From assembly GCF_004359215.1 (NCBI RefSeq), contig NC_090619.1, positions 6,606,179 through 6,670,178 on the forward strand: a stretch of DNA of 64,000 nucleotides, written 5' to 3'. This document shows, in pieces, positions 1-64,000 of this stretch. A model generated the notes under the pieces. It was not told where the DNA came from. It saw nothing but the letters and a program-made list of their open reading frames with translations, and made no database searches. The DNA is from Bremia lactucae. Lineage: Eukaryota; Oomycota; Peronosporomycetes; Peronosporales; Peronosporaceae. Positions within the stretch are counted from its first letter, which is position 1; each line of letters begins with the position of its first letter. The position numbers and the translations under genes were made by a program.

Positions 1-46
1 TATGCATAAAGCGCAACACTTTCGATGAACACATCAATCTTCAACA
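1..46. repeat. inverted copy of the copia LTR terminus, left arm
   Basis: Bases 1-50 are an exact reverse complement of 2563-2612. Bases 1-46 end in TCTTCAACA and 2567 begins TGTTGAAGA, so one reading is an LTR whose own termini are inverted repeats of at least 46 bp. The window edge cuts the left side, so the full extent cannot be seen. Confidence 0.8.
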
Positions 47-58
47 CTCTGGTAGCAC

Positions 59-2533
59 TTGTTGGTCACAAGATTTTACCGGGAGATCAAGATAATGCCT
101 GGGACTAAGATCAAGGTCATTCGAAGTGACAACGGTGGCGAGTACCGAAACGCGGCAATGGACAGTTTCTGCAAAGAGAAGTTCATCAAGCAAGAGTTTA
201 TAGTTCCATATAATCCTGAGCAGAACGGCATGGCAGAGCGCATGAATCGAACTCTGGTAGAGATGACGCGCTGCATGCTTAAGGACAGCGGTCTCGACAA
301 GTCTTACTGGTGCGAAGCTTTAATGACAGCAGCAGACATTCGTAACGTGGTTCCAAACTCGTCGAACAAGAAGTCAAGTTCGTACGAGATGTTGTTCAAG
401 CGATAGCCGCGCATCGATCAGATGCGCGTGTTTGGTTCGCAATGCTACGCGCATGTTACAAAGGAGAAACGAAAGAAGCTGGACGATTCGGGCGTGACGT
501 GTTATTTTTTTGGCTATGCAAAGGATCACAAGGCGTATCGACTACTTAACGCGGATGACGGCTCTATCATAATTTCAAGAAGCGTGACATTTGACGAGCA
601 TTCCATTTCGAAGGCAATGAAAAGGGAAGACGAGCGAAATTTCGACATCATTGATGATGATGAACATTTGGAGACGTCGACACTTAGCGACAATGGTGTG
701 GAGGTTCCAGCAAATGATGAAAGGCTTCGAACTCCGCCACTTCGAGCTTGCCGTGATCCGATTCGTGGTAGTCGAAACGAGTCCAGTGTTCAAGATCAGG
801 TTCCCACTCGAGCATCAAGCACGCCCGGAAGAGACGGCGAAGAAGAGTGGATGATGCGACCAATTCGAAAGAAAGGCGGTGTGGTGCGTTATGAACGAGA
901 GTTCCCCAATCTACGCCGCGGTCACTTTAACTTGGACGATTTTGAAGGAGAAGTCTCGTTTTATTGCTTTGTTGCAGATTGTGATGGAGAACAAGCTTCA
1001 AGCTACGAAGAAGTATTGAAGAGTACGAACAAGAAGCAGTGGCTGGAAGCGTTGAAGAGTGAGATGCAGTCACTCAACGAACACAGCACATGGGCGTTAG
1101 TGGACATGCCACCGAACAAGAAGGCTGTTGGCTGCAAGTGGGAATTTCGGATCAAGCGCGATCCAAGTGGAAATATTGTCAAGTTCGAGGCACGATTAGT
1201 TGCAAAAGGATTTACCTAGCGGCCTGGGATCGACTTCGTCGAGACTTTTGCACCAGTGGCACGCAAAGAGTCGATTAATACGGTGTTAGCTATTGCAGCT
1301 GCTGAGACTTGGAGGCAGAAAATGTTGACGTTGATACCGCATTCTTGTATGGAGAAGTTGATGAGGAGATCTACATGGACCAACTTGACGGTTTTGAAGA
1401 TCAACAAAATCCGATGAAGAAGTGTTTGCTGCAGAAAGCGCTGTATGGAACCAAGCAAGCGGCGCGGCAGTGGAATAGCAAACTAAATCAGCATCTGGAA
1501 AACCAAGGATTCAAAAGCACTTCAGCGGATCCGTGTGTGATTATTCGAGTGTCAAGCGGCGAATACAGCATCATTGTAATCTACATGGACGACCTAATAC
1601 TGTTTGGCAAGACTAAGGAGCACATTACGAACATTAAGTGTGCGCTTAAGCAAGACTTCAGCATCAAACAGCTCGGGGATCTCAAGTACTGCTTAGGAAT
1701 CGAGATTCACCGCAAGCGCGATGAACACTTGATTAAGATGAATCAGAAGGCATACATCAGGCGACTATCAGAAAAGTATGGAATTGAGAATTACAAGGAC
1801 GTGCACACACCAGCGGACAACAACTCGAAACTGGTGAAGATGCCTGAAGAGGAAGCGTTTGTACCGAGGTTTCCGTATCGCGAACTGGTGGGTGCATTAA
1901 TGTACATAGCGACTTGTACACGACCAGACATCGCGCATGCGGTTGGCGAAGTTGCCAAGTTCTGTGAGCGCTACGGGAAGTCACACTGGGTGGCGGCCAA
2001 GCGAATTCTCAAATACTTGAAGACGACTAAAGATATCAGCATTTTGTTTAGCGGCGTTAACAAGGGAGAGCTTATTGGATTTGCAGACGCAAACTGGGCA
2101 GGCGACTTAGACACGCGGCGTTCAACGACAGGATACGTGTTCTTCTGAACGGCGGCACGATCTCATGGAATTCCAAGCGACAGCCAATCGTTGCGACATC
2201 AAGCACGGAAGCAGAGCACATGAGTCTATACAGCGCAACTCAAGAGGCTATGTGGCTTCGAAATCTGATAAAGGACTTGGAGTACAAGACTGATATGGCG
2301 ACGACAATCTTTCAAGACAATCAAGGATGTATTGCGCTTGCCAAGAATCCTGTCTACCATTCGCGCACGAAGCACATCGACATCAAGTTTCATTTCTTGC
2401 GTGAGAAAGTGGCGAGTGAGGTAATTGTAGTGGAGTACAAGCCAACCGAAGAAATGATCGCGGACGGATTGACCAAGGCACTTCCAAGAGACAAGCACAC
2501 CAAGTTTATCATGGGACTCGGCATGGCACCATA
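59..2533 (+). pseudogene. copia pol remnant (integrase, RT, RNase H)
   Basis: Frames read in order: integrase core (SDNGGEYRN near 121-150, then PEQNGMAERMNRTL), integrase C-terminal part with FGSQCYAHV from 422, RT from about 1000 (KWEFRIKRDPSG, then AFLYGEVDEEIYM), the catalytic YMDD at about 1580, and RNase H (SSTEAEHMSLYSATQEAMWL and a final KALPRDKHTKF). It is broken by an in-frame TAG at 404, another at 1217, a frame change near 1309, and a stop plus frame change near 2146. Complete copia polyproteins are roughly 1300-1400 residues; here only the distal part survives. The family assignment is firm; no function remains likely. Confidence 0.9.
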
Positions 2534-2566
2534 AGGGCATCACTTCGAATGCACATCAAGGGAGAG

Positions 2567-2612
2567 TGTTGAAGATTGATGTGTTCATCGAAAGTGTTGC
2601 GCTTTATGCATA
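2567..2612. repeat. start of copia 3' LTR, right arm of the inverted repeat
   Basis: It follows the purine tract at 2555-2566 and starts with TGTTGAAG. It is perfectly complementary to bases 1-46. Downstream of 2612 the similarity stops, and I do not find the matching LTR end before the SINE-like sequence at 2674. Confidence 0.75.
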
Positions 2613-2673
2613 TGCGTGTATAAGGGATCGTATGACAAGAATTATACAGAGATTTTGAATGTGGAAAATATCG

Positions 2674-2860
2674 TGTGTTGTGGCTTAGTCGGGTAAGGCA
2701 TGGCGGTGCGTCCCACTGGTCACCGGTTCGATACCCGGTAACGACAAAAAGTAAAACCTTCGGGAACTGGTGTTTGGGGTTCACCAGCACTGTACCGCCA
2801 GAGAGTGAGGTCCCCCATTTATGGTAGTCCACATAATCTGGGAAAGGGGGCGCAGCGAAC
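2674..2860 (+). repeat. tRNA-derived SINE-like sequence
   Basis: An A-box consensus match (TGGCTTAGTCGG, 2681-2692) and a B-box-like GGTTCGATACC (2725-2735) lie at tRNA-like spacing. The acceptor and T stems do not pair well when folded by hand, so this is not a normal tRNA gene. Non-tRNA sequence follows to about 2860, including a GC-rich stretch before an AT-rich region. tRNA-related SINEs are known in Phytophthora. The 3' boundary is a guess and I saw no second copy in the window. Confidence 0.45.
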
Positions 2861-3059
2861 GATAGGAAAGAATTAACGGTAGGATAAAGCTAATGGTAGG
2901 ATAAAGTTAACGGTAAGATTGAGATAAACTCAAAATATAACTTACTTTCCGGTTTGCAATCTCGACCGTAAGCACATCTTCAAGCTCATAGCGTTAACGT
3001 AAATCAACAAATACAATGTACAGTGCGCTCGACTTAGTCGATAATTTTATAAGCTGCTC

Positions 3060-4240
3060 CTGCGAACTAGGGACATTCCGCTTACAGCAGTTAACACCCC
3101 AAGGGGTATGATATGGGATAGGTTGGTAATGTCAAAATGGCTTTCCAATGCTGCGGCTTCTTTAATCGTATATTGAAGCAACTGCTCCGTCCTCATCGAG
3201 CTTATGCACCAGCTGATTTTAATGACAGTTTTATCCTCAATTGTTCGGAGCAGGGTCGGTCGGATGTAGAAAACCACATGAACCCTTTGCGAGCAGAGCT
3301 CGAGTGCATGCGCACATGCCAATGCTTTCAAAAATGTATCTTCGGTGCAAAAAGAATTTACTTTCTAGGATTATTAATCGGGAAGCGAGGCCTTAGAGTA
3401 GATCCTGCCAAGGTAAAAGCCATAGTTGATTGACCGATTCCTTAAAACCATTAAGATAGGCGTAAGTTGCTAGGCCTAGCCAACAACTTGCACAAGTACA
3501 GACGAAACAACGCTGGCTCGGCCGTTATCCAGCCTTCTGAAGAAGATTAGATTGGTGCTGACGAGCACCGAAGATGATGCTTTCAAAGCATTTAAGGATA
3601 GTCTCATCCATGCTCCGATTTTAGCTCAGCCAAATCCTAGTCGGCCTTTTAAAGTCGTCTATGACGCATCTGATTTTTCCATAGCCGCTCTGTTACAAGC
3701 AGATAAATATGGGCGGGAACGCATTATTGCCTTCGAGTCTAAGCAGCTCAAAGCTACAAAAAACAACTTATTTCATGACATAAGGCTACTTGTGATGAAG
3801 TACGCTCTTGTCCAATTCATAGTACATATGCTTGGCTCTAAGCCTGTTGCGATCTATACAGATCATACGACTTTACGCTCCGCGACTAGGTCCCCTCATC
3901 TCTCACAGAGAATGGCTCGACGGCTTTCGCTCTTTGCCAAATATACCTTTGAGGTGACGTATAACCTGTGAAGCAAAATGTTTTGGCTATGCGTTATCAC
4001 TCCACCTCGATTATGAGCTCGAGATTGGTCAATTTCACAGCCGATCATCAGCAGACTGATGGTCAAATTGAACGTGTTAATCGCGATATTCAAGCCGTTC
4101 TGCGCAGTGTGTGTTGCTGAGACACCAAAGCGCTGAAGCAAAATGCTCCCGTTAATTGATTTTGCATTGAACAGAGCTGTGCATGCCTCTACAGGCTCTA
4201 CTCCGGCAGAAGCTGTACCGTGAGTTTCTCAAGTCCACAA
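3060..4240 (+). pseudogene. chromovirus pol fragment (RT end, RNase H, integrase scrap)
   Basis: 3137-3433 encodes the RT palm end (DFNDSF in place of the YFDD region, then GKRGLRVDPAKVKAIVD). 3552-3971 encodes an RNase H-like domain (VVYDASDFSIAALLQ, YTDHTTLRSA, LSQRMARRLSLFAKYTFEV). About 4020-4240 keeps an integrase scrap (TADHQQTDGQIERVNRD) in another frame. Several stops and frame changes separate them. The peptides match the element family at 53900-57524 much better than the fragment lying next to it on the minus strand. Confidence 0.8.
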
Positions 4241-4369
4241 TGCCCACTTATTTAAGCAACGTGACACTCAACATGATGCGTCATCGCAAATTATTATGAG
4301 ATTTATCTTCTTATAAGACTCTTCTACTGTCGCCAAATAATGTCAACGGCGGAACACTTATTGTTGCAA

Positions 4370-6240
4370 CAGTGGGCATATCCTCACTGTTGATTTGTAC
4401 AGCTGGCTCAAAACTCGGGCCGGCGCAAAAGAGCATTAGCGACGACATTAATTTGTCCTGGCTTAGCTTCTACGGAGAAGTAATATCCTCAAAGAAGGAC
4501 AACCGTCTCGTTATTTTTCGCGAGAGGTGTGGACTGTTTACGTCGGTGGGTAAAGACGCAGGGTCCGTGTTAACAATGACCGGTCTATCTCCCAAGATAT
4601 AGACCCTAAACTTAGCCAGTTCATGTTTCATGGCAAAGAGTTCATGACCATGGACTAGATAATTGAACTCAGCTGGTTGAGCTGACGCGACTGATAGCAG
4701 AAGGAGCAATGACAATCACAGTTTTATGACCATTTTACATCTCACTTTAGCAAACAAGAAATATGTAGTCATTTCGGCATGATTGCGCGAGAACTTAGTT
4801 AAGTGCGCAGCTAAGCCAAGAAACTCTCGGGGTCCGACTGGCACAGGCCAGCCGGTGATCGCCTCGATCTTTTTAGGATCAAGGCGTACGCCGTGTTTAC
4901 TACTCACGACGCACCCAAGAAATGACATTCCCTTGCAGCGAATATACACTTCTAGAGATTTGCATACAACTTATGCTTACGCATAAATGTAAGAACCTTT
5001 CTGTCGCGGGTACAATGTACTTTAACGACCGACTTTCTGTTCACGGCTCTGCTAGGTACGAAGACGTCATCATAAAAATCGGTGCAAAATCCGACACCGA
5101 TCTCAACAGATCGGTTACACATCTGTTGAATGTTAAAGGGGCATTACTAAGCCCCTATGCCATAACTAGCCACCCCCATCGCATCCCGCTTAATGTACTT
5201 ACTGCTGTGAACAGGATATCCTGATCATGTAAGAGGATCTAGTAGAGTCCATCCACCAGATTCATTGACGAAAAGGTACTATTGACGCACCGTCAATGAT
5301 TACGTCAAATCTCGTTATCGGCGTTTGATATGGGCCAGTACCTTTGCAGCGTTAAATTTATTGAATGGACGCACACAGATGGTCGAAGAGCAATGTAGGG
5401 AGGTGGTTGATACCCTCACATGGCCCGCTTCTAAGCGATCGGCAAAGAAATCGCCGACCGCTTATACTTGTTCACGAGGCAGCGGCCACTGCTTCATGAC
5501 ACAGTCTTTTGAACATGTATCAGGTCGATCTCGTGTCGAGTGCCTTTATCCTTAGGCAACTCGCACAATATCATATCAGTAACACATCGTAAAATTTAAT
5601 TAAACCCTTATACAAAAAAATTGTTTTTAGCGACTCCCAGGATTAAGACGTAAAACGTTCAATTCGAGTTTTCTCATCGAGCTCACTTTCGTCCATCGAT
5701 GAGCTGCTGAGAGCCCGCTCGTTCTCAGGACCAACACTATTCCGACCGGATATCTGCCACGTACTTGTCATCTGTGACAAGTACGCAGATCTGCTTGACT
5801 TTGCCACTACGCAGATCACGCAAGAACCGTTTCGGTTCAAGCGTTGGCAATTGAGTTAGCTCCGAAGTTACATTCGGAGGCGCTATATGATCAAGTGTAT
5901 AAGCGCCTACACTTGATCTGTTGTTTACTAAGACAATTAATGTCCCGGCCTCCTCTTTGGAACTTTTTTCCAAAGGTACCTGCAAACCTTTGATCACAGG
6001 GTTCTAAGGACTTATTGCCGCAAATTTTTGGGGACTTGTTTCATCAAGTTTTAATTGGAAAGTATCATCCCCAACTGCCTCTAGCTGTGGCTGCGCATTC
6101 GCAGCGAGTTCCTCTGCGAGCGACTCTCCAGTCGTTCTAGGATTTTCGCACTGCATCTTATTGAAGGGCGTTTCAAATTTTCTTGGATGTTGCTTTCCAA
6201 TCCAGCATCCTACTTTTGATCCACTCAACTTATTCGAGTG
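4370..6240 (-). pseudogene. gypsy pol fragment of a second family
   Basis: On the minus strand, from 6240 downward: a protease-to-RT linker (LPTLEPKRFLRDLRSGKVKQ near 5830 and SSSSMDESELDEKTRIERF at 5643-5720), an RT start broken by stops (about 5560-5240), RT end (FLGCVVSSKHGVRLDPKKIEA, 4860-4930) and RNase H (HELFAMKHELAKFRVYILGDRP, 4560-4650). The linker block also occurs at 16800-16975 (opposite orientation) and 17740-18240. The RT end resembles the element at 63325-64000, so this belongs to the 57-64 kb family. It is heavily decayed. Confidence 0.75.
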
Positions 6241-6577
6241 GTCGAACTTAAACGCTGTCTATGCTTGCGCACAGCCGTCGGAATTCAATCCACAATGTGA
6301 CGGGTTGTGGCGCTGAGGTCTTGTGCAGTCGAGCAAACGACCGTATGACAAACCAGACCATCTCACTCACTCGTAGTACATCCACACGCTTGATAACGAT
6401 ACAAGACGCTCAACAGATGACCATCTAAGAGAGACATCGTCGCTTACCCCTGGTAGCACTTCGTGGTTCGTTCAGCGGCTGCGCAGGTATTATCAAACGT
6501 ACACGTTAAACAAAGAAGCGGGAGCGTTTAAGCCACGCAAGAAAGCTTCCGCGAAACGCGTGGAAGATTCACTCATC
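6241..6577. other. unassigned, with one primer-binding-like site
   Basis: No coding signal. The string CCTGGTAGCACTT at about 6457-6469 is identical to the sequence that follows the LTRs at 57957 and 62645, so an LTR once ended just upstream on the plus strand, but the LTR itself is not recognisable. Confidence 0.35.
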
Positions 6578-7030
6578 AAAGTGGTATCGGCGCACCTTTC
6601 GCTTAGACTGACAACAGTGTAAGCCAACCTACACTGATAGCAGTGAAGGTGAGGTGTTTCGGTTACTGCCGTGCGGAGGAAGGTTATAAGTAGCTGAGAA
6701 GTCGTAGCTACCCTAGAACAATACTAAGTCTTATGTATAGGGAAAAAGTAAAACTGTATTAATATTAAAACATGTATAGCGCCTTTTTGCGTGCCGCACA
6801 ACCATGTCCAGTAACGCTTGGCGGGGTTGATTTTAACTTAAAATAATTTAATCATCAAAGCTGTTGTCCTGGTGCCTCAATATTACAAAATTTAGTAATA
6901 TTGGAAATATAAAGTTTAATTTTTTTAATGAAAATAATTTTGTAATTCTTAATTATTTTCCTCTTCTCGGAAATAACAGTAGTATTCCTCATACTGGAAA
7001 TAATATTTATGTATAGTGACGCCCGTTACA
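6578..7030 (-). repeat. degenerate gypsy LTR (solo)
   Basis: Read on the minus strand it begins TGTAACGGGCG at 7030, like the LTRs at 61500 and 62217. Its body matches the LTR at 19946-20426: shared CACTGATAGCAGTG-type motif near 6630, the GGCGGGGTTGATTTTAAC stretch near 6820 and the AATATTAC blocks near 6880. Ends are approximate. Confidence 0.55.
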
Positions 7031-7140
7031 ATGTACGCCTTTTTGCACTCTGCTTAAGATGTTGACGAATTTTCTCAGCCTCAGGTTGATATGCTCCGTA
7101 TTCCAATGTTTCTGATCGAGCTTTACTTGTATGAGGTCGT

Positions 7141-7598
7141 TGTATCGGAGCTAACTCGCTCCTAAAGTCCGAGAAAGACTTTTAAACTCAAGAGTCACCT
7201 AGTTCTATAAAACTAAGAAGGTCAACAACTCAGTAAGTCGAACCAGCTCGTAGAGCTTAATTAATCCTAATTCGAGGGACAGTGGTTCGCAAAACCAAGT
7301 GGCACCTAATGCCGGAGTGTATGTACCTTAGGAATACTTAATACTCTCACCGATCGCAGCAGAAGCCTAAGGAAGGCACTAGACACTCGAAGATCATGAC
7401 AGGAAGTGAATTTTATCCAAATTTAAATATGAACCTTACCATAATTACATTTAAAATAGATTTTGGCCACTCGATATCTATCTACTTTCACGCGTATAAC
7501 CATAATAAATGGAATTTTAATGAGATTAATTATATAAAGAGAAATTTTTTTTTTATCCATATTGTGATTTGTACCCAACAGATTTGTGCACCATTACA
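7141..7598 (-). repeat. 3' LTR of the old chromovirus
   Basis: On the minus strand it starts TGTAATGGTGCAC at 7598 and ends at 7141 (TGTATCGGAGCTAACTCGCT on the plus strand), matching the LTRs at 20990-21466, 27540-28005 and 44152-45287. The purine tract at 7599-7607 lies directly upstream in element orientation, which is why I call it the 3' LTR. Confidence 0.7.
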
Positions 7599-7608
7599 CC
7601 CTCCCCCA

Positions 7609-8380
7609 TCAGACTGTTGACAACAAGCGTCGACATTCGCTCTCATTTTCTCTTCAGGTTGGATAACGAACAGCTAGCCTAACGATTGGGTTTACCCTTT
7701 TGTCCTGTAACACCCAAACCAGTGTCATCCCCCAACCATTGCCTCCTTCCTGGAGTACGAAGAGATGGTGTTAAGGCTCCCAATTTGATTTTAGAATATG
7801 GTGTAGCGAATGCCTAAACCGCATTACGCAGTATACCGGGCCTGGAGGTCAACATAATAACAAATTCGCTTGATAAACAGCAAAAACAAGCTATCCTCAG
7901 GGAGGAGCAAACTCGTTGCCGAGCTGCGGCCCTTGCGAAAGCAAAAACTCATTGAGTATATAATTTCACATGGAAGAGGGCCTCCAAGAGGTTGCGGGTC
8001 GTAAGTTGTACGCCTGGGCTACTGAATCAAGGCAACTACGTCGGAGAAGATCGCCGCACGCGTTTTTTTAAATGAGCGATACCTTACCCCGTTATTTTTT
8101 ATGACACCACATCAGAATCCAGCGCGTCTGCGCGACCAAGCACGTGATGCCTCTATGCGTCTATGAGGGAAGTAGCGATCGTTTAATATCCAACGAGTCG
8201 GAATCAGATAACGAGGCATCGTTTGTTAAATGGGTACACCGGGCCCGTCTCCTTATGAATACATAGTCTCTTAGAGACTCTGTCGGAGCAGTCTACGTTC
8301 GTTTAAAATGGAAACTGGGCTTTCGTTTTGCAACATTAAATGCCAAAGGCCATCTAAGCGCGGCGTATCGACTCATTACG
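7609..8380. other. decayed 3' end of the chromovirus, no readable gene
   Basis: 7609-7700 resembles 21478-21560, the segment just inside the 3' LTR of the younger copy. About 7900-8290 has no recognisable counterpart in the window and no long frame; it may be an insertion. The chromodomain seen in the younger copy cannot be read here. Confidence 0.4.
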
Positions 8381-11300
8381 GTTTACGGCCCATACAGCGC
8401 TCTAGTGCTTCGGTTGCTCACGCAACAGTGGATCAGAGCCGCGTTGAGGCTAAGGTTCCATCCGTTTCCACCTCTATTGGTGGAAAGCGTCGATCGACGC
8501 AAGTTAATCCTGAGCGCGGCGCTCAAAACCGTCAAACGAACGGGCAATCTTGCCGAAGAGGAATCTCGAACTCCCACCTCGTTCAGAGGGCCTGCTGGAC
8601 CTTCTGACGAGGATGCTGCAATCTGCGCGCAGTCGACGTACTCGGCGCGAGCGCCTTTCAATCGACAGAGAGGGGTCTCTTTAGGGCTTAAGTAAGCCAA
8701 TGAAGAATACTGGGTTTGTACGCAGCTTGCGTGGGAGGTTAAGCGCGTAAGCTACGCCTTTTTTACCACGACCGTAAATGGTCCAAAAAAGCGTGGACGC
8801 AATTTGGTCTTAAAGACCGCAGATACTACGTTAGTAGATAGATTTATAGCATTTATTAAAACTAGATCACCGACCTAATAAGAATAAATACAGCTTTTAC
8901 CTTGAGCATTCGCTTGTTCTTTGTGTTTGTCTTGGCTATCAGCTTTGTATCCCGAGCAATCTGTAAGACATCTAATCGCGTTGCGAGAAACTCGCTAACC
9001 TAGTTCTAACGCTTAACAGGGCTGATGTCAGCAGCCGATCGTCTATCGCTCCCCCACCAAGCCCGAAACCACGGAGTGGTAGCGTTAATGTAACGCGTGG
9101 GTGTGTGAAGCTGTTCACGTAAAACGTAGTATAGCTTATGGAGGCATCCACGGCGTTGTTAAACGCGAACTCAACAATCAAGAGATTTTTGCTCCAGCGC
9201 CGTGGTGTTTCAGCACATATACTGCGCAGAACGTCTTCAATGACGTGATTAACACGCTCACTTTAACCATCGGTCCGCGGACGATCCGCCAAGTACATGT
9301 CCAATCTGGCGCCAAGCGCTCAGAAGATCGACTTCCAAAACGTACCTGTGAAGCGGGGTATTTATTGGAGACAATTGCTACTTGCGACCCGTGTTGGTGA
9401 AACGACTTGGGTCGTGTGTCGAACACACGATCAATAAACAGCCTTGCTGTAGCTTCACCATCGGTGGTTTCTGACACAGCCGATAAATGAGCCATTTTGC
9501 TCGAACGGCCATCAAACCACGATGTACGTGTCATCGGTCGGATATCTTGGTAGCCCAAACACGGTAGGCCAAACACATAATGATGGACCCCACGCTCAGT
9601 GAGTTCGAGCAAATTGGCAAGCGGAGCCGTTGCAGGTGCTGGAGGTTTAACCTGTTGACAAGTTTTGCATGTGCGAACATTGGTGCTTACCCATTTATAG
9701 AGTTAAGGTCACCAATAACTCTGGCTTAGACGAAGGCAAAGGTCTTTTCTCGACCGGAATGACCCCTAAAAACAGTATCATGTGCCTCATAGAAAGGTCA
9801 AAAGATACTTAAGCTCCTCTTCGTGGGGCACTACAATGCGCGGAAAATCCGCGGCATCATGCGAAAGAACGAGAGCCCCTTATCGGTAGAATATCGATGT
9901 AAGCTTGCTCTCAATCGAGCCAAAACTTCATTGTCCAAGTTTAAAAATTTCTTGCTGCTAAGAGTGCAAAGCAAAGCCACACACTCTTCATCGAACGGAA
10001 TTAGTCAATGATCGGCAACATCACGGCTGCCACATGAGCAAGCTCATAATCAGGGTGGCGTTATAACTCGCAGCTAAAGCATTTTCCTTTCCCAGCTTAT
10101 ACGTTACTTCAAAGATGTATTCGGCGAACTAAGAAAGTCATCGAGTCATTCTCTGGGAGAGATGAGGCGACTTAGTCGCAGGGCATAAAGATGCATCATC
10201 TGTATAACCCACGAAAGGCTTAGAGCCAAGCAGATGTACTCTGAATTTGACAAGAGCACACATCATCGCAAGTCATTCTTTGCCATGTACAGTATAGTTC
10301 TTTTATGCAACTTCAGCTGCCTAGACTCAAACGCAATTACGCGTTCTCGTTCATCTTGATCTGTTTGTGACAGGGCGCTATTGACGGTAAAATCAGATGC
10401 GTCACAGACGACACTAAAAGGCTGATTAGAATTTGGCAGAGCCGATACCGGAGCATGTATGAGACTATCCTTAACTGCTTCAAAACCATCACCTTCAGTG
10501 CTTGTCTAATACCAATATGTATCCTTTTTACAAAGGCTGGATAATGGCGGAGCTATACCAGTTGTGCAAGTAGTTGGCTATAGCCACTTACGCAAATCCT
10601 TTTGGTTTTAAGAAACCGTCCAATCAACAATGGTTTTGTACCTTAAGCGAATTCAGCTCTAAGGCCTCGCTTCCCATCAAAGCATTCTTTATAGGGAATT
10701 TCTTCCGCACCGAAGATGCACTTGAAAGCGTTGGCATACAAATTATTTGTGCGCATGCACTCGAGCACGGTTTACAAATGGGCGATATGATATCCACATC
10801 TGACTGACCCGGCTGCACGACTATGGAATACAATTCATCAAGTTAGTCTGTGCATAATCTCGATGAGGACGGAACAGTTGCGTCACTAGACAAAATAAAA
10901 AGTAGCCGGGGCATTGCAAAGCCCTTGTGGCATTACCAACCACTCCCACAGCAACCAATGCCATTTTCAATTTGGCTTTTTGACACAAAACGTTGGTGTC
11001 GAATGGGGACATTTACTTTCTCATACCTGTTAGTCTCGTGCTTAGCAAGGAAGAAGTTGCCAATGATATCACAATGTTCCTTTGTAATTTGGCACTGTCG
11101 TTTACACGGTTTTTAATTTCCGGAAATAAGCCAATTTCATGACGTTCACCTCTATCAGGAGGTAAAGTCTACGGTGGACTACGTCTGGGAATATCTAAGC
11201 AAAAAATACAAGAATGGATATGTAGGATCTTAAAATTGATGATCCACTCCGCGCAGCAAGTGCCGCCTTCGTATCCAAGAACAGCTTCATCCAGAAGCGA

Positions 11301-11525
11301 TAATGAGTTCAACTCGGTATCTGATCGAATTACCACTATCTCATATAAGTCATTAGCTTTTAAGGCCTGGTAAAACTCATCGACAAACATTTCACCTAGC
11401 TCCAAAAGAGCATGTAGCAAGGGGGTAACCTCAAGGCTAATATTAGCCTCAACGTTGCCAGTCGCGCTATTAACAAGTGTACATAGCTGTTTCGCTATTG
11501 TCACTGTCTGATATGATAGATGCAT
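8381..11525 (-). pseudogene. old chromovirus pol (linker, RT, RNase H, integrase)
   Basis: The minus strand reads downward: linker (LLHALLELGEMFVDEFYQAL, 11340-11420), matching 54230-54300 of the younger copy; RT (about 11100-10560) with many stops; RNase H (about 10480-10080); integrase (9612-9178, with FDGRSSKMAHLSAVSETTDG and ATARLFIDRVFD, where a normal integrase would read FVDRLSKMAH); integrase core end (EFAFNNAVDASISYTTFYVN, 9110-9175); and an integrase C-terminal scrap to about 8700. The order and spacing equal those of 53900-57250. Frameshifts and stops are frequent, so no product is expected. Confidence 0.75.
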
Positions 11526-11849
11526 CGCGCCGTACGGTATCTGACTTTAGTTTTGGTTGTCTCGACGGCGAGACAGTACACCTCATAGAGGCCGAAACAT
11601 TAATATTTCTAAGTCTTACAGGTTCTTAAACCTGAGCTTTATCTTGAAAAGAGCCGATGTCCATCCCAACAACCAATGAGGAGTAACTTAATTCAAACTC
11701 GTCATCCAGTACCACTACACGTGCACCTGAGAAATTACAACCTAAATGACTCGGCCCTTGACCCATAAGGCTTCCAGCATTCAGTGATTTGTTATCACAA
11801 CGAGTATCACTCAACGGAGTACGTGCCGTTTCACCAACAGGAATAATAA

Positions 11850-13550
11850 TAATGAGCCACGCTCACTAATCGTTTTTCAACTTTGCTAATTAACTCAGAC
11901 ACCCCAATGTCTAACACACATAGAGATTATATCGGTGGCTCGCGCCAATAACTATTTTGTTGCCTAGCGAAGGTGAATTCATGACTGTCCAAAGCTTTGC
12001 TAGGAACATTGCGCGTGGCGCCTAAGGTCTTCGACCTCTAATCCATGACTCATGGCGTTCAAGCCAGGCCACGCCAAGGATGAGATTATATCTCGAATCT
12101 AGGTCAAGGACAAGATAGCGTTCCATACTGTCAAAGTGCAAAAGTTCAAATAAACTTTAGGTACGGTGATACGACTCCAAGGCGCTAAGCGAACAGTGTT
12201 CGAATCACCTTTATGCACTTTAAGAGCCTCAGCATATCGCTGATTCCCTTCAGGTAATGACGTCGGGCATAATTAAGTCGACACAAGACGCTCCTCAGTT
12301 GACTAAAGTTGACCATTGCTGATCGAAGCCCTTAACAGTCGCTCTTGCGACTGAAACAGGGCTTCTATTCACGCCCCGTGCTTGCATTCACACCCCGTGC
12401 TATCAAGCACAGAGCTCTATGAGGCTAGGCTCTGGTGACCCTACCACCTAGAGGTTCAACAGACCCTAGTTCGGCCCCAGTAGAGCGCCTCGCCCCTACT
12501 GGCTACGGAATCCTTCCGCACCGTAACGAATTCTGGTGTGAGGTCTCATTATTGCTCTTTCGAGCTTTGCGCGAGTTGCGCAACGGAAAAGCCGGGCACA
12601 AGTGCTAGGTGCTCCCGCACGTATGACATCTTTGATATTTTATGATGTTCCGCAGCTTGAAGCGCTTCTTCTCCATCCTCAGCGATGCTTATGTTCATGG
12701 GTTCAGACCTACTGAACGAATTCGATATGCTCGAAGAGCTTATACGGCGTTTATGCGTACCAACGCAAAAGGATTAAAGCCAATTTCAGCGTGTAACGCC
12801 ATGGTAACCGCCGCTTCAAAAGTAGCGGGATGGGATCGGAACAATTCCGTCCGGGCGACGCCCCCATTGAGGCCTTCCACAGAGACAGTGACTAAAAGCA
12901 ATTATTACACTGGATCTTAATTCACAGCGGCAGTAATAGCTCTCATCACTTAAACATAGTCCCCTAGGTTCTGTAAACTCTGACGAGCTGCTAAGAATCG
13001 TGATCGTGGGCGACAAGCCTGATCAGGCGGTGCAAACATGCCAGTCATTTGCTGTTTCAGCAAACCCCACCTGAAAAATGTATCGTTAAAAACGTGCTTC
13101 ATCTGAATGCTCATTCCACAGCACCACCACCGAGCTTAGAATTGGCCATGGTCCTCTTTTGTCATTCGATTAGAAACATGGCACAGTATATGGCCAGCGT
13201 TATTTGCTTGATCCAAAAAATGACATTTTCTCCCTCTTTATCCTCACATGTTTTACCATTGACAACAAGTGTGCGAGTTGAGGCTTCGCATCAGGTACAG
13301 AAAGGTGCCAAGTCGGAAGATACCGCTATGTGGTTCGGACCTGCTTGACATTAAAGGGAGAATACATCTTGCATAAACGCTTCAAGTTTTGCATTCAGAA
13401 CCTCTGGTCCCTGGGATATGATAAATTCAATGTGATCTAGCCCAAACAAAGTTTGAGTTTCTCCAACGCGGCGCGTTTCGCCCCTGAAAGTTCTGGGAAA
13501 GTATCCACTTCAGCAGAGGCTTAATCTTATAAAGACTCAGGCGAAGATTG
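11850..13550 (-). pseudogene. old chromovirus gag and protease remnant
   Basis: 13340-12640 on the minus strand aligns by eye with the gag at 45348-46300: the block around SFFGSSK corresponds to LLFWIKQ, and the alanine-rich and RARLLATR-like segments follow. 12310-11900 corresponds to the protease (an LDSRYNLILG-like string at 12085-12115). No intact frame is left; the longest plus-strand frame here (12642-12920) is an antisense shadow. Confidence 0.6.
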
Positions 13551-13569
13551 ACTGCCAGTGCCCCCAGGT

Positions 13570-14082
13570 TGCAGCGGAGCTACCTCGCTCCTAAGGTCAG
13601 AAGAAGACTTTAAACTTAAAGAGTCACTTAGTTCTTTAGAATTAAGAAGTTTAACAACTCAGTAAGTCGTACCAGCTCGTAAAGCTTACTAAACACTCGT
13701 TCAAGGGACTCAGTGGTTCACTAAACCAAGTGGCACTTAATGTTAAAGTGCACCTTTTCATTAGGCTTGATGAGTTTAGTTTCCTTCGTAACGAGCTTCT
13801 ATCTACTACTGAGCTTATTATATCAATACTAAGTATGGCGCCTCTTGCGCACCGCATATTCTTGCTTGGCGATGTTGATTTAGACGTAAAATCAACCAAT
13901 CAATGAAGCAAATGTCCTATTGCATCAATATTACCAATTTAGGTAATATTGAAACTATTAATGTCAAAATTATATAGTTTACCATTTTGTACTTCTTTAT
14001 TTATTCCTCTCATAAAAATTAATAATTTTCATACCTCTTATAGGAAATGAGACCTATATAACGGGACATACCATCACATTAC
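13570..14082 (-). repeat. mosaic LTR, two families joined
   Basis: 13570-13770 matches the chromovirus LTR end (GCAGCGGAGCTACCTCGCTC on the plus strand, as at 27540 and 44603). 13770-14082 matches the other family's LTR (AGTATGGCGCCTCTTGCGCA and GGCGATGTTGATTTAGACGT, as at 20190-20260). A purine tract (C run 14082-14092 on the plus strand) sits upstream in element orientation and a primer-binding-like site sits downstream. It therefore looks like a 3' LTR of one element and a 5' LTR of the next. Confidence 0.6.
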
Positions 14083-14225
14083 CCCCCCCCCCTAACCAAA
14101 CGTCACTATAATTCCTGATGTAGGGTGACAGGATATACTATTATGTATTTCCCTTTAATTTTGCATCATTGGTTTTACATAAAGTTCCAATTTTATCGCA
14201 TTTATGATTTTTGAACAAGATAAAT

Positions 14226-15960
14226 ATGGCTACCAACACGTCTGTGTGCGTCGCCCGTGAGGCCGCAAAGCTGGTAGCTGCAGCTGCTGGTTATGCGAAT
14301 GTTTTAGTAGACGCTAATGCGTCTACTGTGGGGAATACGTCACCTCCTGCTCCCATTGAAGTAGACTAAAATATTTTAGCTGTTGATGCAATTGCAGATG
14401 GCGGTGACAAGTCGCCTGCTCCACCAATTGTAGGAGACTGGTCCAAGTCACTGTCATTGTCCGACTTAGTGGCTGCTGTGAAGGCCGCCGGATCACCCGG
14501 AGCCGAGTCCGTTAAACCTTTGAGTTCTAACGTGACAAACATAGAGGTGAAGACGAGGTTGTTCGGCTCGTCTGGACCTGTTCGGTTGGGAGTCACTTGA
14601 TGATGACTCCATGGGTGACGATCACTCTGGTGACGTTTCTATGCGTCAGCAGGAACAAAGTGATCGTGCCGGGAGGAATGCTGTTGGTGGCGCTAGTTTG
14701 CATCACCAGGAGACGAGTGATTCTAAGGATCTCTCCTTGAGCCATGTTAGCGTTAGAGTCAACAGGAGAGGGATCGCAACACGTTGCGACTCGCTCCCGG
14801 AAAGAAGCATTGGTTGCACTGTAAGAGTAACCTAGCTCGTTGGTTTGGTATGACCAACGATCGATACTATATTCCGAAATGCGGCTCATCCAGGCTCCAC
14901 AAGCCTGGTGAGGATGAAACGGAATTCTTCAGATATGCCTTTTCCGGCATCGGTGGTTTACTTGTAAGCGGGCAAAGGATTCTAAACCTTTGTTCCAAAC
15001 TTGAATAGCATTTGTCCAGAATGTGCAAAGCATTGACCGCGAGGCCTGGCTTGACAAACTAGATGCTTTCCGTAAACTGTTTCGATAGTCGGACGCTATA
15101 AATAGCATAGTTTGCCTACAAAGGCAGGGATACATTGCCTCTCGTGGGGGGACTCATGCCCATGCTGTTTTAAGGGTGCAGGTCATATCCCTGAGGAGGC
15201 ATATTCCCTATAAGATTTTCATTGCAGGACGCTCATCTCTTACGAGATGCGTCAAGGGATTGAGAGCCTCCAATCAGTTTACGAGCGCAGGAAGCGCTCG
15301 TTCTCTGATGGACCCTCTCTCGAGGTCGATGGGTCTCGTCGTACGGTCGTATGAGACCCGGAACGTCCATCATCAGATGGAAAGGAGGTTGTTAACTATC
15401 ATGCGAGGGCGTATACCCTCGTTAACGAACGCGATAACTCGTTCAAACCCCCTTTACCTCACGGTGATTCGAGAGGCGTTTAAAAAGAAGATGCTTTTCA
15501 CCACTCGAATTTGTCAATGTATGTGGAGGGAGAGGAAAAATTGGGTTCGCCTCGTTTGACGAATCTGAATCATCATCGTGATTTGGATCACACTCTTCAC
15601 TATTAGAGGGAGACATTGATCACGAACGATCACGTCGCCGCGAGATAGCGGTGACGGTTGATAATGTTTCTCGTGACTAATTTATAAACTGTGCGCCGGT
15701 TGCGACTGATCAGCTGGCGAACGAGAGGACACATCAGACCCTTCAAAACGAGCTGGTGACAGCTCGTCAGAAGTTATCTCTCTTGGAGGAAAGAGTGGAT
15801 CGTCTGGTTCAGTAGAATCAGACTCTGTCCCGAGAACCATAAGACATTTGCTCGGCACCATCAGGATCTGAAGGATGCTCTAGACCGTTCCGATGTAATT
15901 GGAATCGTAAAAGGCCTCGTACCAATGGTAAGGGTGGAGACGCCCAACACATAACGTAGG
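14226..15960 (+). pseudogene. unidentified ORF family, antisense to its retroelement
   Basis: A plausible start at 14226 gives an alanine-rich N-terminus (REAAKLVAAAAGYANVLVDA) with an in-frame TAA at 14368. Downstream frames contain an acidic stretch, APGKKHWLHCKSNLARWFG (about 14788), AFVQNVQSIDREAWLDKLDA (about 15010-15070), QSVYERRKRSFSDGPS (about 15270-15320) and a coiled coil of the form NELVTARQKLSLLEERVDRL (about 15750-15810). Stops and frame changes separate these. The same order of motifs occurs on the minus strand at 59345-61383 inside a gypsy element (AFIRNVKDIGREAW, QSIYKRQGRVFYDGPS, then a coiled coil). I recognise no known domain. It could be a gag-like or accessory retroelement gene. 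Confidence 0.55.
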
Positions 15961-16476
15961 ATGCGTACGCATGCTACGAGGCAGCTCGATCGTGTACGCA
16001 TTGCCTTACACGAAACGGGCCGATATACCTGGGCAGTAATTTATCACTGTCTGCACTCGTCACTTCTTGTTTTGGTAGGTTTACCGTAGACAGTAAAACT
16101 AGGTCGTTAATATTAATTATAAGAATATTTGCTCATTCATTTCTGTCACGGTTTCGTATAGGATTCCACCGCATCAGCGATGAAATCCTGTACGAAACGA
16201 ACCACTGCTTCTCTAGCCAGCAGGAATCGCCTGCTGAGTCGGTTTTATTTTTGTTTCCAGTGCGACCGGTTCGCGCTGCGGAGATGTCAATCTCCTCTTT
16301 AGTGAGAGCATTAAAGTTCTCAATAGTATCATTCTTTGTGATGCTGACTTTCAGCATCATTATTTAAGTCAGCAATGGAATTATTGTCCTTACTGAGTTT
16401 GTCCACTTCAATATTGATTAAATCAACATTGGATTTCTTCGTATTGACCTTACGGCCAATGCGTGATGAGCAAGAG
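15961..16476. other. unassigned retroelement interior
   Basis: Between the extra ORF and an integrase scrap. The minus strand has a 75-codon frame (16360-16133) of no recognisable family. By position it should be the integrase C-terminus of the same element, but I cannot confirm this from the residues. Confidence 0.3.
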
Positions 16477-16794
16477 CTAGAAAGTTTTTTGCACGAATGA
16501 GTCCCTCCCCCCTTCTATAAGAGCACTCTCAAACAAAGTAGGTACACGTGGATGGCGTAAGCCATTCACGAAAAACGGTGTATGCATTGTTGAAGCATGC
16601 ACTGAATTGTTGATGGCAAATTCTACAATCGGCAAGAACTCTCTCCAAATCGTAAAAAAGTAGACGTATCCGCAAAGTATCTGTTCGAGGACGTCGCTAA
16701 GCTGAGGAACATTCGAAGTCTCTTTACAACGACTGGTAGAGGCTAATCGATGATCGCCTTGATCTTTTCCTGATCTGCGTAGTGGCAAAGTCAA
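16477..16794 (-). pseudogene. gypsy integrase fragment
   Basis: The minus strand encodes PIVEFAINNSVHASTMHTPF followed by VNGLRHPRVP, the conserved end of the gypsy integrase core (normally EFAYNNSVHASTGHTPF). Upstream residues are out of frame. It ends in a frame break near the linker block at 16800. Confidence 0.75.
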
Positions 16795-16799
16795 TCAGA

Positions 16800-17732
16800 T
16801 CTGCGTACTTGTCACATATGACAACTACGTGGCCGATATTCGGTCAGCAATTGTGTTTTCTAAGAACGAACGGGTTTTCAGCAGCTCATCGATGGACGAA
16901 AGTGTCCTCGATTAGAAGATCCGGATTAAACGTTTTACATCCCAATCCTGGGAGTCTTTGAAGACAAGCTCTTTGTATAAGGATTAAATAGAATATTAGG
17001 ATGTCTTCCTGAGTCAGCACCGTGCAAGTTGCCTAATGATTAAGGCATTCGACACGAAATCGACCTAATTCCAGGTTCCAAATACTGTGTCATGCAGCAA
17101 TGGCCATTGCCTCGTGAAAATGTATTAGCTATCGACAAATTCTTTGCCGATCGCTTAGCAGCAGGACATGTGAGGAAGTCAACTTCACCAAATAGCTCTC
17201 CAATATTATGTCTGCGTAAAGCAACAGGAGAGCGGCGAATTGTGCAAGCATTCAAAAAAATGAACGCTGCAACGGTACCGGCTCAAACGCTGATACCACG
17301 AAAAGACGTTATCCTTGATGGTATTTCAAAGAGTACTATCTTTTCCTCAATGAATCTGATGGATGGATTCTATCAGATCCTTATGCGTTAACTAATATCC
17401 ATTCACAGCAGTAGCACCCCAAGCGGTATGCTATGGGAGTGACCAGTCATGCCGCAGGGACTAAGTAATGCCCCTGCGACATTTAGCAGATGTGTAACCA
17501 ATCTGTTGAGATCGGTGCGGGAGTTCGCACCGAGTTATTTTGATGGTGTCTTCGTTTTAGCAGAGCCATGAATGGAAGTCGGACGCTGAAGTACATCGTA
17601 CCCACGTCCGAAATGTTCTTACACTTACGCGTAAGCACAAGTTGTATGCAAAATCTTAAGAGAAGTGTATATTCGCTGCAACCGAAATACCACATCTTGG
17701 GTGCGTCGTGGGTAAACACGATGGACGCCCGG
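16800..17732 (+). pseudogene. gypsy RT fragment, inverted relative to its neighbours
   Basis: 16800-16975 is the reverse complement of the linker at 5640-5810. The RT then reads WPLPRENVLAIDKFFADRLA, PNSSPILCLRKATGERRIVQ and MNLMDGFYQILM (17092-17391), followed in a second frame by MPQGLSNAPATF and YFDGVFV near 17535. The catalytic Y-x-D-D has become YFDG, and stops follow, so it is inactive. The inverted orientation relative to 16477-16794 and 17740-19925 suggests an inversion or an independent insertion. Confidence 0.8.
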
Positions 17733-17739
17733 ATCACGC

Positions 17740-18240
17740 AAGAACCGTTTTGGTTCTAGTGTTGGCTATTGAGTTATTTCCGAAGTTAACTTGGGAGGCG
17801 CTATCAGATCGAGCGTATAAGCGCATACATTTAATGAATTGTTTACTAAGACACATTTATTGTCTCAGTTTCCTCTTTAGAACTTATTTTTAATGGTACC
17901 TGGAAACCTTTGACCACAGGTTTCCGGGGACTTATTGCCACAAATTTCTGGGGACTTATTTCATCAAGTTTTATTTATGGAGTATCATCCCCAACTGCCT
18001 TTAGCTGTGTTTGCGCTACCACAGCAAGATCCTCGATAATCGACTCTCCAGTCGATCTAGGACTTTCGCACTGCTCTTATAGACGGGCGTTAAAAATTTT
18101 CTTGGATGCGGCTTTCCAATCAAGCATCCTTGTTTCGTACCACTCAACTTTTTCGAGTGGTCGAACTTCGACGCTGCCTGTGCTTAGGCACCGCCGCCAG
18201 GATCTAGCTCCATAATGTGTTGGGTATTCACAGTGAGGTC
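17740..18240 (-). pseudogene. gypsy protease/RT linker fragment
   Basis: Clear nucleotide similarity to 5812-6320: the same order of AGAACCGTTTTGGTTC, GGGAGGCGCTAT, and the CTCCAGTCGA stretch near 18045. The minus strand would encode the segment between protease and RT. No long frame remains. Confidence 0.65.
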
Positions 18241-18749
18241 TTGTGTGCAGTCATGAAAACGACCGACACACGAGTGAGGCCATCGCACTCACTCGTAGGA
18301 CATTCACACGCTTGTGGGTGCTCCAAGATATTCCTCAGTTAGACATCTGATGAACAAGAGACAGGCATCGCCACGGCTTAATGCTGCCAATTTATACATG
18401 CTCGTAATTTCTGATCCATGGTAATTCAAGGATGACGTCGTCATCCAAAATCATGAAGGGTAAAATTACTATCGTACCACTCACCCTTTAACGCGTATTG
18501 GATACCAACTACACGTTTCTCTACTGTAACGTTTGCGCCTGTTGCTAGGCGCACTATCATCCTCTTAGAGGGATATCGTGCTCAATAAATTTGAGCCGAC
18601 GCCCATCAATCGACAAGGGACATTAGTGACAGTTTATTTGTCGCTATGATTTTCAGGGCGATGAGGTTAACCTCATCCCCGGGCAGATACACACAATGTT
18701 TGTGTGTGAGAAGCAACGTTCGTCAAAAGGCCTGCAATTTGTCTTGACG
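18241..18749. other. protease-region debris without readable frame
   Basis: Lies between gag and linker pieces of a minus-strand gypsy element, where the protease would be. No frame longer than about 60 codons and no DTG/DSG motif found. Confidence 0.35.
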
Positions 18750-19925
18750 TTGTTTAATCAGTAGGGCGCTCCGTACCTACTGACCCCGACCGTCTTGGAC
18801 GATCGGCCTCTCCGTTCTGATTTCGCAACAGCGTCAGTTCCGCGTCTTCTGCTGCTCGTAGCGGAGGTACTTCATTTCGCTCAGTGTTTCTAGGCACTGG
18901 GAGTAGAGCAGGCGTAGTGGCCCGTCTTTTGACAGCGATTTTATTTTTTAATCGTTTGTAACTTGAAGAACGAGGTTTCTCCCTCTCTACATACGAGATA
19001 TCCATGGATTCTGGATTTGCGTTTTCTTGTCGTATCGGTGGACGATATGCACCCGAGTACGAAAGCCTTTTCTAGGCAAAGTCCTCTTGTTCCGCTTCAG
19101 AGATTGCTTGGTCAAGCATCTCTAATATGAACCGGAACATGTGGGTCTTGACAGGGCCGTCTGTGAGACCGTTGAAGAGCACAGTAACCTGTGTGTGTTG
19201 TTCAATCGGATGATTTACGATACAACTGACCAGCTTTGTGTATGTTGGGCATAAGCGTGAAGGTCACGCTTGCCTTGTTTCAAATTGAGGAGCTTGGCTC
19301 GAGCCCTAAATTTAGCACGTGGCGGCTCAAAAGTTTGCATGAGCCTGGTCTTAAAGACCTCATACAACCCAAAAACCAATAGGTCGTGAAGCTTTAGCCC
19401 CAAAGCCCAAGATTTGACGACCCGGCTAAGTCAAACATGCCTTATTTCACTTTCGTCGCATCATCACTGATACGGCGAGCTTCTATGGCGTCGTCCAATT
19501 CGACGAACCATCTTAAAAGGGAGTCGCCATCGACAGCCTTAGACATAGAGATTTATATCTTTAAGTTTTCGGGTCGGCGCGGAAGCGTCGGCCAAATAGC
19601 AGCATTTACATGCTGCTGTTTCAATAGTTTTCATTGTTGAGCACTAACACATCCGGGTTGTAGAGCCTTGCTGGTGAAGCAAAGCTACTTTCTCTCGGGT
19701 CCCGTTGAGTTCGTGTTGCATGAACTCGGCTATGCCTGCATGCTGTTCATCTCTTCCCAGAGTGTACAGCATGACGCTAACGGCTAGCCCGCCTACGACC
19801 GAGTCACTCAAATGAGTAAACCCTTCACGCGTTGCGTGATAGTCTTCTTGAGGAGCTTGAAACTCTGTCCTTCTTTATCTAGCATGTCGATGTTGGATGG
19901 AACGTACGTAGGTCGTTGAACGGAC
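18750..19925 (-). pseudogene. gypsy gag remnant
   Basis: The minus strand reads GLKLHDLLVFGLYEVFKTRL, QTFEPPRAKFRARAKLLNLK and QGKRDLHAYAQH (19403-19215), matching the gag at 58460-58660 residue for residue at most positions. Further down MDISYVEREKPRSSSYKRLK (19005 on) matches MDLSYVESERPRF at 58876. It lies just after an LTR and primer-binding site, in the right order. Stops break the frame between blocks. Confidence 0.75.
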
Positions 19926-19929
19926 TACA

Positions 19930-20426
19930 AAGTGCTACCAGGTGACACGGGGCACCTTTTCACTAGTACTGATAAGTTTTAGTTAACCTTACACTGATCA
20001 CAGTGTAGGTGAGGGGCCTCAAAACTTCCCGTGCACACGAGTACAGAGGAAGGGTTCTACGAAGCTAAGGGGACTCAGCTTTAAAGCTAGGCTTAGGCTT
20101 TAAGATTGAGAAAAGTAAAATTGCATTAATACATATTTCGTTTTCTACGTTACGATCTTCTATCTACAACTGAACTTATTATATCAATAACTAAGTATGG
20201 CGCCTCATTGCACACCGCATAATCGTGTCTTATAACGATTGGCGGAGTTGATTTAGACTTTAATCAACGAATCAATAGAGCCAATGTATTACTGCATCAA
20301 TATATTAATAAATTTGGTAATATTGGAATAATTTAAGTCAGAATTAATAAAGATTATAATTTTGTACTTCTTTATTTATTTCCTCTCATCGGAAATAATA
20401 TTTGTAACGGTACACCCCGTTGCACC
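19930..20426 (-). repeat. gypsy 5' LTR with primer-binding site
   Basis: On the minus strand: TGCAACGGGGTGTACCG at about 20426, an AT-rich body shared with 13770-14082 and 6578-7030, an end near 19946 (GGTGCCCCGTGTCA), then CCTGGTAGCACTTTG at 19945-19930. The same LTR-end plus primer-site junction appears at 57957 and 62645. The gag remnant follows. Confidence 0.7.
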
Positions 20427-20889
20427 TAATGCCCGAGAATATGTACCGTATGAAGACTTATTACTCGGATTAATCGTAGCGCAAGCGTTAGGAACGCAAT
20501 AGACACCTATATATATAAAAAGGGGAACTGAACTATAATTAAAATTTAAAATATAAATCTTACCCTTACTAGATTCGAAATAGTTTTTCGGCCACCAGAT
20601 ATCTATCTGGCGGCGACCACTCGCATTACCCACTATAAATAGAAATAGAGGCATTTTTACCCATAATGTGAAACGTACCACATTAGCGGTTTACCTACCG
20701 AAGTGTGCCCCATTACAGGCGTGCTCCGGATCCTTACGTCATCTATTAATTAGGTTTAACCCCAAGGCCCTGCAAACACTACGGACGTGACTAAGAGCTG
20801 CCGAAAATGACGGGCTTAAGTGCGAGGAAGCATCAACACAATTTCACTTAAGATTACAGCCTGGGTTCAGCATTTCAAAAATGGTACTG
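20427..20889. other. degenerate LTR-like and unassigned sequence
   Basis: 20430-20720 resembles the inner part of the chromovirus LTR (AGATATCTATCTGGCGGCGA near 20600, GTTTACCTACCGAAGTGTGCCCCATTACA near 20690), so it is a second, older LTR copy in the same orientation as 20990-21466. 20725-20889 shows nothing I recognise. Confidence 0.5.
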
Positions 20890-20985
20890 TTGTATACGAC
20901 TAGACATCGCGCATGAAGCTGGCGAAGTTGCCTAGCTCAGCGAGCGCTACGAGAAGTCACACTTAGTGACGGTTATTAATTGCGT
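20890..20985 (+). pseudogene. short copia RNase H-region fragment
   Basis: It matches 1908-1995 of the copia element nearly base for base in blocks (AGACATCGCGCATGAAGC, GGCGAAGTTGCC, GAGCGCTACGAGAAGTCACA). It ends 5 bp before the chromovirus LTR at 20990, so the LTR insertion probably truncated a copia copy. Confidence 0.75.
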
Positions 20986-20989
20986 CAAT

Positions 20990-21466
20990 TGTAGGCTCGC
21001 TCCTGAAGTCAGGGAAAGACTTATAGACTCAGAACGTTTCTTAGTTCTATAGAACTAATGGGTTAAACAACTCAGGGAGTCGTATAAGCTATCAAAGCTT
21101 AATGAATCCTAGTTCAAGGAATGCAGGGGTTCGTAGAACCAAGTGGCAACTAGCGCCCAAGAGGATATACCTTAGAAAGGCTTCTATCTCTTACAGATCA
21201 ATGCGCAAGCCTTAGGAAGGCTCTTGACGCTACAAGATCAAAAGGCGAACTGCACTTTATTTAATTATTTAAATTTAAAAAACTTACCCTAGCTAATTTA
21301 ATATAGATTTCGCCCGCCAGATTTATATCTGGCGGCGACCACATTTGTTACCCGTAATAAATGGATTTTAGTAACCAACTATAATAAAATTGGATAAAAG
21401 GGTATTTTGCCCATAAAGTAAATGTACCACAACAACGGTTCTCCAACCGATGTATGCCCCATTACA
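20990..21466 (-). repeat. chromovirus 3' LTR
   Basis: On the minus strand it begins TGTAATGGGGCATACATCGG at 21466 and ends at 20990. The ten-base C run directly beside 21466 is its polypurine tract. It matches the LTRs at 7141, 27540 and 44152. Confidence 0.75.
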
Positions 21467-21479
21467 CCCCCCCCCCTAT

Positions 21480-24400
21480 CAGACAGTTGACACCAAGTGA
21501 CAACATTCGCTTCATTTCCTCTTTGAGGTTGGAACCTAAACAGCTAACGTTCGGTTGTGTTTTTCATTCCTTTGTCTAATGCCACAAACGAAGAAAGGCC
21601 TAGCCGATATTTCAGTGCTTCGGTTGACTGTACAACCATGGATCGAAGCCGCACTGAGGCTATAGATCCACCTAGTCCCACGTTTAGTGGTGGGAAGCGT
21701 CGTTTGAAGCTAGTCGACCCTGCGCTTGGCGCTCAAAAGTGTCAACTGCGTACGGGCAATCTTGCCGAAGAGGTACGTCGAACTCCCAAGAGTTTTCAGA
21801 AGAGGGGTACCCTAGCCACTTCACCAGATACTGGTATTGACTCTCACGACGACGTCGCTTTAAGAGTTTCTTCACATGAAACTGAAGGTTCTCCCGCGCG
21901 TCAAGCAGCGCAGGAAGGGGCCGAAATTTCGGTGGAAGCATTTGATGCTCTACGATACGAGGTGCAACTTCTGCGTGAGATCCTTGCTCGGGTTGAGAGC
22001 TCCTTTGAGGCGGTTTATAACCGTCTTTCGCTGCTGAAGCGTCAGCAACCTCGTTTAGAGAGCCAGCTGGCTATCTTGATGAGGATGCAGCAATCTGCGG
22101 CACGACCACCTGTCTCGGCGCAAGCACCTTTAAGTCCACGTGAAAAGGGGCTCGATATGGCTTAAGCAAGCCAACGCAAAACACTGGGTGTTTATGCAGC
22201 TTGCTAGGAGGATTTAATGTGCAAGCTAGGCCCTTCTTGGCCACGACCGTAAATGGTCTGATAAAGCGCGGGCGCAATTTGGTCTTGAAGACCGCAACCA
22301 AGTTAGTAGGTACGTTTTTAGCGTTACATAAAATCGGTCTCCGACGATACCAGAATTAATACAGCTTCTGGCCTCTGGCATCTGCTTGTTCTTCTTGTTT
22401 GTCTTGGCTATCAGCCATCGTACTCTTCACATGTCTTATAACACTAAATCGCGTCGCGAGAAACTCGCTTACTTGTTTCCGAACGGTAAAAAGGAGGGCT
22501 GATATCAACAAGGCTATCGGCTATTTCACCCCCCACCAAGCCTTGAACCACGCAGTGGTATCGTTAACGGAACGCGTGGATGGGTGAGACCGTTGACATA
22601 GAAAGGAGTAAAGCCTGTAGAGGCATGAACAGCATTATTTAACGCAAACTCCACCACTGGGAGCATTGCGCTCCAGCGCTCTGGTGTCTGAGCACACACG
22701 CTACGTTTTCAATGACGCGATTGACACGTTCAGTTTGACCATCGGTCTGCGGATGGTCCGCAGTGAACAAATTCAATCTGGTTCCAAGCACTCGGAAATT
22801 TGAATTTTCAGAATTTACCCGTGAAACGGAGGTCCCGATCAAAGACAATTGCCACTGGCAAACCGTGTTGTTGAAACACGCGATCAATAAACAGCCTTGC
22901 TATACCTTCATCATCAATGGAATCTGGCACCGCCGCTCAGTGAGCAATTTTGCTCAGTCGGTCAACAAAGACCACTTGCCGGAGTTACCGGCTGAATCTT
23001 TCGGTAGACCAAAAACAAAATCCATACTAATAGACTCCAAGAAACCTATGGGGACGAGAAGACTCGCCAGTGGCGCAGCAGCATGCGCCGAGGGTTTAAT
23101 TCGTTGGAACGTTTCGCATGTGCGAAAATATATGCTGACCCATTTATAAAGTTTGGGCCACCAATAACTCTGGCTTATAGAGCCGTAGGTCTTTTCCCTA
23201 CCGAGATGACCACCAAGGACAGTATCGTGTGCCTCATAGAGAATTCGTACTTCAAATTTTCATCATGAGGGACAACGACACGCGGAGGGTGCGCGATGTC
23301 TGTGCAATAAAGCAACAGGTTGTTGTCGATAGAAAATCGATGTAACCTTGCACGCAAACGTGCCGGCAATTTAATACCTGAATCCAAGTTCTTTAAAGCT
23401 CGTAGCAGAGCTACACCTGTTCATCCTTGGCGTAAGCCGAATGGATTAATTCAGGAATAGGCGACGAGATAGTCGTTAAATGAGAAAGCTCATAATCCGG
23501 CTGCGTGACAACGCATCGGCCAAAGCATTCTGCTGCCGGGTTTATACTTCACATCGAAGTTGTATTCCGCGAAAAAGGATAGCCATCGGGCCATTCTCTG
23601 TGAGATGGGGCGGCTTAGTCGCCGTGCGTAATGACGCGTGATCTGTATATATCACAAACGGCTTAGAGCCGAGCAGATGAACTCTAAATGTGACGAGAGC
23701 ATACTTCATAGCAGGTAACTATTTGTCATGTACTGGGTAGTTCTTTTCCGCAGCTTTAAGCTGTTAAGACTCGAACGGAATAGCACGTTCACGTTCACGC
23801 CCATCAACATCTGTTTGTAACAGAGCACAGCCAATGGCAAAATCCGATGCGTCACAGACGACACTGAATGGCCAATTTGGATTTGGCAGTGCCAGGATCG
23901 GGGCATGGGTAAGACTATCCTTAACTGCTCGAAAGCATTATGTTCGGTTAAAGTCCTGCACCATTTCGTATCCTTTTTAAAGAGATTAGATAATGGCCTA
24001 GCCATATCAGCGTAATTTTCGCTGTATTTGTGAAATAACTGGCGAGACCCAACCACTTACGCAAATCATTTTGGTTTTAGGGACCGGCCAATCTACTATG
24101 GCTTTTACCTTAGCGGGATCCGCTCTAAGGCCTCGCTTTCCAATGAAGCATCCGAAAAAAAGGAATTTCGTCTGCGCCAAAAATGTATTTAGATGCATTG
24201 GCATACAATTTATTTGCTCGCATACACTCGAGCACTGCTCGCAAATGATTTATGTGGTTTTCCATATCCGACCCACCCTGCTCCGTACGACTATGGACAA
24301 AAATGTCGTCGAAATTAGTATGTGAATACCTCGATGAGGGCGAAACAGTTGCTTCACTAGACAATTAAATGTTGCCGGGGCGTTGGAAAGCCCTTGTGGC

Positions 24401-25440
24401 ATAACCAGCCACTCCCATAACATACCGCTTGGGGTGCTAACCGCTGTGAGCGGATATCGCTAGCTCGCGTGAGGATTTAGTAGTAACCATCGACTAAGTC
24501 TAGTGCACTGTACATTGTACGTCCCACCATATTGTTTTGAATATCATCCTTTCTAGGAATGGGAATTTGTGCTGGTATAGTGACAGCATTAAGTTTATTA
24601 TAAGCATATACAATGCGCCTTTTACTATTTGGCTTTTTGACACAAAATGTCGGTGTCAAATGAGGAGATTTGCTTTCTCGTACAATTCCAGCCTCGTGCT
24701 TAGCACGGAAGAAATCGTCAATGACGTCACACTGCTCTTTTGGTAAAGGCCATTGTCTTGTGACACAGTATTTGGTTCCCGGAACCAAGTCAATTTCATG
24801 ACGAACACCTTTATCCGGAGGTAAAACAGATGGTAAATTATTACATACCACATCTTGGAATTCCTAATCAAGGAATAAAAGGGATTTGTAAGATCTTTAA
24901 GGATCGATGACCCCTTTCGCGCACTAAGTGCAGCTGTTGTGTCACCCAGGACGGCTTCGTCTAGAAGTGACGATGATTTAACTCAATTGTTGGTCAAATT
25001 ACCACCATCTCAGATAAGTCGCCAGCCAAAAGGCTCGACCGCACTCATCAATAGATCAATAGACATTTCGTCTAGCTCTAAAAGAGCATGTAACGAAGGG
25101 ATTGCCGCAAGGCTAACCCCCCCCCCCCTCAATGTTACCGGTGTTACACCATTTACAGCGTGTGTAACTGCTCACTCGTATCACATTGTGAGGGTATACT
25201 CGCTTCGTGTCCATCCTGTCTTGGAGTGGAGACAATACATTTCTTAGAGGCCGGGACATTCACGTCCCCGAATTTTCCAGCCTTTATTGGTTCCATACAA
25301 GACACGGTGTCTAATTTGACATCCGACAAGAAGTTAGGTAACTCAACTTCCTTATCCAGCGAACGTTTACGTGTCGCTTCACGAGCATTAGAAGGGTTTG
25401 ACCTAAAAATGCTTTGGCGAACCGCCAATAGTGTCACTAT
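21480..25440 (-). pseudogene. chromovirus pol (RT, RNase H, integrase, chromodomain)
   Basis: Minus strand, downward: linker with SLSSERLRV-type antisense of KRSLDKEVELPNF (25410-25330); RT (24851-24477, PKEQCDVIDDFFRAKHEAGI, FCVKKPNSKRRIVYAYNKLN, SALDLVDGYY then a stop); YFDD region changed to NFDDIFVHS (24364-24300); RNase H (24056-23600); zinc-binding and core integrase (23387-22640, TADHPQTDGQTERVNRVIEN); integrase C-terminus (22301-22071, LRPRFIRPFTVVAKKGLACT); chromodomain (21900-21740, LVKWLGYPSSENSWEFDVPL). The chromodomain is intact-looking. Stops after DGYY and frame breaks in RNase H make it non-functional. The breaks are largely the same ones found at 54473-57257. Confidence 0.85.
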
Positions 25441-25482
25441 TGGCGGTTCGCCAGGGCATTTAAGGTCAAAACTTTCTAATGC
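25385..25482. repeat. imperfect inverted repeat (hairpin), 49-nt arms
   Basis: The inner 19 bases on each side of position 25434 are perfectly complementary (TGGCGAACCGCCAATAGTG against CACTATTGGCGGTTCGCCA); the outer 30 are mostly so. A shorter relative with an internal deletion lies at 47424-47492 and 53876-53947, so the hairpin is a feature of this element's protease-RT linker. Confidence 0.8.
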
Positions 25483-25629
25483 ACACTCAGTATAGTGCGA
25501 CCTCGGCCGACCACACTCGGTGGACTTAGACGTGCCACTCCACGTATCTCAGGGATATTGCACCCATGATGATTCGGCACTTGTTGTCAATCTACGCTTG
25601 AATTTTTACAAGACTAAACCCTCACGAAA

Positions 25630-27525
25630 ATGGAAGAGATTCTAGAATTGTCAGAAGCGCAACGCGCCGCTTATGACAAGCTCAAAACCTTCTTTGGGCT
25701 TGAGCACGTGAAATTTATTATCTCTTAGGGACCAGAGGTCCTGCATGCAAGGCTTGAAGCCTTCATGCGGTACGAAGCCTCCCTGATCGGTCAGGAACAG
25801 GACCACTTAGCGGCATCTATGCCAACCCGGTACATCTCTGTACCTGACTCAGAGCCGAGGGCTCGCCCTCAAACTGTAAATTTGAAGACATTTGAGGGAA
25901 GAGAGGGAGAAATGTCCCTTTTTGGATTAAGCAGATGGAAACGTCCATTGATTCCGCCTTGTTCTTTACATAACGGCAAAAGGTGGCTATGGCCATTTTC
26001 AAACTCAGAGGCAGAGCTAAGGAGTAGGCACTATCGTGCAGTACGTCCGTTACGACGCTTTCCCCTCATGGGATTCGCTGAAACAGCAAATGACCAGCAT
26101 GTTTGCACCGCCTGATCAGGCTTTTCGCATGCGAGCACGGCTCCTAGCGACTCGATAGGGAAAACGAACCCTAGGGGACTTTGTCCAGGAGTTGTGAATC
26201 CTCATTGCATCGATGCGTCAAGACCCAGTCCAAGAAGCAATTGTCGTAACAATCTTTATAGGGGGTCTCAAAGAGGGCGTTGCCTGGACGGAATCATTCC
26301 GATCTCATGCTGCTTCTTTCGAAGAGGCAGTTGTTATAGTGCTACGCGCTGAGTTCGACTTTTAGTCTGCTCGCGTTAGTACGCCTATTTACCGAACAAG
26401 CTCTTCGAGCACATGGGTTTCGTCTAATAGAGTGGAACCCATGGATCTAAGCCTCGTTGGGGGATCGTTCAAGTGACTTAAATTGCTCATTTAAAATTTC
26501 AAGTCCTGATTATCATGAAACTGGGTTAGAAGAGGGAAGTGCTCCAGAAGATTTGGAATCACGTCGAGTTACATAACGTATTGTAGCTCCGCTTGGGAAA
26601 AAGAGCGCAATAAGGGAAGGAGAAGAGGCTCTTCAAGCTGTGGAAAGGCATAAGACCATCCGTAGATGTATATGTGCGGAAGCACGAAACATTTACGTCC
26701 GGCCTGCCCCCTACGAAATTCGCGTGAAGCTCGAAAGAGCTCCAACTCCGACCTATACCAGAGATCTGGTACGGTGCGAGAAAACGTCGATACCCAGTAG
26801 GAGCGGGGCGCCCAATTGGGGAAGACCTAGGCTCTGTCAAACCTCTAGGAGGAGAGAGTAAATGGGACCTAGCCCCAATTAGCTCGATGATTTAATAGCA
26901 CGGGGCGAGAGTACAAGCCTGGATTGCTAGTTGCTCAAGCGACTGTAAAAGGGCATTAATAAGCCGGGGTCAATTTTAATTGACTCAGGAGCATCTTGAA
27001 ATTATGCTCGACGCCTTTCCCTTGAAGGAAGTCAAAATTACGTTGAGGCGCTGAAAGCACATGAAGGTGAACAATCACTGTTCGCTGAGCGACTGGGACT
27101 CGTGTCACTGTTCCCAAAGTTCCATTGAACGTAGGTATAAATTTTCTGGACTTTGACAGTATGGAACGCTGTATCGTCCTCGATTTGGATTTGAGATATG
27201 ATCTCATCCTTGGCATGGCCTGGTTAGAACACCATGAGCCATGGATGGATTGGAGGTCTAAGACCTTAAGCGCCACGCGCAATGTTCCTAGCAAAGTTTT
27301 GGAGATTATGAACCCACCTCTGCTAGGCAACAAAAGCGCTATTGGCGCGGATCATAGAATGAGTCTGTCAGTGTTTTAGACATTGACATGCCTGAGTTAA
27401 TAAACTCTAATGTTAAAAACATTAATTCTGAGCCCGACTCAGCAGAAATAAGTGGAACGGCACGTGCTCCGTCGAGTGACGCTCGTTTTAATAACGATTC
27501 ACTAATTGATGGAAGCATTGTTGGC
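25630..27525 (+). pseudogene. chromovirus gag-protease fragment
   Basis: Gag starts at 25630 (MEEILELSEAQRAAYDKLKT) with an in-frame TAG about 31 codons later, continues from 25765 ([20 protein letters not shown]), and is frame-broken near 25910. The zinc-knuckle region is at about 26660-26710, but a base is missing compared with 46236, so CxxC is lost. Protease-like sequence lies at 27125-27330 (FLDFDSMERCIVLDLDLRYD, LILGMAWLEHHEPW). A segment at 26475-26630 is shared with 52480-52638 but absent from 46180. At 27525 it ends against a minus-strand LTR. Confidence 0.75.
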
Positions 27526-27539
27526 CTAAGGCTACCAGG

Positions 27540-28005
27540 TGTAGCGAAGCTACCTCGCTCCTAAGGTCAGAGGAAGATTTTCAGACTCAGAGATTCACTT
27601 ATTTCAATTAAACTAATGGGTTTAACAGCTCAGGGAGTCGTACAAGCCAATAAAGCTTAAGGAATCCCAGTTCAAGGAATTCAGGGGTTCGTAGAACCAA
27701 GTGACAACTAGTGCCCAAGAGGATATACCTAGAAAGGCTTCTATCTCTTACAGATCAATGCGCAAGCCTTAGGAAGGCACTTAACGCTTTTAAGACCAAA
27801 AGGGGAACTGCACTTTATTTAATTATTTAAATCTAAATACCCTACATTAGCTAATTAAAAATAGATTTTGGCCGTCTGGGCGGCGACCACCCATAATAAA
27901 TGGGATTTAAGTAATTAACTATTTTAAAATTAGAAAAACGGGTATTTACCCATAAAGTAAATGTACCACAACAACGGTTCTTCAACCGATGAGTGCCCCA
28001 TTTCA
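27540..28005 (-). repeat. chromovirus LTR with primer-binding-like site
   Basis: Plus-strand TGTAGCGAAGCTACCTCGCT begins at 27540; the other end is GTGCCCCATTTCA at 28005. On the minus strand it is followed by CCTGGTAGCC (27539-27530), a truncated primer site, so it was a 5' LTR of a minus-strand element. The internal part that should follow is missing. Confidence 0.7.
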
Positions 28006-28397
28006 ATTTCTTTAAAGTCTCGTCCATCAGCCTTTGCAAGCGTGGTGGCGCCTGTTGGTACTCTTCGGTAATGCGTTGAATCGATTGTTAGAAAGTTGGT
28101 TGAGATGATGAGGGTTTTGCAGCCGAGCAACACACTCTTCATTGGTTTATTTACCCCCCCCCCTTGCAAAACCTTTCTGAGCGGATCGTACAGACATCGT
28201 ACTTTTCGTTTTAGCGTGAGCCTCAAGGGCTTCTTTTGCTGTTGCAATCGACGGGGACGTGTTTTCGGCTGGAGGAGCAAGAGGCATGGCAAAAGAAGTT
28301 TATACGACAGGTGCGGGCTCATATCTCTTAACCTCGCTAGGAAAATTGACAGAAAAAACGATTATCTGGTTCCACAAATCGAAAAGCGTCATTTCTG
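28006..28397 (-). other. unidentified sequence, possible end of a disrupted gene
   Basis: The minus strand has open frames rich in basic residues (KTRPRRLQQQKKPLRLTLKR near 28230-28290), and another frame near 28020-28130 reads without similarity to the retroelements here. A C run (28155-28163) interrupts it. It may be the remains of a host gene cut by the LTR at 28005, but I recognise no domain. Confidence 0.25.
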
Positions 28398-28510
28398 TCG
28401 CCTTTTGATATGAGGTGGCTTTCAATGGGTGCGCAGCGCTGATGGACAAGTTTTTCATTGTCCATCAGCGCTGCGCACCCATTGAAAGCCATTTCATTCC
28501 AAAAGGCGTA
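28398..28510. repeat. long near-perfect hairpin
   Basis: 28417-28449 and 28458-28490 are perfect 33-bp inverted complements with an 8-nt loop. Pairing continues imperfectly outward, with CGCCTTTT near 28400 complementary to AAAAGGCG near 28501-28508, giving stems of about 50 bp. No copy elsewhere in the window. Confidence 0.85.
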
Positions 28511-29402
28511 AATTTTCAAGTTCTGCTACAATAACATATGTTATGTTTGTGACCGTGCGGTCGACTTTTCATAATCCATACAATAAAATTAAAGGAACCC
28601 CTGAGCTCCGGTGGGATAATGTCTCCCTTCTTAAATCTGTGATCATTGGACATTAATCAATTGACACATTCAGTCGGAGCGCAGAAGCGTTGAGGAACAA
28701 GCGATCAATTTACGAACCTGAGGCTGAGCATTTTCTCAGGCCCAAAAACTAGAGCTCTGGCTGGTTCAGAGCGGTTAAACACGTTAGTATCGCAAACGGT
28801 GTTTCAGAATTCCCACGAATGCTTAAACTCTGGAGGATGCGCGTCTTGTGCAAAAACATGGGATACGCCGCTGGGACACGAGCAGGCTGCTAGCAACGAA
28901 AAAGCTTCGCAACTTGTAGGTGACGCGCGGCTGCGGCGTTTGAATAGGCGACATTGCTCTGCCGAGCGCAAGCCGAGGCTAATGTCCGCTTGAGATTATA
29001 TTTCAATACGATGTTGCTCAGAGACGCAATAGCTTGAGCGAGCTTAGAACGGAGTGAAAATCATGCAAAGATGAAAAGCAAAAGGTGGAAATAGTCTCAA
29101 GCAACGCAAAGTCAAAAGCAAATGAGTCTTGGAGTCGCTTTGAGAGCAACAAGAAGTCACAGCTTTACACTGCATAAAATAATGAAGATAGCTGCACAAT
29201 GCCAAGGTCAAACTCGCGGCATCGCGCTTGTAATTGGATTTTAAGTGCTACAAAAAAATTAGAGCGGAACGTTTGCTTTAAGCACGTGAAGCCGCCATAG
29301 GCATGCATGATTGTGTCGTTTTTTTATTTATGATAAGACCAGTCGCGATGTAGTATCAGCAAACGTGACAAGATAAATAGCATGTGCATAATTTAAAGCT
29401 TT
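28511..29402. other. intergenic region downstream of the receptor gene
   Basis: 28575-28640 resembles 61955-62040 (AAAGGAACCCCTGAGCTCCG against AAAGGAACTCTCGAACTCCG, then GTCTCCCTT), so a small dispersed repeat is present. The rest, including a 64-codon frame at 28799, shows no recognised coding signal. Confidence 0.4.
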
Positions 29403-32400
29403 CTACATCGAGCACAAGACATCACCATGAAGATAGCCCACGTGTTTGCCTCCCCACGTAAGAGAGACATCGAACGGAATTGGTTTGGCATCACTAAGTA
29501 TGGGCGCTGCATGCATCATTAAGTCCGACTCTTTCAGACAAAGGACGCCTTGACCACCATAACCCTTTTCGGCTTCAATGCTGATGGCAATGTGCACGCC
29601 ACCATTCACTGCTTTCGTAATGGCTGAGTGGGTCACGCCATTTGACATGGCATCTTTCCATGCAACTGTGCGGTAATTCGTGTAAGCCAACTGAGACTCC
29701 TCGTCATCATCCACGCGAGCGCTCGATTGGAAGCCATTTTGAACCAAGTGAGCGACCTCGTAGACCTTACGCTGAAGCGCATAGACATCTTCAGACGGCA
29801 AAGGAAATATGGTGGAAATGCTAATGGGTTCCAAAGGTACCAGTTCGAGTTGAAAAGCCTGATTCTCATTAGTCATGACCAGAGGTTGAGAAAGTGGGGG
29901 TCCACTTGTATAGACTGAAAAATGATTCGGTGTCGTCGTGACTCTTGAGCTTGAAGTGCTGCTTGAGTGCAGACGACTCATTCGAAGCACGCGGCCAACC
30001 ACGTGAACTATTGTGGACTTGTTGCGACTCGTGGATGCCGGCAACGTGATCTCGCCACGACTGCTTCGTGTACTGATCGAAATGTTGGCAACGCGGCTGC
30101 TCTGGCTTTGATGACTACTCGAGGCATTCGATTCATTTCCTCGCCGGCGATGGTTTAAAGGCTGCCCTAAAGAGCCTCTTCCTTCATCGCGTTCGTATGC
30201 CCAGATATTAGCATCCAACTTGATTAATTTGATTTTAAATTCGTGCACGTCGCGTTTATCGCGGAGCGCATGATTTCCTTGACGCATGTCTGCAATGGCG
30301 GCTTCATCCATGTTATACGAAAAGAATCGGTCAATTTCGAGCTCATAGATGCTGCAGACTGGCTTGTGTGTTGATGTCACAATCTTCTCACATGACCAAT
30401 AACCGATATTTTTAATTCGCGACTTCGTATCACTCAGAGAATGCGCTAAGATCCGGTCTTTATACGCTGGAGGCGAGTCAACCACTAGCATCTCGTCGTC
30501 GAGATCGCAAAAAAACTTTTGACACGAGCGCTCTCCGACCATTGAGAACTTAGCCGCGACTCCAACTTGCCGTGGAAACGACGGCAAAAATCGAATCGCA
30601 GGCTCTTCAAATCCTGTAAAGATTTCTTTAGCCTCAATTGATGCTTGAAGCTCATCATACCTTAGCACGTCAAGCCACTTCGAGGCCGTGTTTTCACTCA
30701 CAAGGTCCGATTTAGATATCAAATCCCGAATTTTCTTGTTACTTCCCCGAGCAAGTGGAGCAAAATGGCCGCTTGACGTCAGTCGATCAATGGACGTGAT
30801 TCGGTCGCTTGAAGTTAGTCGATCGTTTGAATATTGTTTGTTAAACGAAGTCGATTGAACTAAGTGGTCTTCTGTTGGGATATGTTCGTCCAGAAACGAG
30901 GCCCAATTCTTGCCTGCCGTTCCGCTATCGTCCATTCCGTCATAAACCTTGATCGCCAAGCTGTTTAAATCTTCATCATTATTCGCAATTGCGGGTGGCA
31001 ATTTGTCAGCTTGTCGCCCTGTGTCTGTTGGCAATTTGACTAGCGTGAAAGAGACACTGTCGTCCGAGACAGTGTATAGTTCTTCATAAATACTATCGCT
31101 ACCCGACGATATTGAGACTTCAGCGCTAACCCGCGGACTGTCCCACACATCAAAGCTCTGCTCTAAGATTGTCGTTTGAGGATCGAGTTGAGAATCCGAG
31201 CTCTTTTTCTCTGGATTGAATTTGGCCTCGCGAATCGCATTAATCTGGCCTTCAAGAGCAGTTATCGTGGCAAGCTTTAAAGACTCAGCCTTGTACGCTT
31301 GATCAATTGCTGCAGCCAAATCGGACGATGACATATCGAGATCGTAGTTTAAATTACCCGAGAGAATCGTGTGATGGTATAAATTTGGAAAGTCAACCGC
31401 TGCCCGGTCCGCGTCCATTTCAAACGAATGAATGAGGCTTGATGCAACGGCGTGCTTCGCAAGAATGCGATCCACGGGTCGATACAGTCGTTGTGAGCTG
31501 TTGCTAAGAGACGTGCTGAGGTTGCACGATACAAACGCTATCGATGCGTCAAAGTAGCGAATGGGGATCCCAACGACTTCGTTGAATGTCTTTCGCTGAG
31601 CCCAAATTCGTCCGTCGGCGGCTTGAAATTTTACGTTCCCGCTGGCATCGTCGGCATTATTTACGAATACGATTTGACAAACCGACGCCTACAAAACACA
31701 TTGGGACGTAGTGTCATCAGCCTGGTATTCCTGAGCCAATACTTTCGATTAACGTACGTCCTGATGATGGCCTCGCTGAGCTGTACCAGCAATGGACGTG
31801 ATGGAGCGGTAAGCTGTTGGGAAATTTACTTGTATCAGGTATCCTCGAATGGCCTGCTCAATCGCTTGCACGTCAACACAGTGCTGGAGTGAAAAGACAT
31901 ACAAATCTTTACCAGAGGGGATCCAGTCTTTTAAATTCGTTGGACAAGAACTCCAATTCATGTCAAACGTCGTGACAAAGATCGTGGCTGTGCCCATCTG
32001 ATGCCGCTCTTGCTCCCGCCATCGCATCGATTGCTGTAACATCTCTGACGGCGCTTTGGTAGGTTTCATCGGGATTTCACAGCCGCTGACCCACGGCCCT
32101 CGTACGTGCCGCACGACCCAAATGTGAAATTTGCCATAGATCACAGCATTCACAAAGCCTTGAAGGGGTACAATGGTCGCGTGCAGCAAGTCGAGCGTGA
32201 ACGAAGTCTTGCCAGTGATCGTAGTGTAGGCGCGGTCTACGACGGCTGGCAGCCAGCAAAAGATAAAGCCAGAGATATAAAACGTGAGATTGTGCACCAC
32301 AACGTAGTATGCATCATTAGCATCGTCGTTCTGGTTCGATTTTAATCGCTTCTTCATATTTATCTTGACTAGGACCAGAAAGACTGTCATCGCGGTGCCT

Positions 32401-33113
32401 CCGACAATCACCCAAAAGTATAACGCTCCGTACATCCACAAGAGCTCTTCCGTTGAGTTGTCGTCCACTACAACCCAACACCAGAGCCCAGCATCGCCAA
32501 ATTTGTTAAACACGAGGCAAATAAACGGTATGCTTGTAGTAAAGGCCAGCGTACTGACTATGTACCACTTGATCTTCTTCATTAGCATTTGCTGGTCTTC
32601 ACCCATGCAAACCCAACGGTACAAATTCAGTGCGATGATAAAGTTCCAGACGATTGGTGCGCCGTCTCCGAACGTAATGACTACAATAGCCGTTTAGATA
32701 GTGTAAGAACGATACGAATACAGCGTTTTCTAGCGAGCATACCAAAGGCCTGGAGCTTGCAAATAGGAGTCACTGGCTCGCCTGCATCCTGATCAAACGT
32801 CTCTGTGGGCAGGACACCAAACGCGCGTCCAGTCGCGCCAAAAAGATCCTATCATGAGTCTGTTAGACAAATTTAATGATTGAAGAGCCGAGGCTTTACG
32901 TACGAGGTACGCAATAATATGAATGAGCTCTTTAGTGACATCGAGATGATGTGCCGAGGCCGCGTAAACGGATAGCGACTTGGCCTTCAGTCTCCGCGCA
33001 TACCAGTAGCGACCAATGATGTAGCACGATCCGATAATGGAGAGAATGGAGGCCGTGGCCGACGCGACAGTCTGGTAATATTGGCGATGCTCCTCGCGCG
33101 GAGTCGACGGCAT
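29403..33113 (-). CDS. GPCR fused to an inositol-phosphate 5-phosphatase-like domain
   Basis: Four exons by hand: 33113-32904, 32848-32743, 32680-31758, 31688-29403. Introns of 55, 62 and 69 nt all have GT-AG ends and keep the frame, giving 1174 residues. Residues 1-290 form a seven-helix receptor: TM1 15-38, TM2 62-82, TM3 100-124 starting at CKLQAF, TM4 145-164, TM5 190-211, TM6 231-253, TM7 267-288 ending QGFVNAVIYGKF. From 335 a 5-phosphatase fold follows: TTFDMN, SLQHC (369-373), SGNLNY (523-528), PPAYKDRIL (819-827), STHKPV (852-857). A serine- and aspartate-rich insertion of about 200 residues (540-750) splits it; a C-terminal beta-rich region ends at 1174. Receptor-catalytic fusions, including receptor-phosphatase ones, are an established oomycete protein class. 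Residues usually needed for catalysis are altered, so it may not be an active enzyme. The start at 33113 is the first ATG before TM1; an earlier one at 33203 is possible. Confidence 0.85.
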
Positions 33114-34054
33114 ACCAATGAGACTTAATGAGAAATGACATGGATGCGTCGAGTAGGGTACAGAACACCTAGTAGACTCGAATTTCTTCCAAGCAACTGG
33201 CACTAATTATCAAATCTCATAATGAATTGAGCAGAGGCCTGATTAAAGAGTGGAACTATTTTTTGAGTACCTGTTCCATAAATTACTGCCAATATATAGA
33301 GAAAATGGCAGACGACCGGCTCTCGGGGTGGTTATTGCATGAAAAGAGCTCCTATTATCGTACAGGATTATATGGAACTGTATCTGCTCGTGAGCTCTAA
33401 CTGATAAGGGTACATTCATTGCTAAGATAAAGCGGAAGTTAAGAACGAGAATTTTATGTTTGTCAGAATTCATCCTCCAAGTTGCTGAAGATAATGTCAT
33501 ACGAAAAAGCGAAAGCATGTTTAATTAATAAAAATTAAATGCATCAAATACCTCGCGTCTAGGCAATAAAAACAAGTAATTTGGAGCAAAGTCACGTGAT
33601 CTGAAAGCAGCAGAAATTTATTGGAAACAGCAAGAAAAATAAACAAAGAGCAAGTGATGATCATCCATGTATCTCCAATAATTGCTTTGAAATCAACTTT
33701 ATTTTTACAGTGTACATGACAGGAATGGTGGGTGTTGTCTTAATAAATGAATGTTCTTTATTATTAGCAAGAAGTGCTTGCAAAAAGCATATCGGGTTCT
33801 AAATAGCGATGAAATAATGAGCATTATTATTTAAGACAATGTGTTGCAGTCGGCGAACAGCTTGAATACTTAAGCGATAGCGAAACGAGATCAAATTTGC
33901 AGCATTGCTGACTACGGCTTTCAAACATGGGTGAGAACGGTAATCATATTGTCTCGTAAACGACAAAATAATTCAAGGTAAATCCTTTGATGATCTCAAA
34001 ATTCTATCCTGCTTTTTTTTTTCTGCGATAGACAAGGTCAAATTTCCCACAAAT
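33114..34054. other. intergenic region between receptor and renalase-like genes
   Basis: AT-rich. It contains the 5' side of the receptor gene and the 3' side of the renalase-like gene. No coding signal beyond short unrelated frames (33518-33243 is not hydrophobic and has no splice continuity with the receptor). No obvious core promoter motif was identified. Confidence 0.5.
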
Positions 34055-35400
34055 CTATTTATCAAGCACCTCATTCGACGCTGTTTTTAGTAACATATCA
34101 GCAGCAGTCTTGGCAGAGTCAAGGCAACTGTCGAACTTGGAGCTGAGAAAGCTGTCACCAGCTATTATGATACGTGGATTTTCGCTCAGCACAAGGACTG
34201 GCATGAGATCGGTTTTGTCGGAGCTGTTTGGATCTTTATACGGTACCGTTACTTGCGAGATACTATACATGCCTGAATTTAGTATGCCAACGGGTTGTAA
34301 TATAATGAGCAGACGTACCGCCAGCGGTGCAGAAACGCATCCCGCTCAGCTGGAAGCTGCGGCAGAATTTCTCGGAGCGACTTGGTGATCATTTCTAGGA
34401 TTTTGTCGTTGGGGCGCGTATCGTCCATAAACTTGCTTCCAAAACTTCCTGAAGTGTGCACGAGCAGCGCAGGCGATGATGTACCTCCCGCCCGTTTCTT
34501 TAAGTGGTCCCAGCACACGAAGCGGATGACATCGCTCTCGTCTCTCGAAACATACTTGCCCGTCCACCCCATCTCCTGAACAATCGAAACGGCCTCTTGA
34601 TCGAAAACATAACCTGCTGCAAAGCGCTGCGAGTAAGCAACATTCTCCATTACGCGCAACACTTCTGGTTTTACATCGAACAAACTACTTTTGAGAATTG
34701 ACAACACCTAAATTAAGCTCATAAACCCTGTCAATTTAAGCACAAACATTTTCTATAGCCAAAACATCGTACATTTGGGATAGGACATGTAAGCACTAAC
34801 TCGTTCACGGTCTCTTTCATGCCCTCATTTGTCGTGACTTGGATATTTTTGTCATCGAGCACTTGAAAACTCTCCAAGTGTCTTGACAACATCGTCTCCG
34901 TGCCTGAACACACCGCACAAGTCATCTCCCACTAAATTGTCATTAAATTACTTCCAGTTGTATAGCCCACCTTCTAGCAAGTGCTCGACCAAAGCTCGAA
35001 ATCCTTTCTTAGCGGGAGATATCAAGTGCGTTTTAACCGTACCACCATGGGGATCCTCAGCAATTTCGTTCGCAGCAATTGGCACCAAATGGCCACTTTG
35101 AGTCAATTTTTCGCGAAATTCGTCCATTCGACCGGATTTTGAAGTCCAATACTGTGCCCCCATGTCGACGTGAATCCCGCGATGCTTTTGAAACGATCTG
35201 AAATATGGGTGACTTTGCCATTAAAATTACTTATGGTGCAGCTTGGTGGTGTACCTGGCCATGACACGCCCTCCTACAATATTATTTCGTTCCCATACCA
35301 CAACTTCGGAGACATTGCCTGCTGCAAGCTTCGCCTCCTGCAGTAGGTGAGCCAATGCGGCACCTGTTAAGCCGCCTCCGACGATTAGTGTTCTCGCCAT
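34055..35400 (-). CDS. renalase-like FAD-dependent amine oxidase, frameshifted
   Basis: The N-terminus ARTLIVGGGLTGAALAHLLQ is a Rossmann dinucleotide-binding motif, and VVWERNNIVGGRV is the following acidic and GG-R segment. VDMGAQYWT is typical of the renalase family, which oxidises NAD(P)H isomers or amines with FAD. Splicing by hand: 35400-35255, 35197-about 34971, about 34931-34773, 34707-34319, 34262-34055. Three introns (57, 65 and 56 nt) have good GT-AG ends. The second intron is uncertain: the best fit is only 39 nt (34932-34970), and exon 3 then needs a one-base shift near 34880 to pass from GVFRHGDDVVKTL to ESFQVLDDKNIQVTT. Later exons read PIPNV-LSILKSSLFD, MGWTGKYVSRDES and the C-terminal FAD-binding RIIIAGDSFLSSKFD. 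The frame problem could be a real mutation or a sequence error. A start at 35463 is also possible. Confidence 0.7.
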
Positions 35401-35539
35401 CACCCCCAATTCGTGGTTTAAGAACACAATTTCTTTTCTCGAATCAAGTCCAATAGAACTCATTCAGGCTAATATATGTAGGATGCGGGTTAGGGACACA
35501 GCCCTGATACATAACTACGCGCTTTAGAAACTTAACGGC

Positions 35540-37142
35540 GTGATGGCGGCGCATCCGATCGCGGAGCCCTCCACAGCGCTGGACATGAATGCAAGTTTTC
35601 CAACAAGACGACCAGCTTCTGTGTTTCAGCTGGCGGGTGCCACCACCACCGGTTCTGGTCGATTCATTCTGCCAGATGTTGCACTACGTAAAGTAGTCAA
35701 AAAGCCAATTTTTGAGGTGCGTGTAAAAGCAAATTTTCCAATTGGAAGTTTGGCACCTGTTAACCTTGCAGCGCTGCCTTAGAATTTTAATGATGCAGCA
35801 TATAACATTAAGCCGCCGACGCAGATGTTGCGCTTTATTGACGGCTTACGGTATCACAAACCCACGCCCGAGGAGAACGAAGCTCTGAACTTGAGCAGCG
35901 CTACTGAAAGGATTTGCCTGCATGTGCTGAATGACGTACGCTGAATTCAGAAAAGTATCTTTCTTAGATTATGTTCTGGCGATGTTGAGATTTAATTTGA
36001 ATGGCAGATTCTAATGATGTGTGGAGCCCGAAAAGGAGCACGTTTTAGCTCACAAGATGTGAATCAATTCAGGATAATAGCGGAAGGCCTGGAAGCCCGA
36101 TACAAAGCGGTTGACGAAACGTTTCATTTATTGCCGACGGATGTATTAAAGCATCGCTTTGAGGGGGTGAAAAAGTTAGAGGATGATCCGTCACACTTTA
36201 CTTTTCTTTCGAATCGACGCCGCGATAGTTTAGTGGGGCTGGAGGAGTGTAATCCTGACGATCAAGTTTGGCGGCAGGCTTTCTATTTTCAATGGCTTGC
36301 AAGACAATATGTGGTGACATTTGAGCGATTAAAGATAGCGATGCAACAAATTTGCGATCGCGTACAAAAAGACATGGCGATTTTAGGAGCGATATCAGCT
36401 CCGACTTTAGCTGATATTAACGATGCAGGTTTGTCGCTGCTTGATTTCGAGCAAACACAATTAATTTACTTACTTCAATGTGCACTATTTCTAATGTCAC
36501 GTTGTTATCAATTGCTTGATTGGGCGCAGTAGAAGCAGAGTTTGAGGCGAAAACTCATCGGCCGTTTCCGACGTTCCTTTTCAATCTCATTCAAAAGTAC
36601 CATCGAGAGCGACGAAATAAAAGCACCGCGTGGACAACCGATTCGTCCGAGCCCCCTGTAGACTCTATCGGACAGTTTGCTCTCTATATATCAAGTGTTG
36701 TACTCCAGCCTTCACCTATGACTGCTGCGGAGTTACTTAGTATCCAAGTGCTGTTGCAAATCATGTACGTACATGGATTCGAGTAGAGCCACATTTCAAG
36801 AATTCTCATTGCGTTTTGTGCCTGTGTCGCAGCAAAGCAGAATATCGCGTAGACCACTGCTTGATGTACGTAGTGGTAACCAAGGTTGCACAAGCAGACG
36901 GCCAAGTGTATGTAAATACGTCCTCTTGTTTTAATAACGTCGTTGGCACGAAGAATTTGTCGAAAACGTATCAACGAGATGGCTACATTCGTGTGCTCAC
37001 GCACGATATTATGGGCTCTCTACTTTTTGCCTTCTTGGCGACGGTTCGCGAGCTAAGACTCGTGCCACGCGAAAAAAGGCTTTTGTCTCGCGAAAAGAAG
37101 TGTACGAAACGCGCGGACATAGCAATAGAATTAATAGAATAA
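35540..37142 (+). pseudogene. decayed host-like gene, unidentified
   Basis: One frame runs from 35540 to 36532 with stops at 35780 (TAG) and 35942 (TGA); the second is close to a possible intron. It contains QMLRFIDGLRYHKPTPEENE and, from 36014, a mostly helical stretch with EGLEARYKAVDETFHLLPTD, SNRRRDSLVGLEECNPDDQV and LLQCALFLMSRCYQLLDWA. The frame then shifts to EAEFEAKTHRPFPTFLFNLI (36535-36786), then to YQRDGYIRVLTHDIMGSLLF (36970-37040). The helical character and the last block faintly recall large helical scaffold proteins such as Nup205/Nup192, but I cannot support that identification. Codon use and lack of retroelement similarity suggest a host gene. It is truncated before the myosin gene. 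Confidence 0.45.
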
Positions 37143-37932
37143 TGTAGTTATTTGTGAACAGGGAATTAAAGTTTAAATCGTTGAACCCCTAACAGCTTTT
37201 CAATCACAGAAACTCTTAAAAGTCACTCGCTAAGCGAGGGCAAGACAACCTCCATTATTCAGCAAAACGACGTCATTGCGGTTTAAACGGCCTATTTCAT
37301 TGCCATGCGGATGGCGCGGTGTATGTAAGGGCACGTACTAGAGCATCCGTAGCGATTTGTAAAGAACTTCGCGTTTACAGTGGTCTCGCGAGTTGTAAGT
37401 ACCATTTGAGCCAGATGTCGAAACCACAACCCACTCGCGTGCGTAAGACACGGGTTCAGCCTCTTTACTCAGTAAATGACAACGTTGTTGTCAGCAAATC
37501 ATGCGTAGAGCCAACTCTGGACTTATGTTGCCACGTCGTCCCTGAGTATCTGTTACATGAAACGGATGCGCATACCACATGGTGACAGAATTCGTGAAGG
37601 CAGCTCTGTCCCGTTCTGTCAAGACATAAATGTTGCGCTAGCACCACGCTTACCGGTTTCAAAGGATATACAATTATAGAGTTTCCAAGCCGATTTACTC
37701 CTTTGAAATCTGCTGCTAGATAGACTTTTGGTGTTACGAGAAATTATATTAAGCAAGATTACGTCGGCCTAATTGTGTAGGGTTGTGGGCAGGGTGGACA
37801 TTACTCAATGCGGTCGAGTCTGACTCTCTCACATCATAACGGCGCGACCCAGCAGAGTGCACGAAAGCGCTTAAGCATCGTCCCATCCAGCAGGCGACGA
37901 CAAGAGACACCACCGAGGGCAACAAACACACA
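37143..37932. promoter_or_regulatory. upstream region of the myosin gene
   Basis: 790 bp between the decayed gene and the myosin start. No retroelement similarity was noticed. The last 100 bp are purine-rich (AGGCGACGACAAGAGACACC near 37890), as often seen before oomycete starts. A TATA box or the oomycete initiator consensus could not be placed with confidence. Confidence 0.4.
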
Positions 37933-40900
37933 GTGTCTAATTCGACAATGGATGTGGGTGCAGAGGTGGACGTGCAGGTAGGGCCACAGAATTGGCGACG
38001 TGTGCAGATCATCGATCGCTACGCACGTTCCATTGAGGCGTCTGGTGCCGTGGTCGTTGTCAAGTTTGAGGATGGCAGCATTGCGGAGCGAGCTGTTCCT
38101 TCCGATGTGAATCAAGATGCACCCGACGTGCGACTGCTGTCTCCTGGCCAGGGCCAGCGCTTTGATGTGGATGATCTTACGCAACTTATTGAGCTTGACG
38201 AGTCTTCGATTTTATCGGCCCTCGAGACGCGGTTTGCAGAGAATAAAATATATACCAACACAGGAGCAATCTTACTAGCGGTGAATCCCTTTCAGAAATT
38301 CCCCAACATGTATAATAAAGAAACAATGATCAAGTATCTATTGACGTTCGAGTCGAAGAGCTCGTCTACGCGGAACAAAAGAAATGAAAGTATGCCCCCT
38401 CACATTTATCAAGTGGCTGGAGAAGCTTATAAGGCGATGATGCTTGGAATGAATGGCATCATGAGTGATCAGAGCATTCTTGTGAGTGGAGAGAGCGGCA
38501 GTGGAAAGACTGAGAGCACGAAATTTCTCATGGAATACCTAGCTCAAGCAGGCGTGAATAATGTAGCAGCGAACGCTGTTAGTAAATCCCCAGAAGGCAT
38601 AGCAGCCAAAGTATTGCAAACGAACATCCTCCTTGAGTCTTTTGGTAACGCGCGCACTTTACGTAACGACAATTCAAGTCGATTTGGCAAGTTTATTAAG
38701 CTTCACTTTACAAGTGGAGGCCAACTTCGAGGGGCTAGTATTCAAACGTATCTGTTGGAAAAAGTTCGACTTGTATCACAGTCCAAGGGCGAGCGAAATT
38801 ATCATATATTTTACGAAATGGCTAGTGGAGCAGAGCCTGCCGCTAGAAAGCGCTGGCTCTTGGATCCACCGCAAGGCCACGCGAAGTCAGCAGGAGACCA
38901 CAGTAATTTTTCTGATGCTTCGCGCCAATTTTCGCACTATCGATATTTGAGCCAGAGCGAGTGCTTCCAGCGGAATGATGGGGTGAGGGACTTGGAAATG
39001 TTTCGGCGAGTCATGGACGCCATGGATATTGTGGGCTTTACATCCGTGGAACGGGCTGGGATATTCGACATAATTGCGGCGCTCATGCACATTGGGAATT
39101 TGTCCTTTGAGCACGATGAAAATAGTGACAAGGCGGGGCAGTCGACGGATTCTGGAGCACAAGAGTCTGATCTGGCACCAAGTTGCATCTGGTCACGTGA
39201 TGCAGCAGCCATGCTGATGGCTGTTGATGCGTCAGAACTCGAGCGCGCTTTAAGTGTGCGCCGGATTCGTGCTGGCACTGATTTTGTCCGGATGAAGCTT
39301 TCGGCCGCGCAGGCTAACAATGCACGCGACGCACTGGCTAAGGCACTGTACGGTCGTTTGTTTGACTGGATGGTGAAGAAAATCAACCACTTTCTTCGGA
39401 TGGATGATAGTGAAAAAGCCAAGGGCGGACTTCATTTTATTGGTATTCTTGACATTTTCGGCTTTGAAGTGTTTCCAAAAAACTCGTTTGAGCAGCTTTG
39501 CATCAATTTTGCTAACGAGACGCTGCAGCAACAATTTAACGACTACGTGTTCAAGGCTGAGCAGCGCGAGTACGAGTCACAGGGGGTTGACTGGAAATAT
39601 ATTGAATTTTGCGATAATCAGGATTGTGTGAATCTTATCTCACAAAGACCGACGGGCATTCTTTCGCTAATTGATGAAGAGTGTGTGATGCCCAAAGGAA
39701 GCGACACGACATTAGCATCCAAACTTTATCGTGCATGTGGCAGCCATCCTCGATTTGAGGCTTCTCGAATTCAGCGTGCACGTGGTTTATTTACGGTAGT
39801 TCACTATGCAGGTCATGTGGAATACTCGTCTGATGGATTTTTAGAGAAGAACAAGGACGTTCTTCACCAAGAGGCTGTCGATATGCTTGCGTATTCAACT
39901 CGAAAGGACAGTTTTGCTCGTACTTTATGTGAGGGGATTGGCGGCTCACAAGATCGCTTAAAATCCTCTCCGCGTCAACGTGCTCAAACTAGCAAAAATC
40001 GTGGAGCGAGTGTCGGGCTTCAATTTAAGGAGCAATTGACGACATTACTGGAAACGTTGCAGCGAACGAATCCGCATTACGTGCGATGTCTGAAGCCTAA
40101 CGAGTTATGTAAGGCAGGAAAATTCGAGAGCGAACGTGTGCTGAGTCAATTACGCTGCAACGGTGTCATGGAGGCCGTGCGCGTGGCTCGAGCTGGCTAT
40201 CCGATTCGTCTACCGCTCGATGTCTTTGTCGCTCGCTACTATAGCTTAAAAACTAAAAAAACACTTGTCAACAAGAAGCATAAAATGTCGAAAGGCTTAC
40301 CAGATCCGGATGCAGGGGTTGATATGGCTGTCGTTAGCAATGAAGCCAAGGAGCTTTTGGATGATTTGCTGAAGATCATTCCCAAAGAAAATGACGCAAA
40401 CCCTCAAGGCGCGTGCGAACGGCCAGAACAGGGTCACTTCGTATCGAAGTGTTTCGCAGTAGGCATTCAGATGGGGTCTTCGAAAATATTTTTAAAGAAA
40501 ACGACGTATGATATTCTCGAGGAAACGCGGACTCAACAGCTTCATCGCCACATGGTTAAGATTTTTTACGCGGTGTTGGCATTGACTGCCCGTTCTCGTT
40601 ACTTGCGCTACCTTCGTGCCATTCAAATTTTACAGCTTCGATTTCAATACAAGAAGCTTCGAAAAGTGTATCGACGTCATCAGGTCTTGATGATAAGGAG
40701 AAAAAATGCAGGCACGGTCAAGAATTTTATTCGCTCTGTGGTGCAGCGGAAGAAGTATGTTTGCTTTCTCGCTGTTGTACGGATGCTCCAATGCCGCTTC
40801 AGACATCGTCGAAGAATGCTAGCAAAGCGAAGAATGGCCGCTCAAGCAAAAAAGCTCGCGGATTCAAAGCGGCAACAACAGCTTGCGCAGACTGCAAACC

Positions 40901-42174
40901 AGTACACTGAAAGCTCGACGGTATCTTCGGATTCGTCATCTCCGCAATCATTGACATCACTTTTTAATGATATTGAAAGTTCTGGGATCTCGAATGTGTC
41001 ATCAAAGGATGCAGATGAAATGTTTGCTTACAATGAAAACTTTCCGAAGCATAACCTCAATACTGTTGACGAACAAAGTAGCCACTTAGACCCCCGAGCG
41101 TCTCAACGTGTCTCTCTTCGAAAGACGCAATCCACTAATTCGATACCTCAAATCGGTGGGCTTCAAGTATCACAGATACACGATAGTAACAGCAGTCAAG
41201 GACTCTTAGTTCATACGCCAGGGTCAAGGTCATCACGCAAGTCATCTTTCCGTAACACTCGGTCGTCGCGTGCAGTGGCTCTACCAAGACTCGATGTGAT
41301 CCAGCACACGTCTTGGGTAAATGATGAAGATCGTTTCAGCTGCCATATTTGTAACAAGCGCTTTAGCATTTTTAAGCGCAAACATCACTGCCGAGCGTGT
41401 GGTGAAGTCATTTGCAATAGCTGCTCACTGTATCATCGTATTCAGTCTCGGTCCATGCGTGTATGCGTTTCATGTGTTGCGTTTCATTCGCTTGACAGCC
41501 CGACTTCGGCCGGATCGACGGGGCTTCTACGTACAGGTGGCGTCAGTCCTTTTTCGTCAAATTCAAGTCGAAAGACATCGAATGGTTCGGCTCCGGATCG
41601 CAACCGAAGTAGTACCCTTAGTAGCGGCGTGTGGCTGAACCCGTGGCCGGAGCCGCCTTATCCACTTGACGAGGATGAGCGCTTAATCGTCTTGCACGAA
41701 CTCAACATCCGTGAGCTTGGATTGTCCGGTAAATTTAACATGTATTGTGAAGTAGCGGCCAAGACGATGAAGTGTCCGATCGCCTACGTGAGTATTATCG
41801 AGGATGAAGAGCAGCTGTTAGTGGCCAACATCGGCATGGCGCACACGACGCTGCCTCGTGAGCTGTCATTCTGCGCACACACAATTTGTCAGCCTAGTGT
41901 TCTGGTTGTGCTGGATACGAAGAATGATGAGCGGTTCCGTGAAAACCCAATGGTGAAGGGGGAAAAAGGTGCCGTCAAGATTCGATACTACGCCGGCGCA
42001 ACCATTTTCTCGCGCGATGGACATGCGCTTGGCACGGTAGCCGTACTGGACACCAAGCCAAGACGGGAAGCAGACCAGGAGCACATTGGCATGTTGCAGC
42101 ACCTGAGCTTTCTAGCGAGCGAAAAGATGACGCAAAGCACCATTCAAGAAGATAGTGAGAGTGATTTCTTATAA
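37933..42174 (+). CDS. myosin with C-terminal FYVE and GAF domains
   Basis: A single exon of 1413 residues. An N-terminal SH3-like segment (about 10-60) precedes the motor. The P-loop GESGSGKTES is at about 187-196; switch I NDNSSRFGKF at about 243; switch II DIFGFEVF at about 505; the actin-contact helix with NPHYVRCLKPNE at about 712-723; and a converter near 860. Basic IQ-like repeats follow (about 880-970), then a serine-rich linker. A FYVE finger spans about 1126-1180: CHIC, the signature KRKHHCRACG, CNSC and CVSC give eight zinc ligands. A GAF-like domain fills about 1250-1400 (NIRELGLSGKFNMYCEVAAK, FCAHTICQPSVLVV, AGATIFSRDGHALGTVAVLD). FYVE domains usually bind PI3P on endosomes, so the motor probably moves on actin with endosomal cargo. 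Myosin-FYVE combinations are known from oomycetes. The start is the first ATG pair, with MDVGAEVDV five residues on as an alternative. No breaks. Confidence 0.93.
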   Translation: MSNSTMDVGAEVDVQVGPQNWRRVQIIDRYARSIEASGAVVVVKFEDGSIAERAVPSDVNQDAPDVRLLSPGQGQRFDVDDLTQLIELDESSILSALETRFAENKIYTNTGAILLAVNPFQKFPNMYNKETMIKYLLTFESKSSSTRNKRNESMPPHIYQVAGEAYKAMMLGMNGIMSDQSILVSGESGSGKTESTKFLMEYLAQAGVNNVAANAVSKSPEGIAAKVLQTNILLESFGNARTLRNDNSSRFGKFIKLHFTSGGQLRGASIQTYLLEKVRLVSQSKGERNYHIFYEMASGAEPAARKRWLLDPPQGHAKSAGDHSNFSDASRQFSHYRYLSQSECFQRNDGVRDLEMFRRVMDAMDIVGFTSVERAGIFDIIAALMHIGNLSFEHDENSDKAGQSTDSGAQESDLAPSCIWSRDAAAMLMAVDASELERALSVRRIRAGTDFVRMKLSAAQANNARDALAKALYGRLFDWMVKKINHFLRMDDSEKAKGGLHFIGILDIFGFEVFPKNSFEQLCINFANETLQQQFNDYVFKAEQREYESQGVDWKYIEFCDNQDCVNLISQRPTGILSLIDEECVMPKGSDTTLASKLYRACGSHPRFEASRIQRARGLFTVVHYAGHVEYSSDGFLEKNKDVLHQEAVDMLAYSTRKDSFARTLCEGIGGSQDRLKSSPRQRAQTSKNRGASVGLQFKEQLTTLLETLQRTNPHYVRCLKPNELCKAGKFESERVLSQLRCNGVMEAVRVARAGYPIRLPLDVFVARYYSLKTKKTLVNKKHKMSKGLPDPDAGVDMAVVSNEAKELLDDLLKIIPKENDANPQGACERPEQGHFVSKCFAVGIQMGSSKIFLKKTTYDILEETRTQQLHRHMVKIFYAVLALTARSRYLRYLRAIQILQLRFQYKKLRKVYRRHQVLMIRRKNAGTVKNFIRSVVQRKKYVCFLAVVRMLQCRFRHRRRMLAKRRMAAQAKKLADSKRQQQLAQTANQYTESSTVSSDSSSPQSLTSLFNDIESSGISNVSSKDADEMFAYNENFPKHNLNTVDEQSSHLDPRASQRVSLRKTQSTNSIPQIGGLQVSQIHDSNSSQGLLVHTPGSRSSRKSSFRNTRSSRAVALPRLDVIQHTSWVNDEDRFSCHICNKRFSIFKRKHHCRACGEVICNSCSLYHRIQSRSMRVCVSCVAFHSLDSPTSAGSTGLLRTGGVSPFSSNSSRKTSNGSAPDRNRSSTLSSGVWLNPWPEPPYPLDEDERLIVLHELNIRELGLSGKFNMYCEVAAKTMKCPIAYVSIIEDEEQLLVANIGMAHTTLPRELSFCAHTICQPSVLVVLDTKNDERFRENPMVKGEKGAVKIRYYAGATIFSRDGHALGTVAVLDTKPRREADQEHIGMLQHLSFLASEKMTQSTIQEDSESDFL

Positions 42175-42335
42175 ATTACGTCCGGTGTTTGACGGCATAG
42201 CCTTTATTCGCCATTACTCTTGTTTGACACCAAGTTTTTCAAAGATAATTATTTTAAAATTACTATAAACGCTCAGGGTTGTCGACAAATTCCTAACTCG
42301 GCCCTCATCAAATCCCTCGCTAGCTTTTGCAGATC
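42175..42335. other. 161-bp convergent 3' intergenic region
   Basis: It separates the stop codons of the plus-strand myosin and the minus-strand PX gene, so both 3' UTRs must end or overlap here. AT-rich near 42240-42270; no clear poly(A) signal was assigned. Confidence 0.6.
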
Positions 42336-43313
42336 CTACTTGGCCACACTCGTCAAGCGATTCGCTTCTTGCTTCTCGCGCATTTGAGCTGCAAAATAGC
42401 GACTACTGTCCACAATCTCCTCGATACTAGCAATGCACTGCTTGATCTGGCCAACGTAATGATGCTCAGGCGTCGACACGTATTCGAGCGCACTGCCAAT
42501 GGAGTCTCGATCCTCTTTTTTCAGAAAAAGACGATCAGAGTCCAAGCTAGGATCAAACATGACGCGTTTCATGTTCTGCGAGTTGAGCGACATACTAAAT
42601 GGGCGTGTAGTCACCTGCCGAGAGAGCAACGGCGGCGCCGAAGGCGCGCGGACTCGGGGGGAACTATCTTTAGCGGGGTCACTGGAAGCGTCCGAGTTCT
42701 GCCGCTGTACCGTGGTATCCAGGCCAATCTGTTCCGTTGTAGCATTTTCCTTCTCGTCCGTAAGCGAGTCCTGCGGCTGTCTTTCCTTCTTGCCGGATTG
42801 AAGAGCAAGCAAATCTTCTTTCGATTCTTGTTCTTCAATGGATGACTGGATGGAATAAAGACCACCAATTTCCGATGCAGGTTCCGTGAACGATGTATTC
42901 GACCGCCTAGAGCCGAGTCTGCTGTCGATGACTCGATCCTCTTCCTCCTTCGGCGCATAATCTTCTAGTTGCAATAGCTTCAAGAGCCTCTCCCGGCTGC
43001 GAGGTGTCAACGGCCGGGCACACACCTGCTGTATGTATTCATTGAGCATCACCTGACGAGCCTCAATTGTCTCGGGCTGCATTGAAGCTTTGCGACTCCA
43101 CCAAATTTTATGCGGCATTTTCACGTCAATAGGTGGCGCTTCAGGTGCTAGTTTAAGATTCTTACTAAAGTGAAAAAAATGACGGAAACGAATCAGGCGG
43201 TGGTAGCACAGTCCGTTGTAATTGACGGATGTCCGGTACACAGTGTAAGCCCGTGACGTGCCTGGGTTGCGCGTCTGCGAGCCGATCACGGCCACGCGCA
43301 GATGATCATCCAT
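42336..43313 (-). CDS. PX-domain protein
   Basis: 325 residues from the ATG at 43313; an in-frame ATG at 43397 would add 28 residues without domain content, so I prefer the inner start. Residues about 5-115 form a PX (phox homology) domain: AVIGSQTRNPGTSRAYTVYR as strands 1-2, the basic RLIRFRHFFHF at 39-49 in the place of the R-R-Y/F lipid-binding motif, PHKIWW at 67-72 (proline-rich loop region), and EARQVMLNEYIQQVCARPLT (84-103) as the late helix. The rest (120-325) is acidic, polar and probably disordered, with a short helix at the end (GQIKQCIASIEEIVDSSRYF). PX domains bind phosphoinositides, mostly PI3P, on endosomes. It converges on the myosin-FYVE gene with 161 bp between stops. A second identical copy lies at 48638-49615. 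Confidence 0.85.
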   Translation of the reverse strand: MDDHLRVAVIGSQTRNPGTSRAYTVYRTSVNYNGLCYHRLIRFRHFFHFSKNLKLAPEAPPIDVKMPHKIWWSRKASMQPETIEARQVMLNEYIQQVCARPLTPRSRERLLKLLQLEDYAPKEEEDRVIDSRLGSRRSNTSFTEPASEIGGLYSIQSSIEEQESKEDLLALQSGKKERQPQDSLTDEKENATTEQIGLDTTVQRQNSDASSDPAKDSSPRVRAPSAPPLLSRQVTTRPFSMSLNSQNMKRVMFDPSLDSDRLFLKKEDRDSIGSALEYVSTPEHHYVGQIKQCIASIEEIVDSSRYFAAQMREKQEANRLTSVAK

Positions 43314-44151
43314 GCCGCAGTTGCTGTTTCGATTGGATGGAGCGTGGCGAGAGCCCCACAAGCAGCGCAAAGAGCTGGAGAAGATGCCACACAACACGGT
43401 GATCGAAGGTGTTCTCTATACTTGGTTTGAAATAGCAGAGTGAGGAACCAGATATGCGAAATGTCAGAGAAGTGCTAATTTGTTGTTAATTACGCAAAAG
43501 CTGGCTTAACCTAGATGTTGAACTGGGGTGGTAATGTCCCGCCGTTGTGAAAGTAATAAATGCGATGCTTACTGAGACAGGCGAGCTTCTGGGCACTGCA
43601 TAGAAAAGTGGCGGGAAATGTTACCAGATTAGTAGTAAAGACAGAGCTGTCTGCAAATAGTTATGACTGCAGAATGGCACAGTCGAAGACATTCATTATG
43701 GACGGAATGTTGGTGTGAGAAAATTCATGACCGTTGCTGACCAGGTTTTAATAACATCAACATTATTGGGTTACTGCTAGAACTAATTAGGTGTGAAATT
43801 ATACCAATGCTTGCAAATGCACTTATTAGATGCTGATATGTCAGCCACATCAAAGTGATTTCTTTTCAAAAGTTATAAAAGCTCGGACGATATTTCATTT
43901 GTATGAACCGCTTACATCTGGGGATGTCGTTACACCATTCATGCAGGTCGGAACTTTCCCGACAAGGAATTTATAAGTGAGTTGCTAAGGTAACAAAAAT
44001 GAATTCAACATATATTCAGCCGGCCTTGTCCGCTTTACCTGTATAAAGGCTTATGGGAAACTCTTTTTTTTTTGGTACGTAAGTACAACATTATTATCTT
44101 ATACTAATTTTGACTTAATAGTTCCAATATTACCAAAATTGGTAACATCGA
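43314..44151. other. upstream region of the PX gene, no other gene
   Basis: 43314-43440 holds the 5' leader side of the PX gene. 43440-44100 shows no frame or repeat that I recognise. 44110-44150 resembles the AATATTAC blocks found just inside the LTRs. The 5' flank of the LTR at 44152 is here. Confidence 0.5.
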
Positions 44152-45287
44152 TGTAATGGGGCACGCATCAGTTGGATAACCTTTGTTGTGGTACATTTAC
44201 TATATGGGTAAAATACCCGTTCATCCTATTCTAAAATAGTTAAAAAACTTTAAATCCCATTCATTGTGGGTAACGAATGTGTCGCCGCCAGATTTAAATC
44301 TGGCTGCCAAAATCTATTTTCGAATTAGCTAGGGTAAGGTTTTTAGACTTCAATTGTAGCGGAGCTACCTCGCTCCTAAAGTCAGAGGAAGACTTTCAGA
44401 CTCAGAGAGTCACTTAGTTCTATTGAACTAATGGGTATAACAACTCAGGGAGTCGTACAAGCTATAAAAGCTTAAGGAATCCTAGTTCAAGGATATCAGG
44501 GGTTCGTAGAACCAAGTGGCAACTTGTGCCCAAGACGATATACCTTAGAAAGGCTTCTATCTCTTACAGATCTATGCGCGAGCGTTAGGAAGGCACTTAA
44601 CGTGTAGCAGAGCTACCTCGCTCCTAAAGTCAGAGGAAGACTTTCAGACTCACAGAGTCATTTGTTCTATTGAACTAATGGATTTAATAACTCAGGGAGT
44701 CGTACAAGCTATAAAAGCTTAAGGAATCCTAGTTCAAGGAATTTAGGGATTCGTAGAACCAAGTGGCAACTAGCGCCCAAGAGGATATACCTTTGAAAGG
44801 CTTCTATCCCTTACAGATCAATGCGCAAGCCTTAGGAAGGCACTTAACGCTATAAGATCAAAAGGGGGACTGCACTTTATTTAATTATTTAAATTGAAAA
44901 ACCTTACCCTAGCTAATTTAATATAGATTTCGCCCGCCAGATATAAATCTGGCGGCTAAAATCTATTTTTAATTAGCTAAGGTAGGGTTTTTAGCTTTAA
45001 ATAATTAAATAAAGTGCAGTTCACCTTTTGGTCTTAAAGCGTTAAGTGCCTTCCTAACGCTCGCGCATTGATCTGTAAGAGATAGAAGCCTTTCTAAGGT
45101 ATATCCTCTTGGGCAACAGTTGCCACTTGGTTCTACGAACCCCTGAATTCCTTGAACTGGGATTCCTTAAGCTTTATTGGCTTTTACGACTCCCTGAGCT
45201 GTTAAACCCATTAGTTTAATAGAACTAAGTGACTCTTTGAGTCTGAAAGTCTTCCTCTGACTTTAGGAGTGAGGTAGCTCCGCTACA
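44152..45287 (+). repeat. chromovirus 5' LTR disrupted by inverted LTR pieces (foldback)
   Basis: 44152 begins TGTAATGGGGCACGC in plus orientation and runs to 44354. 44355-44602 and 44603-44942 are two LTR pieces in minus orientation. 44947-45287 is plus orientation again and ends GTAGCTCCGCTACA next to the primer site. 44603-44942 and 44947-45287 are inverted copies of each other around 44944.5, giving arms of about 340 bp. The 5' LTR was therefore invaded or rearranged by inverted LTR copies. Confidence 0.8.
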
Positions 45288-45304
45288 CCTAGTAGCACTT
45301 GTTG
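45288..45304 (+). promoter_or_regulatory. chromovirus primer-binding site
   Basis: CCTAGTAGCACTTG follows the LTR end directly. Other elements here have CCTGGTAGCACTT at this place (57958, 62646), so this copy carries a G-to-A change. It would pair with a tRNA ending AAGTGCTACCA. Confidence 0.55.
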
Positions 45305-45347
45305 TCAATCTACGCCTGAGTCTTTACATAACTAATTTCTCACGAAA

Positions 45348-47016
45348 ATGGAAGAGTATCCAGAATTGTCGGAAGCGCAACGCGCCGCTTATGACAAGCT
45401 CAAAACCTTCTTTGGGCTTGAGCACGTGGAATTTATTATCTCTTAGGGACCAGAGGTCCTGTATGCAAGGCTTGAAGCCTTCATGCGGTACGAAGCCTCC
45501 CTGATCGGTCAGGAACAGGTTCACTTAGCGGCATCTATGCCAACCCGGTACATCTCTGTACCTGACTCAGAGCCGAAGGCTCGCCTTTCAACTATAAATG
45601 TGAAGACGTTTGAGGGAAGAGAGGGAGAAAATCTCCTTTTTTGGATTAAGCAGATGGAAACGTCCATTGATTCCGCCTTGTTCTTAACAGAACGGCAAAA
45701 GGTGGCTATGGCCATTTCCAAACTTGGAGGTAGAGCCATGGAGTAGGCACTATCGTGCAGTACGTCCATAAACGACGCTTTTGCCTTATGGGATTCGCTG
45801 AAACAGCATATGACCAGCATGTTAGCATCGCCTGATGAGGCTTTTCGCATGCGAGCACGGCTCCTAGCGACTCGATAGGGTAAACGAACCCTAGGGGACT
45901 TTGTCCAGGAGTTGAGAATCCTCATTGCATCGATGCGTCAAGACCCAGTCCAAGAAGCAATTGTCGTAACCATCTTTATGGGGGGTCTCAATGAGGGCGT
46001 TGCCTGGACGGAATTGTTCCGATCTCATTCTGCTTCTTTCGAAGAGGCAGTTGTTATAGTGCTACGCGCTGAGTTCGACTTTTAGTCTGCTCGCGTTAGT
46101 ACGCCTGTTTACCGAACAAGCTCTTCGAGCACATGGTTTCGTCTAATAGAGCGGAACCTATGGATTTAAGCCTCGTTGAGGAAGGAGAAGAGGCTCTTCA
46201 AGCTGTGGAACGGCATAAGACCTTCCGTAGATGTTATATGTGCGGAAGCACGAAACATTTACGTCCGGCCTGCCCCCTACGAAATTCGCGTGAAGCTCGA
46301 AAGAGCTCCAACTCCGACCTATACCAGAGATCTGGTACGGTGCGGGAAAACGTCGATACCCAGTAGGAGCGGGGCGCCCAATTGGGGAAGACCTAGGCTC
46401 TGTCAAACCTCTAGGAGGTGAGAGTAAATGGGACCTAGCCCCAATTAGCTCGATAATTTAATGGTACGGGGTGAGAGTACAAGCCTGGCTTGCTAGTTGC
46501 TCAAGCGACTGTAAAGGGCATTGATAAGCCAAGGTCAATTTTAATTGACTCAAGAGCATCTTGCAATTATGCTCGACGCCTTTCCCTTGAAGGAAGTCAA
46601 CAATACGTTGAGACGCTTAGAGCGCATGAAGGTGATACAACCAATGTTCGCTTAGCGACTGGGACTCGTGTCACTGATCCCAAAGTTCCATTGAACTTAG
46701 GTATAAAGTTTCTGGACTTTGATAGTGTGGAACGCTGTCTCGTCCTTCATTTGGATTCAAGATATGATCTCATCCTTGGTATGGCCTGGCTAGAATACCA
46801 TGAGCCATGGATCGATTGGAGGTCTAAGACCTTAGGCGCCACGCGGAATGTTCCTAGCAAAGTTTTGGAGAGTCATGAACCCACCTCTGCTAGGCAACAA
46901 AAGCGCTATTGGCGCGGATCATTGAATGAGTCTGTCAGTGTTTTAGACAGTGGCATGCCTGAGTTAATAAACTCTAATGTTAAAAAAATAATTCTGAGCC
47001 CGACTCAGCAGAAATA
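45348..47016 (+). pseudogene. chromovirus gag-protease, copy 1
   Basis: Gag starts at 45348 (MEEYPELSEAQRAAYDKLKT), with an in-frame TAG at about 45444. It continues with [20 protein letters not shown] to a stop at 45744, then DSLKQHMTSMLASPDEAFRM, TLGDFVQELRILIASMRQDP and other gag helices. A CCHC zinc knuckle (CYMCGSTKHLRPAC) is complete at 46231-46275. Protease-like sequence runs 46490-47016: the active-site triad reads DSRAS instead of the expected DSGAS, and the flap end is RYDLILGMAWLEYHEPW. Gag packages the RNA; protease would cleave the polyprotein. The stops and the altered active site mean this copy is not functional. Confidence 0.8.
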
Positions 47017-47100
47017 AGTGGAACGGCACGTGCTCCGTCGAGTGACACTCGTTGTAATAACGATTCACTGATTGATGGAAGCATTGTTGGCCGAAGGCCG

Positions 47101-47424
47101 AGTTATCAAGGGTTACGTGGAGTAACACGTCTAAGTCCACCGAGTATGGTCGGCCGAGGTGGCATCATGCTGAGTGTCAGTAGTGACACTGTTGGCGGTT
47201 CGCCAGGACCTCAACGAAGCAATGTCCCTGAGACACATGGACTGGCACGTCTAAGTCTACCGAGTATGGTCGGCCGAGGTGGCATCATATTGAGTGTCAG
47301 TAGTGACACTGTTAGCGGTTCGCCAGGGCCTTAAGGATGGAATATCGCTGAGATACGTGGAGTGGCACGTCTAAGTCCACCGAGTGTGGTCGGCCGAGGT
47401 CGCACCATACTGAGTGTGCATTAA
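47101..47424 (+). repeat. 120-bp tandem repeat in the protease-RT linker
   Basis: CACGTCTAAGT starts at 47126, 47246 and 47366, an exact 120-bp period. The frame encodes a 40-residue unit containing LPSMVGRGGI and SVSSDTVGGSPGP. The third unit is incomplete. Since 120 is divisible by three, the repeat number can change without shifting frame. Confidence 0.9.
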
Positions 47425-47632
47425 AAAAGTTTGACCGTAAATGCCCTGGCGAACCGCCGAAGCATTTTTAGGTCAAACCCTTCTAATGCACGTGAAGCGA
47501 CACGTAAACGTTCGCTGGATAAGAAAGTTGAGTTACCTAACTTCTTGTCGAATGTCAAATTAGACACCGTGTCTTGTATAGAACCAATACATGCTGGAAA
47601 ATTCGGGGACGTGAATGTCCCGGCCTCTAAGA

Positions 47633-47633
47633 N
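47633..47633. other. single N at a contig-like join
   Basis: The only ambiguous base noticed in the window. Left of it, the linker stops inside CCTCTAAGA; right of it, the sequence restarts in the middle of the myosin FYVE domain. The interrupted linker continues properly at 54090, the end of the second copy of the block. Confidence 0.9.
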
Positions 47634-48476
47634 CGTTTCAGCTGCCATATTTGTAACAAGCGCTTTAGCATTTTTAAGCGCAAACATCACTGCCGAGCGT
47701 GTGGTGAAGTCATTTGCAATAGCTGCTCACTGTATCATCGTATTCAGTCTCGGTCCATGCGTGTATGCGTTTCATGTGTTGCGTTTCATTCGCTTGACAG
47801 CCCGACTTCGGCCGGATCGACGGGGCTTCTACGTACAGGTGGCGTCAGTCCTTTTTCGTCAAATTCAAGTCGAAAGACATCGAATGGTTCGGCTCCGGAT
47901 CGCAACCGAAGTAGTACCCTTAGTAGCGGCGTGTGGCTGAACCCGTGGCCGGAGCCGCCTTATCCACTTGACGAGGATGAGCGCTTAATCGTCTTGCACG
48001 AACTCAACATCCGTGAGCTTGGATTGTCCGGTAAATTTAACATGTATTGTGAAGTAGCGGCCAAGACGATGAAGTGTCCGATCGCCTACGTGAGTATTAT
48101 CGAGGATGAAGAGCAGCTGTTAGTGGCCAACATCGGCATGGCGCACACGACGCTGCCTCGTGAGCTGTCATTCTGCGCACACACAATTTGTCAGCCTAGT
48201 GTTCTGGTTGTGCTGGATACGAAGAATGATGAGCGGTTCCGTGAAAACCCAATGGTGAAGGGGGAAAAAGGTGCCGTCAAGATTCGATACTACGCCGGCG
48301 CAACCATTTTCTCGCGCGATGGACATGCGCTTGGCACGGTAGCCGTACTGGACACCAAGCCAAGACGGGAAGCAGACCAGGAGCACATTGGCATGTTGCA
48401 GCACCTGAGCTTTCTAGCGAGCGAAAAGATGACGCAAAGCACCATTCAAGAAGATAGTGAGAGTGATTTCTTATAA
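47634..48476 (+). pseudogene. myosin 3' fragment, second copy
   Basis: 280 residues identical to residues 1134-1413 of the myosin gene, starting in frame within the FYVE domain (first codon is R1134 of DRFSCHIC) and containing the rest of FYVE, the linker and the GAF-like domain. It has no start or motor and begins immediately after the N. It is either an assembly overlap or the broken end of a tandem duplication; it is not a separate gene. Confidence 0.85.
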
Positions 48477-48637
48477 ATTACGTCCGGTGTTTGACGGCAT
48501 AGCCTTTATTCGCCATTACTCTTGTTTGACACCAAGTTTTTCAAAGATAATTATTTTAAAATTACTATAAACGCTCAGGGTTGTCGACAAATTCCTAACT
48601 CGGCCCTCATCAAATCCCTCGCTAGCTTTTGCAGATC

Positions 48638-49615
48638 CTACTTGGCCACACTCGTCAAGCGATTCGCTTCTTGCTTCTCGCGCATTTGAGCTGCAAAATA
48701 GCGACTACTGTCCACAATCTCCTCGATACTAGCAATGCACTGCTTGATCTGGCCAACGTAATGATGCTCAGGCGTCGACACGTATTCGAGCGCACTGCCA
48801 ATGGAGTCTCGATCCTCTTTTTTCAGAAAAAGACGATCAGAGTCCAAGCTAGGATCAAACATGACGCGTTTCATGTTCTGCGAGTTGAGCGACATACTAA
48901 ATGGGCGTGTAGTCACCTGCCGAGAGAGCAACGGCGGCGCCGAAGGCGCGCGGACTCGGGGGGAACTATCTTTAGCGGGGTCACTGGAAGCGTCCGAGTT
49001 CTGCCGCTGTACCGTGGTATCCAGGCCAATCTGTTCCGTTGTAGCATTTTCCTTCTCGTCCGTAAGCGAGTCCTGCGGCTGTCTTTCCTTCTTGCCGGAT
49101 TGAAGAGCAAGCAAATCTTCTTTCGATTCTTGTTCTTCAATGGATGACTGGATGGAATAAAGACCACCAATTTCCGATGCAGGTTCCGTGAACGATGTAT
49201 TCGACCGCCTAGAGCCGAGTCTGCTGTCGATGACTCGATCCTCTTCCTCCTTCGGCGCATAATCTTCTAGTTGCAATAGCTTCAAGAGCCTCTCCCGGCT
49301 GCGAGGTGTCAACGGCCGGGCACACACCTGCTGTATGTATTCATTGAGCATCACCTGACGAGCCTCAATTGTCTCGGGCTGCATTGAAGCTTTGCGACTC
49401 CACCAAATTTTATGCGGCATTTTCACGTCAATAGGTGGCGCTTCAGGTGCTAGTTTAAGATTCTTACTAAAGTGAAAAAAATGACGGAAACGAATCAGGC
49501 GGTGGTAGCACAGTCCGTTGTAATTGACGGATGTCCGGTACACAGTGTAAGCCCGTGACGTGCCTGGGTTGCGCGTCTGCGAGCCGATCACGGCCACGCG
49601 CAGATGATCATCCAT
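48638..49615 (-). CDS. PX-domain protein, second copy
   Basis: The same 325 residues as 42336-43313, offset by 6302 bp, without a difference in the predicted protein. Whether the genome really has two copies depends on the join at 47633. Flanking sequence is also identical on both sides, including the convergent 161-bp spacer. Confidence 0.75.
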   Translation of the reverse strand: MDDHLRVAVIGSQTRNPGTSRAYTVYRTSVNYNGLCYHRLIRFRHFFHFSKNLKLAPEAPPIDVKMPHKIWWSRKASMQPETIEARQVMLNEYIQQVCARPLTPRSRERLLKLLQLEDYAPKEEEDRVIDSRLGSRRSNTSFTEPASEIGGLYSIQSSIEEQESKEDLLALQSGKKERQPQDSLTDEKENATTEQIGLDTTVQRQNSDASSDPAKDSSPRVRAPSAPPLLSRQVTTRPFSMSLNSQNMKRVMFDPSLDSDRLFLKKEDRDSIGSALEYVSTPEHHYVGQIKQCIASIEEIVDSSRYFAAQMREKQEANRLTSVAK

Positions 49616-50453
49616 GCCGCAGTTGCTGTTTCGATTGGATGGAGCGTGGCGAGAGCCCCACAAGCAGCGCAAAGAGCTGGAGAAGATGCCACACAACACG
49701 GTGATCGAAGGTGTTCTCTATACTTGGTTTGAAATAGCAGAGTGAGGAACCAGATATGCGAAATGTCAGAGAAGTGCTAATTTGTTGTTAATTACGCAAA
49801 AGCTGGCTTAACCTAGATGTTGAACTGGGGTGGTAATGTCCCGCCGTTGTGAAAGTAATAAATGCGATGCTTACTGAGACAGGCGAGCTTCTGGGCACTG
49901 CATAGAAAAGTGGCGGGAAATGTTACCAGATTAGTAGTAAAGACAGAGCTGTCTGCAAATAGTTATGACTGCAGAATGGCACAGTCGAAGACATTCATTA
50001 TGGACGGAATGTTGGTGTGAGAAAATTCATGACCGTTGCTGACCAGGTTTTAATAACATCAACATTATTGGGTTACTGCTAGAACTAATTAGGTGTGAAA
50101 TTATACCAATGCTTGCAAATGCACTTATTAGATGCTGATATGTCAGCCACATCAAAGTGATTTCTTTTCAAAAGTTATAAAAGCTCGGACGATATTTCAT
50201 TTGTATGAACCGCTTACATCTGGGGATGTCGTTACACCATTCATGCAGGTCGGAACTTTCCCGACAAGGAATTTATAAGTGAGTTGCTAAGGTAACAAAA
50301 ATGAATTCAACATATATTCAGCCGGCCTTGTCCGCTTTACCTGTATAAAGGCTTATGGGAAACTCTTTTTTTTTTGGTACGTAAGTACAACATTATTATC
50401 TTATACTAATTTTGACTTAATAGTTCCAATATTACCAAAATTGGTAACATCGA

Positions 50454-51590
50454 TGTAATGGGGCACGCATCAGTTGGATAACCTTTGTTGTGGTACATTT
50501 ACTATATGGGTAAAATACCCGTTCATCCTATTCTAAAATAGTTAAAAAACTTTAAATCCCATTCATTGTGGGTAACGAATGTGTCGCCGCCAGATTTAAA
50601 TCTGGCTGCCAAAATCTATTTTCGAATTAGCTAGGGTAAGGTTTTTAGACTTCAATTGTAGCGGAGCTACCTCGCTCCTAAAGTCAGAGGAAGACTTTCA
50701 GACTCAGAGAGTCACTTAGTTCTATTGAACTAATGGGTATAACAACTCAGGGAGTCGTACAAGCTATAAAAGCTTAAGGAATCCTAGTTCAAGGATATCA
50801 GGGGTTCGTAGAACCAAGTGGCAACTTGTGCCCAAGACGATATACCTTAGAAAGGCTTCTATCTCTTACAGATCTATGCGCGAGCGTTAGGAAGGCACTT
50901 AACGTGTAGCAGAGCTACCTCGCTCCTAAAGTCAGAGGAAGACTTTCAGACTCACAGAGTCATTTGTTCTATTGAACTAATGGATTTAATAACTCAGGGA
51001 GTCGTACAAGCAATAAAAGCTTAAGGAATCCTAGTTCAAGGAATTTAGGGATTCGTAGAACCAAGTGGCAACTAGCGCCCAAGAGGATATACCTTTGAAA
51101 GGCTTCTATCCCTTACAGATCAATGCGCAAGCCTTAGGAAGGCACTTAACGCTATATAGATCAAAAGGGGGACTGCACTTTATTTAATTATTTAAATTGA
51201 AAAACCTTACCCTAGCTAATTTAATATAGATTTCGCCCGCCAGATATAAATCTGGCGGCTAAAATCTATTTTTAATTAGCTAAGGTAGGGTTTTTAGCTT
51301 TAAATAATTAAATAAAGTGCAGTTCACCTTTTGGTCTTAAAGCGTTAAGTGCCTTCCTAACGCTCGCGCATTGATCTGTAAGAGATAGAAGCCTTTCTAA
51401 GGTATATCCTCTTGGGCAACAGTTGCCACTTGGTTCTACGAACCCCTGAATTCCTTGAACTGGGATTCCTTAAGCTTTATTGGCTTGTACGACTCCCTGA
51501 GCTGTTAAACCCATTAGTTTAATAGAACTAAGTGACTCTTTGAGTCTGAAAGTCTTCCTCTGACTTTAGGAGTGAGGTAGCTCCGCTACA
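50454..51590 (+). repeat. disrupted chromovirus 5' LTR, second copy
   Basis: Same foldback structure as 44152-45287. Differences: one extra base near 51153 (CTATATAGATC against CTATAAGATC), an A for T near 51011, and a G for T near 51486. These few differences are allele-like. Confidence 0.8.
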
Positions 51591-51650
51591 CCTAGTAGCA
51601 CTTGTTGTCAATCTACGCCTGAGTCTTTACATAACTAATTTCTCACGAAA

Positions 51651-53474
51651 ATGGAAGAGTATCCAGAATTGTCGGAAGCGCAACGCGCCGCTTATGACAA
51701 GCTCAAAACCTTCTTTGGGCTTGAGCACGTGGAATTTATTATCTCTTAGGGACCAGAGGTCCTGTATGCAAGGCTTGAAGCCTTCATGCGGTACGAAGCC
51801 TCCCTGATCGGTCAGGAACAGGTTCACTTAGCGGCATCTATGCCAACCCGGTACATCTCTGTACCTGACTCAGAGCCGAAGGCTCGCCTTTCAACTATAA
51901 ATGTGAAGACGTTTGAGGGAAGAGAGGGAGAAAATCTCCTTTTTTGGATTAAGCAGATGGAAACGTCCATTGATTCCGCCTTGTTCTTAACAGAACGGCA
52001 AAAGGTGGCTATGGCCATTTCCAAACTTGGAGGTAGAGCCATGGAGTAGGCACTATCGTGCAGTACGTCCATAAACGACGCTTTTGCCTTATGGGATTCG
52101 CTGAAACAGCATATGACCAGCATGTTAGCATCGCCTGATGAGGCTTTTCGCATGCGAGCACGGCTCCTAGCGACTCGATAGGGTAAACGAACCCTAGGGG
52201 ACTTTGTCCAGGAGTTGAGAATCCTCATTGCATCGATGCGTCAAGACCCAGTCCAAGAAGCAATTGTCGTAACAATCTTTATAGGGGGTCTCAAAGAGGG
52301 CGTTGCCTGGACGGAATCATTCCGATCTCATGCTGCTTCTTTCGAAGAGGCAGTTGTTATAGTGCTACGCGCTGAGTTCGACTTTTAGTCTGCTCGCGTT
52401 AGTACGCCTATTTACCGAACAAGCTCTTCGAGCACATGGGTTTCGTCTAATAGAGTGGAACCCATGGATCTAAGCCTCGTTGGGGGATCGTTCAAGTGAC
52501 TTAAATTGCTCATTTAAAATTTCAAGTCCTGATTATCATGAAACTGGGTTAGAAGAGGGAAGTGCTCCAGAAGATTTGGAATCACGTCGAGTTACATAAC
52601 GTATTGTAGCTCCGCTTGGGAAAAGGAGCGCAATAAGGGAAGGAGAAGAGGCTCTTCAAGCTGTGGAAAGGCATAAGACCATCCGTAGATGTATATGTGC
52701 GGAAGCACGAAACATTTACGTCCGGCCTGCCCCCTACGAAATTCGCGTGAAGCTCGAAAGAGCTCCAACTCCGACCTATACCAGAGATCTGGTACGGTGC
52801 GGGAAAACGTCGATACCCAGTAGGAGCGGGGCGCCCAATTGGGGAAGACCTAGGCTCTGTCAAACCTCTAGGAGGTGAGAGTAAATGGGACCTAGCCCCA
52901 ATTAGCTCGATAATTTAATGGTACGGGGTGAGAGTACAAGCCTGGCTTGCTAGTTGCTCAAGCGACTGTAAAGGGCATTGATAAGCCAAGGTCAATTTTA
53001 ATTGACTCAAGAGCATCTTGCAATTATGCTCGACGCCTTTCCCTTGAAGGAAGTCAACAATACGTTGAGACGCTTAGAGCGCATGAAGGTGATACAACCA
53101 ATGTTCGCTTAGCGACTGGGACTCGTGTCACTGATCCCAAAGTTCCATTGAACTTAGGTATAAAGTTTCTGGACTTTGATAGTGTGGAACGCTGTCTCGT
53201 CCTTCATTTGGATTCAAGATATGATCTCATCCTTGGTATGGCCTGGCTAGAATACCATGAGCCATGGATCGATTGGAGGTCTAAGACCTTAGGCGCCACG
53301 CGGAATGTTCCTAGCAAAGTTTTGGAGAGTCATGAACCCACCTCTGCTAGGCAACAAAAGCGCTATTGGCGCGGATCATTGAATGAGTCTGTCAGTGTTT
53401 TAGACAGTGGCATGCCTGAGTTAATAAACTCTAATGTTAAAAAAATAATTCTGAGCCCGACTCAGCAGAAATAA
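51651..53474 (+). pseudogene. chromovirus gag-protease, copy 2
   Basis: Like copy 1 (45348-47016) up to about 52265 and after about 52800. Between these points it follows the copy at 26220-26750 instead: it has the extra 154 bp at about 52482-52638 and lacks a T in the zinc-knuckle region, so the CxxC of the knuckle is lost. Protease (52947-53474) again reads DSRAS. Gag has the same TAG after its first 31 codons. Not functional. Confidence 0.8.
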
Positions 53475-53557
53475 GTGGAACGGCACGTGCTCCGTCGAGT
53501 GACACTCGTTGTAATAACGATTCACTGATTGATGGAAGCATTGTTGGCCGAAGGCCG

Positions 53558-53880
53558 AGTTATCAAGGGTTACGTGGAGTAACACGTCTAAGTCCACCGA
53601 GTATGGTCGGCCGAGGTGGCATCATGCTGAGTGTCAGTAGTGACACTGTTGGCGGTTCGCCAGGACCTCAACGAAGCAATGTCCCTGAGACACATGGACT
53701 GGCACGTCTAAGTCTACCGAGTATGGTCGGCCGAGGTGGCATCATATTGAGTGTCAGTAGTGACACTGTTAGCGGTTCGCCAGGGCCTTAAGGATGGAAT
53801 ATCGCTGAGATACGTGGAGTGGCACGTCTAAGTCCACCGAGTGTGGTCGGCCGAGGTCGCACCATACTGAGTGTGCATTA
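53558..53880 (+). repeat. 120-bp tandem repeat, second copy
   Basis: CACGTCTAAGT repeats at 53583, 53703 and 53823 with the same 120-bp period as 47126-47424. Followed by the hairpin remnant at 53876-53947. Confidence 0.9.
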
Positions 53881-53887
53881 AAAAAGT

Positions 53888-56800
53888 TTGACCGTAAATG
53901 CCCTGGCGAACCGCCGAAGCATTTTTAGGTCAAACCCTTCTAATGCACGTGAAGCGACACGTAAACGTTCGCTGGATAAGAAAGTTGAGTTACCTAACTT
54001 CTTGTCGAATGTCAAATTAGACACCGTGTCTTGTATAGAACCAATACATGCTGGAAAATTCGGGGACGTGAATGTCCCGGCCTCTAAGAGGTGTATTGTC
54101 TCCACTCCAAGACAGGATGGACACGAAGCGAGTATACCCTCACAATGCGATACGAGTGAGCAGTTACACACGCTTGTAAATGGTGTAACCGGTAATATTG
54201 AGGGGAAGGGGAGTTAGCCTTGCGGCAATCCCTTCGTTACATGCTCTTCTAGAGCTAGACGAAATGTCTATTGATGAGTGCGGTCGAGCCTTAAAGGCTG
54301 GTGACTTATCTGAAATGGTGGCCATTCTACCTATGGTTGAGTTAAACGCATCGTCACTTCTAGACGAAGCTGTCCTGGATGACACAACAGCTGCACTTAG
54401 CGCGCGAAAGGGGTCATCGATCCTTAAAGATCTTACAAATCCCTTTTATTCCTTGATTAGGAATTCCAAGATGTGGTATGTAATAATTTACCATCTGTTT
54501 TACCTCCGGATAAAGGTGTTCGTCATGAAATTGACTTGGTTCCGGGAACCAAATACTGTGTCACAAGACAATGGCCTTTACCAAAAGAGCAGTGTGACGT
54601 CATTGACGATTTCTTCCGTGCTAAGCACGAGGCTGGAATTGTACGAGAAAGCAAATCTCCTCATTTGACACCGACATTTTGTGTCAAAAAGCCAAATAGT
54701 AAATGGCGCATTGTATATGCTTATAATAAACTTAATGCTGTCACTATACCAGCACAAATTCCCATTCCTAGAAAGGATGATATTCAAAACAATATGGTGG
54801 GACGTACAATGTACAGTGCACTAGACTTAGTCGATGGTTACTACTAAATCCTCACGCGAGCTAGCGATATCCGCTCACAGCGGTTAGCACCCCAAGCGGT
54901 ATGTTATGGGAGTGGCTGGTTATGCCACAAGGGCTTTCCAACGCCCCGGCAACATTTGATTGTCTAGTGAAGCAACTGTTTCGCCCTCATCGAGGTATTC
55001 ACATACTTATTTCGACGATATTTTTGTCCATAGTCGTACAGAGCAGGGTGGGTCGGATATGGAAAACCAAATAAATCATTTGCGAGCAGTGCTCGAGTGT
55101 ATGCGAGCAAATAAATTGTATGCCAATGCATCTAAATGCATTTTTGGCGCAGACGAAATTCCTTTTTTTCGGATGCTTCATTGGAAAGCGAGGCCTTAGA
55201 GCGGATCCCGCTAAGGTAAAAGCCATAGTAGATTGGCCGGTCCCTAAAACCAAAATGATTTGCGTAAGTGGTTGGGTCTCGCCAGTTATTTCACAAATAC
55301 AGCGAAAATTACGCTGATATGGCTAGGCCATTATCTAATCTCTTTAAAAAGGATACAGAATGGTGCAGGACTTTAACCGAACATAATGCTTTTCGAGCAG
55401 TTAAGGATAGTCTTATCCATGCCCTGATCCTGGCACTGCCAAATCCAAATTGGCCATTCAGTGTCGTCTGTGACGCATCGGATTTTGCCATTGGTTGTGC
55501 TCTGTTACAAACAGATGTTGATGGGTGTGAACGTGAACGTGCTATTCCGTTCGAGTCTTAACAGCTTAAAGCTGCGGAAAAGAACTACCCAGTACATGAC
55601 AAATAGTTACCTGCTATGAAGTATGCTCTCGTCACATTTAGAGTTCATCTGCTCGGCTCTAAGCCGTTTGTGATATATACAGATCACGCGTCATTACGCA
55701 CGGCGACTAAGCCGCCCCATCTCACAGAGAATGGCCCGATGGCTATCCTTTTTCGCGGAATACAACTTCGATGTGAAGTATAAACCCGGCAAGCAGAATG
55801 CTTTGGCCGATGCGTTATCACGCAGCCGGATTATGAGCTTTCTCATTTAACGACTATCTCGTCGCCTATTCCTGAATTAATCCGTTCGGCTTACGCCAAG
55901 GATGAACAGTGTGTAGCTCTGCTACGAGCTTTAAAGAACTCGGATTCAGGTATTAAATTGCCGGCACGTTTGCGTGCAAGGTTACATCGATTTTCTATCG
56001 ACAACAACCTGTTGCTTTATTGCACAGACATCGCGCACCCTCCGCGTGTCGTTGTCCCTCATGATGAAAATTTGAAGTACGAATTCTCCATGAGGCACAC
56101 GATACTGTCCTTGGTGGTCATCTCGGTAGGGAAAAGACCTACGGCTCTATAAGCCAGAGTTATTGGTGGCCCAAACTTTATAAATGGGTCAGCATATATT
56201 TTCGCACATGCGAAACATGCCAACGGGTTAAACCCTCGGCGCATGCTGCTGCGCCACTGGCGAGTCTTCCCGTCCCCATAGGTTGCTTGGAGTCTATTAG
56301 TATGGATTTTGTTTTTGGTCTGCCGAAAGATTCAGCCGGTAACTCCGGCAAGTGGTCTTTGTTGACCGACTGAGCAAAATTGCTCATTGAGCGGCGGTGC
56401 CAGATTCCATTGATGATGAAGGTATAGCAAGGCTGTTTATTGATCGCGTGTTTCGACAACACGGTTTGCCAGTGGCAATTGTCTTTGGTCGGGACCTCCG
56501 TTTCACGGGTAAATTCTGAAATTTAAATTTCCGAGTGCTTGGAACCAGATTGAATTTGTTCACTGCGGACCATCCGCAGACCGATGGTCAAACTGAACGT
56601 GCCAATCGCGTCATTGAAGTTGTTTAACGTAGCATGTGTGCTCATACACCAAAGCGCTGGAGCTCAATGCTCCCAGTGATGGAGTTTGCGTTAAATAACG
56701 CTGTTCATGCCTCTACAGGCTTTACTCCTTTCTATGTCAACGGCCTCACCCACGCGCTCAATTACGGATACCACTGCGTGGCTCAGGGCTTGGTGGGGGA

Positions 56801-57524
56801 GAATTAGCCGATAGGCTTGCTGATATCAGCACTTTTACCGTTCGGAAACAAGTAAGCGAGTTTATCGCGACGCGATTTAGTGTTTTTAAGACATGTGAAG
56901 AGTACGATGGCTGATAGCCAAGACAAACAAGAAGAACAAGCAGATGCCAGAGGCCAGAAGCTGTATTAATTCTGGTATCGTCGGAGACCGATTTTATGTA
57001 ACGCTAAAAACGTACCTACTAACTTGGTTTCCGCGGTCTTCAAGACCAAATTGCGCCCGCGCTTTATCAGACCATTTACGGTCGTGGCCAAGAAGGGCCT
57101 AGCTTACACATTAAATCCTCCTAGCAAGCTGCATAAACACCCAGTGTTTTGCGTTGGCTTGCTTAAGCCATATCGAGCCCCTTTTCACGTGGACTTAAAG
57201 GTGCTTGCGCCGAGACAGGTGGTCGTGCCGCAGATTGCTGCATCCTCATCAAGATAGCCAGCTGGCTCTCTAAACGAGGTTGCTGACGATTCAGCAGCGA
57301 TAGACGGTTATAAACCGCCTCAAGGAGCTCTCAACCCAAGCAAGGACCACACGAAGAAGTTGCACTCGTACCGCAGAGCATCAAATGCTTCCACCGAAAT
57401 TTCGGCCTCTTCCTGCCCTGCTTGATGCGCGGGGGAACCTTCAGTTTCATGTGGAGAAACTCTTAAAACGACATCGTCATAAGGGCCAATACCAGTATCT
57501 GGTAAAGTGGCTAGGTTACCCCGC
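53888..57524 (+). pseudogene. chromovirus pol (RT, RNase H, integrase, partial chromodomain)
   Basis: Linker 53888-54420 (KRSLDKKVELPNFLSNVKLD; LLELDEMSIDECGRAL). RT starts near 54480 (LVPGTKYCVTRQWPLPKEQC, FCVKKPNSKWRIVYAYNKLN) and has a TAA at 54846 directly after LVDGYY where a Q codon is expected. YFDDIFVHS follows near 55010 in another frame. RNase H: CDASDFAIGCALLQTD (55471-55518), then HASLRTATKPPHL broken near 55690. Integrase: AHPPRVVVPHDENLKYEF in 55958-56152, then FRHTCETCQRVKPS-like zinc-binding residues near 56200, TADHPQTDGQTERANRVIEV near 56570 and the C-terminal LRPRFIRPFTVVAKKGLAYT at 57050. Chromodomain: FHVEKLLKRHRHKGQYQYLV then KWLGYP at 57440-57520, cut by the LTR. RT copies RNA into DNA, integrase inserts it, and chromodomains target chromatin; this copy can do none unaided. 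Confidence 0.85.
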
Positions 57525-57957
57525 TGTGGGTGTATCGTTACACAATTAACACTTAAAGGTTGTTAATTAATATAGTATCTTAAAGATAGATAATATTTGG
57601 AGAATATTACTTTCCATAGTAATGTTCTAAAAGCTTATCCAATGGTAGATTTAGACCATGTTATCTACTTTCTCCGCGGTCCAGTCAGCGCAGGACGCGC
57701 GCAAAGAGAAAGACAGATTAGACTTTATTACATGTTTTATATTAGTTTATAATTAAGTCAGTATTAAGTCAATAGAACAAAAGAACTTAATTATATGAAT
57801 ACAGTTTTTAATTTACCATCTTTAAAGCAAGTATTTCCAAGAGAGACTTCCTTTGCACGTACTAGTGTACGTGAAGTGACGTGAGGCACCATTTGCACTG
57901 AGGCAGTACGAAGTGGACTTGTACTATAGCAACACAAGTAAGCAGTGCCCCGTTACA
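57525..57957 (+). repeat. 5' LTR of the inserted gypsy element
   Basis: 433 bp, from TGTGGGTGTATCGTTACA to GTGCCCCGTTACA, followed by CCTGGTAGCACTTT. Compared with 61500 and 62217 it lacks five bases near its start (AACGG). It shares the long AT-rich body and the ACGTACTAGTGTACGT palindrome near 57857 with the third LTR. Confidence 0.85.
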
Positions 57958-58006
57958 CCTGGTAGCACTTTATAGTCCGTCCAAGGACCACGGTATCATC
58001 ATCTAA

Positions 58007-58932
58007 ATGGACATGTTAGATGATAATGGAAATACGCTTCACGTTTCACGCGATAGCTACTTCTTTCTAAGTGACATAGAAAGGAATGCGGTCGAACGAA
58101 TGAGTTCGACCGTAGAGAACGATGTCATCTTGGCCATGCTGTCCGATTCGGACAGAGGTGCCCTCCGTTCAGCCATCGCCAAGCTCATACAACATGAACT
58201 TGACGAGGCGAAGGAGAAGGTAGCCTTGCTGAATCAGCAAGGCTCTCGACAGGTAGAACTGTTGAGGTTACAACAGGTACAGACCCCTGTACCTGGGATG
58301 ACGCAAACGCGTCGTCCCGAAACCTTAAAGATTGACATCTCTAAGAATAGGGGAGTCGAAGAAGACTCCCTCTTGAGATTGTTTGTCGAGTTAGACGATG
58401 CCATAAGGGCACGTCACATCGTCGACGAGCAAATGCAAGTCGCATTCGCTCAATGAAATTTGGCAGGTCGTACCAAAACTTGGGGATGGGCCTTAAGTTG
58501 CGCGAACCATACGTCTTCGGGTCGCTAGAGGCTTTTAAAGCCCGGCTCAAACAGACGTTTGAACCGCCAAGGGCTGAGTTCAGAGCTCGTTCAGAGCTTC
58601 TGAAACGCAAGCAAGGCAAGCGTGATGTTCACGCATATGCCCAGCACATACGACTCTTAGCGAGTTGTATAACAAATATTCCAGTCCATGAACACACGTT
58701 GATTACGGTGTTCATGCAAGGTGTTACGGATGGTCCCGTAAAGACCCACCTGTTCCGCTTGGAACTGGATAAGCTTGAAGAAGCAAAACAGGAGGACTTT
58801 AGCTTGAGACAGGCTCAAGCTAGTTCGTCATCGTATCGTCCTCCAAGAAGACACGAGTTAGGAGTTCCAGAGCCCATGGACCTCTCTTACGTCGAAAGCG
58901 AGAGACCTCGCTTTTCGATCAATAAGCGATAG
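58007..58932 (+). pseudogene. gypsy gag with stop and one-base deletion
   Basis: The first frame (58007-58456, MDMLDDNGNTLHVSRDSYFF) ends in TGA after QVAFAQ. Without that stop the frame would continue NLAGRTKTWG, but one T is missing near 58485 relative to 63174, so reading moves to GLKLREPYVFGSLEAFKARL and QTFEPPRAEFRARSELLKRK (58480-58630). It goes on to MDLSYVESERPRF (58876) and a zinc-knuckle remnant CHRCKN then GHYAQD near 58940. Gag would form the particle shell. The family is shared with 62696 and 18750-19925. An ATGA overlap at 58453 joins the two frames, but I consider this chance. Confidence 0.8.
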
Positions 58933-59289
58933 CAGAACTGCCATCGCTGCAAAAATTAGGACACTACGCTCAAGACTGAAGTGCCCCACGCCCAGTACCG
59001 AGAGGTACTGAACGTAATAATGGACCGAATGCCAAAAAGGGCAACAGTCGCGGGTCGGACGTTGTTGCGAAATCGCAACAGCGAGGCGGGCCGCCAAAAA
59101 AACGGTCGGGGTCAGTCGTCTTTACCCACGATGCACCTAAGATGTGGTATTTCGCTTGCTGCGATTATACGCTTCCTCCGCGTACGATCGAATCGCGGTC
59201 AACGCTAACATGAGCCAACAGGAGAGGAACCGCAAAAAAATCCGTTTTTTTGGGTTTTACTTCTTTTCGATATCTTAATTTAATTTTAA

Positions 59290-59620
59290 TAAATTCCATT
59301 TTTTCGATAAGCGTGTAGTCACTAATGTGGGTAGCTGTAAACTACTACCCAAGTTCATTGGTCCTTTCCATGTACTGCGGTGCAAAGGCAATGCGTACAC
59401 AATAGAATTGCCACGTAGAATGCGATCGCATCCTGCGTTTTACGTTGGCCGGCTCCGCCCGTACCATCAGTACGCGGCTTCTTTCGAGGACGGATTTGAC
59501 CACCCTTTTCAAGAATCCCCAAAAGATTCTTGTGATCGCAAACCAGATTATCATGTTGAATCGGAGATTCTCATGTCGAGTCCGAAGATCCTCGACACCG
59601 CGATGAGCAGACGATAGCTT
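59290..59620 (+). pseudogene. gypsy integrase C-terminal fragment
   Basis: KLLPKFIGPFHVLRCKGNAY followed by TIELPRRMRSHPAFYVGRLR is the GPF/Y-type C-terminal module of Ty3/gypsy integrases, ending in RPYHQY. It begins abruptly downstream of gag debris, so the intervening pol genes were deleted. Confidence 0.85.
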
Positions 59621-61383
59621 ATCACGAAGGGCGTGATACTTCCGTTCGTACTCCAACATTGAGTACGCACTATATCGAACGGTTTTACAACTGTTCGATA
59701 GAGTGAGCTTGCACCGTCTGCTCCAACGAGTGACGCTTACCGCGCTCGTGTTCAAGACCCTCCTCCAATACATGGAGGTAGCGGTCGAGTTTGTCGATCT
59801 TCGACATTAGATCCGACACACGGTTCGGATCTAATTTTCCCTCCTCCACCACAACCATTGATTAACCTTCACATGACAGCTGGGAGCCTCGTTCCCAGCT
59901 GGTTGCTGACGTTGAGGGCCTCGTTCGTCAGTATGACGAGACCCATCTGATGGGTTCAGAAGGACCATCATAAAACACGCGCCCCTGGCGCTTGTAAATC
60001 GATTGCAAACGTCAATCGCATCCCGCATCTCAATAGAGATGCGAGCCCTTCCCCAGGGCGAAGAAAAGGAATAGACATCCCCTTTTACCCTCTCCGATTT
60101 GTCAACAAAACACGGACAGGGATCGCCCCACGTGAGGCATGAAAGTCCTGCCTCACGCGGTAACCGATGCAATTTATACCTTGCACCGGTTGGAGTTCGC
60201 TTCTCAGAGTTAACGCGATTCGCGTAAAGTTATTGAAACCAGGCTTCGCGTCCAATGTCTTTGACATTGCGAATGAACGCGCTCCAGGCTTGCATAAGCG
60301 ATACTTTATCTCGCTTATTGTTGCCACTAAATCATCGATGCTTAAGAAAAGCATCGACATAAAAATCTTCCTCAGCGCGAAAGCTCTTTGCGTTGGGATC
60401 AAAACCATGTAGCTTTGTCGCAATAAATAAGGGATATTTGACGGCTAGCGTCATTCGTGAAGGCGGCTAGCGTCACTTGTTACGCGAGGCATCTAGACAG
60501 ATACGCTCGCAATACATATTAGTGTTATCTACAGAGATGACATTTTATGATTGGGTAAAATAAGTATTTATATTTAAGCGAGTAAATATAAATCAGTCTG
60601 AAAACTACTTTCTACTTAGTAAGTGCGCACGAGGAGCCGGATTACCGCTCCCGTGGCACTTTACTAGAGTACTTAGCTCGTTGAGTGAGGTCGCAAAAAG
60701 GCGCCCATCACAACTACCCCACTGTACGCACAGCGCGAAAATTCTTCGCGCTAGGACCAAGGCCATGTAGCTTTGTCGCAATAAATAAGGGATATTTATT
60801 GTGAGGAGTAGTCTCTCCAGACAAGCTATCAATTAGCTGTTCAAGCAAATGCCGCGGCTCTTCTCAGGGGCAAGACGAGACATTTAGTATCTACGATCAC
60901 CTGAGTAGTACCTACTGAAGCAGGGGTACCCCAAGAACTTTTATTTCGATGGCTTACGCCATCGTCATCATCACGCACAGAAATATGTGCGGGTGACGGG
61001 ACGGGAGACGGTGCTGGCGATGAGGAATCATCCTCATTATCGGAACCGAACATGCTGTAGCGAATGCTACCAGCACGTTTACCCGAATGAGCCCCCTCAT
61101 TAGAAGGCTCATAGTCAGCTGCCTGACGATGATCGAGCGACTGTTCTGTCCTCCCCGAGTCGGCCATTTCGTCCGACTCGCATTCGTCTTCAACCTCCAA
61201 AGAATGGTCGCATTCACGTAGTGTATCACCACGTGCACCCGCAACATTTACAGTTGCGGGAGAAGATGACACTACGGCAGACGTTCCATCTGCCGCAAAA
61301 GAAAATAATGCGTCGCCCGCGGCTGCATGAACCGCAGCCGAAGGTGCCGCACTATTCGCATTCCGCATGGACTTGTTAATCAT
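59345..61383 (-). pseudogene. antisense ORF family inside the gypsy element
   Basis: From an ATG at 61383 the minus strand is open for 180 codons: an alanine-rich start (SAAPSAAVHAAAGDALFSFA), an acidic region (DNEDDSSSPAPSPVPSP) and a polar end with a stop at 60841. Further down, in broken frames, follow AFIRNVKDIGREAWF (about 60270), QSIYKRQGRVFYDGPS (about 59960-60000) and a coiled coil (KIDKLDRYLHVLEEGLEHER, about 59740-59800). The same order, in sense, occurs at 14226-15960. I find no known domain. It lies between integrase and 3' LTR on the opposite strand. Antisense extra genes at this place are described in some plant gypsy elements. It could also be a nested element's gag. Confidence 0.55.
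60373..60797. repeat. pair of 67-bp direct repeats, 358 bp apart
   Basis: 60373-60439 and 60731-60797 share AGCGCGAAA at the left and then 34 identical bases ending ATAAATAAGGGATATTT. They lie within the antisense ORF region, so a segment of it was duplicated. Confidence 0.8.
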
Positions 61384-61499
61384 GCGATAGACTTAAAATG
61401 ATGATTTTGACCAATCAACATCGTTTTTAATTAAGTGGTCTCATAATGACCACTCTATCCAATGACAGTCAGAGTAATTGTCGTTTAAGGGAGGAGTGA

Positions 61500-61934
61500 T
61501 GTAACGGGGTGTATTGTTACATGAAATTAACATTTGAAGGCTGTTAATTAATAAATTATCAATAAGGTAAATAACATTTGGAGAATATTACTTTACATGG
61601 TAATATTCTAAAAGCTTATCCATGGCAAATATATACCATTATATCTGCTTTCTCCGCGGTCCAGTCAGCGCTGAACGCGCACAAAGAGAAAGACGGATAA
61701 GACTTTATTTTATGTTTTGTATGAGTTTATAATTAAATTAGTATTTAATAGATACAAACAGAAGAACTTAATTATATTAAATACAGTTTTTAATTAACCC
61801 TCTTATAGCAAGTATTTTAAAGAGAGTCTTTCTCTGAGTTTAGGTGAAGTGACGTGAGGCACCACTCGCACTGCCTCAGTGCGAGTGGTGCCTCACGTCA
61901 CTGAAGCAGTACAAGTCAGTAGTGCCCCGTTACA
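61500..61934 (+). repeat. 3' LTR of the inserted gypsy element, with palindrome
   Basis: 435 bp, TGTAACGGGGTGTATTG to GTGCCCCGTTACA, preceded by a purine tract. At 61848-61902 a 26-bp perfect palindrome with a 3-nt loop is present that the other LTRs do not have. LTR differences from 57525-57957 are frequent, so the insertion is not recent or the LTRs were exchanged. Confidence 0.85.
61848..61902. repeat. perfect 26-bp palindrome within an LTR
   Basis: 61848-61873 and 61877-61902 are exact reverse complements separated by CCT. The left arm starts AGTGACGTGAGGC; the same single arm occurs unduplicated near 57877 in the 5' LTR, so the right arm was added by an inverted duplication. Confidence 0.9.
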
Positions 61935-62216
61935 GTGATGAGGTCATTTAAAACCATATTATATACTTTAAAATGAAAGGAACTCTCGAACTCCGGTGGG
62001 GATAATAAAAGCTCCGGTGGTGATGTCTCCCTTTAAAAATTATCGTATCGAAGAAAGACAAAATGGGAGCTTGGCAATCTTACATCTTGCTTTCCATAGA
62101 CCAGAAACAAATTTTATCTTACAAAGTTGAGCATTTTGCACTACAATCGAGTTTGATGTGACAACATGGTGCTTAAGTTTGCTAAAGTTTCCTCAAAGTC
62201 TCGTTCGGACGTATCG
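61935..62216. other. spacer between two gypsy elements
   Basis: Contains the small repeat 61955-62040 shared with 28575-28640, including a short internal duplication of GCTCCGGTGG-type sequence. No coding frame. Confidence 0.5.
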
Positions 62217-62645
62217 TGTAACGGGGTGTATCGTTACATGAATTTAACACTTAAAGGTTGTTAATTAAAATATTATCTAAAGGTAGATAATATTTGGAGG
62301 ATATTACTTTATATAGTAATGATCAGAATTCTTATCCATAAATAGGTATAGGCCATTAATTATATCTATTTATCCCGCGGACTTATCAACTGTAGATGTA
62401 AACAAAAGAGAGACACAGATACGATAAGATAAGATTTCAATTGCATGTTTAGTATTAGTTCATAATTAAGTTAGAGTTAACAGATAGAAAGAAGAGATAC
62501 TTAATTGTATTAAACAGTTTTCATTTAACCCTCTTTAAGCTAGTTGCCTTGAAGAGAAGTCTTCCTCTGCACGTACTAGTGTACGTGAAATAACGTAAGG
62601 CATTACTCGCAACTGAAGCAGTACAAGTCGTAGTGCCCCATTACA
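62217..62645 (+). repeat. 5' LTR of the third gypsy element
   Basis: 429 bp, TGTAACGGGGTGTATCG to GTGCCCCATTACA, followed by CCTGGTAGCACTTTGCAGTC. It has the full start that is shortened at 57525 and lacks the palindrome of 61848. Confidence 0.85.
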
Positions 62646-62695
62646 CCTGGTAGCACTTTGCAGTCCGTCCAAGGGCCTCAATTTTTTCATCTAAC

Positions 62696-63322
62696 ATGGA
62701 CATGTTAGATGATAGTGGGAATACGCATCACGTTTCTCGTGAAAGCTACTCCTTTCTAAGTGACAAAGAAAGGAGTGCGGTCGAACGAATGAGTACGACC
62801 GTAGAGAACGATGCCATCTTGGCCATGCTGTCCAATTTGGACAGAGATGCCCTCGATTCAGCCATCGCCAAGCTCATACAACATGAACTTGACGAGGCGA
62901 AGGAGAAGGTAGCCTTGCTGAATCAGCAAGGCTTTCGACAGGTAGAACTGTTGAGGTTACAACAGGTACAGACCCCTGTACCTGGGATGACGCAAACGCG
63001 TCGTCCCGAAACCTTAAAGATTGACATCTCTAAGAATAGGGGAGTCGAAGAAGACTCCCTCTTGAGATTGTTTGTCGAGTTAGACGATGCCATAAGGGCA
63101 CGTCACATCGTCGACGAGCAAATGCAAGTCGCATTCGCTCAATGAAATTTGGCAGGTCGTACCAAAACTTGGGGATTGGGCCTTAAGTTGCGCGAACCAT
63201 ACGTCTTCGGGTCGCTAGAGGCTTTTAAAGCCCGGCTCAAACAGACGTTTGAACCGCCAAGGGCTGAGTTCAGAGCTCGTTCATAGCTTCTGAAACGCAA
63301 GCAAGGCAAGCGTGATGTTCAC
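62696..63322 (+). pseudogene. gypsy gag, one premature stop, 3' deleted
   Basis: Starts MDMLDDSGNTHHVSRESYSF. The same TGA as in the second element ends the frame at 63143-63145, but here the frame continues without a shift (NLAGRTKTWGLGLKLREPYV), with a second stop at about 63285 (RARS then TAG). At KQGKRDVHD it is fused to RT sequence. Two copies sharing the TGA suggests it was in their common source. Confidence 0.8.
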
Positions 63323-63324
63323 GA

Positions 63325-64000
63325 CTTAGGAAGTTCCTTGGTCTAGCGGCGTACTTGTACAAGTATCCTCGCAATTATGCAGAGATGACAGTTCATCTCT
63401 CTCGTCTCTTAAAAAAAGACGAGAAATGGTTATGGAACGCTGATTGTCAGCGTTCGTTTGAAGGTATAAAGTAAAGCTGGATGCAATCGCCCATCTTGGC
63501 GATTGCAGATCAAGACAGACCATTCCATGTGGTCTGTAACGCCAGCGATATCGCAATCGGCTGCGCGTTAATACAATACGATACAGACGGCAAGGAGCGC
63601 GTCGTCTGTTACCAATCGCGTCAGCTGCAACCAGATGAACGCAATTACCCAGTGCCTGACAAGGAACTCCTTGCCATGAAATATGCATTGGCTAAATTTA
63701 GGGTCTATCTCCTCGGAGATAGACCGTTCATCGTATATACGGACCATGCGTCATTACGCACGGCCGTAAGCAGCCCACACCTTTCGCAAAGAATGGCGAG
63801 GTGGCTAGCCATCGTCGCGGAGTATAGTTTCTCCGTCGAATATAAACCAGGACGACTTAATGTCGTCGCTAATGCGTTACCACGCCGACCCGATTTCGAG
63901 TCAGCAGTGCACTCCAACAGTGAAAATAATCCCACTGTTGCAACACTCACTACGAGTGTTCCGTCATCAACCTTAGTTGATGACATAAAGAAAGCCTACA
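63325..64000 (+). pseudogene. gypsy RT end and RNase H
   Basis: One frame from 63325 to the window end with a single in-frame TAA at about 63471: LRKFLGLAAYLYKYPRNYAE (RT thumb), DRPFHVVCNASDIAIGCALI (first RNase H aspartate region reads CNAS instead of CDAS), KELLAMKYALAKFRVYLLGD, YTDHASLRTAVSSPHLSQRM and VEYKPGRLNVVANALPRRPD (normally VADALSRRPD). These are the conserved Ty3/gypsy RNase H blocks. The D-to-N changes at CNAS and VANAL hit positions that are aspartates in active enzymes. The gene continues beyond the window. Confidence 0.88.

What the first reader, a model, noticed from the sequence alone, without database searches (positions are those of the whole stretch)
29403..32000. The 5-phosphatase domain has lost its usual catalytic residues
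The fold signatures are present, but where the family has T-W-N, L-Q-E, the H of its N-x-H-x-x-A-H segment, G-D-x-N and S-D-H, this protein has TFD (343-345), LQH (370-372), CNLSTS (468-473), GNLN (524-527) and STH (852-854). Only PAYKDRIL (820-827) matches fully. The N, E, D, D and H positions bind metal or act in catalysis in the APE1/DNase I-like superfamily. So the domain may be a pseudo-phosphatase that binds phosphoinositides or scaffolds, attached to a receptor.
Basis: partly seen in the sequence, partly recalled or inferred. Interest (0 to 1): 0.85.

Follow-up and report, generated by a model that had tools for sequence, protein, structure and literature searches.

The report
Receptor carrying a dead lipid phosphatase
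A cell-surface receptor of downy mildews and their relatives has a phosphatase tail whose active site was dismantled long ago but which has otherwise been kept, so it probably signals by binding partners rather than by cutting phosphate.

Summary
Observation confirmed. The window is Bremia lactucae; the gene (4 exons, minus strand, 1174 aa) is identical to annotated CCR75_005010.

It is not one decayed copy. Of alignment rows with letters at all seven catalytic sites, 0 of 22 orthologues (Phytophthora, downy mildews, Pythium-like genera) are intact, each with the same five sites changed, against 68 of 68 other family members. Bremia's two other GPCR-INPPs also read intact. The dead group is one clade (100/100), and its domain core is about as conserved as in live paralogues, one lineage excepted. 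Residues that grip the 1-, 4- and 5-phosphates are mostly lost too, which speaks against phosphoinositide binding in the pocket.

Best reading: an ancient, conserved receptor pseudo-5-phosphatase acting as a docking or allosteric module, perhaps on the live GPCR-INPPs (inferred). New variant of a known kind; no description found in the papers searched.

The parts
29403..33113 (-). whole gene (CDS exons 33113-32904, 32848-32743, 32680-31758, 31688-29403 with stop); GPCR + 5-phosphatase fold + C2, 1174 aa
   Evidence: splicing; protein identical to CCR75_005010 / P0001
31998..33113 (-). 7-transmembrane receptor domain and linker, residues 1-333
30324..31997 (-). 5-phosphatase-fold domain, residues 334-868 (interrupted by the intron 31757-31689)
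31962..31970 (-). TFD 343-345: metal-binding Asn replaced by D345
   Evidence: D in 23/23 orthologue rows of A3 with letters, N in 75/75 others; D in 36/36 of A1
31881..31889 (-). LQH 370-372: metal-binding Glu replaced by H372
   Evidence: H in 23/24 orthologue rows (one R), E in 75/75 others
31569..31583 (-). NEVVG 449-453: at the place of the N-K-G motif (1-phosphate contacts), largely lost
   Evidence: N448 kept in 0%, K449 in 29% (10/34), G450 in 0% of orthologue rows; each at least 95% in others
31509..31526 (-). CNLSTS 468-473: His of N-x-H replaced by N469
   Evidence: N in 33/34 (one D), H in 77/77 others
31347..31358 (-). GNLN 524-527: general-base Asp replaced by N525; N527 kept
   Evidence: N525 34/34 against D 77/77; N527 34/34 and 77/77
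31341..31343 (-). D529: at the place of the 5-phosphate-binding Arg (Synj1 R734), charge reversed
   Evidence: R in 78/78 others, 0/34 orthologue rows (D in 31)
30702..31250 (-). long low-confidence insert, residues 560-742
   Evidence: 183 aa here, 137-231 in 10 members of the group, 45-206 in 7 live relatives measured; mostly low pLDDT
30474..30476 (-). S818: at the place of the 4-phosphate-binding Arg (Synj1 R800), lost
   Evidence: R or K in 78/78 others, 0/35 orthologue rows at the aligned column
30447..30470 (-). PAYKDRIL 820-827, kept signature with T to K change at 823
   Evidence: D824 and R825 35/35; K823 35/35 against T 75/77
30366..30374 (-). STH 852-854: Asp replaced by T853; H854 kept
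   Evidence: T 33/35, S 2/35; H854 35/35
29406..30245 (-). C-terminal part, residues 895-1174: strand 895-912, disordered linker, C2-like domain about 1028-1174

Best explanation
The gene encodes a GPCR-INPP bigram (shown: 7TM receptor fused to a SHIP-like phosphatase-C2 module) whose phosphatase is catalytically dead (inferred with high confidence from loss of the general base, both metal ligands, the N-x-H histidine and the Asp of S-D-H). The dead state arose once, before the split of Peronosporales and Pythium-like lineages (inferred from the tree), and the domain has since been kept under constraint comparable to the live paralogues (shown at protein level). Inferred mechanism: the receptor signals without hydrolysing lipid. 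Its phosphatase-C2 tail is a protein-binding module that either docks effectors or pairs with the live GPCR-INPPs and tunes their activity or place in the membrane, as inactive myotubularins do with active ones. Probabilities: dead for 5-phosphate hydrolysis about 0.93; functional non-catalytic module about 0.8; specifically a partner of live GPCR-INPPs about 0.35.
For: Substitutions shared by the orthologues (52 rows, recounted: 0 of 22 complete rows intact, all with the same five sites changed). Other family members intact in 68 of 68 complete rows. Bremia's own two other GPCR-INPPs, not among those 68, read intact: L017 model and P0106 (its annotated model lacks the N-x-H stretch, which the genomic frame shows as intact). 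Single clade, 100/100, 100% of 200 bootstrap trees, motif columns left out. Constraint: Bremia against P. ramorum phosphatase identity 0.729 here, 0.722 and 0.723 in the two live paralogues; C-terminal domain 0.92 against 0.745 and 0.813; domain core without the insert 0.86-0.90 against 0.83-0.90 in four Peronosporales pairs with P. ramorum. Of 83 columns fixed in both groups, 17 differ and all 17 lie in the phosphatase domain, 0 of 28 elsewhere, Fisher p 0.0004. SHIP2 with Ala at the Asp that aligns with N525 (D607A) is described as catalytically inactive (PMC5550278, passages); the matching Synj1 D730 is the general base (PMC7781601).
Against: No biochemical data. N527, H854, D824 and R825 are kept, so part of the site persists. 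Conservation is not always equal: in Peronosclerospora sorghi the core is clearly less conserved than the live paralogue (0.642 against 0.809), and with the insert included the domain is less conserved than GPCR-INPP 2 in 5 of 6 P. ramorum pairs tabled for both (Psor, Phal, Pbel lower by 0.09-0.17; Pins and Pbra about equal or lower or higher by 0.02 at most is the remainder). Partnering with live GPCR-INPPs rests only on co-occurrence and analogy. The replaced residues are conserved, but so is 40% of the domain core (140 of 352 core columns invariant in 10 members), so their conservation alone is no proof of a new role.
Confidence: 0.75

Rival explanations
1. Phosphoinositide sensor: the dead domain still binds PI(4,5)P2 or PI(3,4,5)P3 in its old pocket and so senses or shields lipid near the receptor.
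For: Fold kept; N527, H854, D824, R825 kept; extra Lys at 823 in 35/35; C2 domain present.
Against: Contacts to the 5-phosphate (H469N, R529D), 4-phosphate (R818 lost) and 1-phosphate (N448 lost, K449 kept in 10 of 34) are mostly gone, and the former 1P and 4P positions now drift: conservation 0.5-0.8, percentiles 0.08-0.34 of the core.
Confidence: 0.1
2. Retooled site: D345, H372, kept H854 and N525/N527 form a new metal, haem or small-ligand site, or catalyse another reaction, under control of the receptor.
Against: One orthologue has R372 (P0035), and the deep relative P0150 has Q372 and Q854. No coordinates were available to measure a site.
Confidence: 0.1
3. Residual or atypical 5-phosphatase: catalysis persists through kept residues N527 and H854 and migrated groups.
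For: Partial retention.
Against: General base, both metal ligands and the N-x-H histidine are replaced in each of the 22 complete orthologue rows; the single Asp-to-Ala mutant of SHIP2 is already described as inactive.
Confidence: 0.04
4. Decayed copy or gene-model artefact in Bremia.
For: Repeat-rich window with a near-identical 6.3-kb duplication nearby.
Against: Open frame identical to the annotated protein; the same changes in the orthologues; constraint like that of live paralogues.
Confidence: 0.01

Closest known systems
GPCR-INPP bigrams of oomycetes (van den Hoogen et al. 2018, PMC5784254; [quoted passage not shown]
   Same: N-terminal 7TM receptor, C-terminal inositol polyphosphate phosphatase domain, oomycete-wide; a database record calls the P. 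agathidicida orthologue GPCR-INPP 1.
   Different: Those papers predict catalytic activity in general terms. In PMC5784254 a find for inactive, catalytic residues and pseudo gave no hit. In PMC6033456 (parts 1 and 2 of 3 seen) an inactive catalytic domain is one of several hypothetical models, Fig 2E. A SHIP-like C2 is not mentioned in what I saw.
SHIP1 and SHIP2 phosphatase-C2 modules
   Different: About 22% identity to SHIP2, no SH2 domain found, attached to a GPCR, catalytic residues gone.
Inactive myotubularins (MTMR5, MTMR12) and receptor PTP pseudophosphatase domains
   Same: Inactive lipid or protein phosphatase domain conserved beside live paralogues, acting as regulator (PMC9464862, passages; PMC10211241, passages).
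   Different: Unrelated Cys-based phosphatase folds (recalled); no GPCR.
Cimex nitrophorin
   Different: Secreted salivary haemoprotein (recalled), no receptor, an unrelated loss.

Membership tests
GPCR-INPP bigram | N-terminal 7TM GPCR-type domain | tested here: met
GPCR-INPP bigram | C-terminal inositol polyphosphate phosphatase domain in the same protein | tested here: met
GPCR-INPP bigram | accessory domain catalytically active (predicted, not proven, in the source papers) | not testable with these tools
   only sequence signs, which speak against it
active inositol polyphosphate 5-phosphatase | general-base Asp and water-orienting Asn (G-D-x-N) | tested here: not met
   N525 in place of Asp; N527 kept
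active inositol polyphosphate 5-phosphatase | metal ligands Asn and Glu (Synj1 N543, E591) | tested here: not met
   D345 and H372; roles from PMC7781601
active inositol polyphosphate 5-phosphatase | 5-phosphate-binding His, His, Arg (Synj1 H689, H859, R734) | tested here: not met
   N469 and D529 in place of His and Arg; H854 kept
active inositol polyphosphate 5-phosphatase | P(A/S)W(C/T)DR(I/V)L signature | tested here: inconclusive
   PAYKDRIL 820-827 matches except Y for W and K for C/T; live GPCR-INPPs also have Y
pseudophosphatase (pseudoenzyme) | recognisable phosphatase fold without conserved catalytic motifs | tested here: met
pseudophosphatase (pseudoenzyme) | conservation of the inactive state across orthologues | tested here: met
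pseudophosphatase (pseudoenzyme) | measured absence of activity | not testable with these tools
   needs a purified domain
SHIP-type phosphatase-C2 | C2 domain packed after the 5-phosphatase fold | tested here: met
   alignment to SHIP chains over about 332-1174; in the model 11 of 15 ten-residue blocks of 1031-1174 have pLDDT 90 or more
SHIP-type phosphatase-C2 | SH2 domain | tested here: inconclusive
   no SH2 family among Pfam matches at E 0.01; compared by architecture only, not filed as SHIP

The most novel reading that the evidence does not exclude
An ancient receptor class in which the effector enzyme was turned into a non-catalytic allosteric subunit that controls its live sister receptors, or into a new ligand or metal sensor built on D345, H372 and H854: a GPCR that signals through a tethered pseudoenzyme.
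Probability: 0.35. Interest if true: 0.85.

Novelty: new variant of a known kind. Interest (0 to 1): 0.6.

Why it matters
Whether the accessory domains of GPCR-bigrams are catalytically active is stated as open by the authors who reviewed them (PMC6033456). Here sequence answers it for one whole orthologue group (no, almost certainly) and sets up a clean comparison: same receptor design, same fold, live and dead versions in one organism. If the dead version proves essential, these receptors must work at least partly without catalysis. It is also a conserved protein in a group that includes many crop pathogens.

Tried and rejected
The first structure prediction, with close orthologues only (A1), was poor (mean pLDDT 47.7) and was not used; adding the live paralogues (A3) gave 77.6. 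The profile search for members outside Peronosporales and Pythium-like genera (53 hits) found, beyond proteins already seen, only one fused gene model (P0149) and one deep metagenomic relative (P0150). No Saprolegniales or Albugo member of the dead clade turned up; that is no proof of absence, since the search needs shared words and only the best 7986 candidates were scored. dN/dS could not be computed: no coding DNA of other oomycetes was at hand. The first tree carried P0038 under the wrong label (intact); it lies in the dead clade and was relabelled. In one search one outgroup row (P0146, very long branch) fell inside the ingroup, so where the dead clade branches among the live ones is unresolved. 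The idea that conservation of the replaced residues proves a new function was dropped. The enrichment of named active-site positions among lost columns depends on the list: p 0.003 as first counted, 0.009 without D853 and 0.036 if D824 and R825 are counted as active-site too.

Rows left out of A3: 18 of the 53 proteins of the dead group found and 42 other than P0150 (near copies, partial or fused models; 17 of them are tabulated, P0149 is not) and 13 of the 96 hits. Of the 79 live-group rows in A3, 11 lack letters at one or more of the seven sites; ten of these show the usual letters where they have any, and P0141 reads E and R at 853-854, where its alignment breaks off (one search shows the break). 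P0036 has a letter at 372 that does not align. Many live-group rows are partial or metagenomic, and that each one carries a receptor was not checked. The two extra 5-phosphatase genes of Bremia (C19, C1) and the L018 gene were judged by eye from translations.

Full report
What is there. The window lies in contig C10 of a 115.9-Mb genome, and the protein encoded is identical to CCR75_005010 of Bremia lactucae, the lettuce downy mildew (P0001). The gene runs on the minus strand from 33113 to 29403 in four exons with introns of 55, 62 and 69 nt, all GT..AG, with no stop inside.

The substitutions. Mapping to Synaptojanin1, whose substrate complex defines the roles (PMC7781601, passages and section 6): the metal-site residues N543 and E591 correspond to D345 and H372; the general base D730 to N525; the 5-phosphate contacts H689 and R734 to N469 and D529; the 1-phosphate contacts N668 and K669 to positions 448-449 (F and N here); the 4-phosphate contact R800 to S818. 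Kept are N732 (N527), H859 (H854) and the Y784 position (F or Y, in similar proportion in both groups). K798 could not be scored: most live GPCR-INPP rows have a gap in that column. The Asp of S-D-H (T853 here) is a family motif residue not discussed in the passages I saw. The mapping is by motif and alignment, not by coordinates. SHIP2 with Ala at the Asp aligning with N525 is described as catalytically inactive (PMC5550278, passages; alignment).

Not one decayed copy. The search with this protein gave 52 proteins, itself included. Where letters are present the sites read: N at the general base in 51 of 51; S-T-H in 50 of 52 and S-S-H in 2; N in 50 and D in 1 of 51 at the N-x-H histidine; D in 36 of 36 at the metal Asn; H in 36 of 38 at the metal Glu (R in P0035; P0036 does not align there). 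They cover Phytophthora, Bremia, Plasmopara, Peronospora, Hyaloperonospora, Peronosclerospora, Nothophytophthora, Globisporangium and Pythium; several are near copies from strains of one species.

Live relatives as control. A search with a second Bremia GPCR-INPP gave 96 proteins, including Saprolegniales. In the joint alignment A3 (119 rows: 35 of the dead group, P0150, 79 of the live group, 4 outgroup) 68 of 68 live-group rows complete at seven sites are intact, 11 more have gaps; 0 of 22 complete rows of the window's group are intact, and every one has the same five sites changed (13 have gaps); 3 of 3 complete outgroup rows are intact; the deep relative P0150 has all seven changed. Bremia itself has two further GPCR-INPPs on C3 and two more 5-phosphatase genes on C19 and C1 whose motifs read intact by eye.

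One origin, and constraint since. With motif columns left out, the dead group plus P0150 is one clade at 100/100 in a 49-row tree, in 100% of 200 bootstrap trees. Its place among the live clades is not resolved. Identity between Bremia and P. ramorum is 0.729 over the whole phosphatase domain, against 0.722 and 0.723 in the two live paralogues; the receptor part is 0.824 against 0.758 and 0.704, and the C-terminal domain 0.92 against 0.745 and 0.813. Without the disordered insert, P. ramorum against seven other species gives core identities, dead group against live paralogues 2 and 3 where held: Plasmopara 0.862 / 0.866, 0.831; Peronospora belbahrii 0.895 / 0.896, 0.860; P. destructor 0.874 / -, 0.876; Nothophytophthora 0.861 / 0.896, 0.870; Pythium insidiosum 0.625 / 0.595; Pythium brassicae 0.716 / 0.699; and, against my reading, Peronosclerospora sorghi 0.642 / 0.809. 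Paralogue values there use only columns aligned to P0001. With the insert included the dead domain is lower than paralogue 2 in the P. ramorum pairs with P. sorghi (0.596 against 0.766), Plasmopara (0.734 against 0.827) and P. belbahrii (0.788 against 0.881). So the dead domain core is on the whole as constrained as a live one, the insert is not, and one downy mildew lineage has loosened. Of 83 columns that are at least 90% fixed in both groups, 66 agree and 17 differ; all 17 lie in the phosphatase domain (17 of 55 against 0 of 28 elsewhere, Fisher p 0.0004). Of 48 strongly conserved phosphatase columns that are clearly kept or clearly lost, the named active-site positions make up 8 of 18 lost and 2 of 30 kept (p 0.003; 0.009 and 0.036 under two other lists).

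How it most likely works. Shown: receptor plus a phosphatase-C2 fold without most catalytic residues, conserved over a long time. Inferred: no hydrolysis; the tail works by binding. The former 1- and 4-phosphate contacts are lost and now vary (conservation 0.5-0.8 in 10 members), while the residues that replaced the metal and base positions are at 0.9-1.0, and the C2 domain averages 0.87 against 0.81 for the phosphatase core and 0.76 for the receptor. That pattern fits a protein-binding module better than a lipid-binding one. Pairing with the live GPCR-INPPs is my favoured specific version, by analogy with inactive myotubularins (PMC9464862, passages), but it is untested.

What is known. GPCR-INPPs are a described class (PMC5784254, passages; PMC6033456, parts 1 and 2 of 3); their activity is called an open question, and an inactive catalytic domain is one of the hypothetical models. 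In the PubMed Central open set, the listings of the term searches showed no paper that describes this loss; some of those lists were cut to the best 10 or 20, supplementary files could not be read, and subscription journals are mostly not held. The database name 'GPCR-INPP 1' for the P. agathidicida orthologue comes from a record, with no paper found.

Verdict. The pseudo-phosphatase reading is supported, the phosphoinositide-binding part is weakened, and the scaffold or allosteric part is plausible. It is a new variant of a known receptor class.

Noticed in passing
window 41327-47632 and 47629-54089: About 6.3 kb occurs twice in a row at 99.7-99.8% identity (with about 155 bases more in the second copy), with a single N at 47633 on the seam: looks like an unmerged assembly overlap or a very young duplication.
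   Followed up: partly
window 28399-28508: 51-nt inverted repeat, 92% complementary, 8-nt loop, about 0.9 kb beyond the 3' end of the gene; the genome search listed only this place and a 36-nt match on C12, as lower bounds.
   Followed up: partly
window 37840-42174 (+) and 42336-43415 (-): Neighbouring open frames encode a myosin with a FYVE domain and a PX-domain protein, both of families that often bind phosphoinositides (Pfam; binding recalled).
   Followed up: no
window residues 895-1174 of the gene, and the C-termini of the L017 and L018 genes: GPCR-INPPs appear to share a SHIP-like C2 domain, which the passages seen in the two papers do not mention; in the dead group it is more conserved than the receptor.
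   Followed up: partly
P0150 (598 aa, metagenomic, organism unknown): Deep sister of the dead clade with all seven catalytic sites changed, some to other letters.
   Followed up: partly
P0034 (Peronosclerospora sorghi orthologue): Faster-changing member of the dead group: core identity to P. ramorum 0.642 against 0.809 in its live paralogue.
   Followed up: no
window 407-2534: Open frames that read like pieces of a Copia-type retroelement polyprotein; by eye only.
   Followed up: no
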